NCBI RefSeq assembly: GCF_028389875.1 | Contig: NC_084678.1 | Location: forward strand, 16,894,899-16,958,898 | Reading direction: 5' to 3' | Source of the DNA: Rhea pennata | Taxonomy: Eukaryota > Chordata > Aves > Rheiformes > Rheidae | Length of the DNA: 64,000 nt | In this document: positions 1 through 64,000 of the stretch, piece by piece | How the letters are laid out: each line of letters begins with the position of its first letter | Position numbering within the stretch: the stretch's first letter is position 1 | Program-made: the position numbers and the translations under genes | The notes under the pieces: model-generated | Seen by the model: only the letters and a program-made list of their open reading frames with translations | What the model was told of the DNA's origin: nothing | Databases searched by the model: none

Positions 1-3000
1 CTTGTCTTCATTTAGCATAAAACATGTTTGGTCCCCCCCCCCATGGTGTTTGGGCTGTTCAGGATGTCACTGTGTTATTCTGTGTATGAAACATTCATCT
101 ATGTTTTCCTTACCTAGCAACATTTAGTTTTCTTTAATCTTTCTCTTTAAATTTTGTAGGTTTTCTAAAGAAACAAATTACTCATCCATTTTATTGCTTT
201 TAATTCCAAAGGTGATCATGAAATTGTAATACAGGCTTTAGTTTTGAGTATCTTGTTTTTACCTTAGGTTGCTATTCCAGTAACATCAGAAACTTCTTAC
301 CATATTGCAAATTTTGAGTATCTGAACTATGGAATTTGGTGATATTTAAAAGGTTCTCACTGAAAAGAATAGTTATCTTCATTAGAAGAGCTGTTAAGCT
401 AGCAAAATTTTGCAGGTTTTTTGCATGGGAAGTTCTGTGGGTCATGGTGTGTGTAGGGAGGTGTCTTTTGAAGAATTTATTGATGGTTTTATTGATGTTT
501 TATTTCGAGCATAGTTATAATTTAGGAATTTATTTCTAAGGAAATACTCCCACACATCTCCTGAATGTTTGCACCCTAAAGCTGCAAGTAATTTTTGTGC
601 CAGTTGGCTATGTAATGAAGCTAATTGCTCTCAAAACAAATCAGAACAGTCATTTTAGAAGATGCTGCAACTTGGGAACTTTTTGCTCTCCTTTGGTTAC
701 ATGTAGTGAATTTAGCAGGATATGATTTGAAACCCTTCTCTAAAAGAAGCACTCTGGAAGAACTTCAGGATTTATGTAAACCTGGAGTTAAAAAAGTTTC
801 CAGGAGGGGGTGAGCAAAGGTGCTTAATGATTTTACCACCCAGTGAGCTTACGGTGGTGGCTCTGACTGGATGAACTCCCCAGCTAATTTTGTGCAGGTG
901 AGGTCATGGGACCTGTGTGAATTCAGGTAGGTGCATGTGTGCCTTCTCTTCTTACAAGATGATTTTATGCTTGTAAGAAGGTCTTTCTCTGAGCAAGTTA
1001 TCAGGTTTTCTGTAACCCTTTAACCTTGTCTGTGCAAATCTTCAAATCCTGCCCTCCTCCCACTGCCTTTAGAGATAAAATTAGAGCACAGATTTTTTTT
1101 TTGTCAACTTCTGTGCAAGGTCTGTTATTGCAAGGGGCAGGAATTTCTTCTGTCCTGTTAGCAAGTTGGGGGTTACTCATGCAAAACAAGAATTCCTTGC
1201 TAGGCCATCAAAAATATAATGTGGTAGTGATTTCGTTTGGCTAATTGGTAGAACCAGGTAATTGTTTTTACTTTTGTTATAGTTAGGTGGCGTTATAGTT
1301 CCTGGGTGCTGCACTAATCTGCACTGGGTGCTGCGTGTGCATTGTAAACATTTGTGTGTCTATCACTGCCTTTGCACAAACCAAATATTCTTTTTTTTTT
1401 TACCAAATCGCTTTTTTCAGTTGGCATGTTGGCTGTAAGCTGGTATGCAAGTCTTCATACTGCTTCCTTTAGGGAGAAGGGTAGGCCTGTTTAGAAGAGG
1501 ATGCTTTGTGTAACTCATGTTTACAAAATGTTTTTCAGTGATTATCAAATATGGCAGTGACTTACTCTGTGTCCCTAGGTGTATGGTAAGCAGATCTAGC
1601 AAATTCATTATTTGGTAAATCATCTGCTGTTTGGTGGTTTCTGCAGTTCAAGCTACTGTGCAGTAAAATCCATTTTCAATAGATATTGTTGAGGAAATTA
1701 AGTTACTGCAAAACCATTTAACTCCAGTTTTCTAGTCATCTTGCTTGTTTTGTTTTTAGCGCTGAAAATTATATTGTTTCTGTTGTGATATATTTGTCAA
1801 GTATATTAGCCCATGTAGTGGAATAAATGCCTTGGATAATTCGAGGAAAAAATTGAGCATGCTGTTGGTATTCAGAAGACAGGTTTTTTTAAGGGAACTC
1901 TTCAGGATGTTGTTTTGCGATACCTATATAATCTTCTGGTTTTACGTCATACTATACCTTTTTATAGCCTTCTAAAGTTCTTAAAAACTAAACAATACAA
2001 AAGAAACTTACATCAGCTAGCAGCTTACTGTTACTGATTTCTTGTGCATACTTTTGTAAATAAATAATGAAAATTTGCTTTTGGACATCGTTTCCTGTTT
2101 CCAATTGCTATGTCTCAATTTCTCAAAAGACAGCCATATACTACATGTGACAGATGTTTTCTTTTTGTACTAGAATTAGTAGTCCTCAGATACCTAATGA
2201 AGTATATTTGTTGACAAAAGTACTTTTTTCCACTTCATATTCTCTATAAATGGAAGACTACTCTTGACGTGATACTCGAGAAGAATCTGTACCTGAGACT
2301 ACAGCATATAAAAATAAAAGACTGAAATGTCTGTAGAAGTCCTCTCTGAGGAAGGGAGGATCTGTTGTTTCTGAACCTGAAGAGACCAAAAATTAAACCT
2401 ATCCACTCAGATACAGAACAGCCATCTCCAGAAAATTTTATCCCTCTTCAATGCATATTTTTATTGTGTCTTGAGGTATAACTCTCCAGTTTAGTTTCCT
2501 TAAATAGGGACTTCTGTCTCTGTTAGCTGGAGAAAGGGAGTTGAACTGTTTTCTGACTTCCCAAATTGCATTGTATATGTGGCAGTCAGAGAATGTCTTT
2601 GCCGTTTGACTTGTCAGCCCCTTCCTATGCAAATAACCTATAGGAGAATGTGGAGTATGTGCATTTATATGGAGTCTGAAATTATTCCAAAGTGTTCTGA
2701 AGATGCTCTTTTAGCAAATACCTGCTTTTTGTAGTAAATCTAAAAAGCTACCAAAAATGTTCAGATTCTCATAAAGGTGTTGGATTTTTTTGAGGGTAAT
2801 TATTAATAAATTTCAAATACCCTGACACCTTGAAAAATAAAATAATTGTTATACTCCCTCCCCGCCCCCCATTTTAGTGAAGTCTTGGTGAAGTCTAGTT
2901 TTGGTGCAAGGTATTATGACTGACTTCACTCTTGCTGTGTGGCTTTTAATGGTGATATTAAATTGTGAAATAATACCACACCTTCAGTAGTAGTAGTAGG

Positions 3001-6000
3001 TGATGGCAGATTTCCTTTCGCAGCCAGACCTGGAGGGGTTACAGATCTGTGCTCTAATGCCACCCCCAGAATTCTTTCTTAGCGCTGAAATCAGCTTAGC
3101 CCATGTTCTACATTCCACTGGCTCCTGAGGCTGCCCGGATTTATAGACTCTCTTTGCTACTCTCTTTTCGTGTGCCTAACGCATTCAGTTTACTGTCTGT
3201 AAGTTGCAGCTAGTTGTGGCAAAAAGACCTCTGTGTCGGTGCGCTGCATCTTGCTGAAACGTTCTGCCTAGAACGCTCCGTGAACAGTTCACGTTCTCCA
3301 CCGCACTGCGGTTACAGGCTAATGAAATTATTAAGGTGCAATCTTCACAGGAAAAAACTATTTTAAGTTTCCGTTATTAAAGGGTTAGGTCAGGTTATTT
3401 TCAAGTCTGGAAAGTAAAATCGTTACTTTAAATCCAGACACTTACTCCCTGGCTACACCCTGGCTTTAAAATGGTTCCACCCTAAACCAGCTTTAGCTCA
3501 AAGCCCTGGGCTGGTTTCCTTTCCCCACCCTGCATTCCATTTTCCCCAGGCTCCAAGGCTGTCCTCCTCCTCCTCCTCTTCCTCCTCCCCGTGGTAACAG
3601 CCCTGATTCTGTTAATCTGCTTTAACTCCGGAGATCGGAGGCACTTCCCCTCTCGAGTGCCTTTCTCACCATTTTATTTGCTCCTTGTGCGAAGTTAATT
3701 AGTCTTATCTTGACAGACACCTATCTCACTTAAAAAAAAAAAAAAAAGAAAAAAAAAAAGAAAAAAACTTTCTTAGTTTTACTGAATTTGCAAGTTATGA
3801 GAAATCAGGAAAGTTTTAGAATTTTAACGTAAGTTTCTGATCCTGCTGTGTGATATCACCCCTGTTCAGGACTTTCACTTTCCGATTTGAAGTGCTGCCT
3901 GTGTGTTCAAGCATAGTGAGCAGGAATTCATTCTTCGTGTGCGGTGTCTCAGATTCAAAAAAGAAAACTAATTTTGGTATAGTCTTGGATTTAATTTTTT
4001 GAGATTTCTTACTGAGTTGTTTCAAAAAATTTTTTTCTAGAGGATTTCAGAAGGTTATAACAGCTCAACATCCTGTCATATAGTGAGCATTAGCATTTAT
4101 AACATTTAGTGGTATTACTTAGGTCTGTTCCTGTTTGTGCATTTCGTTCACAAACAGATGTGCAGAAAGAGAATATCTCTGTACTGAAAAACAGCGTAGA
4201 CTAGTATCAGTCCTCTCATTAAGTAAGTTATGAAACTTGGGGGAAAAAGGCTTACATTGAGCTTCAGGGTTTGTTTGTTTGTTTTTAAGTGATAGTATAT
4301 TTGGAGTTAGAGTACAGTTCTCTGTATATTTTGGGGAAATGAAATTGCTGGCTGAAGGTATTTCTGCACTGGCCACTCATTCCTGCTCCTACAATGACCA
4401 CTGAATTCTTTTTGAGACTACTGTAAATTAGAAAAATAAACTCATATAATTTAACCTTTTTCTCCTTCCTTAGAGCTGGGTATTTTGTTTTGCTGTCTTT
4501 TGTTGGGTACTCTTCTGCTGGGAAGATGGGCTCACTGATCAGGCTTTCCTTGTGGCCTTACATAAAGTTGAGTCGGGACCACTAACAAGCAACTGGAGAG
4601 CACCCACAAGCAGCTGGAGTTGGGGCTGGGACCTCTGTTGGCTGATGCAGCCCATGGAAAAGGATCTGCAGTATCTGATTTTTTGGCAGAAAAGCAAGTA
4701 TTATTGGAATAAGCTAAAAACTTTTTTTCCCCAGCTACCTGAGGGAGTAGAGGAAATTTTCTGGTTTATACCTGTTAATTCTCCATATGCTGATTATTGT
4801 TTTGAATAAAGTTCTTCAGAGATGCGTATTCTTTTAGAAACCCATTGTGGAAGTATTAGTATAAAAATAGGCCATATTTATGTTGAACTAACCTACTTTG
4901 TTGTATAAATTCTATTCCAGAGATAGAAAAAATGTTTCTGTTGCTATTGGTAATACACACATTGATAATATTGCATAGTTGTAGGCTTGTAGGTTATATT
5001 CAGGCCTACATTATGAAGGCTGTCTTTCAACTGATGTGGACTTTAAACTCTGTTTTAAGGATTCAGCTCTGCATATGCTCATAAAGATTGTGCAGAAGAA
5101 CATTGAAGCCTCCTGGAATTATAAAGAAGATAGACTAATGGGGGGTGGGGTTGGTCAACAGTTTCCCCCTGCCTCACCTTGAGCCTTCCAGAAACAGTTA
5201 AAAGCACTTTAAATTTTCAGTCATATGCAAGATGGTGTTTCTTAGTGACTTACTCAAATCCAGGTGGTACGGGTCGCACCAGTTTGAACCACTGTGGAGA
5301 AGCTGCAGGAGAACTACTCAAACCTGGAAAGGGCAGGGGGAAGGAGGTGTAGTCTTAAGGAAATAGTATTTTGGGTTCCATGAGTATCTGCTTAAGACAT
5401 GTTACTGTCACGGAGTTTTCAAAGAGAATAAATGTTGTGGTTAAGCATGTGTATTTGCCTAATAAGTTTTCTGAATTACAAAATTGGAGCTTACTCTGAA
5501 GGTATTGCACGCATTATATCCATGTGTATATTATTAAGTTAGTAAAAAGAGTTCTAATCAAAACCAATATAATTAAGCGCATCAATTCTCTATGTAAATA
5601 GTGATATGTGAGAATGCTATTTTTTACTTAAATAGTAGGTTATGAAATGTTTTCTTGTTGTTTGCGGGGAGAAAATTGTTAGAAAGGAGGTATCTGAAAT
5701 TCCAGCTCAAAGGAGATTTTTAGCAGCTGGCAAAAATGTCACACTGGTTTTCTGCCACACTAGTGTTCCTTTCCCCCCCCCCCCCTTATATCAAGAACAA
5801 AACATTTGGAAACGAAAGCTTTTCTTTCCTGTCTGTTTACAAATGATTGCAGTCTTATTTACATGAAGATATGGAGCTGAAATTTCCTAAGTTTATATGA
5901 GAAACATCATCCCTGAAATTTTAAGTGAAGTTCACTCTCAGACAGATCTATTGAGATGCTCCATACAAATAAGCAGAAGAACCTCAGAAATCTAGAAGTC

Positions 6001-9000
6001 TTTAATTCCCATAAGTTTTTTCCAAAAGCATTCACCTCAGGCCATAATTTAGCAGTGTCCTTGAAAGAAATTCCTAGTATAAGTGGCTCCCACTTTCCTG
6101 TAGTCCTGTCTCCACGCCCACATTCTCCTGCAGTTGTTCCGGTACGAACATTTGTACAACCGTGTAGAGAACCGGATTGGGGAACTGATCTGGGTTTTAA
6201 AATAACTTTTTTTAATAAACTAGTTTATTTTTAACATATATCTGTTCCCATCTCCAGATCACCTCACAACTATATGTATAGTCTTGGTACAACTGCTGTA
6301 AAGCAGACCCTAAACAACCACCCCAGCTGCCTGTATTCATTGCAAAGATATACTGGGGCAGTATCATTGACTGTGTTAATTAGCAGCCGGGACGATGGGA
6401 TGGAGTGTGCCTCCAGTAAGTTCTTGGATGACACCAGCCTGGCAGGAATGGTTTGTTGGAGGGTGCCATTGCCAGAAATGGCATGAGTTCAACAAAGACA
6501 AATGTGGAGCGCTGAGGATGGGACAGAGTAACTCCTTGCACCAGATTAGATTATAGATTGGCAACCAACTAGCAAGAAAACAGCTTTGCAGAAAATGTGT
6601 TCTGGTGGATAACAAACTGAATACGAGTCCGTGGGCCTCATGGCAGCAAAGGCCAGCTGCAAACTGGGCTGCGAGCACAGCTAACCCGTCGAGGGAGCCA
6701 AGATTACCTTCGGAGTACAAGGTCCGTTTCTGAGATCCCCAGTACAAGCTTGAACAAGCCCAGCAGAGGCCACCGAGATGGGCGGGAGGATGTTGTGCGT
6801 GAGGAGAGGCTAACGGAGCTTGCTTTGTTAAGCCTAAAAAGAGAAGCAGGGGAAGGTGTGTTGGGGGGAGGTCTTTCTAAGTGTGAGTAGGATCTAAGAT
6901 TATCAATGTTGTTTTAGTCAACTCCAGACTGGATCTTGCTGTCACCCCTAGTTTTGAGTGTCCACAAAATACAAGCAGCCAAAGGCTTTGGCTGGGTTTT
7001 GGTGATGGTGGACATAATCTCAGGTTAGGATATTAGTGAAACCGGCAAGACAACGGCTTTCATTCTGCTGAAGCTGCTGAAGGTTTAAGTTGCTGTTCGA
7101 ACAAGTACTGGAGCTGTGCCGTGGGGTGAACTATACAGAAAGGGTAGGGACACTTCTCATGGCAGGGAGGTATTAAATGAGTTCATTCCAGGCGCTGAGC
7201 AGCGATAACCTCCAGTTCAGAAAGACGTATCTGGAGAAACAGCTAATGCTTTATGGAAAAGCACTAAATTCAAGGAGAGTTGAGGACAGATTTGGAAAGC
7301 TTCCTAAAAGCCTCTCTAAATTTCCCAGGGTGATGGAGAATTTACAGAAACTGACCTAAAGCTTTGGCTGTAAACAATAAGCTAAGTATGGTTGCAGTCC
7401 TTCAAGGACTACTGTATTTGCTGGCTGACTTCCTCCACCTCTCTGGTGCTGGAGTCGCTTTGATTTGGTAGGTGGTTGTCGGGCGGCCTTGTCCCCTTGC
7501 AAGCGCTGAAGGCTGAGGGAGAAACAGTGCCGCTTTGTGTTTCCGCCAAGCGGAAAGGGACTTTGAAGAGAAGACGACAGGCTTGGATTTCCTTTTACCT
7601 TGAGATTGTAATGAAAAGAACAATAAAGAACAATACTTAGGAGCAGCAACCTAGCGAAACATTCCCTTTGGTTTTGGGGGAAGAGGTTGTTTCTGCGTTC
7701 AGTGTTCCAGCTGGACCGGGTAATCATGTATGACTTCTAGTCACACCCTTCCCCTGATCACTGGGATTAGTGCTCTGTACAGATTTCTAGAAAATACTCG
7801 ACTTTGAATATGAGAGAGCAGAAATAAAAGCTGAAATAGAAAAAAAATTAGGAAAGAGAACAATAGTAATGACAAATATCGCTGGGGATATGCGCAGAAG
7901 ATAAAAACACAATGCAAACAAGAAATAAGTGGTGTCAGCAGACACTAAGGAGATAGTTTGGTAATGTGTAAGCGTAAGCTGTAGCAAGGAAAATGAATGA
8001 AACAGTGAAAAGAAATTCAAAAATTTATTCTATGTTTTAAAGAAATTATTTTATATAGCCAAATGGATCCTTCCTTTAAAGTGGAGGAGACCTTTCCTTG
8101 AACTAGATGGTCTTTCTGAGGTGGCGCATATGTTTTTTAGTCATTTGATGAGGTTTAATGCTTTTGCTGACAGTTTTCTCCAGAATATTGGGAAATAGTT
8201 TCTAAAGTTTAATGTTTCATTCACATATTTTTAGTAAGCTGCATCACCTTTATTTTTGTCATAGCTCTTCCCAAAGGACTGGTAGTCATGACTTCTTCAT
8301 TTTTGAATACTATAACTTCATTAAAAAAAAAAAAAGTTGGAACTTGTTATCAGTAATGACCTTGATACTGATACACGGTAGTTGACTAAAGTGGGCTTTA
8401 AAACACATGTATTCTGATATAGATACAGCTCCCACAGTGGAATTGCATTTTTCATTTACTTGTTTTACTATTTGTGAACATTGTAACGTGGTTTCTGGTC
8501 TTATTCTTTTTATTGCAGCAATAAATTTTAATCTTGGACAGAATGTGTTGAAACACAGGGTACGTGATGAATCCTTGGGAAAGATTATTTAGATGGGATA
8601 ACTTATCTCAGACTGAAGAAATGCGACTAGTAGCCCAACAGCCTCGATGACTCGTGTGCAAAATGTCCTCAGCCACATTGATCAATAACATTATCCTGGA
8701 ACCTTTTTTTACATGACCCCAAACTCTCTCTCTTTCTGTCCTTGAATCGCATGAGTGGTGTTGCTCACAGGTGTTGATCCCTGAAAGGCTGTCTGCATGT
8801 GTACCTGCCATGCTTACAGCTTCCCATAAAAAGTGATTTGGTAGTAACATGGAGCTATGTTATAAAACTCCTTAAAGACAGCAGTGACTAGATGGAAATA
8901 CTTTTTTTTTTCTTAATCTACATTTCTAATGTAAAATCTCTTGTATTAGTGTTGTATTAGTAATCTTATATTTTTGAAATGGCCCTTGAATATCTAAATG

Positions 9001-12000
9001 ATTTTCAACAGAAGATATTACTTTCTCTCTCTAATTAGCAGTACAAGCACAAATTAAATACTTCAGTCTTAGGTCTGTTTTGTTTTTCTGATGTCTGGAT
9101 TTGTGACAACTGTTCATATGACTTTCAAATGAAGTCTTCACGTGAAATCTTTTTTACGGTAATAGAGGCATGCCTGCTGCTGAACGGGGTTTCTAATCTG
9201 GATTAGGCCTCCATAGCAAGGAAAGCGAGGTCCCCGTCTCTCCTAGCTCCCTTGCCCAGCAGGTACGCAGTTCAGTTTTAATTTGCCCACGAGTAGATTC
9301 CCGCACAGCAGCCACCTCTGCGTGTGTTTGGGGTATGACACTACTCGCGCTGCGAGTGGCACGAGCCCTGTTCTTGCTTATAGGGCTGCTGAAGGGCTGC
9401 CTGGTCAGCCATGCTGGCGAGCGACACGGGCTTTTTGCCATGCCGTGCTCAGCTGGGATGGGTGCTTGTGGCTGGGCTTCCTATAGTCCTTTTATATTGG
9501 GCTTTCATGTGTAAATAAGAACTTTACTATTTAAGTGTTGCTTTCACAGTTTCAGCATGGCAAATGCTATTGCAAGAACTGTAAAAATAGGCCCTGTGTT
9601 TTATTTATTTTTTTAAAAAAAAACTTTATTCATCTGAGTGAACAAACTAATAAAGATTTTCTAAAGCCTCAGTGTTTTTGAAAGTAGGCTGATATAATAA
9701 AATAACTGAAAAATAATTATTTGCTAAAGAGACTAATGAGCTCAGGCTTTTTGAGCAGCATTAATCCCACACTTAACTTGCTGCGCTGGTGAGGATTTCC
9801 TGTGAATGGTGCCTGGAATCCATACAACAAAAGGGATTGTCTCAGTGGTTTAAAAACTGAGTAATACAAGATTTAGATGAAGATTTTAGACTTGCCACAC
9901 GACCTGTTGCCTTAAGTAATTACAAAATAGCTCATTTACTGAAGCTTGGTTTATGTACTTTTGAAGCACTCTGATAAACAGTTTAGATCACTGGGCAGTA
10001 ATGGATACTTCTGATTTATGTAATTTTTTGCCTAAATCTTGTTAAAGAAACTGCATCCTAGAGAAAGAGAGAAGTGGTTTTGGAGGCTCTATGGAGAGGA
10101 ACTTCAAGCATTTTTGGGTTTTGGTGTATTGAGAGTATTTTAGTAATTATGTGACTAAGTGGATATTTATTTTGCCTTAATGTGTATTTGATTAGGTTAC
10201 TACAGCTATAAATACTTCAGGCTCTAAAGCCTCTGTTTCACTGTCTGTCTCTGATCTTGGCTTTTGAGGAACATTTAATGTCTTGTTGTGGTTACAATTA
10301 ATCTGCATGTGTTTTAGCAATTAGTGTTTATGTGCAGCAGGCAGCAGCAGATTCTGGCAACTGTCAGTCAGCATCTGTAATTGCCTATGAAAACAGGAGT
10401 GAGGAACCGCAAGGTGATTTACTGCCCAGCTATTTGGCAACACCGTTTTGTTGACAAACACGCTCCCTGGCCTGGATTATTCGCCATGTTTTGCAGAGTA
10501 GATGGTGAGCAGCAGAGGAATAGCAGTATTAGCATTGCTTTCTGCTTGATAAAGCTGTTTGATAAATTACCATTTTAATGGGCTAGAGTTTCCTTTCTTC
10601 ACCACCTCTTGGAACAGCTGTTGTGTTTTTTAAACTCTCGTAATTTCCCTTTGTACAGAAGTGTTTGTTTTTAAAACAAACTTCAGTATCTTTTGTAAAA
10701 AAATGTATACATGTTAACTGTTTGCACTGTAATAGTGTGACAAAATACGTAAAAATTCAAAGCAATTAAAATGTTCTTCTGCTTAACTAAGATTTAATAA
10801 AACTGATAAGATTACACAAACAAAACACAGATGGAGGAAGGAAAATAACTTCAAAGAGAAAACATCTCTGATGGTTCATGTAGATGCTGCTATCGTATTT
10901 GTAGTCTCCAACCTTGAATATTGCCTAAGTCTCCCAAATGTAGGAGTATTCTTTGCCAATGATTGTTGTTTTCCTTGCTATTTGCTTTAGGCTTTTTGGT
11001 TTTTTAAAGGAAGTAGCAAAAGTTAACAGCAAGCTGTAATGAACTGCAGTGCATGCAGTAAAGTACAGTTTATTAAAGTAAATCTGAATGTGTTGAGGAA
11101 TCTAAAATGCTTTGCACTTGGGGCTAGGAGACGCACAGAGTCTGATAGGGGCACCACTGGCACCACGGACACGTTAAGCAAGACGCTTCATCTTTTGTGA
11201 CTGTTATCTGTAAAATGGAGACAAAAATAATGATCCTCCTTTAGCAATTTTTCGGGTTACGGAAGAGAGGCACTGTATTAGTGTCCTCATTAGCATTTTT
11301 AGTAAGGCTGTACAAATTGATGTTTTGCCCTGATTTTGAAATTTCTGAATGCTGTAACCCAGTGTGAGTGTCCATCCGTCCGTCCTTCCTTCCTGGCTGA
11401 TAACTCCTGTGTGCCATGCTGCTGAGAAGCCCCTATATAGAAATAAATGCTTATTACTGTGCTGTGCATAGACAGTATCTTGGTTCCTTGCACTGAGAAT
11501 TGATACAAGATGTATTAATGGGTGTAGCCAAGTGTTAATTTTGTACACGTGCCCCCAGTATGGACTGTAATAACTGCCTTTTGCGTTAAGTGGATTTTAA
11601 AGGATTTTGACCTCTGAGGCAATAAAGGGTTAAAGATCTGTAAAATTGCATCTTTTTCTGTCCGATCATTCATCATCAATGCCTTCTCTTGGGATCTGGA
11701 TGTGATTTCTCTCCATCTTGAACAGTACAAATGCTACAAAGACATTTATTAAGAAGCTTTAGCAATGTACTTGATTGAGTTTTGAAGTATTTGGCTGTAT
11801 TTTGTTTATATATGTTCCTGTCTAGTTAGTTTTAGTTTGTTATGGGCACTTTATAAGTGGGGTAACAACCCTTGGAGGGGGTAGGGTAGGGGTTGATTCT
11901 TGTGACGAGTAGAGATATGGATAAAAATCACTTTATTTTAGATAAAAATGCACAAATAACTTAATACTGTAAGAGAATCAAAATTCACATCAAGGAAGAC

Positions 12001-12614
12001 TCTTATTTTGGGCCTTTCAAAAATTGCAAAAATAAATGCATAAATGCATACGTACAAGTATATGAACCCATATGAAAATGAGAAGGCTACACCAAGGTAC
12101 GCCAGGGAGGAATTACTTTGTAATCTTATTTTTCTATGGCTTCACTAACTGATGGTTTTTGTTAATTGTTTATTATGCTTTCTTAGCAGCAACCTACTGT
12201 AATCTGGGTTTTTTTCCCCTTATTGTATTGCTTCTATATAAAATCTACCCTATGCTGAGAACCAGTAGTTAGTGTGCATTTTTTTTTCAAATAAATGCCT
12301 CCAAGAAGTTTATACGAGTTAGCAGTCCACTGTTACAGGCAGTTTATTGCTGGATTTTGTTTTTGTTGCTGTTTTTAAACTTTTGCCATGGGGAAGAAAT
12401 GAAAGTATGAAAACTTCGGACTATCAGAGTAATCATGCTACAGAAAAAAGGAACTTAAATGCTTGAAAGTAATTTCAGTACTGTCACGCTATCCTAAAAC
12501 CATGATGCAGGTAGTCACTGAGCTTCCTATGGCAGTTAAAAGCGAGTTGGAAATGCGCGTGCGGCCGACATGCCCTGGAGCGGGGGGTCTCTGACGGCGT
12601 CTGTCTTTGCGCAG
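1..12614 (+). other. ZBTB46: ZBTB46 intron, 5' part in window
   Basis: This AT-rich stretch precedes the first ZBTB46 exon in the window and is read as intron following the BTB-domain exon, which must lie to the left. I see no exon here. The open frames are short, lack recognisable domains and are not bounded by paired splice sites. It contains homopolymer runs, a C-rich and pyrimidine-rich patch near 3520-3600, an A-rich run near 3733-3768 and one degraded CR1 piece, annotated separately. The rest shows nothing I can name. Confidence 0.7.
6385..6890 (+). mobile_element. CR1 LINE fragment, old and degraded
   Basis: The stretch is collinear with the 3' part of a CR1 non-LTR retrotransposon. 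Near 6400-6450 it encodes the reverse-transcriptase box around SKFLDDTSLAG (the CR1 form is SKFADDTKLGG). This is followed by the region corresponding to the GAGTTCAACAAAG segment, the LVDNKLN segment near 6600-6625, and the AGGCTAACGGAGCT...TTAAGCCT segment near 6805-6835. Several internal deletions and many substitutions show it is old and inactive. CR1 is the dominant LINE of birds and other sauropsids, which supports the assignment of the organism. Confidence 0.8.
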
Positions 12615-12896
12615 GTGCTGACGCGGCCGTCACGGAACCCAGCAGCTCCGACAGCCGAGGGGAGCGCTCGGACCTTTACGCCAGCGTGGACGAAGCGCTC
12701 CTGGGGGGCGAAGCGAGCTACCTCTCCCAGCCGCTGACCCCGGAGAAGGAGGACGCGCTCCAGGCTGCAACGGTCGCCAACCTGCGAGCAGCGCTCATGA
12801 GTAAGAACAGTTTGCTGTCTCTGAAAGCTGACATGCTGGGAGAGGATAGTTCTCTGCTGTTTGAGTACTTACCCAAAGGCACGCATTCGTTATCTC
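12615..12896 (+). CDS. ZBTB46: ZBTB46 coding exon, middle region
   Basis: The acceptor is TTTGCGCAG before 12615 and the donor is CTC|GTAAGT after 12896. The frame has codons starting at 12617 and encodes ADAAVTEPSSSDSRGER through EYLPKGTHSLS. The human counterpart is ADLSVTEASSSDSRGER through EYLPRGAHSLS. The exon enters needing two bases and leaves one base into a codon. It is more GC-rich than the flanking introns. It has no zinc finger and is the last exon shared by the two alternative 3' ends. Confidence 0.95.
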
Positions 12897-15800
12897 GTAA
12901 GTTTGTGTTTTTATATTTTTGCTTACTGATGCTTTAAGTGAAACCTTTAGTGAGAAGAAAAGAAAATACAGCCCATCTCCCAGTGTATTGCTACTTAGAT
13001 GTTAAATCTAGTTTTACATTATGCTTAATCACACGTCTCATAAAATTTGGAAACCTGTGCCTGTTATTGATGCAACTTTAAAGTCAACTTCTGAAGCCAT
13101 AAATGAAAGTATATAGTGTGTGTGTGTGTAGCGCTTACCACAAAAATTCTGTTTTATCTGTTTGCAAAATTGTAGTTACAAACCACCCTTGGAGTCCTTC
13201 AGTTAAAGTAGCTGCAAAGGTTTTGAACCCAAAATTGACTAATGTTAAAACTGGGATGACTGTTGCTTGACTTGTGCTCCTGTATTCTTAAAAATGGTTA
13301 CGATTTTGTGGATCATGTGATCTTTACTTTTTGGTGTTGACTTTTAGACCCCCATCTCTAAGTAATGAACAGGTATATTTTTTTTGTATTTGGAAATGTG
13401 TATTTCGCTACTGGTGATCTGTTGGACGTGGCTGTTAGGTACCAGAATGTGTGGATAGCTTATTTTTCAGCGTACTTGCGTATCATCTTCATCGTGATTG
13501 TGAAGTAGTTTGATTCTGTGCTGCACAAAAAACTCTGTAAATGCTGTATTTGAATAATGCTTTCAAAGATGGGAACACGAACACTTGGGACAGTTTGTGA
13601 CATAACAGATTTCTTAGTATTCCATCTCTGTTTCCAGCCAGAAAGGTTGAATTAAATAGAGTAAAAAGTTCACTTAAGGTATCTGTTATTTTTATTTTTA
13701 TTTCCTTTGATGGCAAAAAAAGATTGACTTAATGGTCACTAGGATTGTATGCCAACTAAAGAGAAATAACTGCACAGTATAAAGTTAGTCTTGGTATTTC
13801 TTCTCCCTTCCTATATCTTGACAGTGGAATCTTTTTTTTAATCTGTCTAATTTAGAAAAAAAGTGACAGTTTTGTACTTTCTTCTGCAGCTTAAATATTG
13901 GGGATGAGAAGCAGGTGTTAAAGCAACACTTTTGTTTCTACAGTAATTTGCTTCTCAAATAATCTCCAGTTAAATCAGATTTAGATCATTCAAAGTAAGC
14001 CAAGAAAATCCCTTCATTGCAATGAAATAGCAAAGATCCTCCGTAGCCGTTTAATCACCAGGCGTGGGTGCCACAGAAAGGTTGCCCTCCCCTGGCACCT
14101 GGGGGGCGGGCGGTACGGAGCAACCTGAGCCTGGGGGCATGATTTATGCATGGTATGTTGGAATCTCTGGTACGTGACTGATGAAATTAGTGGTTTCATC
14201 TTTTGTCATGATAAACTGGAATAATGATTGGACTGCACTCTATCCATCATCTTTTTCTTGGTTTGGGGATTTGGGATTTTACTTGTAAGATGAAGGACCA
14301 CTTGGCATAAAGACAAATGAGTAGAAACCAGTCATAAATTTAAGCTAGGAATTAGAGGGTGTCTAACCAGCTGAGAAATGAAGTTCTGAAACAGGCATGG
14401 TTTAGGCAAAAGACCAACTAGGTTTAAAATGAAGCTCGATGAAATTATAAATGAGAGTAAATGATGGATCATCAATGGACGTGATGAGTCAGGAGTTCCC
14501 TGCCGGTCTATATTTGAGGTCCCTGTTTTCCTGTCCTTTCACTATTGCATGAATTTCATTCAACTAAGCTCCAGTTACCTCATCTTTATAGAAAAGTGAA
14601 TTACTTGAGACAAATTTGGTCTGTAGATTTCACAGCAGGTAAGGGGATATGGCTGTGGCCGATAGGAGAATTCTTCCGCAGATGAAGCAGGCAGTTAAGG
14701 AATGTATTTTGTCTTTGACTTATTCAGAGTCACAGGTTTTTGCTTGCTTTAATCGCTTGAGGAAAATACCCTAATATAAGACTCCTGTGTTTTGTGGTCA
14801 CTATTAAATACAGAAGGGCAAGGAGTTTAATAGGAATTTTCAGCGTACAAAATGAGATTAAAGCAAGTGATAAAATTCTGGAGATCTGAAAACACTGTCT
14901 AGGTTGGTGCTAGCTTTGTAGGTGTTTCTTACTTTTTCTACAAACACAATTTGAGGATGTTGAGTCATTTTAACTCCTGGGTTATATAAAAAATAAAAAT
15001 AAAAGCAGGGGGTAGGGCGGGAGCACAGTAAACAAGATTCCTTCTTAAAAAAACCAAAAAGAGCAGTGTGCTAGTTTTCGTTTGTCTGATTTGAAAAGGA
15101 AATGTGCTAATTTAAAGAATAATAAGTGAACGTTCTCTGAGTTTAAATAACGCAAAATGTACTTTAATCTTAACTGCAACTACTAGAGAGTCATCTTATT
15201 TTCTTACGCAGTAAGTAACTGTCTCAAGTGGCAGTGTTAACATTTATTTTTCTTTTCCAGCCTAAGACTTAGTTGAGGTGTGAGATCGGAAGAATGTATT
15301 ACATGTATTTGAAATTCCGATGAGCCGTTTCTAGAGGGGTATAGCTCTCAAAGTCACTGCATGCATTCCAAGTTTCAATTTTTCTTTCACATAGTTCATA
15401 CTGTTGTAAAAGTTAATAGAGGTTACTCCAACGTTTTCATTTTACCTCATGTTCTTTTTTTCTATTCACTGTATATTGTAATGATAATGTGAGGTGTGAA
15501 ATTGCTTACTATTCAGTTAATGGAAAACAGAGCACAGAATGGTATTGTTTCCATGAACATCACTTTACTATGATATAGTGAAACATGCGTATAATATTTT
15601 TAAAGTTAACCAATTCAAAACAATTTAAAAACAGAAGGGAAAATTTAAATGTCTTGCCATTCAGGTGATCCAGGTGCCTGATAACCAGCAGCTAGATGGC
15701 TTGGAGAATTTATGGAGTCCATGGTATATGATCAAGACTGACTTTCTTAATACACTTGTTGGAAATCTAAAGAACATATATGTTTTGCAGAAAAAGGGCA

Positions 15801-18601
15801 TGTGTCAACTACTCATGGCTAATACTGATTTCTTGGGTATCATTAGTTACTGAACCTGCATAATTTCTTGTTGTAGATGTCCTTCAGCTTAGACATCAGC
15901 AGTTCAGCTGTCCGTGCCTTTACCCGTTCTCGTCTGTAAGGGCAGGTTGTTTGCCCATTTCCAGCTTCAGCAGTGCTATTGTACTGAGTCGCTTTGTTGT
16001 TTAACAATGTGTGTTTTATTTATGGTACTGAACTTTGGTAGCATTGTTATGCGCAGTTACACCACGTTTATAAAATTCTCAAAGGCTTTTTAGGTGATCG
16101 GTTTTTACTGCTTTTGCCAAGAATAAGCAAGAGAATGAGAACATTAATGCTCATTAAAAATGAGTTGGTTAATTTACATCCTTGTTTTCACATTTAAAAA
16201 GTCAAAAAGGTTTCAGATTTTGGGGTGATTGACTACCTAAAAGAGGGAGTCCTTTCACATTTTCAGAACGGCATGTTGCATACTTCTTTATATATCTAAG
16301 TTTGGCTTTTCCTGTTTACCTTGTTGCAACTAAAAGTGTTTATAGAAGCAATTCCAATGAATCTTGTTGTCCAAGTGATTACATGGTACACAGAGGCCTT
16401 TTCTTTTGGGCAAAACGGCTAATATTTTATTTTTAGTTAGCAGTTCACTGAAGTCAGTAATTTATACTTGCACTGGATGTTAAAGGAGTATATTTACATA
16501 GCGGTCAATTTTCCTGAGGGGGGAGGTAAAGGTATTCAGTTAGGCATGGAATTTTTGTACATGATAAATCAAGATTTAGGGGAGTTGTCATTTTAAACAA
16601 GATATAATAACCTTTACCCTTCTGTTTGTTTTCAACATTAGTTTACTGCTGAGCTGTCAGTTCTCTGAACAATAGAGAATACTATAGTTAGATAACTGCT
16701 AAACCAATGCTTCATGTTCCATATGCAAAGATGACTGAAGGAAAGCGCCTTTAATTTCTGATTTAAAAAGATAAAATTCTTCATTAAAGACAAACACAAA
16801 TTTAGGAGGAAAAAAGAGGTTGCTCACCATACTAGTCAGAATGACACAAAACCTAAATTCAGGTGCTGTTTGCGTCCTTGCATACAAACTACGGATTGTT
16901 TATGTGGTTTCTCTTCTTGTGATACTTGCAGTTGTTGAAACCAAATAAATATTTATTACTGTTTTAAAATTCATGTTTGTACCTTTTTGTTGTGTTGTAT
17001 ATATTCCTGGCTCATTTGGAATGATTGAGTTTATTGTTTCTCCTTATTCTACTTCATTGCCCATTCATTAACCTTAACTTTTGCTTTAAGAAGTGTGTAG
17101 TTTTTTAGGAACTTGTGTAACTTTGTAAAGGTGCTAATAAAGAATTAATAAAGCCAGAGTACTGGCTTGTCTTCACTGTATACTGAAATACAGATTGTTT
17201 AGGGAAATATAACTTAGAACTTCCTCTAAGTTGCCTGAAATCAATGTGTGGCCCTAATATAAATAGGACAGTTTGAATAATTTTGTGAGAATCAGAAAAA
17301 CGCTGAAACTTTTGGACGGCTAGATGAGAATTTTGCTATCAACCTGGAAAGCTATAACCCTAGTAACGCTTTCTAACAGAAAATATGGAAGAATTCACTC
17401 TTTTCCATTGTTTCCTATCTTCAGCTTATGCTTCCGGCATTTTGTTGTCCTCCTTTTAAATTATGATATCAAAATACGAACCGCAGCAGAGAGAAGGCTT
17501 CGCATATTGTTATCACGCTTGAATGGATCTAACTAAGTTGTGCAAGATTTCAATCTATGATCAAAGCAGAGGAAAGTAGATCAAACCTCCAGCCTGTGGT
17601 ACAAGAGTAGAATTTCCTCTGATAGCTGATAAAAAGTTCGGTTTGGGGTAGTTCATACAGTTTGAAACCTGCATGCAGTTTTACTTGAATGCTCTGTTGT
17701 GACCCAGATCGCAGTGTACAGTGTTGGGACGTAGAATAAACTTTGTGACTTGTCATTTGTAGTTGCATTAAAGAGTGGTTTTTGATGCGTAAAAGTTTCA
17801 ATCATCCTGTAGTAGGAGTAAAAAAAAAAAAAATAGAGTGCTTTAAATATGAACTTGTTTAGTTTTATTTCTCATAATTTATATGAGCCTACAGTATTTG
17901 CTTCTGATTCTGCCTTCCTTCTGAAAAATAATGACCTGCTCAATACTTTGTTCCAATCTGTAGTCAATGCCAATGTGCAGTCAAGTGTTCGGTAAGGTTT
18001 AATTAGCAGTTCGTAATGTATAGAAACTAGTCTTGGTCACAGTGTTTATTTGTATGTAGATTTGTCACTGATTATCAGCGTATTTGGAGGAATACTGTAT
18101 GTCATTTGGCTACTGCTACAGAGTAAGGAAAAGGATACGATCCTATTTCAGTCAGACGAATAATTTGTTTGTTTTTTAAGTGCAGTAGATTTTTAAAATG
18201 TAATGACTGTCAGATAGAACAGTTTTGTATGAATCTTTCAACTTCCAAGTCTATAAAATCAGAGAAATACATTTTCCCCCATCTTTTGTAAAGCACTTTG
18301 AGATCAAGGAATAGCAGTTTTGTATTAAATAAAACAAAAGGTCAAATATTGAATTTGAAAGCTTTAAATCTTAAAGAAATTTAGTAGTAGAATGAAGCTT
18401 GTTGTATATGTGTTAATTGAAAATTTAAATGTATATATTCAAAATAGTGCTTCTCAAAGAGGCATCTTTCCGAACTGTGATTGCTCTGGATATTTGTGCT
18501 GCGTTGTGCTTCTTTCTCCTGACGGACTCTTTAGTGACCGTGCCATGAGATGTCCACCACATACATCGCACGCAGACAAGGCGTTTTGGGTGGGGAGGCT
18601 G

Positions 18602-18647
<46 letters not shown>

Positions 18648-21600
18648 CCCGGCCTCACTGTACTGCTGCGTTCCCTCCCACTGACAGAAGATAAGCTGCA
18701 AGTGCTCATTCACTGTCTTTTCAAGGCCTTTTTTTAAAACCACCAGCTGGTGCTAGTTCACGTGGGTGAGATTCGTTTCCTGTGTTCCCCAGGGCCTGGC
18801 ACCAACTTGAATCGTTCAAGGGGCGAATGTGATGGCAAAGTGGAAGCACCATCTCCCCCGCTGCCTTCATCACACCTTGCCACTCAGAGCCCCCCTGCGA
18901 TCTGCTGTTCTGGTGAAATGTCACCAGAAACCATGATAAAAGGAGAGACGCCTTCCTCAACCCAGGTAAGATCGGGTGGGGGGAAATGCAAAAAAAACCT
19001 TAAATGTACAGGAACCTGCTTAATCAAATTCTTCCCAATTAGAAGTACTTTGAAAGACCATCATATCTTATTCTTTGATCTCTTAACTTATATTTTAAAA
19101 ATTTAGCTATTTTTAAACCTAAAAACCTGTTGAGGTCAGAGCTGACATTGTCCTAATTTTACCCTTTTTTTCCTTACCTCAACACAACCTGCATTCAGAA
19201 AACTATATATATTTCTTTAAAGTATACGGGTCGTCTTACTGTAAATCCATTAGTTTGCAAGACATTACATGTAAGAATATTAATAATGGCATAAAGGAAT
19301 CTGAGCACTTGGCTGTACAGTGCTTGTTTGTAGTGTTTTGGATTTGGGTTTCTTTGAATTATCTAGATACAGATAGAGGCAAACTGATTTTCTGTAATAC
19401 AGGAATTTGACATAAAATCTATTGCTTTCTATAGCATTTCTTCTGTGGTATTTTGAATGAGATTTCATACCCATTAAATGGATGAAAATACAGGTTTTCC
19501 TTTGTGGTCACCTTAGAGAAAGATGAGATGGTAAGAACTGCTGATAGCCGCTTCCCTGGTCTCTGACAGACCTGCCCAGGCCACATCGTAGGCTCTGCCT
19601 CATGGAGGGTTGCCATCTGCCGCACACCGGCATGTTGCAAATGGTTTATGAAAAACTCAGCTTTTATTTATAATTTGATTCAGCAATGCCGGAGAATGCT
19701 GCATAAAGGGAACTGAGCAGAATGTATATTGTTTTCTATGGGCTTTCTCTGCAGAAAGAATAATCTTTTATAGGACTAAGGGAAAATTTTCCAGTTTTGT
19801 TGCACCTGCTAGAAATTTTCTGTTCCATGTTTCCCACTGGCTTGAGTGGGAGCTACAAGTGCTTAGTGACACTGAAAATTGAGTACTGTTACCAAGGACC
19901 TAATTAGGAATGTTGATTACTGTCTTTAGGCATCAAATCTTACAGAATATGGCCTAAGTAACTAAGCTTTGTTAACAGCAAAAATTTTGTAAAGACAAAT
20001 AGCATTGCCAAGTCTAATGATGGACCTCTTAAAACAAGGGGTGAGGGTCCTGATAAGATAGGAGTCTAAGCATTAACTACAGAGATGTGTTCTCGTAAAT
20101 GCTTGCCTTAACTTAAGTACGCTTTCCATTTGCAGGCCACTTACGGTGGATTTTTAACACTTTGGCAGTTTGATAACTCTGACTCAAGTAAGTAGAGAGA
20201 AAAATATTTTTTCAGTTACTGTTATTTTTTACCAGAAGACATTGATTTGTACGTGTGTATGTGTATTTCTGTTTTAGATTTAAGTTTTTCAAGATCTGAA
20301 GACATGGACTTAACCAGTGATGGCCTATTCCTAGATTCAGCCCTAACCAAGAGATTGGTTTGTGGTTTCTGCAGGAGGGTTTTCGAATGTACTGACCAGC
20401 TGAAGGAGCACATCCTCGAGCACGCCTTGTCCGTGATTCTCCCCTTGGACTTCGCTGACTGTGCCCGGCCGGGCCTCGCAGACAGCCTTCCTCCGGGTCA
20501 GCTCCCTCGCTTCCAGTGCTCCAAATGCCCTGCGAGCTTCACTCTGAAATCAAACATGGACCGGCATGAAAAGACGATCCACTTCAACTGTAAGAAGATG
20601 CAGTGTCCTAACTGTGCCAAGCTGTTTCGAGACAAGACAGACTTAAACCGGCATCTTATGTCTGTGCACTCAAACGAGCGTACTTTTGTGTGTCTCCCCT
20701 GTGGCAAGGGCTTTGGTACACAGAAGAACCTCACGAATCATATGAAAGTGTGTTCCTTAGGCTCTGCCCAGCTAGGAGGGTTTGAGCTTTTGGATAGTGT
20801 GGAACCAAATCAGGATCCTGAGAATGCCTAACTAGTGTTATGTATATTGGGCATTTATTTCTTTTTAAACTAGGAAAAGCAAGTTGTGTCATTGTTTTCC
20901 TACTGCAAATAAATTTACTACAGGTGTAATGTAACATAGTAACTCCCAAATACTGATCAGGTTGATAATGCACGGGTTCCAGATACTGTATAAATAATAG
21001 TTGCAATCATGGTGCGGTATTTGTGCAAAGATACTTTTGTCAGTCCATATAATGGCACTTTGGATATTTTATTGGTATGGTAATACTGTGTACTTATTGC
21101 CTTAAACTTTTTCTATCAGTAGATCTCAAAGTGCTTTATAAAAGAAATTAGATGTTTCTCTGTGTTGAAAGGGAAAATAACGTACCAAATCTTGCGAGTG
21201 TGTTAGCAATAGAATGAGTAGTAGAATTCAGTTGTCTGAGTTCCGGTCTGGTGCTCTGTCCATTAGGTGACTCAGTCTCTGCAGGGTTGTTTTGGAGCTG
21301 TGAAAGCACTGAGTTGCTCCGCACCAAAAGATATCTGTGAAGGCTGGTTTTCTGTGTCATTTAAAGGAGGGGGGAGAAACATGCATCTTCTGTGTTTGTG
21401 CATCAGGGTATATGTTATTTAGGCTTTCAAAATTGTTGCAAGGTTTATATATTTTATTGCTTGGTATTATCTTTGAATATGTTAGGACTTTTAAAAATAT
21501 ACTCGAGTATGACTGTGACTTTCAGGAGTTCCCTAAGTTTTCTGACATATTTGTTTTAAATGATGTATTAAGTTAACCGAACTGTGAATGTTAGCTGTTT

Positions 21601-24600
21601 CTTTGAAAGAGAAAGAAGGGGCTGTGCTGTGAGCTATGGTGCATGTAGAAAATCAGTCATGGTTGTTACTGGAAGGTTGACAACTTACCTTAATGCCTAT
21701 TTTATTACTTTTTTTTAAGAGATTAGATACTTACACGTGCCTCTTGCTATATATTTACACACAAAACCAGACTGTAGTAACTGTTAAATGAAAGTCATAA
21801 GTGAAAGTGTAGTGCTTTTCGGCTGTGCTGTGTACAGCACAGCTTGTCTGCAGTTTGAGCTTTAGCATTGCGTGTATTGTAGGGTTGCTTTCCTTAGCAG
21901 GTGAGGCACAACTAGAAAAACCAAAACAACTTGCAGATAATCTTTTGACTTCTTCAGAAAGAAGTTGCTTCTCTCGTAATACGATTGCATCTCAGGGAGA
22001 CAAAAATGAGAAATACTTAATCAGGCACAAAAGGGACTAAACTGCCTGAGATCTTCAGTGGAGGATTTTTTGCAAAAGTGCTTTCTGTGGAAAGCCATTT
22101 CCACAGAAAGCAATTTTGCAAGTTTCTTTCTGCTCTGGATTCTTGTTATAGAGGGAATGGGTAGAGCAACACTATGCCAGCATTACCTATTCCTGCTGAA
22201 ACATGGAGCTTCGGAGAGCTCCACGCTGCATCAAGGCTGGGTTTCTGAGTATTGGGAAGCTGGTGTTTCCCTGGCTTGGTTCTCACGCTTTGTTTAAGCT
22301 GAGTGTCGTCAAAGCTGAGAATATGTTCCCATATAATCATTATAATATACCATACTTCAGTCATTTTTTTGGTGAAGCTATGCAATTTTTTTTGTTCCCA
22401 GAGACTTCTTTGTCAATCGCTTATACCTGTTAATGTCTAATTTATAATCCTTATAAGGATTATAAGTAATTTGCTTTTAAATAGCAAACGAGTGAAGCAG
22501 GAGAAAGCTGAGCCAGAAGAGCAAGTTGTGACCAAATGTGTCGTCTTACCCAGAAATTTGGGAGGAACACACTGTATTTTTTTTCTGACCCAGAGGAGTA
22601 AGACACCAGCAAAAGTAATTGCAGCATATTTTAAAAGACTCTGTTCACATGGTAGTAGCTATCAGCATGTTTCATGTTTGTTCTTTTTTTTTTTTTTTTT
22701 TTTTTTCATGTGGAAATTTTTGTCCCATTAGCGTATCAGCCATAAGCCTGACTTCTCTAATGTATTTGCTGGACAAAAGATATTAAAATCTAGTCACTGT
22801 AATAATGGTAGACATGGTGTGACACCTGTGTCCCAGTGTTGACATATGTGCCCATGAAAGACCATATTTGACCATTTCAACAGTTTTCTAATTAAAATTT
22901 TCAGCAGAATCAACTATTTTGAGCTTCATACATGACTGCATTATGAAAGCACTCATATAACTTGAGAATTGAATTCAACATTAAATTATTTTCCTGTAGT
23001 CAGATCAGCTCATTGTCCTTCTAGTAGAGGTTTAAGTAGTGTTTTACTTTCTCCATAGCATTAAATTGCTTTCTGACTTCAGTGCTGGGTTTTTCCAGTG
23101 TTACCTTCAGGATCAGGAGCAGATTTTTTAAAAATGTTAAAACCAAAGGATACAATATAGCAGAGGCTTACAAAGTTTACATAGAGCATTTTCTGTTTCG
23201 TTTTTATTTTGAATAGTATGTTTGTATTAGAAAATGGAATAGTGTGGGAAAATGATGGGAATTGTAAATTAACTATTAAATTGCATCTTACTATTTACAA
23301 CCTTAAAATATGATGACGAGTAAGTAGACAAAAATTCTCTCAGAGCAAATTTGTGAATTCTTCATAATGAGCAAATGAGTATAATATTTCAGTGATTATT
23401 ACATGATTACTAGTTTACAGGGTAAATTCAAAGTAGCTTCATCAGGCAGTAGATCAATCACTACTGCTTTCACTTCTCAAGTCAGGAATATGGGAACCTA
23501 TTTCATTTAATACTCCTTATCCTGAAGAAAGTTTTGTCACTATTTTCTGCCACCTGGAAGCTTTGTTGCATGCATATCTGCACTTCCATATGCAAACTCA
23601 AGCTATTGTAATACTTCACGAAGAAGAGCCAGTTTGTCTCCATTTGTCCCCTCATCACTGCCTGTTACCATCAGCGGTGCTCGCGGGAATTGTTCGGGAT
23701 TTGGAGCTCTAAAGGGTGCGGGCAGCGTTTGTGGAGCTAGTGGCTTCGGTGAAATCATTCCCGAAGGTGTATCTTTCCTGCCTTTTTCCTGCTGCAGCTG
23801 TGCAGGTTGGCCAATGGTCAGTTTTGTTCCTGTTCTTGTGGGATTGTAGGAAAGGGGAGGAATCAGAGCATCAGGTTTGAGTTGTGGCGGTTTTTTGTCT
23901 TCTATCAGGGCTTCTTTCTCATTAAGATGTATTGCAAAGTACTGAGCTTTCCTCCCGCTCCAAGACCTCCTTGCTCCAGAGGCTACTGGTTGGCAGGTTG
24001 TCCAATGCGTCTTGCAAGCCAGGTCCAAAAGCCAAAGGTCGAGTTACCAAATGTAGGCAGCCCACATACCATGGAAGGGAGGAGAGGAAAAATGAGGGTG
24101 TAGGGAGTTGAGCCACGAGTTTGATCCTGTTACTTTGCAGTAGCAACACTTCCAAATGCACTACTAGAATTCAGCATTTTAAAGACAAGATATTACACTA
24201 AAAGTTTTTTTTCTACCTTATGGAAATTGAAAATGACATAGTTTTAAAATATTTTGGGGAAAAGTATATAGGATATAGATTTTTTTCACCAAAATTCCGC
24301 TACTCAAACTTAGAAAATGTCTAGGTTTATGCTTTACTTTCTCTGATTCAGAGGAGTTCGTGAATGATTTTCATTAGAGCTTGATAGACTAGTGTTTTTA
24401 TTACTGTATTTTTGCAATTTATCCATGTTTTTTAAAAAAGTTTTTTTTTACAGGTGATGGACAGTAAATACATTTCCAAAACCGTATAGTATTTAAACTA
24501 CTTGTTACTTTTTTTGAATGAGGAAAGAGATGTAACTTTACTTAAGAAAAATATCAGAACATGAAAACCAAGAAAAATTAACCTCAGTGAAATAAGTAGT

Positions 24601-27600
24601 TACTTGAGAAGACAATACCAAAGGCAGCTTTTCCAAGCATTGTTGGGTTGATTTAAAAAACACACATCACTTGTAAATATTTTAATGAAATTAAGTACAT
24701 AGATTTTTACTATGACATTGTGTGTATTATATTCTCAATTTCTTGGTGCTATTCTTCATATTTTCCTGTCCAGTAGCTACTTATCTATGGGGCTACTGTT
24801 AATGGTCTTGGTGATCTTGTTAAAGATTATTTCTTTAGACCTTAATGCTGCTATACTTAAGCTCTATAAAATATTAATATGAGCCTTCTTATGTAGGGCC
24901 AATAGTTTGTACTTTTTAACTGTGTCATTTAGACAAAACGTTATGCCTGTACCAAAGTTGGTATGTTACTCATTAAATATATGTGCTTGTAGGCATATAT
25001 ATTTAACAGTACTGTAAAAATGTTAACTCTGCAATACATTTTTTTGTCTACAATGCTGTTATTTTTCAGGTGTTAATTTTTGTAGGTGCAAAACAAATAT
25101 ATGGCTATTTGGTGAAAGAGTTTTCAATAAAACTGTAACTGCAAAAAATGTTCTGTGACTCTTTAAATATAAACATACTAGAAGCTGAAAAAGTTATTTG
25201 CTAGTGATTTAAGATGAATACAGGCAAAAGTAAGCATGAGGAATATTGTAATCAGGAATTGTTTTAAATATGTTAGATCTTGAATCTGTTTGACCTTAAG
25301 GCTTTGATCTCTTTAGATAAATAGAAATAATTAAAATGATATGATAGATTTGTAACGATTCTTTGAAAATATCCAGATGTGGGCTTTTTTTTTGTCCGAG
25401 TTGGGTATGCAAATACACATCAGTGTGAACATGCTCTGATTATGCAACTAAAGCAGTATAAATACAGGCAAATCCAGATAACTGTATGTGAATGTGGCTT
25501 GTTACTGGTGCAGGTTGTTGCACCTAATGTTTGAAGTTGCCTTTTGAGCTTCGTCGCTAGCTCAGCCATATAAACTGAAGGGTTAAGAAGTAGGCGGTAA
25601 ATAGTGGAAAGCTTCTGATCGTGTAGGAAATGACAGAATCAGGTACCATCTGGTGATGCAGGAAATAGTATTTTGTAGTCTTCTCTTCTCTAAAGCACTT
25701 CTGCTTCATAACATCAGGACCACATTGCTGTGTTGCTTCACGGTGGATTTTAGGGAGTGAAGTGGTTAACGTGACTTCCTGAGTTGTCTCTGCTAGCTGT
25801 GTCCTCCACCCATACCGTGTGCATGTTGTGGAAATGGCCTTGGACTGGAGGAAGGAGGGTTATATGACCCCTGTTGACTTCACTTGATCAGCTTATAGCT
25901 TGCTTACCTTGTCTAGACTGTAGAGTAATAGGTTTACAGTGATCCTGGGGAATACAAGTGTTTTGTCTGTATGGCCTGCTGTTAATGCCCAAGCAGTTAC
26001 AAGATCAAACTGGAAACATTTATCATAAATAGCATTGTATCATAAATGGCATTGTATCATAAAATTGAAATTTGCTAAGGATTTTTGTATAAGAGAAAGT
26101 GGGCTCCTTGCCTCAGATTGTATAGACTAGGGTGGTGTGTCCTATCCAAAGGAGAAGATGCACCAAAAATATTTTTTTCAGTAATTTAAGTTTTCCCAGG
26201 AAGGGAGCAAATAAAGAGAGAAGGCCGTCTCACGTTCGAGTCCTTTCAACAAAATCTTGTAAGTAAGAGGTGAGGTATGTGGTAGGATTGTTTAGACAAG
26301 CTGAGTTGTTGTTACACTGCAGCAAAAGCTTGCCCAAAGCCCTGGACATTAGAAGATCCCCATGGAAAGCAAATGGTGCCTGGAACTTGCATGTTGAAGT
26401 ATCATCTTGGAGGTTCCCAAGGCAGTGCAAGTATGTGTGCATATTACCACCTTAAACCAGCCTTTTAAACTTCCAGTTGATTGCAGTAAGTAACCTTTAC
26501 TGCCAAGTGAATAAAATATTCTTAGCTATTCTTCACTATTCCTGTCATCACTATTGCAACCATGGTCCAAGTGTGAGTAGATTTCCCTCCCCCATTTTGG
26601 GCTAGAAAATTCTCATGACTGCTTTACAGACCTGGCTCAGGCATCTATAGGAAGCAATACCACAACTGTTGAACAGCCCAGAGGAGCAATTTAAGAGTAA
26701 AGAATATTAGATCCAGTTCAAACTACTGATTGAAGGAGATATTTTTTCAGTTACCTGTGTGGTGGCTTTTTTTCCTTGCAAGTAACCAGAACAAATGCTA
26801 AGACAAAATACCTATCATGACAACTTCTAAGACTTTGAACCGTGCTATTATTCTGTGTTAGAAAAAAAAAAAAAAAAAAAAAAAAAACTTGTAAAAAACT
26901 TTAAATTGAGCTTGTGTTCTGATTTAAAAGGTGGTGAATGTGAATTTTCATTCAAGTGGTGGCTGCAGTAAAAATGCACCTTTAAGCACAATTCTGTAGG
27001 ATTTTTTTTTTCCAATACTGGCTTAGGGAGAAGATTGTTCCTAATAAGTGGAAGAGGAATTCCACTTCCTATGGAATTCCGTTTTATTTATTCCTGCAAC
27101 CAAATACTGAACATACGAAGCACGCTCAGCTTTTGAAACCTTGTAAAATAGTGTGTTTTCTCTTTCTATTGAAAGTAGCATAGCTCTTTTATCTTCTGCC
27201 TGGATTTCCTGATGGAAAAAAGGACAAATGGTCGGTTCAAGAGTGATATTTCTAACACTGTTTCCTCCTCTAGTGAAGACATCTTTGGCTATGTCCTGCC
27301 AGCTTTATAGTATTAACAGCATCAGGCTGTAGTTTTCACTGGTTTTACATGCGAGTCAAATATAGTTGTTTTTCACATTGTTTTCATCTGCATTGCAAAT
27401 GCAAGACAAAGTAAATGTTCAAAACAGAAAGAAAAAAAAGTCCACAAATTGGGTATTAAATAACACTGAATACAGAGGCATGCTGAGTTTAAAAAGGGGG
27501 GGGGGGGGAAGAGCTTATTTTATTTTATTTTATTTTTATTAGGAGCTATTTTTTTCAGAATACAGTTTAACTCTCCAGGGCATTATCTGTGGTACACTGA

Positions 27601-30600
27601 GAACATGTAGTGTACATTCAGCTAGTAGGGCTTTTCTAGAAGATAACATTTGAATATGCATCTAAAGATACTGGAAAGTATTCAGTATGTCAGAAACCTA
27701 TAGTAGGTGTGGGATTTCCCTTATGCCCTTCACTCTTACAAACACTGTTTTGTTTACCAGAAGCAGCCATTTACGTATACAATAGCATATTTAAGATGAT
27801 TAACCATAATTTGCTTTCTTTTTTTCCTCCTTGTTATGTAAACAGTACATTGCTTTGAGAAATGACAATAATTATGACAGAAGTGGGTGAAAATTAACAT
27901 ATTAATGGAAAGAAATAGATTATAGAAGGTAGAGATAAAAAATATATCTGCATGGACAGTCATTTCCAAATTTATAGTGGGTGAATTTCCTTAGGGAATA
28001 GCAAATACTCTGTTTCACCTGCCATATTTTGCATATTGCACTTTCATTTTGTTTAGAGGAGGAAATACCAGCACAGCTGCTGTGTGCATTCTTCTGGCAA
28101 ATTAGACTGGTGGGCTGTCAATACTGTAATATATCCCTTGAGTTTGCTTTCAATGCACTTCCAAAGAGATGACGAGAAGGAAAGAATCAAAAATGTCTGA
28201 ATGACTTCAGAAGATTCATCATCTTCCAGTCTGGCAAAAATATGATAAAAAGTCCATGAAGGACTATACAGTTGAGTTGTAAGGAGGCATGTAAGGGTCA
28301 TGCTTCAGGATTATACATCTTTCTGTATTTCTCTGCCCATGCCATAGTGGTAATACTAGCTGAAAGTTGGGTACTGTTGCGTGCGTTTGTCGTAGGTGTC
28401 CTCCTGGATGTACCTCGGTGTTTGCACATTCATGGAAATACTGCTGGAGTATTTGTCTTAACCTTGAAGTAGTTCTTACTCGCACCCCTCCATAAATAAA
28501 AATCAGGTAGTTCTGCGTGGCACTACCAGGGTCCTGCAGTTATGGTCCTTTTTTCACAGCTAGCTACTACTTCCACGAAGAGCTATGTTGGAGATTCAGA
28601 TGATGCTCTTGAGGCTAATTTGTTACAGTAAATTAACATTATAACAGATTGTCAGCCACTTTAGTTTCCTCTTTAAAAAGTATTAGACAATGTGTGTTGA
28701 TGGCTGTTGTTAAATGTTTGTGTACTGGCTTTTCAAAACTTTATCTGATGAAAGTACTTGAAGTTCTTAGCTTTAATCATACGGTGTCAGAAGGCAGATT
28801 TAGAAAGGTTAAGAGGTGAGAATATGCTTTCACAGTGAAGTAATTCAGCAGTGAAATACTGAGCAGGAAGACTGACGTCCTGGGATGTTCTGAGTAACCT
28901 GTTTGTTTTGCTTACTCTCTTGCAGTCAACGAGTTCACAGTGATCAGAAAGAAATTCAAGTGCCCGTACTGCAGTTTTTCAGCGATGCACCAATGTATCC
29001 TGAAGAGACACATGCGATCCCACACGGGAGAAAGGCCCTATCCGTGTGAAATCTGCGGGAAGAAGTTCACGCGCCGCGAGCACATGAAGCGGCACACCTT
29101 GGTAAGAAGGCCCCGTGGGGCAGCTCGCGCGGGTGCCGGTGGGAAACGGAGATGATTTGCTCAGATTAAAGATAGCAGGAACCTCCTCTGATCCAGGTTT
29201 GCGTTTGCTCCTCTCTGCTGCGGCCCTGACCGCTATGGGGAACCTGTGCAGTGGGGCCTGGAGGCAGCATAGGCTGGTTGAAAAGAAAGTTTTCCAATAG
29301 CTTGAGTGATTTGGTACAGAAAGTTTTAAAAGACTGCGTCACTTGCAAAGGAGGCTTCGAGCCAAAGCTACTCTAGTCTGACAATGCTGAATTATTAAAA
29401 ACAATACTACATTTTATTAAAACCTGCTTGCTATTCAAAAACCTACTACAGGGCTGGTTAATGGCGTCTGGCTTTTTAAAGCTTCTTCATAAATAACATT
29501 TTTCAAGCCAAATCTTTCATTTTCTTTTTTCTTTTTTTTTCCCAGACAATTAATCTGCCACTGTAAAGTGGTTTCTCTAAGCTTAGTAGAGATGTGATAG
29601 TGTGTGGAAAAGCAAAGAGTTTCTATGTAATTATTATTATGTAATTATCTCAGTGATGCACACCAGTAAGCTCTGCTGCCCCTCTAATTAAGCTTGTAGA
29701 GAAAACAAGTTCTTCATTAACACTAGGGGTTGTAGTTGTGAGACTCCAATACTGTGAGATATTAAAAAAAAAAAAAAAAAAAAAAAAGTGACAGTTTCAG
29801 TGACTACGAATTATTCATTCAGATAATTTGAATAACTCTTATTTGTATATTTGCATTATCAAATTTTGACTGTAAAATTACCTTACTGGAGGCAATGTGC
29901 TGAGATTAATGAATGTTTTCCTGACTGTAAACTCACAAAAAGCCACAAGACTTTTAATGCCCCCGTCCCAGTGCTGCAAGCACGTGCATATCCTTGCATA
30001 CTTTCTTTCAAAGGCAATTTGATAGCAGTAATGTGGCTTACTTCAAGTATAGCAAATTTGCAGGTTCTTTTTCCTGTTCTAGAAAGTGGCTTTAAACTAG
30101 TAAGAATCAGCGTATTTTTACATACTGTAGCACAGGTAGCAAACTGCTTTATATCCTTCAGGAATGAAATTGAGGTGATCTGCAAACTAATTTTAGGTCT
30201 CAGTTTCTGCCGCTGAAATCATTCTAGGTCACTGACTTGATGTATTGACTCTGGAGTTCAAGTTTTCTCTTTTTATACGCAGGGGAAGATGAAGTCAGAT
30301 ATTTGTGGAAGTATATAGGGGAGGATATATATGGATTTATCCTTCATGTCTGTCTGAATCTTCCTCTTAGACTTCTTGTATGTTAGGAATTAAACTTGTT
30401 TAGAAAATGCCAACTAGATTACAGGTTTGTAATGCCTTAAAAAAAAAAAAAAAAAAAAAAAAGAGTGCCTCACTAGCAATGACAGTTTCTTTTTATTCCA
30501 AAGAGACCAAGACAGATCTTGTAATACAAGCACTAAAAAGTTCACTGTCTTGAACTGCTAACGATCAAAAGTCATTGCAAAGGAACCTAATAGTGGGGGT

Positions 30601-33600
30601 GACTTCACGAAGCCAGGAGCCTTGTATAAGGCAGGAGAAATAAGGCCCCAGAAGAGTTACAGTTTTATTATTTATTTTAAGTTTCTTTTGAAATTAAGCT
30701 ATGAAAAGGGCTATTTTCTTATGTCCAAATGACATCTTGACCTCCATTTACCAAAGAGGTAAACATAGTAGTGCAAACTATGTGAAGTGCTTATGGCAAG
30801 ATCAGCTTCTGGATTCTTACGCTTCGCTTGTCTTATTGTCTTATTTCCATTACGTACAACATCTTGGGGCTTAATTGTCAATTCTCAGGTAAATCTGCAA
30901 AGATGAATGCTGGCGTGCATCAAATGAAACTACGTGTTATAAAAATAATGTGTAGAAAAAGGAACATGCCAAAAGTCATGTTTTCTCAGTTCCTTGACTG
31001 AGAACCAAAGACTAAAGGGACTGTTGTAGTTTTGTATTTAGCTCAGATTAAAAAAAAAACCCAGTTTTTATGAAAGTCTTTGTATAAAATTTAAGTTGAA
31101 TAGAAATGATTTTGGGGTTTTTGTTGAATATTGAAGTAGATACAAGTTTTTCTTTCTGAAATCCTTGCAGCTGTAATACATCTAAGCATGGACTAGAACA
31201 TAAATTGAGATTTTGAGACAGGTTATGTCTGAAGGGAGATGCTACCCCTGTAATATCATAAGGATTTTCAGCCAGAAGAATTAATTGAGCTGCTTGGCTC
31301 TAATTTGAAGTGACTTGTCTCCATACATGCTAAAACTTCCTTACCCAGGCTATTGCAACATCCCAAGTACCCGGTAGCTGCTTATAGCTGGCAGCCTTAA
31401 CTCAGAAGGGAAAAGAGCAGTTTCATTTGCTTACTGAGTTCCTATTTCCTTGCAGAAAATGTTATTTAAAAATCCAGGGTAGACTGGTTCAAACCCCACC
31501 CCGCCCCAGCTTCTGCATGCTTCTGCATGCTTCCGCGAGCATCCATCCGCTGGGACGAGTGCCCAGCCGCGTGGTCTCGGGCCGCCCGCGGTGTCCCTTG
31601 CCCCTTTCCTTCGGGTGTCCGGGAGGCAGGTCCAAGCACTCGGCTTAGTCCTGCTGCAGATACGAGGGCTGCAAGATCTGTTGCTGGTTCTGCAGCAGCG
31701 GACGCCTTGTCACGCCAGCTAGTGGCCTCGACCTTTTCATTTCTGAATCATTTCATTTTTTTTTTCTTTTCCAGAAATTGGGTGTGTTGGCCCCCCCCCC
31801 TTGAAATATTATTCAGTCAGTTGTAGTAGAGCCTTTCTAATGGCATTTTCAAATACTGAGGGCCGAGCACTATTTCTGTGTTTAATATTTAATATTTTGG
31901 CAATAGGGGAAATAAGATTAGATTCTGCTCAGCTGTATCCAGTAATATTGTTTGCTGAGAATATGCTGACTAGATTGTCAGCACTGGAAAAGAGGGAGGT
32001 GATCAGTTCAAGCTTTTTAAGATAGTTAAAATGTACATTATTTTTTGTACCTGTTTTATCATTTCTTTTTTATATGTCTCTTTTAGCCCTTATTCTGCAC
32101 CTTTTAGCACTTTCTATAATTCTATTCAGCTTTTGATTCTTCAAAATCCTATTTCTAACAGTGTATTGAGCCTGTTAAATAGCCCTGTCCAACGGAGTTT
32201 CAAAAAGCTTATGTACAGTTAAAAAAAAAAAAAGAAAGAAAGAAAAAGAAAGAAAAAGAAAAAGGTATTGCGTGATACAGTTAAAGAACACGACGTGAGG
32301 ACCAGTTCGGAGCGTGGGAAAGCTGTAGTGAGAGCGTGTCAGAGCGACGCGCAGCGTTTGAGCGCGGTTGGGTTGGCCGAACGGCCTCGGGGAGCCTTCT
32401 GCAGCGTCAGCGCGGCCGGGAGCCGCGTGGTCGCTTTGTCCTTTCTCCAGGCATCTGTAGCTCAGCGGGGTATTCGGGGGGGGGGGGGGGGGGAAGAAAA
32501 TGCCGGTTAGGTCGAATCCGGCTGTAGGAATAGATGAGCCTGCGCGCGGGAGAGGAGACTGGCCGCCCCGGTGGTGCCGTCGGCACGCGCGCGGTCTGCC
32601 GGCCGGCGCTCGGCCGGGCTTGGGGCTTTCCCGCCGCGACCAGCCGCTGAGAGCGAGGCAGGGCAGCCGTCAACCTGCAAACTCCGACCGGGCAGCTGCT
32701 TTAAAATAAAAGGAAGTACATTTTCACACGGGGCGTGTTTAGGTAGTAAAACCTTTCACAGAGACCGTTGTGAAGGATGGAAAGTGTAAATGAGCTCAGG
32801 AGAGGACCAGGGGCTCTGGCAGCTGGTGGTCTGCGTGCAGCAGCTTGCTCAAGACGGCCCGGAGTTGCTGCGTGCTGAAACCTAAGAATACAGAGGAAGG
32901 TGGGTCACTCGCTGCCTGTGCGCTGTTTCCAGGGTGTCTCCCGTTGATCCCAGCCAGGGGCCGGACGCTGGCCCGGGTGAACGTTGGGCGGTCCCAGGAC
33001 GACGTTTCCAAACTCGGAGGCTCACCCTGCCCTGTGGCCTCAGAGCATCCGCAGGTGCCCGCTGCTCGGCCCGCTCTGCCTCGACGCAGCTGCGGGAGCG
33101 CGCTCTCCTCTGCTGGGCTTGTAGATGCATCTCCTTCAACGACCTGATAGCCACGCATCTGAGCGTAATGGGATCTGGCTTTAGTAAGCGGTTAACGTCA
33201 CCGCCCCTGAGCACAAAGAACGCGGTGGCGGAAGGTGCCTGACCCCGGCTCCGTGCGGTGGGGTGCCGCGTTCCCACCGGACCGGCAGCCCGTGCTCTCC
33301 AGGAGACGGGCACGTGAAAGTGTTCATCGAGCAGGTTCCTTGGCTTCCGCGTGTGGCAAAAATAGCTGGGGGCAGAATTCACCTTTGGGTGCTTCTCTCC
33401 TTCTCGAAGTAGGTCATTCTGGTCACTGCCTGCTGAGGTTTGAATCTCAAAGGGATTTCTGGTATCCTGCAGATACAGCTGGTTTTGTACGGGGAGCTAG
33501 CTCTATGTGCCTGTTACTCTCAGACACAAAATACAGCATGATTTATAGAACAGAAACATTTGTGACAAACGATTTTTCAGCTTCCAGAGCAGTCAGAAAT

Positions 33601-34820
33601 AAGGTTAGAAGTGCATTCAACAGCGTGTTTTTAAAGATACAGGATGTATTCATTGTGTTGCTATTCTTCGGTCCTTGGCAGTGAAGAGATCAGGAGAGAA
33701 ATGGCTAAATTAATGTGGGACATAAACCTGTTTGATAGTGGATTGTTCTGGTCTTGTCTACCCAGAGGACTTTTTAGATTTTCCTCATGTTATTGTAGTG
33801 CAATAGAAATGTGTTTGGCCGTACTGCATCCGCAAAGAGTTGCTTCAAAGCAGGGTTTTCTTGGGGAAGACCTACCTTGCTCCACCACCAAAAACCTTGC
33901 GTGAAGTCGTGCGGCTTGTCATCCTTACAATTTTTAAATGCAGGTGCATTTAGTAGCTTCATGAATTGCCTCCTTTGACAGGCCTGCAGAAAATCTCGTG
34001 TTGCACTGTCGTTCCTATGACTTTCAAACAGGTTTCCTGGCAGCTTTAAACTCTCCTGTGATTAAAGTTATCTTAAGTTAGTTTGTGACTGTGAAAAGTA
34101 ACAGAATTATTTCAACAGAATAATTTCACATTATTGTGCCCTGGACTAGAAAAAAGGGGGATAAAGTTTAAGTGATTGGAATTTCATCCCAAAATTGCTA
34201 GTTTGGTGATCAGAAGGTATTTCCAGAAGGATTTTGCATTGTATTACACAGTTGCAGGATTGAATTAATCATGGTGGGTTTAAGTAGCACTGTGAAAGCC
34301 CATGATGGTCTCGGGTTGCACTCACAGGCTACAGCGCTTTTCCTTTGCAGAAAGATAGGGGAGTGTGTCCTTCCTTGCAGCTCTCGGTTTATCTTTGTTG
34401 GCATTAATTTTTTTTATTGTTCTCCTTTCCTAGGTCCACAGCAAAGATAAAAAGTACGTATGCAAAGTTTGCAATCGAGTGTTCATGTCTGCAGCCAGCG
34501 TGGGAATCAAGCACGGCTCCCGCCGCCACGGAGTTTGTGCCGATTGCTCTGGCCGCGGCGTGGCCGGTCACTTGGATCATAACGGCGGCGAAGGGTCTCC
34601 GGATGAATTATATCCTGGCGAAGGCCAGTACATGGAAGACCCAGATGACATCAAAGTGGAAGGAGACGAAGAGATGGGAGACGAGGATGACATAAAGTGG
34701 AAAGACGACGTCGGAATATCACAAGATGATGTGATTTTAGATGATGACAAAGATGTCGACTCTCCGCAGGAGCAGGAGAACTCTGGGGAGAACGACAAGG
34801 ATTTTACCTGGATTTCTTAG
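12615..34820 (+). CDS. ZBTB46: ZBTB46, BTB/POZ zinc finger transcription factor (3' part)
   Basis: ZBTB46 (BTBD4, zDC) is a nuclear BTB zinc-finger repressor, known in mammals for marking classical dendritic cells and some endothelium. The human protein is 589 aa. This window holds the part after the BTB exon. Coding exons are 12615-12896, 28926-29101 and 34434-34820. Phases join exactly: the first exon ends one base into a Leu codon that the second completes, giving SLS-L-NEF as in human. The exons encode the middle region (SSSDSRGER, SLLFEYLP), two tandem C2H2 fingers with a TGERPYPC linker, a third degenerate finger (YVCKVC...HGSRRH) and an acidic tail ending DKDFTWIS (human DKDFAWLS). The BTB domain is outside the window. 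A second set of 3' exons at 18793-20831 is annotated separately. Identity is very secure. Confidence 0.96.
12897..18792 (+). other. ZBTB46: ZBTB46 intron between shared exon and alternative exons
   Basis: AT-rich intronic sequence. It includes a short TG repeat near 13115-13131, several poly(A)/poly(T) runs and a 41-base A run at 18606-18646. I see no convincing exon, RNA gene or transposon in it. Confidence 0.6.
18606..18646 (+). repeat. Poly(A) homopolymer, 41 bases
   Basis: An uninterrupted run of 41 A lies about 150 bases upstream of alternative exon B. No retrocopied gene or SINE body is recognisable on its 5' side, so I call it only a homopolymer. Confidence 0.9.
18793..18965 (+). CDS. 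ZBTB46: ZBTB46 alternative exon B (Ser/Pro-rich linker)
   Basis: The acceptor is CCTGTGTTCCCCAG and the donor is CAG|GTAAGA. The exon is 173 bases. Entered from the exon ending at 12896, its first two bases complete an Arg codon and it reads RPGTNLNRSRGECDGK through KGETPSSTQ with no stop, leaving in phase 0. The product has about 58 residues and is rich in Ser, Pro and Thr without a domain I recognise. It resembles a flexible linker between the BTB part and the fingers of exon D. Evidence is splice-site quality, open frame and phase match with exon C. No transcript data are visible here. Confidence 0.7.
18966..20135 (+). other. ZBTB46: Intron between alternative exons B and C
   Basis: About 1.2 kb of AT-rich sequence. 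I see no gene, repeat family or structured element in it. Confidence 0.55.
20136..20187 (+). CDS. ZBTB46: ZBTB46 alternative exon C (52 bases)
   Basis: The acceptor is CTTTCCATTTGCAG and the donor is TCAA|GTAAGT, both close to consensus. It enters in phase 0, matching exon B, reads ATYGGFLTLWQFDNSDS and leaves one base into a codon that exon D completes as Asn. It is too short to stand alone. Its support is that both sites and both phases fit exons B and D. B and C together add 225 bases (75 codons), so they can be kept or skipped without changing frame. Confidence 0.68.
20278..20831 (+). CDS. ZBTB46: ZBTB46 alternative terminal exon D, four C2H2-type zinc fingers
   Basis: The acceptor is TATTTCTGTTTTAG and the frame is open to TAA at 20829-20831, encoding 183 whole codons. 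It carries four fingers, each with Cx2C and 12 residues to the first His: LVCGFC...HILEH, FQCSKC...HEKTIH, MQCPNC...HLMSVH and FVCLPC...HMKVC, the last being C2HC. The first and second fingers are separated by about 35 residues; the others lie close together without TGEKP linkers. An AATAAA follows 77 bases after the stop. Phase allows joining from exon C, or directly from the shared exon at 12896. It therefore looks like an alternative last exon that would replace the usual three fingers. A separate nested finger gene is possible but no BTB or start exon of its own is evident. Confidence 0.85.
20908..20913 (+). terminator. ZBTB46: Poly(A) signal after alternative exon D
   Basis: A canonical AATAAA sits 77 bases beyond the exon D stop codon. 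It supports this exon as a genuine transcript end, with a very short 3' UTR if used. Further A/T-rich candidates follow to about 21.1 kb. Confidence 0.65.
22069..22122. repeat. Short near-perfect inverted repeat (hairpin)
   Basis: Arms at 22070-22093 and 22098-22121 are complementary over 24 bases with a single mismatch, around a four-base GCCA loop. One more G-U pair is possible in RNA on the + strand. Function is unknown. The loop is too tight for a usual microRNA precursor. Confidence 0.85.
22442..22465. repeat. 24-bp perfect palindrome
   Basis: The two halves are exact reverse complements with no spacer, centred on the TTATAA at 22451-22456. It lies in an AT-rich intron, and no function can be inferred. 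Confidence 0.85.
23603..24161 (-). pseudogene. Antisense proline-rich open stretch, possible retrocopy
   Basis: On the - strand the frame from about 24043 to the stop at 23603 is open for roughly 146 codons. It has protein-like composition with Pro-, Lys- and Gln-rich segments such as LKPDALIPPLSYNP and ISPKPLAPQTLPAP, ending LALLREVLQ. Upstream, 23922-24161 is open in another frame (containing GPGLQDALDNLP), which could mean a frameshift in an old retrocopied gene. No introns, poly(A) tail or known family are recognised. It could also be a chance frame or an unrecognised exon of an antisense transcript. The ending has a loose PNRC-like look, but that is not strong enough to name it. Confidence 0.25.
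28926..29101 (+). CDS. ZBTB46: ZBTB46 coding exon, zinc fingers 1 and 2
   Basis: The acceptor is CTCTCTTGCAG and the donor is TTG|GTAAGA. Its first two bases complete the Leu codon begun at 12896. It encodes NEFTVIRKKFKCPYC...HMRSH, the linker TGERP and YPCEICGKKF...HMKRHT. The second finger's last His comes from the next exon. The exon is 176 bases and leaves in phase 0. The protein is almost identical to human ZBTB46 here. Confidence 0.97.
29102..34433 (+). other. ZBTB46: ZBTB46 last intron
   Basis: The sequence is AT-rich to about 31.4 kb and from 33.4 kb on. It has A runs at 29764-29787 and 30439-30462 and a small CG-rich patch at 31500-31720. Between them lies a CpG-rich block annotated separately. 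No further exon is seen. Confidence 0.6.
32270..33330. other. CpG-rich block inside ZBTB46 last intron
   Basis: About 1 kb is rich in CG dinucleotides, unlike the AT-rich intron around it, and contains a G run near 32478-32493. Open frames here overlap on both strands and look like products of base composition. It may be an internal CpG island. No exon or start site can be assigned by eye. Confidence 0.5.
34434..34820 (+). CDS. ZBTB46: ZBTB46 last coding exon, third finger and acidic tail
   Basis: The acceptor is TCTCCTTTCCTAG. It opens VHSKDKKYVCKVCNRVF and continues through SVGIKHGSRRHGVCADC, completing finger 2 and carrying finger 3. The tail is strongly acidic (GDEEMGDEDD, VILDDDKDVD) and ends DKDFTWIS before TAG at 34818-34820. 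The human tail ends DKDFAWLS. The exon is 387 bases (128 aa plus stop). Confidence 0.97.
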   Translation, partial: VHSKDKKYVCKVCNRVFMSAASVGIKHGSRRHGVCADCSGRGVAGHLDHNGGEGSPDELYPGEGQYMEDPDDIKVEGDEEMGDEDDIKWKDDVGISQDDVILDDDKDVDSPQEQENSGENDKDFTWIS

Positions 34821-37752
34821 GGATTCTTTTTGTTTTGATGTTTGTAGGGGGAGGGAGGGCGGGGGAGGAAGGAGTATGTTGGAAAAACTAAGTAGCCTTG
34901 TTGTTGTCCATGTGTGCAAAATAATTTTTGTGTTTTATAAACAAGTCCTTATCTGTACCACTCAGATACTGTATTAGTAAGCGTCGCTTTTGGTGACATG
35001 GTTTCCTTCACCTTCCCCTTCGTGAACGAAAACGACTGCGTTTGCCTCGCTGGCAGCGCGAGCCGGCTTGCACGCAAGCGCGTTCCTGCAGGCGCGAGCG
35101 CTGAGAGGGGAGAGCACAGCCGGCGCACACCGCGTGGAGCATGCGGTCCCCGTACCCTTCCCACCCCGCGTCGAACACCAGGAGCTTTGGTCTGCAACAG
35201 GTTTTGGTGGTGGTTGGTGGTTCTGGTTTTGGTTTGGTTGTGAACACCTTTTCTGTGTTCTAAAATCCCAGCAGCAGTGGAATTACAAACTAGTGTTGTG
35301 GAAACACGTATGTTGAGGGCTTCCCCCTAATAACACAGGCCTTTTGCAAAGAGTTATTTAAAGAATTTTTATTATTTTTTTTATTGTTTTTATGGAGCCA
35401 AATAGATCAAAAAACAAGTCGGGTTACAGCCTTATGAATTCCTTTCGTAAAAGCAGATGTTTAGCTTCCAAAAGCGTCATCAAAAAGTTACAAGATTACT
35501 TGGCCCTACTGGCATCTTACCCTTGTCCCGTCTTCCGGCCTTGGTTATTCGTGTTTGATGAAATGACTGTCGATATTTCCGTAAAAATTGTTTCTTATAG
35601 AGGACACCGGTAATCCAGTTGTTGTTTTCCACCAATACGTTCACTTTTCTCCTTTCAGTGTCAGCTACCTTTTTCAAAAATATATGCAAACTCGTGAAAA
35701 CGAAGCATTTAGCAAACTGCAGGGTAAACTGTGAAACACAAGAAACCAAGGTGAAGAAATCCTAACTTCATGGAAATCTTACTGCTTCGCTGCAGTAGGT
35801 TTCAATGGGGCCAGGATTTTACCTGGGTATGTTACTCTTCCTTGCCAAGCTGAAATTTTCCTTCGTCACTGGTAGGCGTAACACCTCTCTAATTTATCAA
35901 GAAAACCTTCGGTCTTGGTTGCACTGGTTCCATGTAAATTTGCAAATAAAGCCTTTTCAGCAGCTGCAGGTTTCTCTCCTAGCGGAGTCTGGGGCTCTCT
36001 TCCAGGTAGTTGGAGTCGCTTTGCTTGTACTGGCCACTGCTGCCTTCTTCCAACTACACATAACAGCAGCAAAATCCATTGCAAGTGTCCCGTTCCTGGG
36101 GAAAGCTCATCTTCCCTTTCACCTCTTTGCTTCTGGTGCTTTTTTTAAAAAAAAAAAAAAAAAAAAAAGAAAAGAAAAAAGAAAAAGGAAAGAAAAAAGG
36201 GCAGAAGACCTCACTCTTTCCTCGCTATGGAGCAGTTTTGTACCACCAATTCTATCTTGAAACCTGCCACAGGCCACCAGAAAGCCAAATGACTATAAGG
36301 TGCTATTTATTTTCCAGTGGTGGGAAAGGCAATTTCTGGGCAGGGAAGGGGAAAAGAGAGCGAAAAAGTTCTTGCAGGTGATTTTTCTTTCTTTCTTTCT
36401 TTTTTTTTTTCTTTTATGAAAAGCACAGTTCCACTCAGCAAGGAAAATAAGAGCAGGATTTATTGTGCTAAACCCCAGTAAAGCAGAATAACCTTTAAGG
36501 GTTTGAGCTGCGCAGGGCCCGCGTGTCTGGCTCGGCGGAGCGCGGGGAGCTGCCAGCCCGGCGTCTTTCTGCCCGGGAATTCCCGGCTCCCCGCTGTGCG
36601 CGGCTCCTCGCGGGATGCGCCGTGCCCCTGGGCATGCTGCTCCCCGGCCCGGGCGGCGATCGCGACTCCCGAGCTTCTGCTCGGTCAGTTTTGGTGCGTG
36701 TCAGTGATGTGGAAACGCGTTTCCAAGCCGCTTGGTATCCTGAACCCTCCTGTTAGCTTAGAGCGAGGCCACGCGGTCGCCGGCTCGGCTGCCGCCGATC
36801 GTAGGGGCGAAGAAGTTAAATGGAACTTTCTGCTTTTAGCCGGTAAGAACGGATAACCCTATCCTTTAAATATTTGAAGAATAACGTGGTAGGGTCATAT
36901 AGAAACATTTTTATTATAAAGCTACTTCTGCATTTTAGCCCCTTGTAAAGCCCTATTACTGTATTTAAAGGTGTAGACAAAACCTGTATTTTACAATTGG
37001 ATTTTTGTATACTTTTTTTTTTCTAAGTCCAAAAAAAGATCAGCAGTTGCATCTGCTGTTGCTGGTCCTAGCACGAGGTCGCCGTTTCCTTATCTTGACT
37101 TCTGCCTCCCCGAAATGCAGGCGCTGTATTTATTGTCATTTATCCTGTAAATATGGAGGAGCGGGGGGTGCTGGGGGCCCTGGACTCGCAGCCTGCTCCT
37201 GTTACACGTAGACAAATACATACAGTACTTAAAAGATATCTGTAGCTTTGCTTTTTATACATAAAATTTATTAAAAAAAAAAAAACATAAAGACCCAAAC
37301 TGTTCAGACCCCCCGGAGTTTCTGTGACATTCCTTCTTGTTTATCTATTCCACTTCCAGTAACTGAATTCACTCTCTTGTATTTTGGGGAAAAACAGGTG
37401 GCGTTGATCCGCAGTTAACTTTTCCTCCCTTCTCCCTGCCCGCACGCTTAGGTGATGGGCTTTTCGTAAGCGGATTTATGGGGTGCTTAGCTTTACTTTG
37501 TGTTGTTTTGTTTGGAAATGTTTTATATTTTTCTTTTCTTTCCTTTTTTTTTTTGGTGGACAGTAAGCCGCGTGGCTTTCAGAAACGTTTTCCGGCAGTG
37601 CCGCTTCGAAGCTCTTTGTGCTGAGGGTGCAAAAAAGAAAAAAAAAAAGGAGAGAAAAAAAGGAAAATCCACACAAAAAGCTAACTTGTTATAATGTTAT
37701 CATTATAATATAGCACATGCGTCTATATTACTAACATACACTCTATATACCA

Positions 37753-37758
37753 AATAAA
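37753..37758 (+). terminator. ZBTB46: Candidate ZBTB46 poly(A) signal
   Basis: An AATAAA is followed within 50 bases by GT-rich sequence (GTGATGTAT, GTGCTTTGTTTGG). It is one of several possible ends of the 3' UTR. Confidence 0.4.
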
Positions 37759-38278
37759 ATCATTCTAATACGTGATGTATATTTTAAGTGCTTTGTTTGG
37801 CTGGAGATGTGCAGATTTGGAGATTCGGCTCTTTCGGGAACCAGCCTGTAAACGTTCGTGCTTGGGCGGGGGGGCTCGGTGAGGCTTTGGTTTTTGAGAG
37901 GGAGTTTGTTCGGTTTTTTGTTTTTAAATGAAACTTTCTCGAGGCTAACCAGGGGGAGTGAATGCCCTTTCTACACCTTCATCCGTTACTTGGTGCACTT
38001 CTCTGACCCTTTCAAGCTGCACTGTGCGAACCTGCAGGGAAGGAAACCCGCGGGGGCTGGCGAGCGGGGCGCGAGGGCGGGCAGCGCCGCCGCGCGCCCG
38101 CGCCCCTGCCGAGTGTACTGCCTATGCAAGTTCTTCTTTTGCTCTTCTAGATTAAAAAAAAATGAGAGTTTTGCCTATTCTACCCAACGCTCGCTGGAGC
38201 AGCCTTTAGCGCCTGGTCTTTGTATTTCCCTTCGGGACTTTATATATTTCACCAAGATTCCCTTTTTTAATTTTTTCT

Positions 38279-38307
38279 AAATATATATATATATATATAT
38301 ATATATA

Positions 38308-38345
<38 letters not shown>

Positions 38346-38364
38346 CTATAAATATATATATATA
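38279..38364. repeat. TA/TG microsatellite
   Basis: A run of TA repeats, then TG repeats, then TA repeats with small interruptions, about 86 bases, inside the likely ZBTB46 3' UTR. Confidence 0.92.
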
Positions 38365-39412
38365 CAGAGGTAGTTTCAAAAAATACTCCATAATAGATGA
38401 AAAGTTGGTATGTTTAGTCTCAATAGAAGTCTTGCAACTAATTTGTTTTTTTTTTTTAATTATTCATATATACTTACAAATGCTGTTCACGGGATCTCTT
38501 TATTATCCTCGTCATTTTTTCAATAGAAAAATGTGCCAGAAATACCCAGAGCACGTGAAGCCATGCGGCGCAGCGCGGGCAGGTGAGCGCCGGTGTGAAG
38601 AGGTTTCTTTAACAAATTAGGTTCTCACGTCTCCTCCTGTCAACTCAATATTTTCAGATACTGCTTTTAAAAAATCACGAATTTCACATATTTTTGTGTA
38701 TTATTTCCCTTATGGATCCAAGCTTAAGGTCACCATTAAACCTCCCGGAGTTACAGACTGATTTTGTGGGGAGGTGAAAAGGGGGATGTGTGTAATGAAG
38801 GTTTGCAAAGTGACTATCTTCGTTTGTGTTGTTATTAAAGAATAGTGTTTGGACTGTAAAAGGAATATATTTCATATGAAAAAGCAAATCTCCCTTAGCA
38901 TTAGGTCCCATTTTGTTTTGTATCTTGAATTATGCCTTTAAATATCCTGCATTTCCAAAGTGAAAGCTGCATTTGGTTGGCTTCTTGTATGTATGTTTTG
39001 GGAATTTATGACTTTGGAGTATGTGTCAAACTCTTGTCTCTGACAAAGTTGTATATTCTGACTTTCCATCTGGGGTGGAGCGTTCGGCCCGACTGCTGCC
39101 ATCCCTCCACAGCAATCTGCTACGGCTCCACCTTAACGCTTCCGATTTTGCACATCGCCCTTTAGGAAAGAAACTCCATGAAAATGCAAGAACTGGAATT
39201 TTTTGCAATATTATTAAAGATAATCTTATTTTAGCTCATTCTGTGACATGTGCAACTCCTAAGAAAGCCATACTTAATGGTTCTTTTTATTTTTAGATTC
39301 TATATTGTGTTTTGAATTTCTGCCCTTTTTTTTGAGTTCTGCATAGTAAGAGTGCTGTGTGTATGCTTTCATATATATTTATTTTTCAACGTGCTTTAAA
39401 CCTGTCTACAGA

Positions 39413-39418
39413 AATAAA
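39413..39418 (+). terminator. ZBTB46: Candidate ZBTB46 poly(A) signal
   Basis: An AATAAA is followed by an A-rich stretch and then GTGTTTG, a plausible cleavage and downstream element. Confidence 0.4.
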
Positions 39419-39768
39419 ACTAAACAAAAAAAGACAGTGTTTGAAGATTGTTGATTTTTCTTTTTTGGCTGGGAATATTCTATATTATACTGACTTTATA
39501 TTAATGATTATAAACCTGTGTTTGTATTGAAAATGTGTTTAATATTTTGGGGGAGGTGAGGAGGTTTTGGTAACCAGACGTCAGCGGGAGAACATGGCTG
39601 TGTTGTACTGATTTTCTGTAAATGTAGTTCAGGTTAAATATGCCCTTATTCTCTAGCGGCTCTCGCAGTTCCTCGGCTGCCCGGGCACGCCGCCGGCGCC
39701 TCTCGGTCATGATTACTTTGTGATGGGATTTTAGCTTAGACCTGCTGCAAAAAAAATCAATCAGTTTC

Positions 39769-39774
39769 AATAAA
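39769..39774 (+). terminator. ZBTB46: Candidate distal ZBTB46 poly(A) signal
   Basis: An AATAAA is followed after about 25-60 bases by a run of T/G-rich sequence (TTTTGTGGGGTCTGTGGGG). This is the strongest downstream element among the candidates. It is the last signal before the CpG block and the opposing gene. Confidence 0.5.
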
Positions 39775-39844
39775 TTGGGAAATTGCTGCTAAAATTTTGT
39801 CTTTTGTGGGGTCTGTGGGGTTCGGGTGGGGTGCTTTTGGTTTT

Positions 39845-40080
39845 GGTTTTTTGGCGCGGTGGCGGGAGGCCTGGCGCGGCCTCGGGCTCCGGCGCCCGGG
39901 GCGGGCGGGGGCGGCCGGGGGGGCCGAGCCGGCGGCTCCGTGCGGGGCGCAGCGGCGCCTCCCAGCTGCAGCCCGCGGCTCCGCTCCGCGCCGGGCCGGG
40001 CCGGGCCGGGGGCGGCGCGGCCCCGGGCGCCCCTGCCCCGGGCGCCCACCGAGCAGCGGCTCGGGCTGCTCGGTCGTCTC
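39845..40080. other. CpG-rich block between convergent gene ends
   Basis: About 235 bases of very high GC with many CG dinucleotides and GGGCC runs near 39990-40010. It lies between the two transcript 3' ends. No gene start is recognisable. Confidence 0.6.
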
Positions 40081-40081
40081 G

Positions 40082-40618
40082 CTTTTTCTTTCTCCTCTCC
40101 TCTTTTTTCTTTTTCCCTCCCCCTTTCCTTTTGCCCTTCTCTTCCCCCCCTTTTTTTTCTTTTTCCTTCTTTTTTCTTTTTCCCCTTCTCTTTTTTTCCT
40201 TCTCCCCTTCTCTTCTCCTTTTTTCTTTTTCCTTCTTTTTTTTCCCCTTCTTTTTTTTTCCTTTTCCCCTTCTTTTTTCTTTTTTTCTTTTTTTTCCTTT
40301 TCTTGTTTCCTTTTCTCCTTTTTCTTTTTCCTTTTCTTTTTTTCCTGTTTTCCTTCCCTTTTTTTCCTTTCCCTTTTCTTTTTTTTCCATTTTTCCCTTT
40401 TTTCCTTTCCCTCTTTTTTTTCCATTTTTTCCCTTTTTTCCTTTTCCCCTTCTTTCTCCTTTTTTTTTTCCTTTCCTTTTCCCTCCTCTTTTTCCTTCCC
40501 CACATTTTCTCCATTTTTTGTCTTTTTATTTTCCTCCCCTCCTTCTTTCTTCTTTTCTTTCCCTTTTCTTGTACTTCTCTTTAGGTGTTTTTTTTTTCCT
40601 TTTATTTCCTTTTTCACT
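40082..40618. repeat. Polypyrimidine tract, about 537 bp
   Basis: The + strand is almost only T and C, in irregular TTTTCC/CCCTTCT runs, with a handful of interruptions. It lies in the gap between the 3' ends of ZBTB46 and SLC2A4RG. The long Lys/Glu/Arg-rich frames on the - strand and Phe/Ser-rich frames on the + strand come from this composition and are not genes. Confidence 0.95.
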
Positions 40619-40844
40619 TTAATTTGATATTAAATAGCCACCTTTTGCTCAGCAGTTGGGGAAGGCCAGTGGGGAGGGAGGCCCTGGTGCATCTCAGCCC
40701 TTTTTTTCTCCAGGTGCTCCCCCAGTTTTGGGTGACCAGTGCTGCCCTTGCCCTTTTTGTCCCCCCTGCCCCGCTCCAGCCCCTGTCCCCATCCCCATCC
40801 CTGGGGCTGGTCCCATCATGGGGGGGGGGGGAGTATTCAAAAAT

Positions 40845-41621
40845 TACAACTTTTCGTATATTTTATTTAAAAAATAAAAACACACAAAGGAGAAAAAAAA
40901 CAAAAAAAAAGAAGAAGAAGAAACCTCTTTGTGCAGTTTGGCTTAGTGCAAATGGGCGCGTTCCTGCAGGCACTTCCCGGAGCACTGCCCCCGGCAGGAG
41001 CGTTTTCTCCTTGGTTACAAAAAATTAGAGAGAACGACGATACAAAGAGTAAAAACCCCCTCTGGGGTTGGTTTTTTGGGGAGGGGGGGAGGCGCCCACC
41101 TCCGCCCTCGGCGCCCAGGACGCCTGGGCCCCCGGCGGAGCCAGAGGGCGAGTGCCGGGCGCAGCCCATTCCGGCCGGGGCAGCCGGCGGGGATGCATCC
41201 TCCGGCCCCCCCCGGCGCGGCGGGGACCCTCGTGGCGCCCTGGCGAGAGGGGCCGTAGTGCCGGAAAGGGGGGGGGGGGGGGTGGAAAGTTAGCTTATTT
41301 TTACAGGGGGTGGGAGGAGGGAGGGAGGGAAGTGTGTGTGGGGGGAGAGTCTGTTTTGGGGGTGGGGGGGGGCTGTGTGCATAAAGCTTCCCGGAGGCGC
41401 AGGGCAGCCGGCTCCAGCACCCCCCCCCCCCCCCCCGGCACCCCCCGGGCTCATCCCGGCGTGCGGCGCCCGGGCACCGTTTCCTGAGTCCAGGGTGGGG
41501 GGCAGCCAGTTGTGGGGGGGGGGCAGCCGGGGTTGGGGCGGGGGGGGGGGGGCGCAAAGGCACCTGAAGTGCAAAATGTGCAAGAAGGAGGCCGGGGGCG
41601 GCGGCGGGCGCCGGCGGGGCC
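40845..41621 (-). other. SLC2A4RG: SLC2A4RG 3' untranslated region
   Basis: The - strand between the SLC2A4RG stop and the AATAAA at 40867-40862 contains no supported frame. It is C-rich (G runs on the + strand near 41266-41282, 41507-41522 and 41539-41551), then A/T-rich near its end. The end position is estimated from the poly(A) signal. Confidence 0.65.
40862..40867 (-). terminator. SLC2A4RG: SLC2A4RG poly(A) signal
   Basis: TTTATT on the + strand reads AATAAA on the - strand, about 755 bases past the stop codon in an A/T-rich context. It is the best candidate end for this transcript. Confidence 0.6.
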
Positions 41622-41733
41622 TCAGTCGACGAAGCGCTGGCAGGCCTTCTTCCACCGGCAAGCCGTGCACCACATGTCCCGGTTCTCCATGCCGTACACC
41701 TTGCGGCACTTCTTGGCGTCCCCGCGGGGCTTC
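41622..41733 (-). CDS. SLC2A4RG: SLC2A4RG coding exon 8, C-terminal Cys-rich domain
   Basis: The acceptor is CTCGCGTCCGCAG on the - strand. It reads [19 protein letters not shown] then [17 protein letters not shown] and TGA at 41624-41622. The Cys pattern (C455, C468, C471, C477) and [10 protein letters not shown] are diagnostic of the SLC2A4RG/ZNF395 family DNA-binding end. Confidence 0.97.
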
Positions 41734-44700
41734 CTGCGGACGCGAGGGCGGGAGGGTCGGGACGGGGGGGGAGGGGGTCCGGCCCGGCAGCGCCCCGGGA
41801 GCATCCCCGCGGGACGGGGCGGGACGGGGCGGACGGGACGGGACGGCGGTCGCGGCTCACCTGGCGGCAGCGGGCGGCTTGGGCAGCGCCGGGACGGGCG
41901 CCGCGTGCGTCTTCGCCGCCGGCGCCTGGGGCACCGGCGGCCGCTTCTCGCCGACGGCGCCGGGCCGGAGCGGAGCGGGGCAGCCCTGCGGGAGAGCGGA
42001 CGCAGCCCCCCGGCGTGAGCCCCCCGCGGCCGGCACCGGTGCCCGGGTGGCCGCGGGGTTGGGGCGGGGGGGGGAGCGTCGCGGCGGCTCACCTGGTACG
42101 CGTGGTCCGTGTGGACGTGGCACAGGCTGGTGGGCGCCGACTGGCTCAGCTGGGGCGGCTCGGGGCTGGCCAGCGCCGGCGCGGGGCCCGGCGGCGCCTC
42201 CAGCACCGGGAAGGCCGGGGGCACCGAGGAGGTGGGGGACACGGGCGTCAGGCTGGAGAGCCCGTCCGTCAGCGAGTCCACGTTGATGTCCAGCTCCGTG
42301 TAGTAGAAGTCCTCCTCGCCGTCGCTCTGCTCCAGGTCAGCTTTCCGCCTGCGGGGCACAGCGGGGGCTGGCCTGGAGGACCCGGGCACGGGGACGTCCC
42401 CCCCCCCCACAGCCCACGGCGCGGCCCCTGGGGCGGGCTGCCTGCCCCCTTCCAGCCCCACCACGAGCTTCTCCCGGAGACAGGAGAGAGGAGCTAAAGG
42501 ATCAGCCCTGGAGCCAGGCGTGCGGGAAACGAAGCAGCCCCGGCGCCGGAGCGCGGGGAGCCCCCGCCCTGCGCTTACCCAAGGTGCACGGTCCGGATGT
42601 GCTTCTGCATCCCTGAGGAGCTGCTGAGGACTTTGCCACAGCTCTTCCACAAGCACTTGAACATCACCTTGGTGGAGTTCTGCATGGCAGAGGAGTCAGG
42701 TCAGCAGCCCCAGACACCCTGGTCCCCACCGCCATCCCTGTTCCTGCCCCAACTTCATCCCTATCCCCATCTCATTCCATGATCCTGTCCCCATCACCAC
42801 TCTAATCTCTGACCCCATCCCATCCCACCCTGTCCCAGTTCCCATCCTCATCCCAATCTCCCAACCCAGTGCCATCCCATCTCCAGCCCAGTTTCCAGCC
42901 CCAGCCCAGTCCCAATCCCCATCCTCGTCCCATCTCCATCCCAGTTCCTATCCCCATCTCAACCCTGTCTCCATCCTCATTCCCAACCCAACCCCATCCC
43001 AGTTCCCATCCCTATCCCACTCCCCAGCTCCATCCTTGTCCCCATCTCAGTTCCCATCTCCATCATCATCATCCCAGTTTCCATCCCCATCTCAACCCTG
43101 TCCCCATCCTCGTCCCCAACCCAACCCCACCCTGGTTCCCATTGCAACCCCAGGTCCCATCCCGAACCTCATCCTAGTTCCTACCCAATCCCCATCCCAT
43201 CCTGACCTCACGCCCATCCCGTCCCTGCCAGCCAGGCCCCAGCTCACCTTCCTCTTCCTGGGGATGGGGTCCCCGAAGACGAAGTGGGTGCCGTCGGGCT
43301 CCTCGGGGCCCTCGCCCGGCGGCGGGGCGGGCGGGCGGCGGGGGCCGCCGGCGGCGGGCAGCGGGGGCGACGGGGTGGAGGGGCTGGAGCGGTCGCTGGC
43401 CGGGTCCCAGCTCCAGTCGCCGCTCGTGTTGCTGCTGCTGCTGCAGCTGGAGGACATGGCGGGCGCCTCCTTCCAGGCCTCGCCGCCGGGCTCTGCCGCG
43501 GGCGACAGCGGCGGGTGAGCGCCGGGGCCGCGCCGCCGCGCCGGGGCCCGCCGCCGCGGGGCCTTACCTGCGCCGGGGGGGCCGGCCGGGGGGCCCAGCA
43601 CCAGCGGGCTGCTGGAGAGGCTGGTGAGCACCGCCGCCGCCATCACCTCGTCCAGGCCCGCCTGGCCCGAGAGCTTCCTGCGGGGGGGGGGGGCAAAGGG
43701 GAGGGGGTCAGGGGGGGCCGCTGCCCCCAGCCACGGCGGCCCCCCAGCCCCCCGCCCACCCCCGGGCAGCCGGGACCCCCCAGCTGCCCATGGCCACCGC
43801 CCCGGGGGCTGCAGCGAGAGGGGGCTGGGGGAGGCTGGGGGGGGCTTCTCCTCCTCCTCCTCGCTGCCCCTGGGCCATGCTGCTGGGTGAGGAGGAAGGC
43901 TTCTCCTCCTCCTCCTCGCTGCCCCCTGGGCTACGCCACTGTGGGAGGAAGGTTTCTCCTCCCCACTGCCCACTGGGCTATGTTGCCAGGGAGGAGGAAG
44001 GTTTTCCCTTCCTCTTCCTCCTCACTGCCCAACAGCCTATGCTGCCAGAGGAGGAGGAAGGCTTCTCCTCCTCCTCCTCGCTGCCCCTTGGCCATGCTGC
44101 CACAGGAGGAAGAAGGCCTCTCCTCCTCCTCGCTGCCCTCTGGGCTATGCTGCAGGGAGGAGGAAGGCTTCTCTTCCTCCTCACTGCCCACCAGGTTGTG
44201 TTGGGCAGGGAGGGGAGGAAGGCTTCTCCTCCTCCTCCTCGCTGCCCTGGTGGCAAGGCTGGGGCAGGGGGGGCGCAGTGGCAGCCCGGCCCAGCTGCTT
44301 CCCGCCCCCTGCCCCCCCCCCCCCACTTCTTGCCGTTATTTAAGTGGGTAATTAGAAAGATTAAACGTTTGTCGTTGAAGCGGGGTCTCCCCGGGCACCG
44401 AGGAAGAGCCGGGCGAGGAAGAGCGCGGCCGGCGCCGGCCCCTTCCTCCCGCTCCTGCCCCACCGCCGGCACCGCCGCCCCCAGCCACGGATGACGTCGC
44501 CCGTGCGGGGGGCTCGTCCGGACACCCCGGCGCCGCTCCGCACGGGAGCGGAGGAGGAAGAGGAGGAGACGGCTCCGGGTTACCGCGGCCGGAGCCGCGT
44601 TCAGCCGGCCCCGGGAGCCGGCACCGGCACGTGCCGCCCGCCGCCGGGCGCCCGCGCAACGCGGCTCTGCTCCGCTTGCGCTAAACCACTTCCTCAAGTG

Positions 44701-46216
44701 CAAAAAAAAAAAGAAAAAAGAAAAGAAAAACAAAGAAAAGAAAGAAAAAAACCCAGACAGCGAGCGCGGTCAGGAGCGGCAGAAGCCATTTTGCAAGCGC
44801 GTCCCAAACCCCCGGCCCGCAAGCGCCGTCTCCGCTTTCTGCAGGAAGGAAACGCGGCCGGCACGTGCCGAACGCCGCGGCGGAGCCCTCCCCGGCGCCG
44901 GGCGGCACCGCGGTCCGGCCGGGAGCCCGCCCGCAGCCCGCGCTCCCCACGCTCCCCGGGATTCGCCGGCCCCTTCCCACGGACCCGGAGCTCCGCGCCC
45001 GCGGGGCAACGCCGGGCGCCGAGCTCGAGGGCGGCCGGAGCCGCGGAGGCGCCGGGGATTTCTCGGGATCTCGCCTTCCTCGGGGTGGCTCTCGAGGCCG
45101 GAGCCGCCCGTGCGATCGGAAAGGTACCAGAAGGGCCAAAAAAGGGGGATTTGTCTGGGAGGAGGCTCTCCCGCGCTGCGGTGCCGTTACCTTCCGTCCC
45201 CGTGCAGCCACCGCGCTTTTATTGAAACGAGAATAAATACAGAAATTAAAAAAAAAAAAAAAAAAAAAACCAACACCCCAAGCAAACGAGACTCGGTGCC
45301 AAACGAGCGCTCCAATTTCGTCAGCTTAATTAAGGGCGGAACGACGCGACGATCGAGCCGGGGTCACCGCCGTGCCCGAGCGGGCCTGGCACCGCGTTCG
45401 GATCGGATCGGCTCGGCTCGGCCCGGCAGGTCCCCCCGAAGGGCGCCCACCGCGGCGGCGGCGGCCCCGGGGGACGTCACCCGCCGCCGGGCCGGGACCG
45501 CGGCGGCCGCCGTTAAGGACGCGCGGAGCCGGCGGCGGCTTCCCGCCCGGAGGCAGTCCCAGACGTCCTCCTTAAGCCTCATCGCCGCGGCCGGCTCGCG
45601 GCCTCGGGCTTCCTTCCCGGAAAAAAAAAAAAAGCCCCTTGCTGGAAAAAAAAAGCCCCTTGCTGTTACGGGGAGGGCGCAGCCGGGCCTGGGAAAAGCG
45701 AGCAGCCTGCCAGCGGGTTTTTCCCGCGGCGGCGCTCGGCCCCGCTGCCGCGCCGGTCTCCGACCGAGTCCGGCTCCGGGAAGGTCGGGCCGGCCGCCGC
45801 CGCGGAGCCCGGGGCCGCCCCCTCCTGCCGCTGCCACCGCTTCCTGGGGCGGTCTCGGCGCCGAAGCCCGCCGGCTCCGGAGATGCTCGCGGCGGCGGCC
45901 GGCTCCGGTTACACCCGCGCAGCGCCCGCGCGCCGAGACAGCCCTGCGGCGAGCGCCCCGGCGGTAGGGAAAACCCTCCGGCTTTTCCCTCCGGCGAGGG
46001 AGGGAAGCAGATCGGCCGTTCGCCACCCGCCAGAGCGGCCGAGAGGGAGCCGGGAGCCGGCGCCAGCCCTGGAGCACCCGCCCCGGGGCGGTCGCGCCCA
46101 GCGGCCAGGGCAGCTCCGGCACGGCCGCTTGCACGGGGCTCCCGGTCGCCGCCGGAGAGCCGGGCGCTCCAGACAAGCGTCCAAAGTTCTCCTCTTTCAC
46201 CCAGAAAAGGAGAGGG

Positions 46217-46251
<35 letters not shown>

Positions 46252-49200
46252 TGGATTTATCCAAGCGGGGCAAGGCAGGAGAGGAGGAGGGATCCCGGGC
46301 GCCGCAGCTAAGCGTGCACTGGCGCGAGCCCCGCGCCGCCGGCACGCGGGGATCCCCCGCGGCGGCCGCCTCCGGCCGGGGCTATTTTTATCCCGGGGCT
46401 CCCGAGCGCGGAGCGCGGCGGAGCCGGGCGGCACGGCTGCCAGCGGAGCAGAGCCGGGCGGCCCCCGCGCGAGACCACGGGCCGCGCCGGGCTCGTGTTT
46501 CCCGGCGGAGAGCAGCTGCCGTCGGCACGCAGCGCAGCGGGAGCCGCGCCAGGGCCGGCTCCGTCCGATGCGGCCTGCGGGAGCCTCCTGCTCGGCTCCC
46601 AGCCGCTCCGAGCCGGCGGGAACAAACCGCAGCGGGGCCCGCGGCGAGCCCCGGGGCGGACGTCCCACCCCGCGCCCGCGGCTTCGCCCCCCGCGCCGTG
46701 CGCCCGCCGCCCTCCTACCTCTGCCGGGGCACGGGGATGTAAGCCGAGTGCAGCGCCAGGCACTGCTCCAAGCCGGCGTCCAGCACCCGCAGCATCGCCT
46801 CCCGCTCAGCGGCGGCCAGGCGCCCCAGCGCCGCGGCCGGCAGCTCCTCCACCGTCCGGGCGTCGAGCAGCAGCGGGTCCGCCAGGCGCCGCAGCCACCC
46901 GTCGGCGGCCTCGGCCTCGGCCGGCAGCCGCTGGCCGTCGCAGGGGAGAGGGCTCTGCGGGAGACAGGGAGCAGAGCGGAGCCGGTCGGATCACGGCCCG
47001 AGAGCCCCGGCTCGGCCCCGAAGCCGCGGAGCCCTCCCGTCCGCCCGCGCCCGGGGACGGCTTCTCCCCCGTCGAGGCGGCGGGCGCGGACCCGGCCACC
47101 GCCGCGCCGAAGCCCCGGACCGAGCGGATGTCACCGGAGCGCTCGTTCGGCCCGCAGCGCTAACGAGCGCTCGCAGGGCCCCTTCCAAGGAGGATGCTCC
47201 CGGCCCGCGGCAGCTCCGCGGCCGGCTCCTCGGGGCGGCCGGAGCTCGGCGCTGGGCTGGCCGCCGGCGCATCCCGCGCGAGCCGGGCCGCGGCAGGGCC
47301 AGGGGAGGCGGGCGGGCAGCAGGGCGCTGCCGCGGGAGCACTCTTCCTCCTCCTCCTCCTCCTCCTCGCCCTGGGCACGCCACCAGGAATCAGAACTTAG
47401 CAGCTGAGCGTGCACGGAGCTGCTGCTTGCGGTTTTTAGGTGCCCTGCGTGCCAGGAGGGGGTAGCGCTGAAGCCCCAGAATCGGGGGATTTGGGCCCAA
47501 AAGAGGCTCGGGGGAGTTTTGCTGGGCTCCAGCACAGCCCCGCTGTCGGCACGCGGGGCGCAGACCCGGCCGGGGGGAGACGAGCAGCGAGCGCGGAGCA
47601 GGGGGCAGGGCCGGCACTGCGGCGGGGCTGCTGTCAGGGCCCGGTGGATCTGTCCCGATCCCAGGCAGATCCCCCAGGGCTGCACCCAGGATCCAGACAG
47701 GGTCTCCTGTGAGCTCTGCAGAGCGAGGAGCAGCCTGGCACCTTCCTGCAGGGCTGCTCCGAGGCAGCCACATCTGCCGGCCATGCATCAGCACCGAGCG
47801 GATCCCTCCCGAGCAGATCCCAGAGAGATCACGTGGGGTGGTGGCTGGATCCAGCGGGAATGTCCCTAGCGCTTTGCAGACGGGAGCAGACTCAGAACCC
47901 TCCTGAAGGGCTGCCCCAGGGTGGCAGCACCCAGTGGCTCCCTCCGTCGGCAGATCCCCCAGGGATGCACTTGGGATCCAGCAGGATCTCCCTTGAGTTT
48001 TGCAGAGCAGGGAGCAGACTTGGTGCCTTCCTGCTGGGCTAACTGAAGACAGCAGCACTCACTGGCCAAGTGCCAGCAGCAAGTGGATCCCTCTAGAGAC
48101 AGATTCCAGGTGATCCCCTAGGGCTGGGCTGGGATCCAGCAGGGATCCCCTAGGAGATCTGCAGAGCAGGGAGCAGACCTTCCTGCAGGGCTGCTCTGAC
48201 CCAGCAGTGTTCACTGGCCAAGCGTCACCACCAAGTGGATCCCTCTCCAAGCAGATCCCAGGCAGATCACCCAGGGCTTGGATCCAGCAGGGATCTCTCT
48301 TGAGCTCTGCAAAGCAAGGAGCAGACATCGCATGTTCCTTTAGACTGCTCCAAGAGAGCAGTGTCCATTGGCCGACTGTCAGCACCAAGTGGATCCCTCT
48401 CCCAGTAGGTTCCTGGGAGATCACCCAGGGCTAGGATCCAGTAGGGATTCTTCTAGAGCTTTGCAGAGTGGAGAGCAGACTGGGCTGCTCCAAGAGATCA
48501 GTGTCTGCTGGCCAAGCACGAGCACCAAGTGGATCCCTCTCCAGGCAGATCCCAAGTAAATCCCCCCAGAGCCGGGATGGGATCCAGCAAGGAACCCCTA
48601 AGCTTTGCGGAACAGAAAGCAGATTGCATTGCTCTAAGACAGCAGCACTCACGCCCCATGTGTCAGCTCTAAACGGATCTCTCTCTGGGCAGATCCAGAG
48701 CAGATCTCTCAGGGCTGGGTTGGGATCCGGCAGGGATCTCCCCAGAGCTTTGCAGGGCCAAGATCAGACCAGGGTGCCTGGAGACAGCAGGGTCTGCAGG
48801 CTGGCCGTCAGCACTGGGCAGATCCCCAGCAGATCCCCAGGGGCTGGGATCGAGCAGGGCCTGCCCAAGAGCCCTGCGGAGGCAGGAGCAGACTGCGTGG
48901 CTCCACGAGCGTCACCACCGAGCGGATCCCTCTCCAGGGAGATCCCCGGCAGATCCCCAGGGCGGGGCTGGGATCCAGCGAGGATCCCCTAAGCCCTGCA
49001 GAAGGGAGAGCAGACCGGGCAGCAGGGACCGCAGGGCTCGCGGCACGTGGGTCAGCCCCGAGGGATCCTCGTCGGGCAGATCCACCGCAGCTCCCTCGGC
49101 GCCGGGCTCCAGCGGGGATCCCGCCAACGCTTTACTGGATCCGCGAGCAAGGCGGGAGCGGCTGGCGGTCACCGGGGGGGAGGAGGGGCAGATCCCAAGG

Positions 49201-50041
49201 CGATCCCGGGAACCGGGCAGGGATCCGGCAGGGATCCCCACCACCACCCCCCCGAGGGGGAGGGGGGGCAGATCCCAAGGCGATCCCGGGAACCGGGCAG
49301 GGATCCGGCAGGGATCCCCACCCCCCCCCCCCCGAGGATCACAGCCACGAGTGTCAGCCCTGGAGCGGACCCGCCCCCCTCCCCGCCGCGGCCGGGATCC
49401 AGCGGGGATCCAGCGGGGATCCTCCTCCCCCCCCCCCCCGGCGGGGCGCGGGCGGCGGCGGCGGGGGCGGGCGGCGGCGCCGGGGGCGGACCGGGGCCCT
49501 CCCCCGCCGCCCGCCCCTCCCGGCCCGGCGCGCCCCAACCCGCGCCGGCGCCCGGCACCGGGGAAAGGAGGGGGGACCCGGGGGGCCGGGGGGGGGGGGG
49601 CGCCCGGGCCGCCCCGCCGCCGCCCCCCGCCCCGCCGCCGCCTCCCTGCAAAGTTTCGTCCCCGCACTTGCCCCGCGAGGCGCCATCTTAGCGGCGGGGA
49701 AACTTTCCGGCGGGCCTCGGCCGGCGCCGCTGTCAGCTGTCACCGGGCCCCCCCCTCCCGCGCCGCTGCCCCGGTACCTTCGGGGCCCCGCGGGCGCCCC
49801 CGGGCTCGGCCGCCGCCGCCGCCGGGTCCTCGCGGCCGCGCCGCCGCCGCCGCCGCGCGTCCTCCACCAGCACCGTGTAGACGGCGTTGGCGCCCGGCTT
49901 GCCGGCGGGCAGCACCACGCCGCCGCCGCCGCCGCCGCCCCGCCCCGCCGGGCCGCAGTCGGGGCAGCCGGTGAGCCCGGGCGGCGGCGAGCCCTCGCGG
50001 TGCGCCGGCGCGGCGCGCTTGGGCAGGCGTTTGGGCTCCAT
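41622..50041 (-). CDS. SLC2A4RG: SLC2A4RG, GLUT4 enhancer factor-type zinc finger protein
   Basis: SLC2A4RG (GEF, HDBP1) is a nuclear DNA-binding regulator related to ZNF395, described as acting on the GLUT4 and huntingtin gene promoters. Eight coding exons on the - strand join in continuous phase: 50041-49778, 46954-46719, 43677-43568, 43492-43248, 42679-42579, 42348-42093, 41985-41861 and 41733-41622. They encode 482 aa, longer than the roughly 390 aa I recall for human. In order they hold a [11 protein letters not shown]-terminal motif, a Leu/Ala-rich helical exon, the family block [18 protein letters not shown], a Ser-rich stretch with a PRKRK basic signal (281-285) and one C2H2 finger (C294, C299, H312, H317). 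They end with the acidic EEDFYYTE block and the Cys-rich C-terminus [15 protein letters not shown]...[13 protein letters not shown]. It converges on ZBTB46 and sits downstream of LIME1, as in human. Confidence 0.95.
41861..41985 (-). CDS. SLC2A4RG: SLC2A4RG coding exon 7
   Basis: The acceptor is CTCTCCCGCAG and the donor is CCAG|GTGAGC on the - strand. It encodes a Pro/Ala-rich linker ([28 protein letters not shown]) of low complexity before the conserved C-terminus. Phase 0 in, two bases over out. Confidence 0.88.
42093..42348 (-). CDS. SLC2A4RG: SLC2A4RG coding exon 6, acidic EEDFYYTE block
   Basis: The acceptor is GCCCCGCAG and the donor is CAG|GTGAGC on the - strand. It encodes [32 protein letters not shown] and ends HVHTDHAYQ. 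These segments are conserved with human SLC2A4RG ([15 protein letters not shown]) and with ZNF395 (HIQADHAYQ). Confidence 0.96.
42579..42679 (-). CDS. SLC2A4RG: SLC2A4RG coding exon 5, C2H2 zinc finger
   Basis: The acceptor is TCTGCCATGCAG and the donor is TTGG|GTAAGC on the - strand. It encodes [18 protein letters not shown] then [15 protein letters not shown], a single Cx4C...Hx4H finger like ZNF395 (MYKCLWPNCGKVLR). Confidence 0.96.
42700..43225. repeat. CCCATC-type degenerate simple repeat
   Basis: The intron between exons 5 and 4 is filled on the + strand with irregular CCCATCC, CCCCATC and CCCAGTT units for about 500 bases. It is a degenerate hexamer-like satellite. Frames in it are Pro/Ser/His repeats and not coding. 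Confidence 0.9.
43248..43492 (-). CDS. SLC2A4RG: SLC2A4RG coding exon 4, Ser-rich region and basic signal
   Basis: The acceptor is CCCGCGGCAG and the donor is AAG|GTGAGC on the - strand. It encodes [40 protein letters not shown] and ends [13 protein letters not shown]395 has the parallel WKESGD, SGHWSGSSG and EPAPRKRK. The last part is a likely nuclear localisation signal. Confidence 0.94.
43568..43677 (-). CDS. SLC2A4RG: SLC2A4RG coding exon 3, conserved hydrophobic block
   Basis: The acceptor is CCCCCCGCAG and the donor is GCAG|GTAAGG on the - strand. It encodes [20 protein letters not shown] then [10 protein letters not shown], matching ZNF395 (DEMMAAMVLTSLSCSPVV). The intron to exon 4 is only 75 bases. 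Confidence 0.95.
43840..44275. repeat. About 55-bp minisatellite, Glu/Ser codon-like units
   Basis: Seven or so degenerate copies of a unit containing GAGGAAGGCTTCTCCTCC and GCTGCCC recur at spacings of about 42-62 bases within the intron between exons 3 and 2. The frames in it are repeat artefacts. Confidence 0.85.
44280..46718 (-). other. SLC2A4RG: SLC2A4RG intron, remainder
   Basis: GC-rich intronic sequence with many CG dinucleotides, A runs at 45249-45269 and 46217-46248, and a tandem duplication of about 26 bases near 45618-45666. Long frames on both strands reach several hundred codons because of the base composition. None shows a domain or splice context I can support. Confidence 0.55.
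46719..46954 (-). CDS. SLC2A4RG: SLC2A4RG coding exon 2, Leu/Ala-rich helical segment
   Basis: The acceptor is CTGTCTCCCGCAG and the donor is AGAG|GTAGGA on the - strand. Phase 0 in and two bases over out fit exons 1 and 3. It encodes 78 residues, including [38 protein letters not shown] and [10 protein letters not shown], which look alpha-helical. I do not recognise a named domain. Phase fit and composition support it as coding. Confidence 0.85.
47640..49340. repeat. About 145-bp minisatellite in SLC2A4RG intron 1
   Basis: Around ten diverged copies of a unit with the landmarks GGATCCCTCTCC, GCAGATCCC, GATCCAGCAGGGATC and TTTGCAGAG...GAGCAGAC recur every 130-155 bases. The distal end, 49180-49340, has two nearly identical 80-bp copies of a shorter GATC-rich unit. 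It fills most of the first intron. Confidence 0.88.
49778..50041 (-). CDS. SLC2A4RG: SLC2A4RG coding exon 1
   Basis: The start ATG is at 50041-50039 ([17 protein letters not shown]) and the donor is CGAAG|GTACCG on the - strand, phase 0. It encodes 88 residues with a CPDC pair, a Gly run and the family motif [18 protein letters not shown]. An in-frame upstream ATG at 50203 would add a run of 16 Ala-type residues and a Pro/Gly-rich stretch. I prefer the downstream ATG because the upstream part is CCG-repeat sequence. Confidence 0.85.
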
Positions 50042-50158
50042 GCGGGGCGGGGGCGGCGGCCGCGGGCCGGGGCCGGGGCCCGGCTGTGGGCTGCGCTGCG
50101 CCGCGCTGCCCGGTGTCGGCGGCGCGGCCCGGGACACGCCCCCCCCCTGCCCCCCCGC

Positions 50159-50189
<31 letters not shown>

Positions 50190-50640
50190 GCCGCCGCGGC
50201 CACCGCCCCCGCGCGCGGGGAGGAGGCGGGAGCGGGCGCGGGGGGCGGGCGCGGGGGGCGGGGGGGGGCGCGCGCCCGCCGCCGCTGCCGCCCCTCGCCA
50301 TTGGCCGCCGCGCGGTATCAACATTCCGAAACGGAACGCGGCCCGCCGCCGCCGCCGCCGCCCATTGGCCCCGCCGCGCTGCCAATCCGGGCCCGGGGCC
50401 ACGCCCCCTCCCCTCCGCCGCGCCACGCCCCCTCCCCGCCCGCCGCGCCTCGGCCTGGGGGACCGGCGCCGCCGCCGCCGCCGCCGCCGCCATCTTCTCG
50501 CCCCCCCCCCCCCAACCCTCGCCCCCCACACACCGGGCCGCCGCCGCCTCCGAGCGGCCGCCGCAGCCCTCCGGCCGGCACCGGGCCCGCCCCCCCCTCC
50601 CCCCGTAAAGTTCCCGCTCCGGCGTAAGTTACCGAGATCC
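50042..50640 (-). promoter_or_regulatory. SLC2A4RG: SLC2A4RG CpG-island promoter region
   Basis: Directly upstream of the start codon lies dense CpG sequence with CCG repeats. It has CCAAT boxes (ATTGG on + at 50300-50304 and 50364-50368, CCAAT at 50382-50386), GC boxes and a CCGCCATCTT YY1-type element at 50487-50496. No TATA box is seen. The start site cannot be placed exactly. Confidence 0.7.
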
Positions 50641-51320
50641 CTGAATGTTCCGGGGCTCCCGGCATGCTACAGCGCCCCATAAAGTTACACGGCTGCCCCA
50701 TAAGTTATGGGGCCCCCCAAAAGTCAAAAGCCCTAAAGCCGCACACTTTCAACGCCCTGCAAAAGTTACAGCTTAATATATAGCTTTATTACACGTAAAT
50801 TACAGGGTCCCCCAAATGTTATGGGGCTCCCCCCCAAAGTTACAGGGCTCCTGTAAAGGTTATGGGGCCCTTTAGTATTTATAGGGCTCCTCCAAACGTT
50901 ACAGAGATTGCCTCCAGGTTATAGCCCCCCCCCAAGTTATAGCACCCAAAATCATAGGTCTCCTCCAAATGTTACAGTGCCCCCCCAAAAGTTCTCGGGC
51001 CTCTGGAAAAGTTATGCCCCCCCCAAAAAAAAAAAGTTATAATGCTTCCCCTATATGTTATATGCTTCCCCCTATATGCTCACCCATAAGTTGCAGTCAG
51101 ACAAAAGTTACAAGCCCCCCCCCCAAATGTTCCAGGACTCCCAGAAGTTTGTAAAGCTGCCCCTAAAGTTACAGTCTCCCCCCAAAGTTACAGGAGCCCC
51201 GTACTTATAGGTCCCTACAAAAGTCATAGCCCCCCCCCCAATGGTTACAGGGCTCCCAAAGCTGTAGCTCCCCCCTAAAAGTAATAGGACTCCCCCAAAG
51301 TAAAACCCTCCCCCCAGGCA
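50640..51320. repeat. Degenerate short tandem repeat, AAGTTACAGGGCTCC units
   Basis: Units of about 20-30 bases built as CCCCCAAAAGTTA followed by CAGGGCTCC or ATGGGGCCC recur about 25 times with many changes. It begins just upstream of the SLC2A4RG promoter. No gene is seen in it. Confidence 0.85.
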
Positions 51321-53820
51321 CGGGGGGAGCCTGGGGGGCACGGATGACAGCACCCGGCTCCCGATGTGGGGGCAGCAAGGGGGTCCTCCCCCGGGACCCC
51401 CTCCCGCGTCATTTTTCCCCTGCTGCCAGGAAAAAGCCTGCCCCCGCGCACGGCCCGCGGCCGAGGTACCCGCGGGGGGAGGCGGCTCCGCGGCGCAGCC
51501 GCCGGGCCGGGCCGGGCCGGGCCGGGCCGGGCCGGGGCTGCCGCCTATCCGCGCAAAATTCGGTGGGGACGCGGGACGGAGGCGGACACCCCCCCCCAGC
51601 GCGGGCGGCGAGCGGGGAGGCAGCGGCCGCTCCCCGAGCGAGCCGCCGAGCCCGAGTGCCGGCACGTCCGGCCGGGAGCCGCCGGGCGCCCCGGCGAGCC
51701 GAGACGGCAGCGACCTGCAGCCGCCGCGGCGCGCGGGCGCGGTTCGGCTCGGCACGCGGGGCCGGGACGCGCGTGGGCACGGCCGCTTCGGCAGCCCGGA
51801 GGTTAGCGGCCGCCTCCGCGGGGGAATTAACCCGCTTGCGGGGAAAAGAGGAGGAGAGAAGAGCTCCGTCTAACGGGAGCCGGCCGGGTGCCCCGCAGCC
51901 CGGCCGCGGGGGAAGCGGCGCGCTGGAGGGCGGCGGCGGCCGCCCCGGCCGTGCCGGGGCCCGTCCCCGGGTGCGACCCGCAGCACCGCAGTCTTCGAGC
52001 CCTTTCCCGTGGGGCAGCTGGAGCCAGCCTTGCCTTGCGGGGTTCCCCTCCCCTTCCCCGCTGCCGGTGCTGCCGTACCTCGCGGGAAGGTGATCCCAGC
52101 AGCTCCATGGCACCTGAGGGAGAAGGGGAGGGAAAGCCCAGCCCTGGCCCGGGCAGGAGGCGCCTTATGTCAACGCAGCGCTGCAGCACAGGGGTGTTTC
52201 TCGTGCCGCTGCAGAGCAGAGCTGTTTGGCCGTATAACTTGGTTGTGGTATTAACCCAACAGACATGTTTCTTAAAAATAAAATAAAATAAAAGAAGACA
52301 ATAAAAGCGCGCCACGGAGCGAGGATGTGTGCATCTCGCGAGGGAAGAGGGCCGAGCTCAGAGCAGGGCCTGCACGGGAGCCCCCGGTCCGGCTCCCACC
52401 CGGTGCTAGTGCTGTGCCCTGGAGAGGGGTTTTGCCACGATCCTGAGCTCCGAGACCTTGCCCACGTGCTGCAGTGCTGGTCCCAAAAGATTGGTCCCAA
52501 CTAATGGCCCAGAAAGCCGTTTCCTTCTCCCCTTCTATTCCAGCGTGGGTATTTGCAGAGCACCCAGAGCGCTGCCTGTCTGTTCCTCCCGCACCGTCAC
52601 CGTGCCAGCACCGGGTGCCTGAGTTGCATCCTGTCATCTGACCCTCAGCTGGCCAAAAGACCAGTGCCTGGCACCCGCGTTCCCGCAGGACCTAGGGATA
52701 TGCTGCAAACGGGACCAGTGGGTCCCACCAAGCAGGAGGCAGCAATGCCGGAGCCGTCGGGCGGGAGCGAAGGGAGCTCGGCCCCGGGGCTCTTCGGTGC
52801 ACAGACCCACAGCCTAACAGCAAGGACAGAGCCCGAGCGGCTCCGCGGCTGGGGACATCGGCGTTTCCGCACGCGAGTCCTGGGACTGGCAGCCCTGCAG
52901 AGCAGCCTGCCTGGGCGGCCCCTGCCATCCTCATCCTCGGTGGGACGATGCCACTGGTTGAGCCCCTGTTGCCAGGGTGGCTGCAGGCGTCACCCTGGTC
53001 CTGCTGGGCGGATGGGACGGAGCAGCAGGGGCCGAGCCTGAAGTCCCCAGGGAAAGGGGAACCGTGTCCGCAGGCTGCGCTTGAGAGTGCTGCAGAAAAA
53101 CCAGGAGGAGGAGGAGCATGGATGGAGCAGCCTTCGTCCCTGGCACATCCCTGCCCCTGGCCGCGGAGGAGCTGGGGCTCTGCTTGCTCCAGGCTGCTCC
53201 GGCCCCGTCTCTCGTCGTCCCTCTCTGCCTCCGCCTCCGTTATCCAGCACCTCCTGGGGAAACCGAGACAGGAGCCGGGAGGCTCATCCCGCCGATGGGC
53301 CGCAGCTCCGGCCCTCCAGCCCGTCCACGCGCGGAGCCAGGCGGGCGCCCGCGGGGAGGCGGCTTGGGTGCCCTCCGGCCGCGGCCGCCCGCCCTCGCGC
53401 CCGCCCGTGCTCCCTCCTCGCCGCCCGGGGCCGCCGGGCCCGCCGCCGGCAGCGGGACTTGGTGCCGCGCTCTGGTGCCTTCTAGCCTGAAGGGCGTTAT
53501 AGCGGGGTGGCCTCGGCGTCTCCGGGCCCTCGTTAGCGCAGCCCCAGAGGAGTTAACGATGGAGCAGCTCTCCATTGGCTGCGGCAGCAACGCCTCTCCT
53601 CCCCCCTTGGAATTATTATCGGAATAACAAGTCTAGGCTTTATCGCACGGAGCCCTGGGTGTTGCCCGGCGGTTGTCCTCCCTCCCCCCCAATCTCGTTT
53701 AATCTTTAACACTGAAATGCTGAGCTGGCTTCTTTAATCAATTTAAATATTATGCAACTCCCGCGAACATCGTCTCCCGGCGTTGCACAAGAGCGCCGTG
53801 TGCCACCAGCCTGTCGCACA
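51321..53820. other. GC-rich intergenic sequence
   Basis: The stretch includes a CpG-dense part at about 51400-52000 with seven GGGCC pentamers near 51504-51536, an AAATA run near 52275-52290 and another CpG-dense part near 53300-53500. Open frames occur on both strands but none has a recognisable domain or splice frame. I cannot support a gene. Confidence 0.5.
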
Positions 53821-53824
53821 AGGC

Positions 53825-54190
53825 CCTGGGGCCCCCACACGCAGCGCGGTGTCTCTGCAGGGTGGCCCATGTCCCACGGCGCTGGGTGGCCCAGCTCCTG
53901 CCTTGCAGCGCGGCCTGGTTCCCGCGGCACAGGGTGGCCCGGATCTCACGTTGCAGCATATCCTGGGTCCCACATTGCAGGGTGGCCTGAGTCCTGCATC
54001 ACTGGGTAGCAGGTCCTGCATCACGAGGTGGCCCAGGTCACACACTGCAGCATGGCCCAGGTCCTGCACTGTGCCTGGCCCAGGTCTGCATCACGAGGTG
54101 GCCCAGGTCCTGCACTGTGGGTGGCCCAGGTCCTGCATCGCTGGGTGGCCCAGGTCCTGCACTGTGGGTGGCTCTCCCAGGTCCTGCCGC
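53825..54190. repeat. About 30-bp tandem repeat (GGTGGCCCAGGTCCTGCA)
   Basis: Around twelve degenerate units with GGTGGCCCAGGTCCTGCA and variants follow one another. The frames here are Cys/Gly/Pro/Gln-rich artefacts of the repeat. Confidence 0.85.
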
Positions 54191-54859
54191 TTGCCGGGAG
54201 ATGCCCGCTGCAGCACCCAGGTGCCCTCGCCGGCTCCGGGCTGGGCCGCAGCCAGCCCACAGCCCTCGAGAGGTTCGGAGAGGGAGCCAGCGGCCTTGCC
54301 CATGGTGCCCGTTCCTGCAGCGCACCCCGACCTGGGGCTGGGCACCCCGAGCACGGTGCGGGGAGGCTTTCTTTGGGTGGGGGAGCTGCGGTGGGCGCAG
54401 GGGGAACCCGCCCTGCCTGCCAAAAAGCACCGGCTCGAGGACAACCGACGGTGCTGCAGGGCATCCTGCCCCCGCTGGCCCTCCCAGCCGGCAGCCTCCG
54501 GCCTCGGCACCGTGGGGTCCCAGCACCCATGGTCCCAGCGCCGTGGGGCCCCAGTGCGTCGTGACCAGCTGCAGGCCCGACCCCCAGTGCGGGCTGCCCG
54601 GCTGCTGCTGGCTCTCGGGGTGCAGAGCCAGGCGGGCTCGGGGCCCCGTGGGGTGCAGAGGACACATGGAGCCATAGCACACGCGGAGTGGGGCAGGCTA
54701 TGGGATGGCGCAGGGGGCGCAGGGCCGTGCGCGGCGCGGCTCCGTGCAGCGCCCGCCCGCCCGGGGCAGAGCCCTGCACAGGGCAGGGCCGTCCGACATG
54801 CGCCTCCAAACGGGTCAGAGCCGTGCAGCCTGCAGCTCCGTGGGGGCACAGATGCACCC

Positions 54860-55480
54860 GGCGCGCAGCTCTGTGCAGCGTGCCGGTCCTGGCGCAGATA
54901 AATGCACGCAGCATGCGGCTCCGTGCAGCGTGCCGGTCCATATGCAGTTGTGTGCAGAACACGGCTCCATGCAGGGTGCCGGTCCGTACGCAGGCAGTTG
55001 CCTGCAGCACGCGGCTCCATGCAGCGTGCCAGTCCATACGCAGGCGGTTGTGTGCAGCACATGGCTCCATGCAGCGTGCCAGTCCGTACGCAGGCGGTTG
55101 TGTGCAGCACGTGGCTCCATGCAGCGTGCCAGTCCATACGCAGGCGGTTGTGTGCAGCACATGGCTCCGTGCAGCGTGCCAGTCTGTACACAGGCAGTTG
55201 CATGCAGCACATGGCTCCGTGCAGCGTGCCGGTCCATACACAGGCGGTTGTGTGCAGCGCATGGCTCCGTGCTGCATGCCGGTCTGTACGCAGGCGGCTC
55301 TGTGCAGCACGTGGCTCCGTGCAGCGTACCGGTCCATATGCAGGTGGTTGTGTGCAGCACATGGCTCCGTGCAGCGTGCCGGTCCGTACACAGGCAGTTG
55401 CATGCAGCACGTGGCTCCGTGCAGCGTGCCGGTCCGTACGCAGGCAGTTGTACGCAGCACATGGCTCTGCACGGCGTGCG
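54860..55480. repeat. 50-bp minisatellite, about 12 copies
   Basis: A unit of exactly 50 bases with the landmarks GGCTCCATGCAGCGTGCC, GTCCGTACGCAGGCGGTTG and TGTGCAGCAC repeats with few changes. GGCTCC occurs at 54963, 55013, 55063, 55113 and onward every 50 bases. Because 50 is not a multiple of three and the unit lacks stops, several frames stay open for hundreds of codons on both strands. These are not genes. Confidence 0.95.
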
Positions 55481-56010
55481 GCGCTGCACGGTGCCGCTGG
55501 GCTCCCGCTCACTCCCCCTTGTGGGAACGGCGCCGAGGAGCCGGCCGGGAGCAGGTTGGGGGGTGCCCCGAGCGGGGCCCAGCTCCGACCCCAGCACCCG
55601 TGGCGGGGGGCACGCGCGGGGGATGTTTTCTTGGGGTTTGTTGTTGCCGTGTGCTCGTTTTTGTTCTGAATTTCTCCGCCGCCTTGCAGGAGGGGCGAGA
55701 GGCGCCCGAGGCAGCTTCCTTCCCGCTGCGCCACCGGCGAGGGGCTCCCGGGGCGGGGAGACGCCGGGGCAGACGCTGGGCGTCCCTTAATAGGCCCCGT
55801 TTCTCCACGTCCAAGTCCCGCTCTGGACGGGAGAAAGGACACGTCGGAGCTGGGCGAACCCCGCTTTTGGAGCCGCTTTTGCTCCTTGCAACAAGCAGCA
55901 TTTTGGGCATCGGCACCCGAGGACAGAGGAAAAAGGCTTAAGGAAAAAAGAGAATTAAAAAAAAATGCAAATAGGTGCAGAGGGGATACGGGGGGGGGGG
56001 GGCGCGGGCG
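55481..56010 (-). other. LIME1 downstream region
   Basis: Sequence following the LIME1 stop on the - strand, probably holding its 3' UTR. I see no canonical AATAAA on the - strand before the minisatellite, so the transcript end is not placed. No other feature is seen. Confidence 0.4.
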
Positions 56011-56340
56011 CTAGAGGTTGGTGATGTACACCTGGAGCCCGTTGGGCGCCGGCGCGGCGCAGCCCCGGCGCGCCCCGGCCTCGGCGCGCGCCTCGCCGAC
56101 GCTTTCGTACAGGTTCTCGGGGGGCCGGGGCGCCCCCGGGCCCGGCCCGCTCCCGGCCCCGTCCTCGCAGCGGCGCTGGGGGCCGATGGTCTCGTAGCAG
56201 GGCTCGGGGGCTCGGGGGTGCTCGGCGGGGCGGCGGGGCCAGCGGCCGCCCGGCTGCGCCGCGGCCCCCGGGGGCGAAGCCGCCTCCTGGGGAGGTTTCC
56301 TCCTGCCGCCTTTGCACACCGTGGAGTACATCGCTTCGAC
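56011..56340 (-). CDS. LIME1: LIME1 coding exon 5, distal tyrosine motifs
   Basis: The acceptor is CCCTTTCGGCAG on the - strand. It encodes VEAMYSTVCKGGRRK, PEPCYETIGP, PENLYESVGEA and ends LQVYITNL before TAG at 56013-56011. Human LIME1 has VDVLYSRVCKPKRR, LAYQTL and LENVYESIREL at matching places. The last four residues, ITNL, fit a class I PDZ ligand pattern. Confidence 0.95.
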   Translation of the reverse strand, partial: VEAMYSTVCKGGRRKPPQEAASPPGAAAQPGGRWPRRPAEHPRAPEPCYETIGPQRRCEDGAGSGPGPGAPRPPENLYESVGEARAEAGARRGCAAPAPNGLQVYITNL

Positions 56341-57437
56341 CTGCCGAAAGGGAAACGCGTAGGAGCCGCGGCCCCTCGCCGGGAGAGGCCCCGCCGCCGC
56401 GCCGCGGCCGCCTCCGAGCCCCGTACCTCCGGCGGCGCCGGCTCCCTCGCCTTGCGCACGCAGGCGTAGTCGGCGGAGGCGGCTGGGCTCCCGGCGCCCC
56501 CGGGCAGGCGCTCGCGGGGCGCGAACACCAGGTTGGAGTAGGTGTGCTCGGCGGCCGCGGGGCCGGGGATCCGCGGCAGCTCCCGGTGCGGCGAGGCGCT
56601 CCCGGCCGCCGGCCGCCCCGGCGCCTGCGGCAAATGCACGCTGGCCGGTCTCTGGCCTGCAGGAGAAGGTGGGTTGGGGGGCGCCGGGGGGGGGCCACAG
56701 CCGGCGCCGGCCTCGGCCTGCCGGCGCCCGCCGGGATGCACGGAGACGGGGGACGGCCCGCGGCGGCCCGCGACTCACTCTCGCCCGCGGGCGTCAGGCG
56801 GCAGAGCTCGTGCAGCTTCGTGTCGGATTTGCTGAGCGCGCGGAGCTGCAGCTGCCTCGGCAGGGCCTGCGCGGGGCCGAGGGGGGCCCTGAGCCGCCTG
56901 CCCCGGAGCGGGGCTGTGCCCGGGCCCCCCCGGCCCCCCGTGCACCCGCTTACCTCGTCCATTAGCTTCACCGCGTCCGCAGGCACCTTCCTCTTCCGAG
57001 CCTTGCTGCAAGGAGACGCGGGGCTGAGCCGGGGGCTGCCGAGCCGGAGCAGCGGGACCTTCCGGTCCAGCGGGACCAGCTCCTCGGTAGGTCCCGCGCT
57101 GCACCCGGCGGGATGCTGGGCGGGATGCTGCGTGCACCCGGCGGGATGCTGCGTGCACCCGGCGTGCCCCGGCTCCTCGGGTGCAGGGTGCCTCAAGGGC
57201 CAGGCAGGGAGCAAAAGCCAAGCGGGGCGCGGAGCGGAGCGGGGGAGCAGCGGCCCCTCGTGCCTCCGGGACGAGAAGCGGGGCGGCAGCGGGGCCGGCG
57301 GCAGCGGCGGGGGGCTCCTACCGTCTGCAGGCGGCACACAGGGCGCCCAGGGAGAGCAGGGCGCCGAGCAGGGCCAGGGGGGCGACGGCCGGCAGCAGCG
57401 GGGGCCTCGGCAGCCCCTCGCCCGGCGCTGCTGCCAT
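56011..57437 (-). CDS. LIME1: LIME1, Lck-interacting transmembrane adaptor 1
   Basis: LIME1 is a membrane adaptor of lymphocytes. After receptor signalling its tyrosines are phosphorylated and bind SH2 proteins such as Lck, Csk and Grb2. Five - strand exons join in phase: 57437-57322, 57005-56954, 56866-56779, 56656-56427 and 56340-56011, giving 271 aa (human about 295). Residues 13-33 form one membrane segment after a short outer end. LCAACRR (C34, C37) is the palmitoylation motif, matching human LCTACRR. KARKRK follows, then LSKSDTKLHEL (human LSKSDTRLHEL). Tyrosine motifs are Y125 (YSNL), Y149 (YACV), Y167 (YSTV), Y211 (YETI), Y240 (YESV) and Y267 (YITN). The start lies in CCCATGG context. 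Its place between SLC2A4RG and ZGPAT matches human. Confidence 0.94.
56427..56656 (-). CDS. LIME1: LIME1 coding exon 4
   Basis: The acceptor is CCTTCTCCTGCAG and the donor is GAG|GTACGG on the - strand. It encodes a Pro-rich stretch and the motifs EHTYSNLVF (a Grb2-type YxN site) and ADYACVRKARE, matching human EATYSNVGLA and AEYARVQKRK. Confidence 0.94.
56779..56866 (-). CDS. LIME1: LIME1 coding exon 3
   Basis: The acceptor is CCCCGCGCAG and the donor is GAGA|GTGAGT on the - strand. It encodes ALPRQLQLRALSKSDTKL then HELCRLTPAGE. The SKSDTKLHEL core is the clearest sequence match to mammalian LIME1. Confidence 0.95.
56954..57005 (-). CDS. LIME1: LIME1 coding exon 2, juxtamembrane basic segment
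   Basis: The acceptor is TCTCCTTGCAG and the donor is GAG|GTAAGC on the - strand. It is 52 bases and encodes KARKRKVPADAVKLMDE after completing an Arg codon. The basic cluster directly inside the membrane is typical of such adaptors. Confidence 0.93.
57006..57321 (-). other. LIME1: LIME1 intron 1 with short tandem units
   Basis: A GC-rich intron of 316 bases with about three copies of a 21-base unit containing GGCGGGATGCTGCGTGCACC near 57105-57165. Nothing else is seen. Confidence 0.75.
57322..57437 (-). CDS. LIME1: LIME1 coding exon 1, membrane segment and CxxC
   Basis: ATG is at 57437-57435 and the donor is GACG|GTAGGA on the - strand. It encodes MAAAPGEGLPRPPLLP, a Leu/Ala-rich membrane helix and LCAACRR. 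A good acceptor (CTCTCTCCGCAG) just upstream suggests the exon begins at 57468, with a 5' UTR exon further upstream. The frame is open above this ATG, but the residues there look non-coding. Confidence 0.93.
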
Positions 57438-57540
57438 GGGCGAGCCGCTTCCCGCGCTCCTCCGAGCCCTGCGGAGAGAGAAGGATGGTCGGGCACCGGG
57501 GGCGGCTCGGAGGCGCCACCAGCACCCACCCACTAGCCCT

Positions 57541-57568
57541 TTAAAGCCGCTAACCACAGCGGCTTTAA
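57541..57568. repeat. Perfect 11-bp inverted repeat with 6-base loop
   Basis: TTAAAGCCGCT at 57541-57551 and AGCGGCTTTAA at 57558-57568 are exact reverse complements. It lies about 75 bases upstream of the LIME1 exon acceptor. Function is unknown. Confidence 0.9.
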
Positions 57569-60500
57569 TGCTTTAACGGCTGCGGCTCCCCTGCCCTTCC
57601 TGCTCCCCCGCGGCAGCGGGCACCACACCACCCTCCACCGCGCAACCCACTGCCGTGCCACCGCTGCTGTGCCATTGCCACCAACCACCATGCAGTCCAC
57701 CACCGTGCCACCACTGCCGTGCAACCTACTGCCGTGCCACCAACGGCACGGTGCAGTGGGAGCAGCCGAGTGGGTGCGGGTCCCTTTCTTTCATGGTCGT
57801 GGCCACACCGGCAGAGTGGGAGCTCCGGTTCCTGCCTGCAGCAGATCGCATCGGTGCACAGGGTCAGCATGGATGCACTGAGCTGGCATGAGTGCACGGA
57901 CCTGGTATGGGTGCACGGAACTGGTGCAGATGCATCAAGTTGGCATGGGTGCACGGACCCGGTGTGGGTGCACAGACCCGGTGTGGGTGCACAGAGCCAG
58001 CAGCAAGTGCAGGGCAAGAGAAGCAGAGGAGCGCAGGTGCTGTGGAGCCCAGGACCGAGCGTGGACGGCGGCAGCAGCTGCTCCCAGCTCCGTGCGAGCC
58101 CCAGGGGCAGCGTTCAGCTGCTCAGACCCTACTCGCAGAAGAGGCTGGTGTATTACTACGTGTCAATGTGCCAATGTTTGGAATATGCCTTGGTCCAAAG
58201 TTTTCCCTACTGATGGAAGAAGAAAGACGAAGGTAGTTTGCAGCCTGGCAAACACTGCAGTAAAACATGCCTCAGGGAGGACGTAACTGATCCAGAGGCC
58301 GACGAAGCTCGCACCTCAGAGCAGGATGACGTCCACAAGCGCTGCCGGGGACACAGGGAGCCCTTCAGCCATGCCCTGTGCCTCTTACTCGCCCTCTTAC
58401 ATACCCTATTCCAGATCGCAAAGCCTCAGACCCAACCTGCCGCACCTGAGCTTCAAATGCGAAACCAGGGCCCCGTGGGACAGCGCAGGGACCTCCCTCG
58501 TCCCCAGCTCTGCCTGACGACCCCCCTTTGCACATGCAGAGTCGGTGCCCTCCGAGGGGAGCTAGCACCGAGACGAGCAAACGGAGCATCTCCCCCGCCG
58601 GGCTCCTCTGCCTCCGAGCTGCAGCTTCGCAGGCGGGAGAGACCTCGGGAAGGAGGAGCTCCGGGGAGGTTTCACCCATCGAGCGACCTGTCTTGCTCCT
58701 CTCCCCTACGTATCTCATGTCACCCACCGGCACACTTGGTGCATCTTCTCCCACGTAACCAGTCAGCCTTTGCTCACCCAAGCACTGTTTTATCCGAGAA
58801 CTTCCCACGCCTTTGGGTACTTCACTAATGCTTTAACCCCTGGAGAGCAATTATTCCAACGTGGAAACCGAGACGGGCCTGCGGGACCCACCCGGCTGGG
58901 CAGGCTGGCTTAGATCAGAGCTGGGAAGGGAGCTCAGCTTTCTTTTCAAAAGCGTTTTAATTAGAGAGCGCTGCTTTTCTGTCCGAGCCTATGTTAATTA
59001 TACGGATTGCCTGCAAAACGAGTGGTTGTTTTAGACAGTCCTCGCTTAACTCGTTCAGCTTATTAGAGCGACAGGATCCCAGGCAGCAAAACAACGACAG
59101 TCAGGACAGAAGTGAAGAGCAGGCTCGGAAGCTCAGCAGACGAAGCGATAACACGACCCAGCGGCTGGAAGCCGACGTCAAGCCAAGGCTGAAGCGCGAG
59201 CTTTGCTCGCTGAGGTGGGCGCACGCCGGGACGCCTGTTCCCACGGGACGTGGATTTCCCATCCCTGAATTTCTGAGATTCGAGAATGAGACGTCCTGCA
59301 TTGAAATTAATGCGGAGAAGTTCTGACCTGCTCTGCCGATCCCCTGTGCTGTGCAGGAAAACAAATTTGAAAATCCGGTGTCTGGCCGAATTTGCTCAGA
59401 GTCGCTCAGATAAGACTGCGCCGGCTCAGCTAAACCACGCGACGCGGGGTGGCAAGATCAAGTTTTAAATAGACTTTTTGAAACGTGCAAATGAACTTCC
59501 TGCCAGTTAAGCTTTTGACTTCCGAGTCTTGGGGCTCCTCTCGAGGGCAAGGCGGCATTTTGTAGCGCGCCGGCTCTGCCGGCCAAGATGGCTTTGAAGA
59601 CGACGGCAGTTGCGGCGGCGGGACGCGTACGCCCACAACCGCAGCGCACCAAGGAGGGAACAGCTCCATTTCGCGATACCTGAGCACCAGCACCACGAGC
59701 ACAGTCGATTTGCTACCCAACGACTCGAGAGCTTTTTGTGGCTTTGAAAAGCCCGTCTAACAAAAGGCTTAAATTTCTCAGCCAGGCTTCGTGACTATGC
59801 GATTAAATTCGCTGTAAAATTAAGTTCTGCCACTAACAGTTCTGCCTGGTTCCAATTCACCTACATAGATAAATCAGCACACAATATTTAGTGCAGGGTA
59901 ACAAGAAAAAAGTCCACGGAACTACTAAAAACGTATTTGCAGGGAAGCAGGACGAACATTACAAGTTGATTTCCATCAGCGATTGCCAACAAGGCTGCAG
60001 CTGACCCAGGCTCAGGCACCCTGGGGAGTTCTGCTGAAAAACGGCTCAAGAAGGAGAAGTAACTTTTTTTAAAAGAAGAAAAATCACAAAAAGTGAAAGC
60101 CCCACAGGCAGTTATAGCAACGGCATTTAATCTGCCTTAAATCATAGGATGTAATAACTAAATCTTAAAAATATTTCCAACACGGAGCAGGCACAAGATC
60201 CCTTTCGCTACCCCTTGCATTTCAGCAGCAGGAGCAAGGCTGCCTCTGAAGGGATAGACTTCATGGTTAAACTCCTATTGAGTTGTTTAACTTATAAAGG
60301 ATCAAATACATTTCTGAAGTCCAGCCCCAATGTCACAAAACTTGGATGCGCGATGCTTCTATCTACAGTCCTGATTGCTACTCACATGCTGGACTGGCTT
60401 TTACAGAAAACTTACCTAAAGGTTTTAAGACTATAAGTGACTCTTCTGTTCACACCATGTGGCTTCAGTTGAAGCTGAAATTGTTTCAGCACTTTTCTTC

Positions 60501-61760
60501 CTTCGTGCCCTTCTAAATTTGCTGGAAACTGACTCACTTTGGCAAAAAAAATGCACTTCTAAGCACTAGCTGAGAAACAGCAGGGCAGGTTTTTTGCAGA
60601 GATGAGCCACAGCGGGACCCAAGTTCTGATGAGACCTCAGCGCTGCATTTATAGGAAATCGGATTCCAAAATACGGAAGGAGGGCATTAAGAAGATGTGC
60701 CCCGTACTGTCCCCCCCACCCCGAATCAGCTGCCTACCACAGTGGTTTTCTTGCCACAAAATTAGTATTTTGCAATTTCAAATTTTGCAGTTATTTGCAA
60801 TTTCAAGTCTCCAAAATACAATGTTTCAAAGACTATGCTCTCTCAAGCCTCCACCCACCTGCGGCCGGGTGGCCAGGAGCTCACCATTTCTACGAACTGT
60901 TTCACATGCAAGCAAAAAATCTAGTCCCATCAAATCACTGAATTATTATTTTTCTTTTTGGTGGGGAGGCAGAACAGCATCCCACACCTCTGAACTCAAC
61001 AGTTAAAATTCACTAAGAAAGTGATCAGTTCCTACTCCACTTCTGGGTTCAAACCACAGGATCCCAGCCAAGTTCAAGCGCCTTTCCCCCCTTTCTAAGC
61101 CCCGGTACTTCCAGGATGACATTAAATTGCACCGTGCTTACAGACCTCCTTGGCCCGACTGGAACTTTGTTCAATGGTCCAGCTGATGCTTCAACACTGA
61201 AGCGCTAAAGGAATCCTGCCTTTCCACTCTGGCTAGTTGCAGCAGCATCTAAGTATTTTCCAATCCCCAGTTTAGCTGAATATACGCAAGTTTGCCAGAC
61301 AAGAAAATAAACAGCACTTACTTTGCAGAAACTCAAAAGCCAGTGAACATGAAGAACAGCAATCCAACCATACTCTCCTCCTTGCCAATCAGTCTGAGAA
61401 TTTAGCTTCTTTTATCCAGCAGTTGCTCCTAATTGGGGGTTCCACAGCTTTTCAAACATTCAAGCTCTCCTACTCTTCCTTTGGCTGATCTACAGCGCAC
61501 AGCTGCTGGGCTGATGCCACAGCTCGCTTCCTGGCCTGCAGAGCTGGCTGCTTCACCCAATGGTAGGCTGGGTTTCTCCCTGCCTTGCCCGTGCAGGCTC
61601 TGCAGCGCTGCAAGCAGGCTCTGCAGGCACCTGGCACACAACAGCACCCTCTGCCGCGCTCCCCTTCTAGCAAGGCTGGTTTTAATGCCAGCTGTCTATC
61701 CGAAAGATACGCTGCCACACGTAATCACTACCTTTCAAACGACCAGTGCCTTATAAACAT
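57569..61760. other. Intergenic region between LIME1 and ZGPAT
   Basis: It starts with simple repeats, then moderately GC-rich sequence to about 59.7 kb, then AT-richer sequence. A LIME1 5' UTR exon and promoter probably lie somewhere here, but I cannot place them. A frame of 196 codons at 58238-58828 has no recognisable domain. A CCAAGATGGC element lies near 59583-59592. No gene is supported. Confidence 0.5.
57600..58015. repeat. Degenerate short tandem repeats upstream of LIME1
   Basis: First come units with CACCACTGCCGTGCCACC to about 57740. Then units of about 20 bases with GGTGTGGGTGCACAGACCC run at 57880-58005. The frames are repeat artefacts. Confidence 0.75.
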
Positions 61761-61764
61761 AGAG

Positions 61765-63846
61765 AGAGGGAAAAAAAAAGATTTTATTCACCAGGGACAT
61801 AAATCGTCTTGGGCGGGATGCAGCAGCTGTTTGAACAGGAAATCTGACTGACAACTGAAGCTGTGGAAGTTTCAAGGAGTGATCAAAATGCAACCTAGCC
61901 AGGACACACGACTAATATGCCCATTACAAAGTAAAAAAAGACAAGTAAAGTAGTGTGAGAACACAAAGCAAAATTCAAAAAAATTTCTCTGCCCAATTCG
62001 GCTCACCAGTCACGGGCCACTTCAGCAAGCACCCATTCCAAGCTGAGCACATTAATCCTTGTCATCACTCGACACTCGAGCATGGAAAACGAACAGTCAT
62101 TTGGGAGGGAAGGGCACTGAATAACCATTGTTAAATCCTCGAGTTAAACCCAGTGCGTGGAGAACGTGAATTCAGAACAATGAAAACGCTACGGCCACTT
62201 TAGTTAGAAACCGATGGATGCTGATATGCTCAAGGCAGTCCACGTCATCTTTTACATCTACTGTGAAGCTGGAACTTTGGTGTCCAACATAGCAGAATCC
62301 AAGTGTTTTCCAGGAGGAAAGAGTCACTACAGCAGATTTCTTGAAGACATTTCTCTTCTTGCTTCAGTTCACTGTTGCTCTGTGGTTTCTGAGCCGTGTC
62401 TGCAGTAATGCTAAATCACACATGACTTAACTCTAATCATACCTCCTTCAGCCTTAGATTTTCTGATTAGCTTGGCAGTGAAGCAGACGGGCTTCGTCCT
62501 TGAAAGTAGGGGAAGCCCCACCCAGACTGACAGCTTTATAATTTTCTTAGAAATAGATAAAAAGAGTGGCATGAAAAGAGCAAAACTTTTCATTAGAAAA
62601 ATGACTCATAGAATAAAAGGGATCTGATTTTAACTTAAAAAAATATATCCTTAAGATATTGGTGTGAAATTATTAACAAAAACAAGTCCCACCAGAAACA
62701 GAGTTTGATGGAACCACCGTCTTTCCTGGGTAAGGGCTGGCTGCCACCAACACAGAATATAACCTAGGGGAGAAGTTATCCTTCCCATCTGAGGACTATT
62801 CACATTGCAGGGAAGGGCATTTTGCTTCCTGGGTTGCCACCAGCATAGCCTGAAGCTCTTCCACAGTCAGGGCTGCATGCTCAGCACAGAGACCTCCTGA
62901 GCTGCGTACTCATCTGAGGCCCAGTCTGACCCAGGACTGGGTCCTGAGATTTTTTTTTTTTTTCTAATCTAAAAGCAATCTGTGTTCAATGAGCCACCTA
63001 GGACAGAAAAACTCAAGTAATGATGGCAGAAGCACAAGGTTCCCCACAGAATTGTTCTCAGCTAGAAAGTTTGAGACTCTGTTACTCTGCTGTCTTATTC
63101 CCCCAGTTCTGGCATACTGCTTGTGGAATGATTCAACTTTCCATGCCAAATCAATGGTTTTGCCATAACATGGCCTAGGGATGCTTTAGACTGCTAGCAC
63201 CCATCTCCAAGCTGCCAGTTTTCTGTCTATTCATTACACCAGGGCTGCAAGGCACTACTCTCAACGTAACTGAGATCTCATATAAATCCCATTGCAAGGA
63301 ACAGATGGGAGAGAGCAGTTGAAACAATGTGCTGTTGTTGTTTTCACCCGGCACTAGCATCTGCCTTTTCTGCTCTGCCAGAATGTGCTTGGGACCCTGC
63401 CCCCACTTGCATGTGCTCAGTTGGCTGCTGCAAACACAAGCTACAGTTGATGGCAGGATGTGGGGCTTTCAAAGTCCCTCCTCGGCTGCTATACAGCCAG
63501 CAGTGTTATCACCCAAGTTACTACAGACTCTGAATGGAGGCACTACCACAGTGATAACAGAGGAAAGAAGTGTGCAAGCGAGCAGGGAATCATATTTCTT
63601 GCAGCCAGTCCTTATAAGAGGCTCAGGCTTACTGAATGCTTTCAGGGCTGGACAAACGTATACTCCTTCCCGTCCCAGGAGGGCTCAGCTCAGTAGCATC
63701 TAGTTTTGGAAACTGCTGCTTTTCAGCCCAGTTTTCAAGCTGGACAGACTGAGGCCCAGAGGAGTGGGATGGCTCACCCAGGCTCTGAGGCTGTGAGCTC
63801 AGGGCCTGCTTAGAAGGTCTGCAGCCTAATGCCTTCCTCAGAGAGA
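61765..63846 (-). other. ZGPAT: ZGPAT 3' untranslated region (end inferred)
   Basis: About 2.1 kb on the - strand runs from the ZGPAT stop to shortly past an AATAAA at 61788-61783. No other frame is supported. A T run lies at 62952-62964. The distal end is inferred from the signal. Confidence 0.55.
61783..61788 (-). terminator. ZGPAT: Candidate ZGPAT poly(A) signal
   Basis: TTTATT on the + strand reads AATAAA on the - strand, followed by a T-rich stretch. It is the best candidate downstream of the ZGPAT stop that I found by eye. Confidence 0.5.
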
Positions 63847-63985
63847 CTAGAACTCAGTCATTTTTTTGTGTGTGTCTGCTTTCTTCTGCTCCCGCTGTAG
63901 ACTGGCTTCCTGGGCCTGCAGCTGTCCCAGCTGTTTGTGAGCATTAGCAAGTTTCTCCTCCAGCTGAGCTGTAGCAACGCTGTGC
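63847..63985 (-). CDS. ZGPAT: ZGPAT last coding exon (C-terminus)
   Basis: ZGPAT (ZIP) is a nuclear repressor with a CCCH zinc finger, a Tudor-like part and a G-patch. The last exon opens after acceptor CTTGCTTTTCAG on the - strand and encodes HSVATAQLEEKLANAHKQL, QAQEASLQREQKKADTHK and KMTEF, then TAG at 63849-63847. This coiled-coil tail ending KADTHKKMTEF matches the human protein. The zinc finger and G-patch exons lie beyond the right edge. Its position next to LIME1 agrees with human gene order. Confidence 0.93.
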
Positions 63986-64000
63986 CTGAAAAGCAAGAGG
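63986..64000 (-). other. ZGPAT: ZGPAT intron, edge of window
   Basis: The last 15 bases are the pyrimidine-rich acceptor of the preceding ZGPAT intron on the - strand. Confidence 0.85.

Follow-up and report, generated by a model that had tools for sequence, protein, structure and literature searches.

Two alternative zinc-finger ends predicted for ZBTB46 from splice sites, reading frames and conservation among vertebrates

In Rhea pennata, the ZBTB46 gene very probably combines a single BTB domain with either of two DNA-binding ends, the choice being made by splicing. Direct support comes from the splice sites, the reading frames, the single copy of the alternative block and the deep conservation, in the same gene, of this block and of its contact residues. 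The BTB exon (locus L002, 5213-6149) lies 5' of the window (the whole stretch of DNA that was analysed, 64,000 nt, C16:16894899-16958898) and joins the first exon discussed here, exon E, in phase. It is identical to emu ZBTB46 at 312/313 residues, and likewise to kiwi (312/313). The gene is considered the ZBTB46 orthologue: the BTB exon and the shared exon E are upstream, and the joins are open.

All exons are on the plus strand. Exon E (12615..12896), which is common to the canonical and the alternative forms, ends in phase 1. Its end at 12896 had been placed in phase by the first-pass annotation, and this stands; its start is corrected to 12615. The canonical form uses finger exon F (28926..29101) and the last coding exon G (34434..34820). 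The intron between E and F (12897-28925) hosts the alternative exons B, C and D. These had been proposed as three exons with good splice sites, and their coordinates and phases agree with that proposal. Exon B (18793..18965, 173 nt) enters in phase 1 and leaves in phase 0, while exon C (20136..20187, 52 nt) leads from phase 0 to phase 1 and keeps the frame only together with B. The alternative last coding exon D (20278..20831) consists of a split codon followed by 183 whole codons, and it has a stop (20829-20831). It encodes four C2H2/C2HC fingers: finger 1 (C2H2, 20361..20423), which about 30 residues separate from finger 2 (C2H2, 20517..20582), then finger 3 (C2H2, 20604..20669) and finger 4 (C2HC, 20691..20753). 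An AATAAA is seen 3' of the exon (20908..20913), and cleavage behind exon D probably occurs at this motif. The four fingers, the stop and the AATAAA are as originally described. Exon D also contains an internal donor (GTAAGA, 20590..20595) between fingers 2 and 3. The product of exon B looks unstructured, and 45/58 of its residues are as in koala. It includes MIKGE, which is kept in koala and altered to MIKGK in loggerhead; we take MIKGE to fit the SUMO site pattern.

The donors (with a slash at the exon border) are CTC/GTAAGT for E, CAG/GTAAGA for B and CAA/GTAAGT for C; the acceptors are ...TTCCCCAG/G for B, ...ATTTGCAG/G for C and ...TGTTTTAG/A for D. Sites were scored with a simple matrix based on general consensus frequencies, the rank being the number of host-intron sites with at least the same score, the site itself included. 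Among the 1046 GT of the intron, the donors of B and C rank 2 and 6. Among its 1086 AG, the acceptors of B, C and D rank 9, 6 and 42. For comparison, the same matrix gives 31 for the canonical acceptor at 28926 and 33 for the donor of E. The internal donor of D (ACT/GTAAGA after 20589) is the weakest of the set, with 59 of the 1046 GT scoring as high.

Six joins are open: E-F-G, E-B-C-D, E-D, E-B-C-F-G, E-B-C-D'-F-G and E-D'-F-G, where D' stands for exon D ending at the internal donor. Both E-B-C-D and E-D remain open as far as the stop of exon D. E-B-D and E-C-D hit stops, as B or C singly breaks the frame. The assembled alternative protein (BTB-E-B-C-D) has 665 residues. Two further forms are possible at the locus, one with the canonical fingers behind a B-C insert, the other a hybrid via the donor inside D. 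The initial claim, an alternative 3' end of ZBTB46, gains from the presence of the same block on the same gene elsewhere; it is amended by these two forms and by the fact that the end is already in public annotation.

Exon D has one DNA match in the genome (1.27 Gb, 180 contigs), and its next genomic protein match reaches 53 bits, compared to 421. Pfam assigns zf-C2H2_4 (6.8e-15) and zf-C2H2 (4.9e-14). A finger pattern has four matches in the intron, all within exon D, and 0 matches in 100 first-order Markov sequences. A chance frame is ruled out by the homologues and by this Markov control, and a repeat or retrocopy by the one DNA match and the spread-out exons. With the same pattern, no further alternative finger end was detected in the intron, exon D excepted; the canonical fingers escape this pattern, and the search is therefore not exhaustive. 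The alternative fingers match 218 solved structures, the best 60 of which are generic C2H2 arrays, with ZNF568 at the top.

Elsewhere in the window, a neighbouring gene on the minus strand has a finger-like stretch (42584-42655); we assume a resemblance to SLC2A4RG or ZNF395. Also on the minus strand, reading frames at ca. 55938-57532 contain several tyrosine motifs and presumably resemble the adaptor LIME1. Together, these two neighbours would then reproduce the gene order seen around ZBTB46 in human.

When exon D alone was used as the query, 31 proteins were found at E <= 1e-3, of which 28 are related to the block and three (P0030-P0032) are generic finger proteins. With the alternative part of the 665-residue protein as the query, there were 76 matches at E <= 1e-10 (best E = 1.4e-158). 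The koala alternative part gave 143 at E <= 1e-3, with one generic Ciona finger protein among the best 120. The search requires shared 5-letter words and so favours conserved fingers. The 76 and 143 matches are mostly ZBTB46 gene models that carry the BTB domain, and such homologous models are mostly automatic predictions. A protein search for a conserved block in the same gene had been suggested, and it located the block far beyond birds, from ray-finned fishes to marsupials. ZBTB46 models with the same end, named here by cluster representatives, occur in birds (Dromaius, Apteryx, Parus, Cygnus, Phasianus), in turtles, alligator, tuatara and lizards (Caretta, Alligator, Sphenodon, Anolis), in monotremes and marsupials (platypus, echidna, koala, wombat, Tasmanian devil) and in caecilians (Microcaecilia, Geotrypetes). 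Among fishes, they occur in sturgeon, paddlefish, gar, bowfin, ropefish and teleosts (Polyodon, Acipenser, Lepisosteus, Amia, Erpetoichthys, Anguilla, Oryzias). In a short record from Danio (ZBTB46 isoform X3), the alternative fingers are present and the BTB part is absent. Some fish ZBTB46-like models with this end (P0095, P0096, P0141, P0149, P0163) are publicly named PRDM16, SETD1B, ZBTB17 or HIC1.

Identity of exon D to that of this bird is 167/182 in emu, 140/181 in loggerhead, 118/179 in koala and 95/175 in gar; for fingers 2-4, the values are 79/82, 74/82, 69/82 and 59/82, respectively. As judged from these comparisons, the second DNA-binding end is constrained, yet faster-evolving than the canonical fingers, because the canonical finger block is identical to that of this bird at 81/81 residues in kiwi, turtle and wallaby, and identities in D are lower. 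Exons B and C are weak in fishes (gar: B 21/56, C 4/10). In 116 of the 132 records P0033-P0164, exon E ends on a residue compatible with a join to B (R, W or C). The residue is H in two records: P0089 (Coturnix) goes straight from E into D, and P0111 looks like read-through. The direct join seen in P0089 (12896/20278 in this bird) had been anticipated in the first-pass annotation. Ten short unnamed records matched by exon D are no proof of splicing because they start with translated intron sequence.

Of the 132 records, 131 could be matched, and the 110 that cover fingers 1-4 were kept. Among the 21 partial records dropped were those from kiwi (P0038), alligator (P0052), snake (P0081), Calidris (P0068), Varanus (P0083) and Ciona (P0124), as well as canonical-only forms. 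Nine hybrids were set apart from the 110, leaving 101 aligned models. In these models, which were chosen by alignment coverage so that the condition of a full alignment favours intact fingers, the zinc ligands are complete, except for a single gap cell in finger 3 and another in finger 4. At helix positions -1, 2, 3 and 6, finger 2 has L, S, N and R in 101/101; finger 3 has D, T and D in 101/101 and R in 99. The finger 4 helix has T in 101, K in 100 and N in 99 of the models, and its position 6 is variable (T in 94/101, N in 2 and in this bird). Finger 1 has kept its ligands, and its helix is not conserved. We read fingers 2-4, a tandem array with near-fixed contact residues, as the putative DNA-reading unit; finger 1, which is set apart from the array, is probably accessory. 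Finger 1 is shortened in pigeon (P0082, Patagioenas fasciata) and in a similar record (P0018). The alternative and canonical finger blocks have about 20/67 residues in common, and their contact residues therefore differ. The alternative fingers presumably bind DNA, and the DNA target would differ between the two ends. From the general recognition code, our guess is that the core site of the alternative array is near NANGCCGAN.

The 132 records were classified by simple patterns, which makes the following counts approximate: 96 carry no fingers other than the alternative ones (all patterns in 89, part of them in 7, among which is garter snake), 10 from 8 bird species are hybrids with alternative fingers 1-2 before the canonical fingers, and 16 have canonical fingers, preceded by the B-C insert, and no alternative finger 2 (one of these, Varanus P0083, also retains alternative finger 1). 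Both arrays are found in 8 records, all from fish and perhaps merged models, and neither array in 2. In marsupial models P0102-P0105 (Sarcophilus, Notamacropus), the B-C insert is followed by an extra stretch, perhaps another exon, before the canonical fingers begin. The bird hybrids, one of which represents a cluster of 191 sequences, raise the question of whether the main exon D product in birds is the hybrid, in which case the DNA-binding end would be lengthened rather than exchanged. The donor after 20589 and the in-frame join to the canonical exon are present in this bird as well. We consider this unlikely, however, as the D stop and fingers 3-4 are kept in other birds (emu, tit, swan) and also far beyond, the internal donor is the weakest of the set, and one of the hybrid models, P0068, which repeats the canonical fingers, looks faulty.

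Exon D might instead represent an independent small zinc-finger gene that is nested within the intron and has a start of its own: translation from an ATG at residue 9 of the exon would yield a 175-residue protein, and several public short records begin in or near D. This Met is, however, present in only 9 of the 101 aligned models, and conservation extends to exons B and C, whose join to E is in phase; a nested gene is highly improbable. That the block is an unused relic, which gene predictors keep calling, would be compatible with the predicted nature of the models and with some damaged cases. The garter snake model (P0081, Thamnophis elegans) lacks the final His of finger 2 as well as one Cys of finger 3, and it stops short of finger 4; unlike koala and gar, it has no finger above the Pfam cut-off, and its alternative fingers look like a case of decay. 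In record P0029, the block is degraded and scrambled after finger 2. Nevertheless, ligands and contact residues are near-fixed from fish to marsupial and the frame is undamaged in this bird, so that a relic can practically be dismissed. As to loss, the species named for the 76 matches and for the best 120 of the 143 include no placental mammal, and marsupials and monotremes are frequent there; likewise, no frog, cartilaginous fish, coelacanth or lungfish is named among these matches. Loss of the second end in placental mammals is likely from this distribution, albeit not proved.

For a ZBTB46 with two exchangeable ends, the following course is proposed. Splicing E-F-G would lead to the known ZBTB46 protein. 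Once exon B is recognised, B and C would be added as a pair, and exon D, which has a stop and an AATAAA of its own, would then terminate the message, resulting in the 665-residue protein with four other fingers. The BTB domain would be retained while the DNA target changes. In BTB-ZF proteins generally, the BTB domain serves in dimerisation and co-repressor contact. Cells presumably use the alternative message, and the exchanged end may be expected to have a regulatory outcome. We lean towards the view that ZBTB46 was ancestrally a two-headed factor of bony vertebrates, with two deeply conserved exchangeable ends and hybrids, and that placental mammals lost the second head. If so, work on mouse and human concerns a one-headed remnant of ZBTB46, and loss in placental mammals would be a natural experiment on the role of the second end.

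Chicken ZBTB46 is used as a dendritic-cell marker, in passages that are silent on isoforms (PMC10634274, PMC10357484), and was also seen in putative pDCs, unlike in mouse (PMC10634274). The alternative end matters for immunological work on chicken and fish, in which the use of ZBTB46 as a marker rests on evidence from mouse. With separate 3' ends, 3'-tagged single-cell counts could distinguish the two ends. Exchange of a whole end is familiar from insect BTB genes; a vertebrate case this old would imply that most vertebrates have, in a factor by which dendritic cells are defined, a protein that may read two sets of sites.

Public predicted ZBTB46 isoforms (e.g. Dromaius novaehollandiae X3, Caretta caretta X1, Phascolarctos cinereus X1-X3, Lepisosteus oculatus X1) represent the same gene with the same block and differ in nothing essential, so that the sequence is already in automatic annotation. 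No description of an alternative-end ZBTB46 isoform was found in a literature search by titles and abstract openings, with most subscription papers outside its range; the form is public as a prediction and apparently undescribed. Canonical ZBTB46 (E-F-G) has the same BTB exon and exon E but other fingers. In insect BTB genes of the lola, fruitless, broad and tramtrack type, one BTB part is spliced to alternative zinc-finger ends. The first-pass annotation had likened the locus to these genes. At the level of sequence and frames, the shared BTB part and the exchangeable finger end in one gene bear this out. No counterpart to the many alternative ends of the insect genes was detected: by the finger pattern, which is not exhaustive, exon D is the only one in the intron, and ZBTB46 has one such end plus a hybrid form. 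ZBTB46 thus looks as if it works like a lola-type gene; it is not filed as one because it has a single alternative end. A likeness also exists to PATZ1, which we take to be a vertebrate BTB zinc-finger gene whose splice forms differ in their fingers. There, however, finger number presumably varies, whereas in ZBTB46 the whole array is exchanged.
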